In this document: one piece after another, positions 1 through 18,477 of the stretch
Layout: the number at the start of each line of letters is the position of its first letter
Numbering within the stretch: the first letter of the stretch is position 1
Origin: Boothiomyces macroporosus
Lineage: Eukaryota; Chytridiomycota; Chytridiomycetes; Rhizophydiales; Terramycetaceae
DNA: 18,477 nt
Direction of reading: 5' to 3'
Assembly: GCA_027604185.1 (NCBI GenBank)
Contig: JADGKB010000188.1
Location: 1 to 18,477 of the forward strand
Translations under genes and position numbers: made by a program
The notes under the pieces: generated by a model
Database searches by the model: none
What the model was told of the DNA's origin: nothing
What the model saw: only the letters and a program-made list of their open reading frames with translations

Positions 1-186
1 GGCTGCAACTCTTACAATGATTGCTTTGGAGATTTAGTTTGTCAGCACTATTCATATCAGGCGTGGTCGGAAGATAATAAACTTAGCAGCGGATCTCAAA
101 CTTGGTGTACACCGCCTAGCAAATGCCAAACTGCTACTTATCCCTACAGTCATGGAATGTGGGAGTTGGATTGTCTAAACCACTAA
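1..186 (+). CDS. 3' end of a cysteine-rich protein (partial)
   Basis: Frame 1 is open from the first base to a TAA at 184-186, giving 61 residues. Six cysteines (residues 2, 8, 14, 36, 42 and 58 of the visible part) and many Tyr, Ser, Trp and Gly suggest a disulfide-stabilised, probably secreted domain with up to three bridges. The fragment ends WELDCLNH, with no hydrophobic tail, so it is not GPI-anchored. The start, any signal peptide and any introns lie outside the window. I do not recognise the family. A chance ORF is possible, but the even cysteine count and composition favour a real 3' exon. Confidence 0.5.
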   Translation, partial: GCNSYNDCFGDLVCQHYSYQAWSEDNKLSSGSQTWCTPPSKCQTATYPYSHGMWELDCLNH

Positions 187-639
187 TAAAAACATTACGC
201 CTTGAATCTTGATGGTTGATTACTCGGCAATCTGTTGTTTTTTGGTCAAATATCATATCCAACCACTTGGCACTTTCACAATCAAAAAGATTTACTAGAC
301 TGACATTGTTAAAAGCCAGGCTTGTTTCTGGGCGGCCTGGCTCATCATCATTATTGGGTAACCAAATTTGACACTTCTGGATAAGCGGAAATTGATAATA
401 AAAATACCATCAACCCAATTAATGAGAATATAAATCTAGAACACTATAAAAAACCACCAGATCGACTCTAAATCAAAGGCAAAGATTTGCTTCAGAATTG
501 TTTCAATGAGCGCCATCATGGTATTGAGGCAATTTACGTGTAATTTGATTGGGACAAGACAACCTGGCTTCGTGTGAGGCGGTGTGCCTCAAAGGTATTT
601 AAAGAGTAAATTAAAGAACGATTACTATCTTTTTTAAAA
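187..639. other. Intergenic region, 453 bp
   Basis: No convincing coding frame on either strand. It holds an 8-bp inverted repeat (AGCCAGGC 314-321, GCCTGGCT 335-342). Upstream of the next gene it also has an ATTGG (reverse CCAAT) at 558-562, a small inverted repeat at 575-591 and a TATA-like TATTTAAA near 596-603. Its right part is presumably the promoter of the gene at 640. Confidence 0.5.
575..603 (+). promoter_or_regulatory. Putative promoter core: inverted repeat plus TATA-like box
   Basis: TGAGGC at 575-580 and GCCTCA at 586-591 form a 6-bp inverted repeat with a 5-nt spacer. It is followed by the TATA-like TATTTAAA (about 596-603), roughly 40 bp before the ATG at 640. The dyad could be a factor-binding site; this is inference from position only. 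Confidence 0.35.
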
Positions 640-1098
640 ATGAAATTCATTGCTTTATCAGCTGCCGTTCTTGCTACTGCTCAATACAACGCACCAGTTA
701 CTACTACCCCTTGCAGTGAAGCAGCGCCGGTTGTTGCTACCACTACTCCTTGCGAACAAGTTGCGCCTGTTGTTGCTACAACCACTCCATGTGCTGAAGA
801 ATTACCTGTTGTTGCTACAACCACTCCATGTGCTGAAGAATTACCTGTTGTTGCTACAACCACTCCATGTGCTGAAGAATTACCTGTTGCCACAACCACT
901 CCATGTGAACAAGATGCACCAATGGTAACTTCCATGCCATACGCTACCCCAGCCGCTGCATACGCAACTCCAGTAAATACCGACGATTTAGCAGTTGCAC
1001 AAACTACTACCGCCATGGGTTACGGAGCAAACATTGTATCTAGTGCTTCTACCACATTCTCCATCCTATCTCTTGCTGTAATCGCCCTTGCATTATAA
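640..1098 (+). CDS. Repeat-containing GPI-anchored cell-surface protein
   Basis: Encodes 152 residues. The start MKFIALSAAVLATAQ is a typical short signal peptide with likely cleavage around residues 15-16. Residues ~18-95 hold six imperfect 12-13-residue repeats with core VVATTTPCAEELP, each carrying one Cys next to a TTTP run that is a good O-mannosylation target. The last ~20 residues (ending SILSLAVIALAL) are hydrophobic with no charged tail, preceded by small residues (GANIVSSAS), as expected for GPI-anchor addition. Probable role: structural or adhesive wall/plasma-membrane mannoprotein; the single Cys per repeat could allow cross-linking. The central three repeats are identical in DNA, so copy number is probably variable. 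Its end is convergent with the J-protein gene, 31 bp away. The exact function is unknown. Confidence 0.75.
   Translation: MKFIALSAAVLATAQYNAPVTTTPCSEAAPVVATTTPCEQVAPVVATTTPCAEELPVVATTTPCAEELPVVATTTPCAEELPVATTTPCEQDAPMVTSMPYATPAAAYATPVNTDDLAVAQTTTAMGYGANIVSSASTTFSILSLAVIALAL
769..885 (+). repeat. 39-bp coding minisatellite, three identical copies
   Basis: Units at 769-807, 808-846 and 847-885 are identical base for base and encode VVATTTPCAEELP. Diverged units flank them: upstream from about 700, and a 36-nt version lacking one Val codon from 886. The unit is a multiple of three, so changes in copy number keep the frame. Confidence 0.95.
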
Positions 1099-1129
1099 AA
1101 TAAAAAGTAGATAATTTTTATTCATACAA

Positions 1130-1597
1130 TTACTTTTTCTCTCCAGATAGGAATTTGATTAATGGATGGTTTGGTGCGACTTGTTTTACCCGCTGATAGT
1201 TTACGAATGCGTACGCGTAAAATCCAAATGATAAGAGGCCGATTAGTATTCCATGAGTTATTGATTTATTGATAGTTTTCCTATCTCTAGTTGCCATAGA
1301 TTCGTAGTTTATGTCTGGATCATGGTATCGAGGTCTGGTGTAGTATGTATGCTGGTAATTGTGCCTACTATCATGCGACCTACTATAGTCACTTTCCTTG
1401 TACTTGCCGGATTTCAAGAGGTTGTAAGCGTTATTGATTTGAACAAATTTCCGTTGGTTGATTTTCTTCAACTCGAAATCCGCTGTTTTATCCGGATGTA
1501 GTTCCTGAACCAATTTATAATATTGCTGCTTGATTTCCCTTTGGGTCGCTGTGTTGCTCAGTCCTAGAATTTTATAGGGCGAATAGAACCGTTTCAT
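1130..1597 (-). CDS. J-domain protein with C-terminal membrane helix (paralogue 1)
   Basis: 155 residues, no intron; ATG at 1597. An N-terminal J-domain occupies residues ~6-67 (YKILGLSNTATQREIKQQYY) with the catalytic HPD motif at 34-36. A Tyr/Arg/His-rich linker follows. One hydrophobic helix at ~115-134 (GILIGLLSFGFYAYAFVNY) ends with a short basic tail. J-domains stimulate Hsp70 ATPase; the topology suggests an organelle membrane-anchored co-chaperone recruiting a cytosolic or mitochondrial Hsp70. There is no Gly/Phe region or zinc finger, so this is a class C J-protein. It is a tandem duplicate of the gene at 1671-2096: the same layout, the same SITHGILIGLLSFG-like helix and the same PNHPLIK tail. 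Only 73 bp separates the two. Membrane identity is not determined. Confidence 0.88.
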   Translation of the reverse strand: MKRFYSPYKILGLSNTATQREIKQQYYKLVQELHPDKTADFELKKINQRKFVQINNAYNLLKSGKYKESDYSRSHDSRHNYQHTYYTRPRYHDPDINYESMATRDRKTINKSITHGILIGLLSFGFYAYAFVNYQRVKQVAPNHPLIKFLSGEKK

Positions 1598-1670
1598 GTT
1601 TAGAAAATGAGGAAAAATCCAATTGGTGAATTTCGCAGCTAGTGTTTCATAAAAAGCAGTTTATTGCGGG

Positions 1671-2096
1671 TTAAAACTCCCATAGGATTAGTTTGACTAG
1701 CGGATGGTTGGGGTAAATTGACTTTAACTTTTGGACATTGACAAACACGTAAGTGTAATATCCAAACGAAAGCAAACCAATAACGATGCCATGTCGCACG
1801 CCTTTGAATATAATCCGCCTCTCTCTTTCATGAATAGACTCAAAGTCAGTTGTATTATTTCTATTTGTATAATGATTATATGTACTTGGATTGTAGCTGT
1901 TAGTAGGCTGGTATCTCCCACTTTGAAGTAACTTGTAAGCTTCCGTCACTTTGATAAACTTTTGCTGAGAGAGTTTCTTTTGTGTTTGATCTACAATCTT
2001 GTCTGGGTGTAGTTCTTGAACGAGTCGATAGTATGCGCACTTGATCTCTTTATGATTAGCCGTAGCCCTCACTCCCAACACTCTGTAAGGATTCAT
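1671..2096 (-). CDS. J-domain protein with C-terminal membrane helix (paralogue 2)
   Basis: 141 residues, no intron; ATG at 2096. The J-domain at ~3-62 begins MNPYRVLGVRATANHKEIK, with HPD at 30-32 and the usual following helix (QQKFIKVTEAYKLLQ). The Tyr/Asn-rich linker is shorter than in paralogue 1. A membrane helix at ~103-120 (GIVIGLLSFGYYTYVFVN) precedes a PNHPLVK tail. It lacks the ~4 residues before the J-domain and the basic C-terminus of the neighbour. It has the same presumed Hsp70 co-chaperone role in a membrane. It lies 73 bp upstream of paralogue 1 and 78 bp downstream of the mtSSB gene, all on the same strand. Confidence 0.86.
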   Translation of the reverse strand: MNPYRVLGVRATANHKEIKCAYYRLVQELHPDKIVDQTQKKLSQQKFIKVTEAYKLLQSGRYQPTNSYNPSTYNHYTNRNNTTDFESIHERERRIIFKGVRHGIVIGLLSFGYYTYVFVNVQKLKSIYPNHPLVKLILWEF

Positions 2097-2174
2097 TTTG
2101 TAAACTTTTATGCGGTAAAAAACTAGTTTTTCCGTGCATGAATTCTAGAAATTGAATTAGTGTTTATTGAATAT

Positions 2175-2553
2175 TCACTCTTGATCGTCAACTGATTTGC
2201 CATCTAGTACTCGCACAGTATTAGCGACAATAGTAACTCCCTTCTTTGCATTGTCTTCTGTTTGCCAGTACTTGAATTCGCCTTCCACCAACACCATGCT
2301 TCCCTTTCCAATGTTCTTTAGAGATCGGAGAGTAGTGATTGAATGCCACATTGTTTCTGTTTCGTATTCCTCTCCTTTCTTTACCGACTTTGTAGTTGCT
2401 AGTGAAAACTTCCATGATCCCTGGTACTTTGAATCTTCCTTTGGATAGTTGAATGGAACGAATTCCGGGTTCTGTCCCATTCTTCCGACTAGCGTAACTC
2501 TGCTGAATACTAGATTAATTGGGATTACTGGATCGCTTAAATACACGCAACAT
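2175..2553 (-). CDS. RIM1: Mitochondrial single-stranded DNA-binding protein (Rim1/SSBP1)
   Basis: Binds single-stranded mtDNA during replication. Two exons are inferred: 2553-2529 and 2509-2175, with a 19-nt intron at 2528-2510 (GTAATCCCAATTAATCTAG, phase 1). The spliced protein is 119 residues. It starts MLRVFKRSIFSRVTLVGR, a short basic mitochondrial presequence running straight into the OB-fold strand typical of mtSSB (VTLVGRMGQNPEF). Other family marks are FSLATTKS, MWHSITTL, VLVEGEFKYW and VANTVRVLDG. Without splicing, the ATG frame hits a stop after 12 codons, and the long frame would need a GTG start. An alternative 37-nt intron (start MLLFSRV) is possible but gives a poorer presequence and does not fit the local intron size. 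The ATG lies only 19 bp from the stop of the upstream gene. Confidence 0.9.
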
Positions 2554-2572
2554 TTTCAGATTAGTAAAAAAA

Positions 2573-3037
2573 TTATATTATTAAAAGTACAAATATTAAA
2601 CTCAATGGAACCGAAACGGTGGATGCTGCATTGGCATCAAATACCGGTGCTCTGGTTGGCTGCACGAGAGTAGCGAACTGATTGGGTGCCCCGTTGTTGT
2701 AAGCGTCAGGAGAAACTCCATTCGGTACTGAGCCAGTTGTCCCACTGCTAGATCCAGTATTCTGTTGATTTTGCGTAATATAATAAGCAGCATTTGGATC
2801 GTTAGGACAAAAATTAGTAAAACATCCAGCAACGGTTCTATAAAATGCTGCTGTACAGTAAGAGGGAGACGTGGCTCCTCTACAGGCAATTTCTGGTGTC
2901 CTGCTGGCTGGCGGTAAAGGTTGTCCAGAAACTGATACTAGTCCATTCGAGATACATGAATTAAAGGCGTAATTTGGGAGGTTTTGGGTGCAGTTCAACG
3001 ATTGACTGGCGACTGTTGAAATTAGCAGGAAAAGCAT
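2573..3037 (-). CDS. Small cysteine-rich secreted, probably GPI-anchored protein
   Basis: 154 residues, ATG at 3037. MLFLLISTVASQS is a signal peptide. The mature N-terminal half has six cysteines (16, 28, 52, 61, 72, 77) and an N-glycosylation sequon NCT at 15-17. A low-complexity Ser/Gly/Thr/Asn/Pro stretch (~90-135) follows, then a hydrophobic C-terminal segment (~140-154, PLSLIFVLLII) with no charged end, consistent with a GPI signal. This layout resembles fungal cell-surface proteins, but the cysteine number and spacing do not match the eight-cysteine CFEM domain, so I do not assign a family. Its stop is 19 bp before the mtSSB start on the same strand, an unusually tight gap for eukaryotic genes. 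Confidence 0.72.
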   Translation of the reverse strand: MLFLLISTVASQSLNCTQNLPNYAFNSCISNGLVSVSGQPLPPASRTPEIACRGATSPSYCTAAFYRTVAGCFTNFCPNDPNAAYYITQNQQNTGSSSGTTGSVPNGVSPDAYNNGAPNQFATLVQPTRAPVFDANAASTVSVPLSLIFVLLII

Positions 3038-3519
3038 TAGATTTTTTTGTTTGGCAGTCCCTTTAAATACTCGCCACAGATTAAAGAGTGCATTTATCCG
3101 CTAGGAAGGAAGAACTATTTTCCGCTGCGAATGTTTATCCGAATCATTTCCGATCGTCAAAAGTCTATTTTGGTGCTTGTCTGTCAAAATACTTGCATTT
3201 TAATGTGCAATGTAGTTTACTTGGTTATAGTCACGTGACATATCGGAGTGAACAATTTCTTTGAAACGTAGATCTCTGTTTCAACAAAAATTACGGCTGA
3301 TTGCTTTTCAAATTAGATTCAAGTCTTTATTTTACTAACCTAGCCTTGATCTAATTCTAATTGCTTGGTCTGTGTGGATAGCGTCTGTTTCCATAATATC
3401 AAATAGCGTCAGTTTCCATAATATCAAATAACGTCTGTTTCCATAATTACGAATTTTAAGCAATCATAATCTCACATAGAACTGGAATTCGCGTCAATTG
3501 TATTTCATTAGCGAAATGA
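3038..3519. other. Intergenic region, about 480 bp
   Basis: Upstream of the minus-strand cluster and of the unknown plus-strand gene. A 63-codon frame at 3047-3238 has no protein-like features. The region contains the 25-bp tandem repeats (3379-3447) and is otherwise AT-rich. It presumably holds promoters in both directions. Confidence 0.5.
3379..3447. repeat. 25-bp tandem repeat, 2.8 copies
   Basis: Units at 3379-3403, 3404-3428 and 3429-3447 share TAGCGTCTGTTTCCATAATA. Unit 2 differs by one base (CAG for CTG); unit 3 has TAACG for TAGCG and is truncated. Each carries GCGTC or ACGTC and TTTCCATAAT. It could be a repeated regulatory element or neutral minisatellite DNA. Confidence 0.85.
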
Positions 3520-3547
3520 TTAGTAAATAAAGCACCCTCCAATCAAT

Positions 3548-3922
3548 ATGTTAATGATTACTGGCAAATCAATTCAAAAAGCAATGTACTACAAGGCTAT
3601 AATCCATTAGCAGATCAAGACAAGAAAGAGCATTTACCACCAATAGAAATACATAATTTTCCGATGAACGCGAAAAGTTTATGAATTCATTCAAAAAGAG
3701 AGAGAAAATACTCTTGGCACCTATAAAAACACCTGCATTCCCAGCCATACCACTCAAACAAAAGGGTAGATTGAACCCAATAATCGATGCTCCAAAACCA
3801 CCAGAATTGGATAAACGGTTTAGGTTAGACCCGTTAGTTTTGCGAAGAGAAAAGATTGCTAGAGCAGCAGAAAAGAGAAGAGAAGAGTATATGAATAAAG
3901 TAAAAGTAGATTATTATTTTGA
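3548..3922 (+). CDS. Small basic protein of unknown family, frame apparently broken
   Basis: The best supported part is frame 3 from about 3661 (ERE KFMNSFKKREKIL...) to about 3886: a Lys/Arg/Pro-rich stretch containing GRLNPIIDAPKPPELDKRF and a basic helix RREKIARAAEKRREEYM. Just upstream, another frame is open from 3520 to 3681 and also reads like protein (NVLQGYNPLADQDKKEHLPP). The two overlap at 3658-3684 and would join smoothly if one T were added to the TTTT run at 3657-3660. The nearest upstream ATG (3548) is in the third frame and would join if one A were added at 3576-3580. No 19-21 nt GT-AG intron fits either junction. The 3' end is also unclear: in-frame reading runs on antisense to SPB4, while a possible 20-nt intron at 3887-3906 would give a TGA at 3920-3922. 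It is convergent with SPB4. It could be a small mitoribosomal-like basic protein, but I cannot place it. Confidence 0.4.
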
Positions 3923-5632
3923 TTTTGCTATTCGTCGTTTCTCTTTTTTCAGTTTACGCTCTGTTCGTTTTTCTTTTTGTTCTTTCTTCTCAGACCATGG
4001 AATAGATTTAGGTTTGTATACTTTGGGTTGTGTATTTGCTTTTTTTATCTGCCGTTGCTGTTCTCTTTGCTTGTCCTTGTATTCGATTTCATCAACCTGG
4101 ATTAGAAATATTTACGTTGATTTCGTCTTGTTCAAAGTCTATTTTCAATTGTTTCAGTTCAGGCATCTTTGGGAGTCGAGGAATACCCATAGATTTAGCT
4201 ACAGCTCCAAGGTCGAGATCTTTGATTTGGAAAATGTAACCTGCTTGATGCTCTTTATATGCTCTTACAAAACTGACAAATGCTTTGATGCTCTGATGTT
4301 AATTTGCTTTCACCTTGTCATAAATATCTCTGTCTCCAATAACCATATCTTTGATTTGCATCAATATATTGCTTTTAGAAACACCGCCTTCGTCGGGATA
4401 CTCTTTTGTCGATAGTTTCCGAATCTCTAAAAACTCTACATATGTAGATTCATTTTCATTTAGCATAATCACTGCTTGGCCGCCTCTTCCTATTCTAGCA
4501 GTTCTACCACACCTATGTGCAAACGCTTTTGGATCTTGCGGAGCATCATACTGAATTACAAAGTCTATATCCGGCAAATCTAATCCTCTAGCAGCAATAT
4601 CTGTGCATATTAATACGCTACCAGCTCCTCCTTGACTGTACTTTTGAAATGTCAATTCTCTCTTTTTTGTAACCATTTTCCCGTGCAAAGAATGAAAACT
4701 CAGCTCTTTCAAACCTTCAATATTCTTCAGTATCTTGTAAAAGAAATCCACACATGCTCCAGTAGCAAAATAAATTATAAACTTTTTTTCCTGATTGTTC
4801 TTTAGTATTGATACCAATCGTGCTATTTTTTCATCTGGCTTTGCAATCAAGTAAAACATTTCCAGAGTTGAAGGTACCTTTTGTTCGCTAATCATTTCAC
4901 CATCATTTGATTGAACTTTGACTTGTACTTTAACTGGATTTCTCAAACCAGCTTTGACTAGCTTGGTCAATGCCTCAGTCATTGTTGCTGAAAATAGCCC
5001 TGTTCTGCGCTGCTTTGGAATTTTCCGTATAATTGACGTTAGTTGCACTTCAAAGCCCATATCCAGGAGTCTGTCAGCTTCATCTAGCATTAATTTTATA
5101 TACCCATAACCAAGACTTCTACCTCCTTGGTATTGAATATAGTGCTTCGCTTAAACAAATCATCCAGCCTCCCTGGAGTTCCGATGACTATTTGGCCCCC
5201 TTTTTCATTGAATAGCTTCACGTCTTCTCTAGTGTCATTTCCACCAATGAAAAGCAAATGCCTAATCCCTTCTTTTACAATACAGTTTTCATCTTCATTC
5301 AAAGCATCAATAAATGGCGTCATTACTTTATGAATTTGCTGAGCAAGCTCTCTAGTTGGTGAAATTATTACGGCTCCGATTTCATTCTTTTTCAGCGGGC
5401 GATCTTGTTGATATCTCCGCAATAGCATTTCCAAGATAGGAATCACAAAAGAAAGGGTTTTCCCAGATCCTGTAACAGCTTCCACAACAACGTCCTTGTA
5501 AGCCAAAAATAACGGGATTACGGACGCCTGAACGGGAGTCATTTGCGTATATCCATGGTATAGTAGAGTCTGTTTAATAGTAGGATTCAATCCAGTCCAC
5601 TCTCCAGCATTGGCAATATTCTGAAGTTGCAT
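3914..5632 (-). CDS. SPB4: DEAD-box RNA helicase Spb4/DDX55
   Basis: Nucleolar ATP-dependent helicase needed for late 60S subunit assembly (family knowledge). Four exons: 5632-5104, 5083-4314, 4292-4116 and 4096-3914. Introns are 20 nt (5103-5084), 21 nt (4313-4293) and 19 nt (4115-4097). The protein is 552 residues, close to the ~600 of yeast Spb4. Motifs in order: Q motif (MTPVQ), motif I AVTGSGKT at 52-59, PTRELAQQ, TPGRL, DEAD at 177-180 (its first Asp codon is split by intron 1), SAT, IYFATGACVDFF, CTDIAARGLDLPD, HRCGRTARIGRGG. The Spb4-specific tail follows: AFVSFVRAYKEH, IPRLPKMPELK, then YKDKQREQQRQ and a very Lys-rich end. ATG 5632 is the first usable start; the longer upstream frame has no ATG. 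Divergent from VPS2 over 50 bp. Confidence 0.95.
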
Positions 5633-5682
5633 TTGAAAAACAAAAAAAATAAAATTGAAAACGCCATTTTCACTAATCCAAA
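5633..5682. promoter_or_regulatory. 50-bp shared divergent promoter, SPB4 / VPS2
   Basis: Only 50 bp separates the SPB4 ATG (minus) from the VPS2 ATG (plus). It contains a T/A-rich tract (AAAAAACAAAAAAAATAAAA across 5635-5654 or nearby) and no clear TATA box. Both start codons must be served by this segment or by elements inside the neighbouring coding sequence. Confidence 0.7.
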
Positions 5683-6386
5683 ATGGACTTTTTGTTTGGC
5701 TCCCGAAAGACACCAGCAGAGATGCTTAAACAGAACCAAAGGGCCCTTAATAAAGCCCAAAGAGAGCTGGATAGAGAGCGAACGAAATTGGAACAGCAGG
5801 AAAAGAAGCTAATTGCAGACATCAAAAAGACAGCCAAGCAAGGGCAGATGGTAGATAATTAGTAACAAGGGCGCATGTAAAGTAATGGCAAAGGATCTAG
5901 TACGAACGCGAAGATATATTCAAAAGTTTTATCAGACTAGAACCCAAGTACAAGCAATCGCGCTTCAGATACAAGTATTTTGAATTAATGCGAGACGTTT
6001 AGATCTAATCAGCAAATGGCGGATGCAATGAAAGGAGTCACAAAAGCATTGGCTTCCATGAACAAGGGTACATATCTTTAATATAGGCGTGAATCTACCA
6101 CAAATATCAAAGATCATGATGGATTTCCAAAAAGAATCTGAAATGATGGATATGAAACAAGAGTTGATGAATGATGCTATCGATGATACAATGGAAGATG
6201 ATAATGATGAAGAAGAGAGCGACCAAATCTTGAACCAAGTACTGGATGAGATTGGAATTGATTTGAATCAATCCGTAATTAAATTTAACGTAGATGGCTG
6301 AGGCACCTGCTAGCAAATTGGTAAAGGAAAAAATACCAGAGCAAGACGATCTGCAAGCCAGACTAGATTCTTTGAGGAAAGAATAA
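5683..6386 (+). CDS. VPS2: ESCRT-III subunit Vps2/Did4 (CHMP2)
   Basis: Membrane-remodelling subunit acting on endosomes in multivesicular body formation and recruiting the ATPase Vps4. Five exons: 5683-5850, 5870-5974, 5995-6067, 6087-6274 and 6294-6386, giving 208 residues. The introns are 19, 20, 19 and 19 nt: 5851-5869, 5975-5994, 6068-6086 and 6275-6293. The start MDFLFGSRKTPAEMLKQNQR is the basic membrane-binding helix 1. AKDLVRTRRYIQKF, NLPQISKIMMDFQ and the acidic DEEESDQILNQVLDEIGID are family hallmarks. The C-terminal DDLQARLDSLRKE (196-208) is a MIM1 motif for the Vps4 MIT domain. Every splice restores alignment with yeast Did4 as I know it. The last codons and the stop lie in the first unit of a 41-bp tandem repeat. 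Confidence 0.96.
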
Positions 6387-6489
6387 ACCAAACTGAATCT
6401 ATACGGTATTCTTTGAAGGGAGAATAAAACAAACTGAATTTATACGGTATTCTTTGAGGGGGGAATAAACCAAATTGATCGCATATAAA
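6367..6489 (+). repeat. 41-bp tandem repeat over the VPS2 stop codon and 3' UTR
   Basis: Units at 6367-6407, 6408-6448 and 6449-~6489 begin ATTCTTTGA(G/A)G. Each contains GAATAAA followed by CAAA(C/T)TGA; the third unit diverges in its last third. The first unit includes the final VPS2 codons (SLRKE) and the TAA. Each copy carries an AATAAA, so a possible poly(A) signal is present three times. The extra copies are not translated. Confidence 0.9.
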
Positions 6490-6924
6490 CTGACCTTGAA
6501 TATTGATAACAAGACAAATATAACAGCATTAAAGTAACACCGCTGCGCCATAAACAATCAAACAACCCCAGGTTTATTTGCAAAACCAAGTTAGTGTAAA
6601 CTGGTATTCTTTGCCAGATCTGGAAATATATCTTTATTGGGTTCCCTATTTCCGAACTGTTGTTAATATGGGAAAAACAACCGCTTCAGTTAATCCGCAA
6701 TATTACCGCATATTAAATTATTAATTCAACAACCGTTATATATTAAATTACATGGTGAGATTTGGCTAAAGCACGGACCTTTTCTACCTCCGACCTCAAA
6801 ATCATTCCGCAATTATCGTATTATCACAATTCTTTATTTCATTTTGTCCTACTTTATTTTTTAATTTTTACATTTTGTTTTACTATTCGTTCTCTTGAGC
6901 CAAATTTTTTCTGTTATTTTCCTA
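6387..6924. other. Intergenic region between VPS2 and the TF array, 538 bp
   Basis: Begins with the 41-bp repeats (to ~6489). An AT-rich stretch with no coding frame follows. It includes two 11-bp direct repeats ATATTAAATTA (6710-6720, 6740-6750), two CAACCG sites nearby, and a CGG-N13-CCG pair (6774-6792). The last ~100 bp before TF-A is pyrimidine-rich. It is presumably the TF-A promoter. Confidence 0.5.
6774..6792. promoter_or_regulatory. Candidate Zn2Cys6 binding site, CGG-N13-CCG
   Basis: CGG at 6774-6776 and CCG at 6790-6792 form an inverted pair 133 bp before the TF-A start. Dimeric Gal4-type proteins bind paired CGG triplets with a protein-specific spacer. The assignment is by pattern only; such pairs also occur by chance. 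Confidence 0.25.
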
Positions 6925-8551
6925 ATGAAAAGCTGCGAGTCTTGTATCAAAAAAGTAGAATTTGCTAATAGTAGAAGCTACGGTGCTCGCGAACTCAACC
7001 CTGTACCAACTGCGAAATCCGGCAAGTCAAGTGTATATATCTTACAAAGCAACAAGTAATTGACAAATATATCAGCATAGAGGACCGAATAAAAAAACTG
7101 GAAATGCAATTGATAATACCATTGAAATACAGCTTGCAGACACCCGAGCCGATACCTAAAAATCACCCGCAGGTATCAATTACACCCGAAATGGAGCGGG
7201 TTTTGTTTACAAACAATGATCACTTGATAGATTTGAGGTTTCAGAAATTTCCCGGAATTCTCAATTATATAGACGAGGAATATTATAGAAACTCTGCAAA
7301 GATATTTTGGCCGCTGCGTTTCGCTTTGTGTGCATCTGGAAGTCTGTTTGTATCTCAGGATATGGTGCCTCAAGGATTGGAGAATAGGTTAGAGCTAGCA
7401 CTCGCTTATATCAAAAAAGCCCAGACATTCAACTTTTTCTCAAACCCTGACCATCTGCATGTCCTTTCTTTGGCAGAGATTGGATCTGCATGGCTAAGTA
7501 ATTAAATCTAATAATAGGATTGGACAGAAATGAAGGATATCGGTATATCAAACTAGCAGTTCAAATAGCAAAGAGTATAGGATTGAATACAGAAGCTGGG
7601 GTTGCCTCTTTCACATGTTTTGATTACGAACAGGAAAACATTCGAAGAATTTGGTGGTTCATGTACACTATCTATAGCACAATGACCAAATGGTTTGGGG
7701 TTGAATTATTCGCAGATAATGATGGTGATTTATTCCTACCCGCAGAAAAATATTTCAAACCGGAATCCGAGCTGGAGATTTACGGGAAGGAGATTATGCG
7801 AAACCCCGAATGGTTTACTCCAAGCATAAAAAGTCAATCTGTAATGGGGTATCGGATCTTGCTGCATAGAATTGAGCTAAGGATACAAAAGTACATTTTG
7901 TTGGAACTTTCGGATAAACCTATCAATACCGGATACATATTTGGTAGTTTATGCGGCTCGCTTAGGGAGTGGTTCGAAACAGTGCGTAAAGAAATGTGTG
8001 TTCACTATAACTCTATTCTAGATAAAACAAGCCAAAACCTACCGCTTTCTTGGTTGGCATTATTTACTATACTAATTTACAACAACAATGTCCTTGAATT
8101 AATCTTTCCAAAATTCATGAAAAACATTCTTCTAGGTAAAAAGGTTCAAAATTCTCCTTATTTTAATCAAGCAACAGAAGCTGCACTATTTAACTCTTCA
8201 ATATTAAACGCCATTAAATTATACAACCCGAAAATGGAGCATCTGAATCCCCAGCTGTTCAAATTCACATTCAAATCAGGTTTCTTTTTGCAATGTACAT
8301 TGAAAATTCACGGTATTGCTAGTCCGCAATTAGAAACTGCATATGCTTTGCATGTAGAATCGCTTTTAGACCAAGGGGTAGTGTTTCAACGAACGAATAA
8401 TTTTTACAACATCCTGCTCCATTTAAAAGACATGGATTTGTATAATTCAATACTTACATTTGGTGAGTTCTCTGCCAGAAAATTTGATATTGCATTTGAA
8501 AAGCCTCAAGTCGCTCTTGCAGATCAATTCCAAAATGTCAAAATAAACTAA
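6925..8551 (+). CDS. Zn(II)2Cys6 transcription factor TF-A
   Basis: Nuclear sequence-specific regulator by family. Three exons: 6925-6954, 6975-7497 and 7518-8551, giving 528 residues. Intron 1 (6955-6974, 20 nt, phase 0) lies inside the zinc cluster; intron 2 (7498-7517, 20 nt, phase 1) lies in the middle region. The spliced N-terminus MKSCESCIKKKLRCSRTQPC and its continuation give Cys 4, 7, 14, 20, 23 and 30: C-x2-C-x6-C-x5-C-x2-C-x6-C. A linker and a short coiled coil (YISIEDRIKKLEMQL) follow. The fungal_trans-type region includes AEIGSAWLRLDRNEG across the second splice, LAVQIAKSIGLN and FDYEQENIRRIWWFMY. Without intron 2 removed, the protein ends at a stop just after GSAWLSN. Closest in the array to TF-B and TF-E. 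Targets unknown. Confidence 0.93.
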
Positions 8552-8588
8552 TGTATACCCATCGCTTTAAAGATCTCCATTTGGTCAG

Positions 8589-8610
8589 ATTCTAAAAAGA
8601 GTTTTAGAAT
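8589..8610. repeat. Perfect inverted repeat, 9-bp arms, AGAG loop
   Basis: ATTCTAAAA (8589-8597), AGAG, TTTTAGAAT (8602-8610). It starts 37 bp past the TF-A stop, so it could fold in the 3' UTR; as DNA it could be a dyad site. No known motif is recognised. Confidence 0.75.
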
Positions 8611-8630
8611 AATTATTACTCATCAGTGTT

Positions 8631-8638
8631 CCCGCGGG
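8631..8638. promoter_or_regulatory. CCCGCGGG palindrome, candidate CGG-type site
   Basis: An 8-bp GC palindrome in otherwise AT-rich DNA, 230 bp before TF-B. It contains CCG directly abutting CGG. It could be bound by a Zn2Cys6 dimer; evidence is pattern only. Confidence 0.25.
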
Positions 8639-8867
8639 TCATTAAACCCACTTTTTCGCGAGTGATTCATGCCGACTTTTGTTTGGAACCAAGGTCCAAA
8701 CAGAAAACTTGGAAAATATTCAAAGCTTGCCAGAGCACATCCTCAAGTTAATACGAGCCCAATGATCCCACTTCCCAATAATATTTTATTTTTTAGCAAG
8801 TCAAATTGGTCACTAATTTGGTTGGACATTTGTAAAATTTTTCCACTAGTTTCAAGAAATTTCAAAA

Positions 8868-10491
8868 ATGAAATCCTGCGAAGCCTGTATACGTAAAGTA
8901 AAGCGAGCTAATTCTAGAAACAGCGATGCTCCCGTACCACACCGTGCCATAACTGTGTTCAAAAGAACCTCAAATGTGTGTACCTTTCCAAACAGGAAGT
9001 TATTGATAAATATGCTGAAATGGAGCAGAGAATAAAGCGTTTAGAGATGCAGCTAATTATTCCGTTGAAATACAGCTGGGAGGAGAGAAAGGACCTGGCG
9101 GAGAATCGGGAGATGGTGTCAATAACGGATGATATGGAAAAAATACTGTTCACAAATAACGATTATTTAATAGATTTAAGGTTTCAAAAGTTCCCCGGGA
9201 AGCTGAATTATATCGAAGAAGAATATTATCGAAATTCAGCTAAAATATTTTGGCCGCTGCGATACGCCCTGTATGCTTCTGGGAGCTTATTTGTTGCACC
9301 AAACATGGTGCCGAAAGGGTTAGAAAATCGGTTAGAAATGTCCCTTGCGTATCTAAAGAAAGCCTTGACCTTTAATTTTTTTGATAAACCGGACCACTTT
9401 CATGTTCTCGCCCTAACTGAAATCGGATCTGCTTATTTTAGTACTTGAAATTAACTGTAGGGTTAGATAGGAGCGAAGGAATTCGGTATATCAAGCTGGC
9501 GGTGCAAATCGCCAAGAGTATTGGAATGAATACAGAAAAGGGAATATCCAAACTGTCCTTTTTTGATTATGAACAAGAAAACATTCGCCGCGTTTGGTGG
9601 TTGTTATTCACTATATTTACCATAACAAACAGGGTGTTTGGTCCAGATTTGATTACAGACTTTGATAATCAGGTATATCTACCTTCTGATGTATACTTTA
9701 AAGCAGAATCGATATCTGAATTATATTGCATGGATATAATGAGCAGTGCGGAATGGTATACTGCATGTGTAAAGGGATTATCCGTGATGGCTTACAAGAT
9801 ACTCTTACACAGAATAGAAGCAAGAATACAACAGTATATATTACTGGAACTATCTGAACCCTCCATTAACACCGATTGTATCAGAGGGACCTTGTTTGGA
9901 TCACTAAGAGAATGGCTAGATTGCTATGTTCCCAAAGTTAATTATCACTACGGGCTTATCGTAAGCAACCAATGTACAGATCCCCCACTGTCTTGGTTAG
10001 CCATCTTTACTTCACTGATATACAATAATAACATACTCGAACTAGTATTCCCGAAATTCATGAAAAATGTACTACAAAGTAAAAAAGTGCAGAATACAAT
10101 GTATTATGATGAAGCACTAAAGGTCACACTAAACAACTCGACGTTATTGCACACTATTAAACTTTGCAATCCAAAGATGGAGCACCTCAACTTGCACCTG
10201 TTCAAAATGACATTTAAAGCAGCATTCTTTTTGCAGTGTGTTACAAAGATACCCAATGCCGCAACTGCCCAAGTAGTAGCCGCGTACAATCTTCATCTCG
10301 AATCGCTATTAGCACAAGGAGTGGTGTTTCAAAGAACTAATAGCTTCTACAACATTTTGATCTATCTCAAAGACTTTGATTTGTACCACTCTGTGTTGAA
10401 ATTTGGCGAATTTTCTGCAAGGAAATTCGATGTTGCTTTTGAGCGCCCGCAAGCTGTACTTGTGGACAGTCTCACTAATTTAAATATGTAG
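8868..10491 (+). CDS. Zn(II)2Cys6 transcription factor TF-B
   Basis: Three exons: 8868-8897, 8918-9440 and 9461-10491, giving 527 residues. Intron 1 (8898-8917) and intron 2 (9441-9460) are both 20 nt and sit at the same codons and phases as in TF-A. The zinc cluster starts MKSCEACIRKKQRCSRTTPC, with Cys 4, 7, 14, 20, 23 and 30. The coiled coil is YAEMEQRIKRLEMQL. The middle region includes FWPLRYALYASGSLF, EIGSAYFRLDRSEG (across the second splice), LAVQIAKSIGMN and FDYEQENIRRVWWLLF. The C-terminal half shares RIEARIQQYILLELSE, VVFQRTNSFYNILIYL and GEFSARKFDVAFERPQ with TF-A, showing that A and B are close duplicates. Function beyond DNA binding is not known. Confidence 0.93.
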
Positions 10492-10492
10492 T

Positions 10493-10512
10493 AATATATT
10501 GCACAATATATT
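10493..10512. repeat. Inverted repeat AATATATTG-CA-CAATATATT
   Basis: Nine-bp arms (10493-10501, 10504-10512) around CA, one base after the TF-B stop codon (10489-10491). It could form a stem in the 3' UTR or be a palindromic DNA element; simple AT sequence makes chance formation possible. Confidence 0.6.
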
Positions 10513-10545
10513 TTTAGAACCCTGTTTTCCTCGTTTAAAGTTATT

Positions 10546-10566
10546 CGGACTTTGAGTTTTTTTCCG
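10546..10566. promoter_or_regulatory. Candidate Zn2Cys6 binding site, CGG-N15-CCG
   Basis: CGG at 10546-10548 and CCG at 10564-10566, 43 bp before the TF-C ATG. The inverted orientation is that of Gal4-like sites, with a spacer two bases longer than at TF-A. Pattern evidence only. Confidence 0.25.
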
Positions 10567-10608
10567 AGGTTAAATTCTTTGCTTTCCTTTGTACTTGCAA
10601 CGGATTTA

Positions 10609-12251
10609 ATGTATCAGAGAAGTTGCGATCTATGCATAAAACGGGTGAGTCGGCGATTAACCTAGAAACGTAAATGCGATCGTAATCGGCCCTGTTCCTT
10701 GTGTGTTTCTCGCAAAATTGAATGTGTTTACAGCCAAAAAGAGAATCTGGAATTGCAATACGCTCTGATTGAGCAGCGGATTAAAAAATTAGAACAGTTG
10801 TTGATATTACCGTTCAAGCATTCTTGGCAAATCACTCAGGAGAATACAAAACGAGCAGGTGCGATTTATGAAATTTCAGCACCGCTTGAACAAGAGCTTT
10901 TTGAAAGGAATCATGATTATTTGCTCGACTTGAGGTTTGAAAAATGCCCTATTACGTACTTTTTTATCACAAAAGAATATCTCATTACATCGTGTGGTCA
11001 ATCCGACGCTTTGCGATACACGCAATACGCTATCGGGAGCTTGTTCTTGGTAGACAAGGAGCGGATACCGGAACAGTTGAATAACAGAGTAGAGCTGGCG
11101 AGTTTATTTCTGGAAAAGACAAAAACATTCAATTTCTTTGAAAGCAACAATCCAATCGATATACTGGCGATATCTGAGCTAGTGATGGTCCTAATCTGTA
11201 ATATTTCATTAATCAAGTGCTCAATAGAGTTCCGGAAGCTAAATTGTATTTCAAATTTGGCTGCATGCTGGCTAAAGAAATTGGAGTTGTTACTGAGGAT
11301 GGAATAGAAAAGCTTTCGCCTTTTGACTACGAGAGAGAAAATATCAGAGGAATATGGTGGAATTTCCACACACTAGGAATACTCTTGGATGAAGACTTTG
11401 ATTTTAAAGTGGAGGTTTACCTTCCAGCAAATTACTTGTTTGAACAAAGATCCGAATCTGATATTTATGGAATGGAAATAATGAACAGTGATGAATGGTA
11501 TACCTTCTCATTGCCAAACCTATCTTTTGCAGCTTACAGGGTACTATTAAAACGGATACAGGGAAAAGTAATGCGATATACATATTTAAAAATGCTAGGA
11601 GAACTAAAGGAAGAAAGTTACATTGTTGGAGCAATTTCCGGATCACTCAACGACTGGATATCATGTACTCAAGAGTACTTTGTACAGCAATACAGACTAA
11701 TCTCATCTAATAGTGTCCAATACCCCTTAAATACATGGACTGCATTGTATACCAAGCTATCGTTCAATTATTTGCGTATTGAACTGATTATGCCAAAACT
11801 TATAAAAAAGATTCTTGAGGGAACCAGTGTGTATGGAATATTGCATTTAGGAGCTGCAATACTCTCAGCCCTGGACAATACTTATTTATTACAACTTATC
11901 AAAACTCACAATCCAGACTTTAAATATCTTATTGGACATATCGGAGTGATGATGTTTCCGTCAGCATTCTTGCTGCAGTGCGTCTCTAAATTCCCAAGGT
12001 CTAAAAAGTTCAAGGTGGACAGAGGGCTGATACAAAAAGCTTTTTCTACGCATTTAGATGCATTAAGCCTGTATGCAACCGCATTTCAGCGTGAAATGAC
12101 TTACTACCAACTGCTAATACAAATGAACGACTTGGATCTGTATAATGCCGTGCTTACATTTGGCGAAATAAAAGCTTCAGGAAATGAGCTGGTAATTCAA
12201 CGTGCCAAACCTGATCCAGTAGAGCTATTATCACAATTAAGCCTAAATTAA
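10609..12251 (+). CDS. Zn(II)2Cys6 transcription factor TF-C
   Basis: Three exons: 10609-10644, 10666-11197 and 11218-12251, giving 533 residues. Intron 1 (10645-10665) is 21 nt with an in-frame TAG; intron 2 (11198-11217) is 20 nt. The zinc cluster starts MYQRSCDLCIKRKRKCDRNR, with Cys 6, 9, 16, 22, 25 and 32 and the conserved Lys/Arg-rich loop and Asp after Cys3. The coiled coil is YALIEQRIKKLEQLL, then PFKHSW. The middle region includes ELVMVLILLNRVPEAKLYF (across the second splice) and FDYERENIRGIWWNFH. The C-terminus has AFQREMTYYQLLIQM, DLDLYNAVLTFGEIKASGNE and ends LSQLSLN. Clearly paired with TF-D by IRGIWWN, IRKIL/IKKILEG and YIGVMMFP-type motifs. Targets unknown. Confidence 0.93.
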
Positions 12252-12394
12252 TATATATAATTGATGATTGTATTGGTGATTTGCTGTTAAAAATTACCGT
12301 TTACAATGGCAAACGACATTTTTTGTGGTCAGTGCATTTTTTGGTGCTTTGGTCCTGATTGGTAAAACAGAAATATTTTCCATAGGTTTCGAAA

Positions 12395-14030
12395 ATGCTT
12401 CCGCAAAGAAGCTGTGACGTGTGTGTAAAAAGAGTAAACAAACGGTAACATAGAAACGCAAATGCGATCTCAAGCAGCCATGCTCATTTTGTTCTTCTCG
12501 CAAAGTCAAATGTATCTACTCCAAACAGGAACAGCTGGAATCACAATACAAGCTGCTTGAAGAACGGATTAGAAAGTTGGAGTTGTTACTGATATTACCC
12601 TTTCGTAACTCTTGGGAATGTAGCGGGCAGAATCCAAATAGATCAATTCCCGTATTCCAAATCCCCGAATCTGTGGAAAAGGAATTGTTTGAAAAAGACC
12701 ATGATAATTTGTTGCGTTTGCGGATATCTAGATACCCCATTACCTATTTTTATACTACATTAGAATTTCTTGTTCTATCTAGTAGACAATCACCGCCATT
12801 GAAATACGCCTTGTATGCAACTGGAAGTTTGTTTCTAACTGACAAAACATTGATTCCTAGTTTTTTGAAGGACAGAGTTGAATTAGCAAATGTGTTTCTG
12901 GAAAAGGCCAAGACCTTCAACTTTTACGAAAAGAATGATCCATTGAATGTCCTGGCTTTGTCTGAAATTGTGCTGACATTGATCCGTAAGCAATATTGAT
13001 GATAGAGTTGAATAGAGTTGAAGAAGCACGACTGTATATCAAGAAAGCCTTCATGTATGCTAATTTCATTGGGATGACAAATGAATTCACGCTGATGGGG
13101 CTATCTTCTTTCGACTATGAAAAAGAGAACATTCGAGGGATATGGTGGAACATATACTCTCTGGCTATATTTTTGGGTGTTGGCTGCGATTTCAAATTCG
13201 ACCTGTATCTACCATCGAATTTTCTGTTTGAATCCGGGACAACTCAGGATGAACTTGGACCCCAACTTTTAAATAGCGACGAGTGGTATACTTGTTCAAT
13301 CCCCAATCAATCATTCTCTGCTCAGAGGTTGATACTAAAGAAAATCCAAGGTAAAATAATGAAATACAATAATATGATTATGTTAGGAACAGCCAAGGAT
13401 GATCAGTACATTGTAGGTTGCATAGCAGCGTCACTGGATGAATGGATCATCCACACTAAAGGATTATTTCAAAAACATATTAATCTTTTGATTCAGAGGA
13501 ATGTGGAAAAGCCATATTTGACGTGGTATGTCATATATACCAATTTGGCTTTTAATTTTCTACGAATCGAATTGGTTATGGCAAAATTCATTCGAAAAAT
13601 CTTGGAGGGTAAGAATGCTTTTGAGATTCTTCATGTTGGGGAAGCTTTAAGTGCAGCGTTAAATAACGGGAATATTCTGCAACTCATTCAGTACTTTAAT
13701 CCTACGTTTGATCATTTGATAGGCTACATTGGAGTAATGATGTTTCCAACAGCATTCTTTTTGCAGTGCATGGTAAAGATACCCGCTCTAAAATCCGGCA
13801 TTGAAGTTGAAAAAGTTAAATGTGCTTATAAAACTCATCTCGATTTATTTTTCCTCTATGAATCTGCTTTCCAGCGAGAAGCCACTTACGTGCGGTTACT
13901 AAAACGAATGGAGGATTTGGATTTATACAATTCGATTTTGACTTTTGGGGAGCTGAAGTCGTTTGGAAACGAACTGGCGGTCCAACGGCCCAAAGCCCAA
14001 CATGTCGATGTTTTTGCGACTTCACTTTGA
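12395..14030 (+). CDS. Zn(II)2Cys6 transcription factor TF-D
   Basis: Three exons: 12395-12433, 12454-12985 and 13006-14030, giving 531 residues. Both introns are 20 nt (12434-12453, 12986-13005). The N-terminus MLPQRSCDVCVKRKRKCDLK gives Cys 7, 10, 17, 23, 26 and 33. The coiled coil is YKLLEERIRKLELLL, then PFRNSW. The middle region includes EIVLTLIQLNRVEEARLY (across the second splice) and FDYEKENIRGIWWNIY. The C-terminal half has YIGVMMFPTAFFLQC, AFQREATYVRLLKRM and DLDLYNSILTFGELKSFGNE. Sister of TF-C by sequence and by position. A frame that ignores the 12986-13005 intron stops three codons after the 5' splice site. Role beyond DNA binding is not known. Confidence 0.93.
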
Positions 14031-14494
14031 ATGGTTTTCATGAATAATACAAAGGATTGGTTACCTATTGGACTGTTTGATCAATATATATAGCGTACCA
14101 ACAATAAAACTGATTATTGCACTGAATATCAACCAGTCGATTTTTTTTTGTGTTGGCTAAATTCCTACATGAGTGGACCAAATGCAACATATCATTTCGG
14201 TACGCTCATTAATTACAAACAAGCACATAATACGACCATTACAGACCGATAAGATTAATTGACATGAATTATTCACCGTTCAATCATAACGGGCTCATTA
14301 TAACTATGTAACGCGAGAAAGTCCACCCCAAAAAATACATATTTCGTAGATCCAGCTATCCGAACGGGATATTCGATCTGTTTAACTGCGAGAATCTAAA
14401 GGTGCTACACACGGGGACTTTAGGACTTTTAACCCGCCAATTGCTTTCCAGAAAATTTTTCCCCATTCCTCAAAAATTAGCAAAACCAAAGATT
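14031..14494. other. Intergenic region TF-D/TF-E, 464 bp
   Basis: The longest gap in the array. No supported coding frame. It has an 8-bp inverted pair AGCGTACC (14092-14099) and GGTACGCT (14199-14206), and CCG-AA-CGG at 14360-14367. The rest is AT-rich. It separates the C/D pair from E/F and may be a remnant of duplicated upstream DNA. Confidence 0.45.
14360..14367. promoter_or_regulatory. CCG-AA-CGG, candidate everted CGG site
   Basis: Two CGG-type half-sites back to back with a 2-bp spacer, 127 bp before TF-E. Everted CGG pairs are known for some Zn2Cys6 proteins. Pattern evidence only. Confidence 0.25.
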
Positions 14495-16116
14495 ATGAAA
14501 TCATGTGAAGCATGCATAAAAAGAGTAGTTTTACGTTGATCATAGAAGCAGCGATGTACTAGGACGATACCGTGCAGCGGCTGTGAAACCAGAAATATAC
14601 CCTGTATTTACCTCACCAAAGATGATGTTCTGTTGAAAATTACGAAATTTGAAGATAGAATTAAAAATCTGGAGCTGCAGCTCATCCTGCCACGCAAATA
14701 CGAATGGAAATCCGGTCCAAACAATCGAAAAGAAACTGTAACGAGGATAGCAATTACAGTTGAATTGGAAAGGGAACTATTCAGAGATCTGGACTATCTA
14801 ATGGATCTAAAGTTTCAAAAATTTCCAAGTACCATGTATTATATTACTGAGGATTATTTAAGGACGTCTGCGAAACAGTTTTGGCCACTGAGATATGCAC
14901 TATACGCCTCTGGGTGTCTCTACATAACACAGGACAAGGTTCCGGCTGGATTAAGGAATCGAATAGAGATGGCACATGCGTATCTTGAAAAGGCGCTAAC
15001 ATTTAATTTCATGGTAAATCCTGAACCCATTCATGTATTGGCACTATCGGAAATAGGATCTGCATATCTAAGTAAGCAATCCTAACGTTAGGATTGGATA
15101 GAAATGAAGGTTTTACCTATTTAAAATTGGCAGTCCAAATTGCCAAGAGTATTGGAATGAACCACGAAGGGAATTTATCCAAATTTACTTTTTTCGATTA
15201 TGAACAAGAGAATATTAGAAGGATTTGGTGGCTTCTGTATTCCGTCTATTGCCAAGCAACCAAGCGCTTTGGTGATCATATTATTGTTGACGAGGACAAC
15301 ATGTTGTACCTTCCATCAGATAATTTTTTTAAAACCGAATCGTCGCTAGAGTCTTTTGGAAAAGAAATCATGACCAGCACAGAATGGTTTACACCTTGTG
15401 TATGTGATCAATCCATTATGGGATATCGGATTATTCTGCATAGAATTGAATTGCGTATCCACAAATATATATTAATAGAGTTGTCAAATACAAGTAGGGA
15501 CTCGGAATACTACTTTGGTTGCTTGAGTGGCTCCCTAAGGGATTGGCTGGAATGCGTACGAAAACCAATGTGTGATTACTATTATATGGTTCTGGATGGT
15601 AATACTCCAGACAAAGCCGCATCTTGGTTGGCACTCAATACCCTACAGTTATACAATGATAATGTCATGGAATTGATTTTTCCAAAATTTATGAAGAGTA
15701 TTCTTATAGGAAAAAAGGTTCAAAACTCAATCTTTTTTAATCAAGCGTTGGAGGCAGTAAAGCAGAACTCGGCATTGTTGGATTTGATTCGCACGCGCAA
15801 TCCGGAAATGCAACATTTGAACCCTTACATTGTCAAAATTACATTCAAAGTAGCATTTTTTATTCAATGTCTAACTAAATTACCTGAAGTATCTACATTG
15901 CAGCTGCATGCATCTTACAGATTACACATTGATTCGCTATTATCACAGAGTCGTGTTTTTCAACGGACGGCAAACTTTTATCACATCCTAATTGATCTGG
16001 AGCAGTTAGATTTGTATAATGCAATATTGAAATTTGGCGAATATACCGCCAGAAAATTTGACGTGAATATTGAAAAACCAAACGCGATTAACTCCATCAA
16101 ATACCTAAAAATTTAG
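14495..16116 (+). CDS. Zn(II)2Cys6 transcription factor TF-E
   Basis: Three exons: 14495-14524, 14546-15071 and 15092-16116, giving 526 residues. Intron 1 (14525-14545) is 21 nt and contains in-frame stops; intron 2 (15072-15091) is 20 nt. The zinc cluster starts MKSCEACIKRKQRCTRTIPC, with Cys 4, 7, 14, 20, 23 and 30. The loop before Cys6 reads ETRNIP, less basic than in the others. The coiled coil is ITKFEDRIKNLELQL. The middle region includes FWPLRYALYASGCLY, EIGSAYLRLDRNEG (across the second splice), LAVQIAKSIGMN and FDYEQENIRRIWWLLY. The C-terminus has VFQRTANFYHILIDLE and GEYTARKFDVNIEKPN. It groups with TF-A and TF-B although C and D lie between them. Its targets cannot be read from the sequence. 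Confidence 0.93.
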
Positions 16117-16219
16117 TTGAAATAAATTCTTGTATTCATTAATATTCTGGTTGGTATTGGTCTATCTGTGGATGTGCTACTGAAAATCTTTGCTCATTTT
16201 TTTCCAGATTTTTTTGTAG

Positions 16220-17850
16220 ATGAAAGTGGTAAACAACTGCGATTTCTGCATAAAAAGAGTATTATTATTTAATATCAGAAACGGAAATGCGATAGACTGC
16301 AGCCATGCGGGCTTTGCCTTTCAAAAAATGTGGAATGTGTGTACGGAATGAAGGAACTGGATCGAATCGATTACTCTGTGATCGAAGAGAGAATCAAGAA
16401 GCTGGAAATGCTGCTTATCGTACCATTCAAGCATTCTTGGGAAACAAAAGATTTTAGTGATGCGGTCAACCAGATACCTATCATACAGATATCCAAAGAT
16501 ATTGAAAGCCAATTGTTTGAAGAAAATCGCGATTATCTGATAGATTTGAGGTTTGCCAAAATACCAAGTAGCGCTACGCTGGTCACAGAGGATTATTTTC
16601 GGGGATGTGCAAATCAATTTTGGCCGCTGAAATGTATTCTATACTCTGGCGGAGCTCTTTACGCGACTTCAGAACAAATACCAGCTGGTCTCATTAATAG
16701 ACTGGAAATGTCTACTTTATACCTAGAGAAAGCATTAACGTTTAACTTCTGCACTCAAAATGACCCTGTTACCGTTCTTACACTCAGTCAAATTGGGACC
16801 CAGCTGGTACGTTTAGATAAGCCCGATAGTTACCTATATTTCAAGATGGCAATTAAATATGCCAAGATGTTGGGAATTAATTCTGAAGACGGCATTGCAA
16901 AAATATCTCCGTTTGATTACGAAAGGGAAAACATACGGAGAATATGGTGGTTTCTCTACTCTATTTTTGCCCTTAGTACTCAAAAATTTGAAGATGAAGC
17001 AATCAAAGATAGCGACTGTCAGCTCTTTTTACCTTCCGATAATATCAACTTTCGTTTCAATTCAATTGAAGACTATCAAGGAAAAGAGCTGATGGCTAGT
17101 ACCGAATGGTACACGCACTGTATACCCAACCAGTCTGTATTGGCTTACAAGATAATTTTACATAGAATCCAAATCAAACTGCACAAGTATGTCCTCTTGT
17201 TTCTCAGAAAGGAATCAGATGAAATTGAATATATAGCTGGTGCATTAGACGGCTCTCTTAGGGGCTGGTATGACTGTACAATCGGAATATTCAACAGCTG
17301 TGTCTATCAAATCAAAACTCGACAAATGCAACAGGAAGAGCATTGCTGGCTTGCACTTACTACATATCTGATGTATAATTGTGTCCGAATAGAACTAATC
17401 AACCCAAGATTCATGCATTGTATAATGAAGGACAAGCCTGTAGACAAAATTCTGCACATTCGCGAAGCAATTACTGCCGCACTCAACAACACTCAACTGC
17501 TGGAGCTAATTGAAAGTTACAATCCAAATTTTCAATATATTAGCCCGCTTATTATTGCCCTTATTTATCGATCGGCGTTCTTTGTGCAGTGCATAATGCG
17601 GATTCCAGAATTGGAGAAAGACTACTATGTCCGAGCATACGAAAAGCATCTTCAACTCTTTCAGTTATACGAAAAGTCATTTCAAAGAAAAGCGGTTTTC
17701 TACAAGCTTCTAAAGCATACTGAAGATTTAGATTTGTACAGCGCCATACTTTTTTTTGGTGAGCTGAAAGCAAACAACCGACTTTTGTCGCTGGAAAAAC
17801 CTAAATCTGACCCGGCAAAAATGTTTGCAAAGCTATCGCTCTCCAGCTAG
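16220..17850 (+). CDS. Zn(II)2Cys6 transcription factor TF-F, second intron lost
   Basis: Two exons: 16220-16258 and 16279-17850, giving 536 residues. Intron 1 (16259-16278) is 20 nt at the conserved place in the zinc cluster. MKVVNNCDFCIKRKRKCDRL and its continuation give Cys 7, 10, 17, 23, 26 and 33. The coiled coil is YSVIEERIKKLEMLL, then PFKHSW. At the site of intron 2 in the other five genes the reading is continuous (QIGTQLVRLDKPDSYLYF), with the split Arg codon intact, so the intron is cleanly absent. Sequence features are mixed: the C/D-like KRKRKCD, KHSW, FDYERENIR and C-terminal GELKA; the A/B/E-like DLRFAKIPS, NQFWPLK and RLDK. It lies 103 bp from TF-E and ends the array. Confidence 0.94.
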
Positions 17851-18222
17851 TAATATCTTGTAATATATGTAATTAATAGATGTTTTTTAACGATTAACCA
17901 GATCATATTAAAATTTGATGCGTGATGTTGGATCACTCATCAATCAATGGTTAAACTGATCCCGTAATTAAGCCCCTAATTGCTCACCATCACCAAATTC
18001 CCCTAAATTATTACATTTAGCCTAATAGCATTCAAAAAGAAATTGATCTTGTGACGGCCGGCAAACTTGAATTGACTTCGGCACTCTTTCAAATGTTCGT
18101 CTATCAGGGAGTTGAGGCTAATTCATGTAGCGAGCGCACACTGATGCCAATTTGGGAGAAAAAGCGTTGTGGAATAGAATGCAATTGTTATAGAGTCAAC
18201 GGCAACCTGACAAGTCTTTTTT

Positions 18223-18236
18223 TGATTAATTAATCA
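18223..18236. repeat. Perfect 14-bp palindrome TGATTAATTAATCA
   Basis: Self-complementary over all 14 bases. It contains two overlapping ATTAA/TTAAT homeodomain-like cores. About 150 bp before the last gene. Possible dimer-binding site, or chance in AT-rich DNA. Confidence 0.6.
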
Positions 18237-18256
18237 GGGGCTATTGGTAGTGAGAA

Positions 18257-18288
18257 ATTGGCATTTTGGTTGCCAATATGTTGGCCAA
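18257..18288. promoter_or_regulatory. CCAAT-box inverted repeat and TTGGCCAA palindrome
   Basis: ATTGGCA (18257-18263) and TGCCAAT (18271-18277) form a perfect 7-bp inverted repeat holding ATTGG and CCAAT. TTGGCCAA (18281-18288) follows directly. The position, about 100 bp before the last ATG, suits HAP-complex-type CCAAT elements. Inference. Confidence 0.45.
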
Positions 18289-18346
18289 AAGTCGCTTAAT
18301 ACTCACATGACAGCTCCGCAAATTATACCGGGATCAGCTAATGAGA

Positions 18347-18354
18347 TATAAATA
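18347..18354 (+). promoter_or_regulatory. TATA box of the last gene
   Basis: TATAAATA, a consensus TATA box, 29 bp before the ATG at 18384. It is one of the few clear TATA boxes in the window, suggesting a strongly or conditionally expressed gene. Confidence 0.55.
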
Positions 18355-18383
18355 GATGACATATTCTGCAATAACTCAAAAAG

Positions 18384-18477
18384 ATGCTTAGCTTACTTCT
18401 CCAAGTTGTTTCTGCAGTAAAATACTGCCCAACCTTCACTGATGATTTCAATGATATCTTGGACACCAAGGTCTGGC
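18384..18477 (+). CDS. 5' end of a secreted protein (partial)
   Basis: Opens with ATG at 18384 and stays open to the window edge (31 codons). MLSLLLQVVSAVKYC is a compact signal peptide. The next residues (CPTFTDDFNDILDTKVW) have the F-x-D-D-F-x-x-x-L-D-T-x-x-W pattern often seen at the mature N-terminus of secreted beta-sandwich glycoside hydrolases and lectins, for example GH16. A secreted carbohydrate-active protein is the best guess, but 31 residues cannot prove it. A TATA box and CCAAT elements lie upstream. Confidence 0.6.
   Translation, partial: MLSLLLQVVSAVKYCPTFTDDFNDILDTKVW

Follow-up and report, generated by a model that had tools for sequence, protein, structure and literature searches.

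Predicted spliceosomal introns of 19-22 nucleotides in the chytrid fungus Boothiomyces macroporosus

In the literature consulted, ultra-short introns are on record for ciliates, dicyemids, the relict nuclei of algae and the parasitic mikrocytids; fungal introns are usually far longer than 19-22 nt. According to the excerpts of the sources considered here, the nucleomorph of Bigelowiella natans contains many introns of 18-21 nt with a weak 5' site (PMC6461891, PMC2483917). The introns of Stentor coeruleus are 15-16 nt long with a conserved 5' GTA and a branch A at position 10-11, the U1, U2 and U6 motifs are canonical, and the N-terminus of Isy1 is described as not conserved in the excerpted account (PMC9505925). 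Mikrocytid introns, of 16-17 nt, have a narrow size range and a conserved sequence, and 17-19 spliceosomal proteins have been identified in these parasites (PMC10245619). Paramecium introns are given as about 25 bp. Their 5' site is mostly GT(A), and that of the dicyemids, which are animals, is weaker still, while the 13 introns considered in the microsporidian Encephalitozoon cuniculi have a mean length of 35.8 nt and conserved 5' sites (PMC2483917, in the part consulted). Searches of an open-access library gave no introns of such size from a non-microsporidian fungus.

The window analyzed here spans a contig of 18,477 bases from Boothiomyces macroporosus (Chytridiomycota, Rhizophydiales), a fungus that we take to be free-living. 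A sequence-only reading had proposed 19 introns in it, and all 19 segments are present (Table 1). A recount of the window confirmed the proposed lengths (19 nt in five, 20 nt in eleven and 21 nt in three), the GTR start and AG end (19/19), and a (C/T/G)TRAY motif with its A located 4-6 nt before the intron end (19/19). The motif A is followed by 6 nt in 11 introns, 5 nt in seven and 4 nt in one, and the branch A is located at intron position 14 in 13 introns, position 15 in five and position 16 in one.

Table 1. Genes and putative introns in the window (positions from the first base of the contig).
Feature	Length	Position	Strand	Remark
mtSSB gene		about 2175-2553	-	1 intron
mtSSB intron	19 nt	2510..2528	-	first exon just eight codons; weakest single case
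Spb4 (DEAD-box rRNA helicase) gene		3914..5632	-	3 introns; lower end set by eye
Spb4 intron 1	20 nt	5084..5103	-	interrupts DEAD box; unspliced frame ends at codon 179
Spb4 intron 2	21 nt	4293..4313	-	contains in-frame stop
Spb4 intron 3	19 nt	4097..4115	-	no indel vs Terramyces protein
Vps2/Did4 (ESCRT-III) gene		5683..6386	+	4 introns
Vps2 intron 1	19 nt	5851..5869	+	splice-out, alignment to relatives
Vps2 intron 2	20 nt	5975..5994	+	splice-out, alignment to relatives
Vps2 intron 3	19 nt	6068..6086	+	splice-out, alignment to relatives
Vps2 intron 4	19 nt	6275..6293	+	splice-out, alignment to relatives
Zn2Cys6 regulator A		6925..8551	+	2 introns
Regulator A intron 1	20 nt	6955..6974	+	within zinc cluster; retained as coding in public protein
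Regulator A intron 2	20 nt	7498..7517	+	removed in public protein
Zn2Cys6 regulator B		8868..10491	+	2 introns
Regulator B intron 1	20 nt	8898..8917	+	removed in public protein
Regulator B intron 2	20 nt	9441..9460	+	removed in public protein
Zn2Cys6 regulator C		10609..12251	+	2 introns
Regulator C intron 1	21 nt	10645..10665	+	contains in-frame stop
Regulator C intron 2	20 nt	11198..11217	+	frame restored on splice-out
Zn2Cys6 regulator D		12395..14030	+	2 introns
Regulator D intron 1	20 nt	12434..12453	+	frame restored on splice-out
Regulator D intron 2	20 nt	12986..13005	+	frame restored on splice-out
Zn2Cys6 regulator E		14495..16116	+	2 introns
Regulator E intron 1	21 nt	14525..14545	+	contains in-frame stop
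Regulator E intron 2	20 nt	15072..15091	+	frame restored on splice-out
Zn2Cys6 regulator F		16220..17850	+	1 intron
Regulator F intron 1	20 nt	16259..16278	+	frame restored on splice-out

Removal of the segments restores the reading frame in all 19 cases. Once spliced, each of the six Zn2Cys6 genes is open from its start to a lone terminal stop and encodes a CX2CX6CX5CX2CX6C cluster, whereas none of the six contains the cluster when left unspliced and the first stop is then encountered at codon 15-56. All five spliced regulators submitted to Pfam reached the Zn_clus cut-off, and the sixth shows the cysteine pattern. Regulator F has no second intron and provides a natural control without an intron at this site. 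The spliced Spb4 is 93% identical to its Terramyces counterpart with no indel at any of the three junctions, and the spliced Vps2 is gap-free at all four junctions against seven of the nine relatives aligned, which were chosen among the 120 matches listed. Among the 20 multi-intron models from outside the window, ten have a total of 28 tiny introns, of which 15 fall within a single Pfam match. The spliced SF1 shows no gap to human SF1 at any of three junctions; its intron 3 (21 nt) seemingly lacks an in-frame stop, and the zinc knuckle needs its removal. In the spliced U2AF65, the two junctions in RRM1 are gap-free and the third, in the UHM, is spanned by equal lengths, while the first junction falls in a part of the protein that lacks a strong match.

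The size class recurs in a 200-kb sample from two further contigs of the 15.2-Mb assembly, in agreement with the earlier claim of a fungal genome with tight intron sizes. This sample was scanned for segments of 12-130 nt that restore the frame as judged by coding potential, with no other splice motif used and with twelve dinucleotide pairs as control. With near-duplicate hits counted separately, GT..AG segments of 19, 20, 21 and 22 nt numbered 18, 27, 22 and 16, as compared to control means of 3.8, 3.2, 2.8 and 3.9, and the peak at 19-22 nt was confined to GT..AG among the nine dinucleotide pairs listed. Over the scanned range of 12-130 nt, GT..AG was in excess at 19-22 nt only. No summed excess of GT..AG was seen in the sample at 23-59 nt (223 versus 225.5 in the control) or at 60-130 nt (727 versus 801.6). 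Isolated lengths also deviate in the scan, for example 38 nt (10 versus 5.4 in the control). A gene finder predicted 120 introns of 19-22 nt in the 218 kb of sample plus window; the 200-kb sample contains 110 predicted introns. As compared to the 120 obtained with real signals, three decoy signals gave 1, 2 and 10 introns of this size, and a fourth, in which GTR..AG was kept and the branch motif altered, gave 27. The gene finder disfavors stop-free introns of length 3n, and its catalog is incomplete, since just 10 of the 19 window introns were recovered and three others were called in the window. These sequence comparisons suggest that most detectable introns of B. macroporosus are 19-22 nt long, genome-wide as far as sampled.

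Longer introns appear to be rare. The SF1 gene contains one intron of 24 nt, and an intron of 46 nt is probably present in the Isy1 gene (L042:1761-1806, read by eye). Hence, the claim that all introns are 19-21 nt long is valid for the window but not for the genome. Lengths above 130 nt were covered only up to 300 nt, with the branch motif imposed. A separate class of longer introns with a strong GTRNG 5' site was considered and rejected, as no clear excess was seen: 13 GTRNG segments of 23-300 nt were found versus 25-45 for four decoy 5' sites and 8 and 8 for two decoy 3' ends, and the two candidates below 60 nt are of 24 and 59 nt.

Public gene models differ from the restored proteins at these sites. 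Two public B. macroporosus proteins match the window letter for letter except at intron-split codons, and regulator A is 100% identical to a public protein of this species over 78% of the length. An origin from a Saccharomycotina yeast, considered at first, was rejected on the basis of this match and the 93% identity of Spb4 to the Terramyces protein. Three of the six introns in genes A-C have been removed in the two proteins; of the remaining three, one is read through and two are lost inside a false intron. For this contig, as for two related genera, the models look faulty at places where a tiny intron was overlooked or extended, and chytrid protein sets may carry systematic errors because public models mishandle such introns. 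Taken at face value, some models could instead indicate that the true introns are about 40-50 nt or longer and that the 20-nt segments are mere parts of them. In the HK103_002466 model, about 263 nt (7027-7289) are taken out as one intron. The Vps2 model of Terramyces is short of 8 and 9 residues next to introns 1 and 2, which would fit introns of about 43-47 nt (lengths inferred), and Isy1 probably has the 46-nt intron. However, the Vps2 positions absent from the Terramyces model are present in all eight other relatives aligned, the 263-nt intron deletes the zinc cluster, which is regained with the 20-nt intron, and GT..AG segments of 23-130 nt show no excess in sum in the 200-kb scan. We consider this reading of the 20-nt segments very unlikely.

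The 5' site of the tiny introns is reduced to GTA(A), followed by 7-9 T-rich bases. It is degenerate among the 120 gene-finder introns, with A at +3 in 97% (GTR being imposed), A at +4 in 60% and G at +5 in 16%. The gene finder imposes GTR, AG and the branch motif, which biases the motif frequencies in this set. The branch site reads (C/T)TRA(C/T), with the A at position 14, 15 or 16 in 60, 40 and 12 introns, respectively (112/120), and the tail after the branch A consists of 5-6 bases ending in AG in 107 of 120. When not imposed, yTRAy occurs in 42 of 68 GTR..AG segments of 19-22 nt (62%), as compared to 2/7 at 15-18 nt, 11/47 at 23-35 nt, 18/95 at 36-60 nt and 48/388 at 61-130 nt. The sequence-only reading had described almost no distance between 5' site and branch point; the distance is indeed very short, and is better described as short and fixed. 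U12-type introns are marked by an RTATCCTTT 5' site and a TCCTTAAC branch site. In a comparison of paralogs that was too noisy to be informative, the mean identity was 0.35 for introns and 0.51 for exons.

The genome encodes U1, U2, U6, SF1, U2AF65, Yju2, Isy1 and Cwc25. The U1 candidate is 163 nt long and scores 68.8 bits, just below the cut-off of 69.5 (E 3.3e-16). The recognition sequences are canonical in U1 (5' end ATACTTACCTG), U2 (GTAGTA) and U6 (ACAGAGA). The weak 5' site had raised the suspicion that U1 was lost, which is rejected since U1 is present; a Stentor-like loss of the Cwc25 plug is likewise rejected, as the plug is intact (MGGGDLNLKKSWHP). The Pfam match of Isy1 begins at model position 4, and its N-terminal gene model is uncertain. 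Searches for U5 snRNA (E<=1) and for RED (RED_N) gave no match in B. macroporosus, but also none in the control genomes, so that these negatives do not indicate absence. The earlier reading had suggested a spliceosome able to define introns with such close spacing and had named U2, U2AF, SF1 and Prp8 for inspection. U2, U2AF65 and SF1 were found, with SF1 and U2AF65 recognizable, and while the tight introns with short branch spacing stand, the parts found look canonical. Since this holds for U1, U2, U6, SF1, U2AF65 and Cwc25, there is as yet no sign in these findings that the spliceosome is altered.

The segments are almost certainly spliceosomal introns of the 19-22 nt size, as judged from their sequences, and the full account, spliceosomal GU-AG introns held to this size in B. 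macroporosus, is very probable. Excision by the spliceosome is what we infer from the signals and the encoded parts. Very uniform lengths could also be produced by enzyme-defined excision, such as the elimination of DNA seen for ciliate IESs or splicing by a tRNA-type endonuclease. However, the segments have GU-AG boundaries and a branch motif complementary to the GTAGTA of the resident U2, and the eight spliceosomal components are all encoded, which makes removal by such means extremely unlikely. An origin of the segments as insertions, in genes that are decayed or misassembled, has a nearly negligible probability: exact duplicate loci (L007=L008, L040=L041) indicate that the assembly may be redundant, but the segments recur in SPB4, VPS2, SF1, U2AF65, CWC25 and numerous predicted genes, where they have identical lengths and are likewise bounded by GT..AG, and errors would not have a common length and motif.

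Under spliceosomal excision, U1, SF1/U2AF and U2 would recognize the intron as elsewhere, and the lariat loop would be just 14-16 nt. The human B complex is reported to contain a 17-nt helix of U6 and the 5' site and a 14-nt helix of U2 and the branch site, with about 21 nt between them and about 52 nt in total (PMC6692369). This layout cannot fit into the introns described here, and the helices would thus have to be shortened, formed successively or assembled across exons. An account with shortened or sequential helices seems to us evenly balanced between right and wrong. The introns have probably shrunk to the minimum length tolerated by the B. macroporosus spliceosome, and recognition may depend in part on intron length as such, offsetting the weak 5' site. 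More tentatively, and with somewhat more doubt than confidence, most introns in the Terramycetaceae, and probably in Globomyces, could have reached the steric minimum for an opisthokont spliceosome that is canonical in other respects, with a loop of 14-16 nt and a tail of 5-6 nt. As the extended U6/5'-site and U2/branch helices could not both form, activation would follow another geometry or order, with length replacing 5'-site sequence as the signal and with no changes to Cwc25 or U1 of the kind proposed from Stentor and nucleomorphs.

Compared to other ultra-short introns, those of B. macroporosus share the narrow lengths and the degenerate 5' site, but do not lack a branch signature, and neither a shrunken U1 nor a loss of the Cwc25 plug was found. 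The likening to chlorarachniophyte nucleomorphs in the sequence-only reading was apt, as the introns of the latter are 18-21 nt according to the part of the source consulted (PMC6461891), and the B. natans nucleomorph resembles B. macroporosus in length range, many introns and a weak 5' site. However, the excerpted accounts report no branch-point signature and a shrunken U1 and U5 for this relict nucleus of 373 kb, whereas B. macroporosus has a clear branch motif, a U1 of ordinary size and a far larger assembly. Stentor, as described in the excerpts, shares the near-fixed length, the GTA 5' site, the fixed branch A and the canonical U1, U2 and U6, but has no strong branch consensus and has lost the GGG plug of Cwc25. 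The mikrocytids share the narrow size range and conserved sequence; M. mackini, however, is an intracellular parasite for which the excerpt gives 224 introns, as compared to the 110 predicted in 200 kb here. The similarity to E. cuniculi consists of short introns, the fungal lineage and a conserved branch point, but this parasite has few and longer introns according to the source excerpt, while those of B. macroporosus are numerous and shorter with a weak 5' site. Paramecium and the dicyemids also have ultra-short introns, but these are reported, in the part consulted, without a branch-point signature. Stentor is a prior example of ultra-short introns outside reduced genomes, and a growable fungus would permit a direct test of the smallest spliceable intron. 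To these systems, B. macroporosus adds a fungus in which SF1, U2AF65 and Cwc25 are recognizable, U1 is of full size and the branch motif is retained, and the spliceosomal changes proposed for Stentor and nucleomorphs would accordingly not be needed in every case.

The sequence-only reading had held that all 19 introns between positions 2510 and 16278 are 19-21 nt long, and this was borne out (five of 19 nt, eleven of 20 nt and three of 21 nt), with the branch A placed 4 nt from the intron end in one intron, 5 nt in seven and 6 nt in eleven. After in silico splicing, the six Zn2Cys6 regulators encoded by genes A-F each form one frame of 526-536 residues with a single terminal stop, and all six contain the CX2CX6CX5CX2CX6C cluster, compared to none of the six unspliced frames, which each reach a stop by codon 15-56. 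The Zn_clus cut-off of Pfam was reached by all five spliced regulators that were scanned (five of the six were submitted). Without splicing, stops are encountered at codon 179 in Spb4, codon 60 in Vps2 and codon 15 in mtSSB. The second intron is common to genes A-E and absent from gene F, which is an internal control for this position. The six paralogs are located in tandem on one strand (6925-17850). With regulator A as the query, eight of 6008 candidate proteins passed E<=0.001, each of them named from Boothiomyces or Terramyces, and the tandem cluster is apparently a lineage-specific expansion.

The window also contains repeats and short genes, as listed in the table. The secreted-looking protein has no match in Pfam and is possibly GPI-anchored, while the two DnaJ-domain proteins are apparently tandem paralogs. 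Elsewhere in the assembly, identical stretches of 3.2 kb (L007/L008, on contig C2 near 276 kb and 319 kb) and 3.1 kb (L040/L041, on contigs C49 and C100) each occur twice, representing either recent duplications, haplotype copies or assembly redundancy.

Other features of the window
Feature	Position	Strand	Description
Short secreted-looking protein	640-1098		39-nt coding repeat, hydrophobic C-terminus
Two adjacent DnaJ-domain proteins	1130-2096	(-)	Hydrophobic stretch near C-terminus
Tandem 25-mer, 2.8 copies	3378-3447		Outside modelled genes
Tandem 41-mer, 2.7 copies	6367-6478		Overlaps Vps2 coding 3' end, extends downstream

The spliced Spb4 (538 residues, last residues omitted) aligns at 93% with a protein from Terramyces sp. 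JEL0728, with zero indels at the three junctions. For Vps2, nine relatives were aligned of 120 listed, and seven of these are gap-free at all four junctions, the exceptions being Terramyces and Globomyces pollinis-pini. In the Terramyces model, eight residues are missing immediately downstream of intron 1 and another nine next to intron 2, all at sites occupied in the eight other aligned relatives, as if a pipeline had lengthened tiny introns (GT..AG segments of 19-22 nt) to an accepted minimum. The G. pollinis-pini model diverges at intron 4 into a short run of residues that starts with valine (codon GTN), the pattern that intron read-through would produce, while the model from Globomyces sp. 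JEL0801 is normal at this site. In Spb4 of G. pollinis-pini, four residues are missing at intron 1. Judging from these protein models, the Terramyces and Globomyces relatives may also contain tiny introns. The public models P0122 (Terramyces), P0002 and P0130 (both G. pollinis-pini) have lost or gained residues beside sites at which B. macroporosus has tiny introns, a sign that the annotation of related chytrids may be damaged.

Boothiomyces macroporosus belongs to the Terramycetaceae in the Rhizophydiales, and two of its public proteins, HK103_002466 and HK103_002467, map onto the window. In HK103_002467, 8898-8917 and 9441-9460 are excised, followed by a jump from 10485 to 11229, which joins gene B to the latter half of gene C, so that a false intron takes in both introns of C. 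In HK103_002466, 7498-7517 is excised, 6955-6974 is read through, and the removal of about 7027-7289 destroys the zinc cluster. Thus, these two models contain half of the six introns in genes A-C and miss the other three.

To learn more about intron sizes in the assembly (15.2 Mb, 216 contigs), we sampled 200 kb from two other contigs. Using coding potential and reading frame only, we counted the segments whose removal joins two coding stretches, sorted by their end dinucleotides. GT..AG segments of 19, 20, 21 and 22 nt occurred 18, 27, 22 and 16 times, compared to means of 3.8, 3.2, 2.8 and 3.9 for twelve control dinucleotide pairs, and 68 of these 83 start with GTR. There was no excess in sum at 23-59 nt (223 versus 225.5) or 60-130 nt (727 versus 801.6), with individual lengths outside 19-22 nt deviating up to 10 versus 5.4. 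A yTRAy motif near the end was present in 42 of the 68 GTR..AG segments of 19-22 nt, compared to 2/7 at 15-18 nt, 11/47 at 23-35 nt, 18/95 at 36-60 nt and 48/388 at 61-130 nt. A gene finder set to accept introns from 15 to 120 nt with the same penalty was applied to the 200 kb together with the window and predicted 166 introns, 120 of which were 19-22 nt, while the other 46 were scattered in length, as in decoy runs with altered splice signals. The decoy runs gave 65, 83, 109 and 74 introns, including 2, 27, 1 and 10 of 19-22 nt, respectively; the run with 27 is the one that retained GTR..AG. Only 10 of the 19 window introns were picked up by the finder, and the count of 110 for the 200 kb is therefore probably too low; extrapolated to 15.2 Mb, it would correspond to about 8,000 tiny introns, or about twice as many if the sensitivity elsewhere resembles that in the window. 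When ten of the 20 models with several introns from outside the window were compared with Pfam, 15 of their 28 tiny introns were located within a single match.

In the 120 introns of 19-22 nt from the gene finder, chosen with GTR, AG and the branch motif imposed, the 5' site has A at +3 (97%) and +4 (60%) but G at +5 in only 16%, and the exon side has A at -2 (54%) and G at -1 (38%). The interior is T-rich (45% T). The branch A is at position 14, 15 or 16 in 60, 40 and 12 introns. A tail of 5 or 6 nt follows it in 107 introns, and five loop and tail combinations cover 101. The tight size of 19-21 nt proposed from the window holds for all introns there, but the genome elsewhere has exceptions: the SF1 gene contains introns of 24, 22 and 21 nt, and a 46-nt intron bearing GTAAGT and CTAAT is probable in Isy1 (L042:1761-1806, identified by eye).

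Among the spliceosomal RNAs, the assembly contains U6 with an intact ACAGAGA, two U2 genes with an intact GTAGTA, and one U1 gene (68.8 bits, cut-off 69.5) with ATACTTACCTG intact. The assembly searches gave no match to U5 and no candidate for RED, and neither did those of the control genomes. SF1 has retained the helix-hairpin, KH and a zinc-knuckle region, and its match to human SF1 covers residues 92-422. A U2AF65 candidate scored 230.7 bits in a six-frame search, under the family cut-off of 310.3; once spliced, it matches human U2AF65 across RRM1-RRM2 and UHM, with an uncertain reading in the stretch after the first intron. It matches more weakly the U2AF59 segment whose structure was solved together with the small subunit. 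Yju2 and Isy1 are present, and Cwc25 has the N-terminal plug MGGGDLNLKKSWHP, its alignment to human CWC25 starting at residue 1. The N-terminal start that is usual for Isy1 in other species seems to be missing at L042, where the first-exon model is uncertain and an N-terminal extension is possible. In Stentor, the Isy1 N-terminus was reported as not conserved (PMC9505925).

In the human B complex, the helix of U6 with the 5' site (17 nt) and that of U2 with the branch (14 nt) are about 21 nt apart, and about 52 nt are needed from the 5' site to the branch site; Smu1 and RED aid the splicing of short introns (PMC6692369). The tiny introns of B. macroporosus have 13-15 nt available between these sites, less than the sum of the two helices, and thus, if spliced, they would call for some alteration of geometry or order. 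U2AF65 is kept although the branch A is only 5-6 nt from the intron end, and its binding site may be the T-rich sequence that precedes the branch. In Stentor, changes in the Cwc25 plug and the Isy1 N-terminus have been proposed to avert a steric clash (PMC9505925), and in the B. natans nucleomorph, shrunken U1 and U5 have been proposed to have co-evolved with the introns (PMC6461891). B. macroporosus has an intact Cwc25 plug and a U1 of full size, which argues against either change being a universal requirement, although its tiny introns are 3-7 nt longer than those in Stentor.

Ultra-short introns are on record from Stentor, mikrocytids, nucleomorphs, Paramecium and dicyemids. Word-matched searches of the open-access literature yielded no description of 20-nt introns from any chytrid or from other fungi outside the microsporidia, and a fungal survey termed the Cryptococcus introns, with a mean of 63 bp, relatively short (PMC8476143). 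Lineages with short introns have been described as having a weak 5' site and lacking a branch signal, while intron-poor lineages have kept strong signals (PMC2483917). B. macroporosus differs from these classes in that it combines very short introns with a weak 5' site, yet has kept the branch site.
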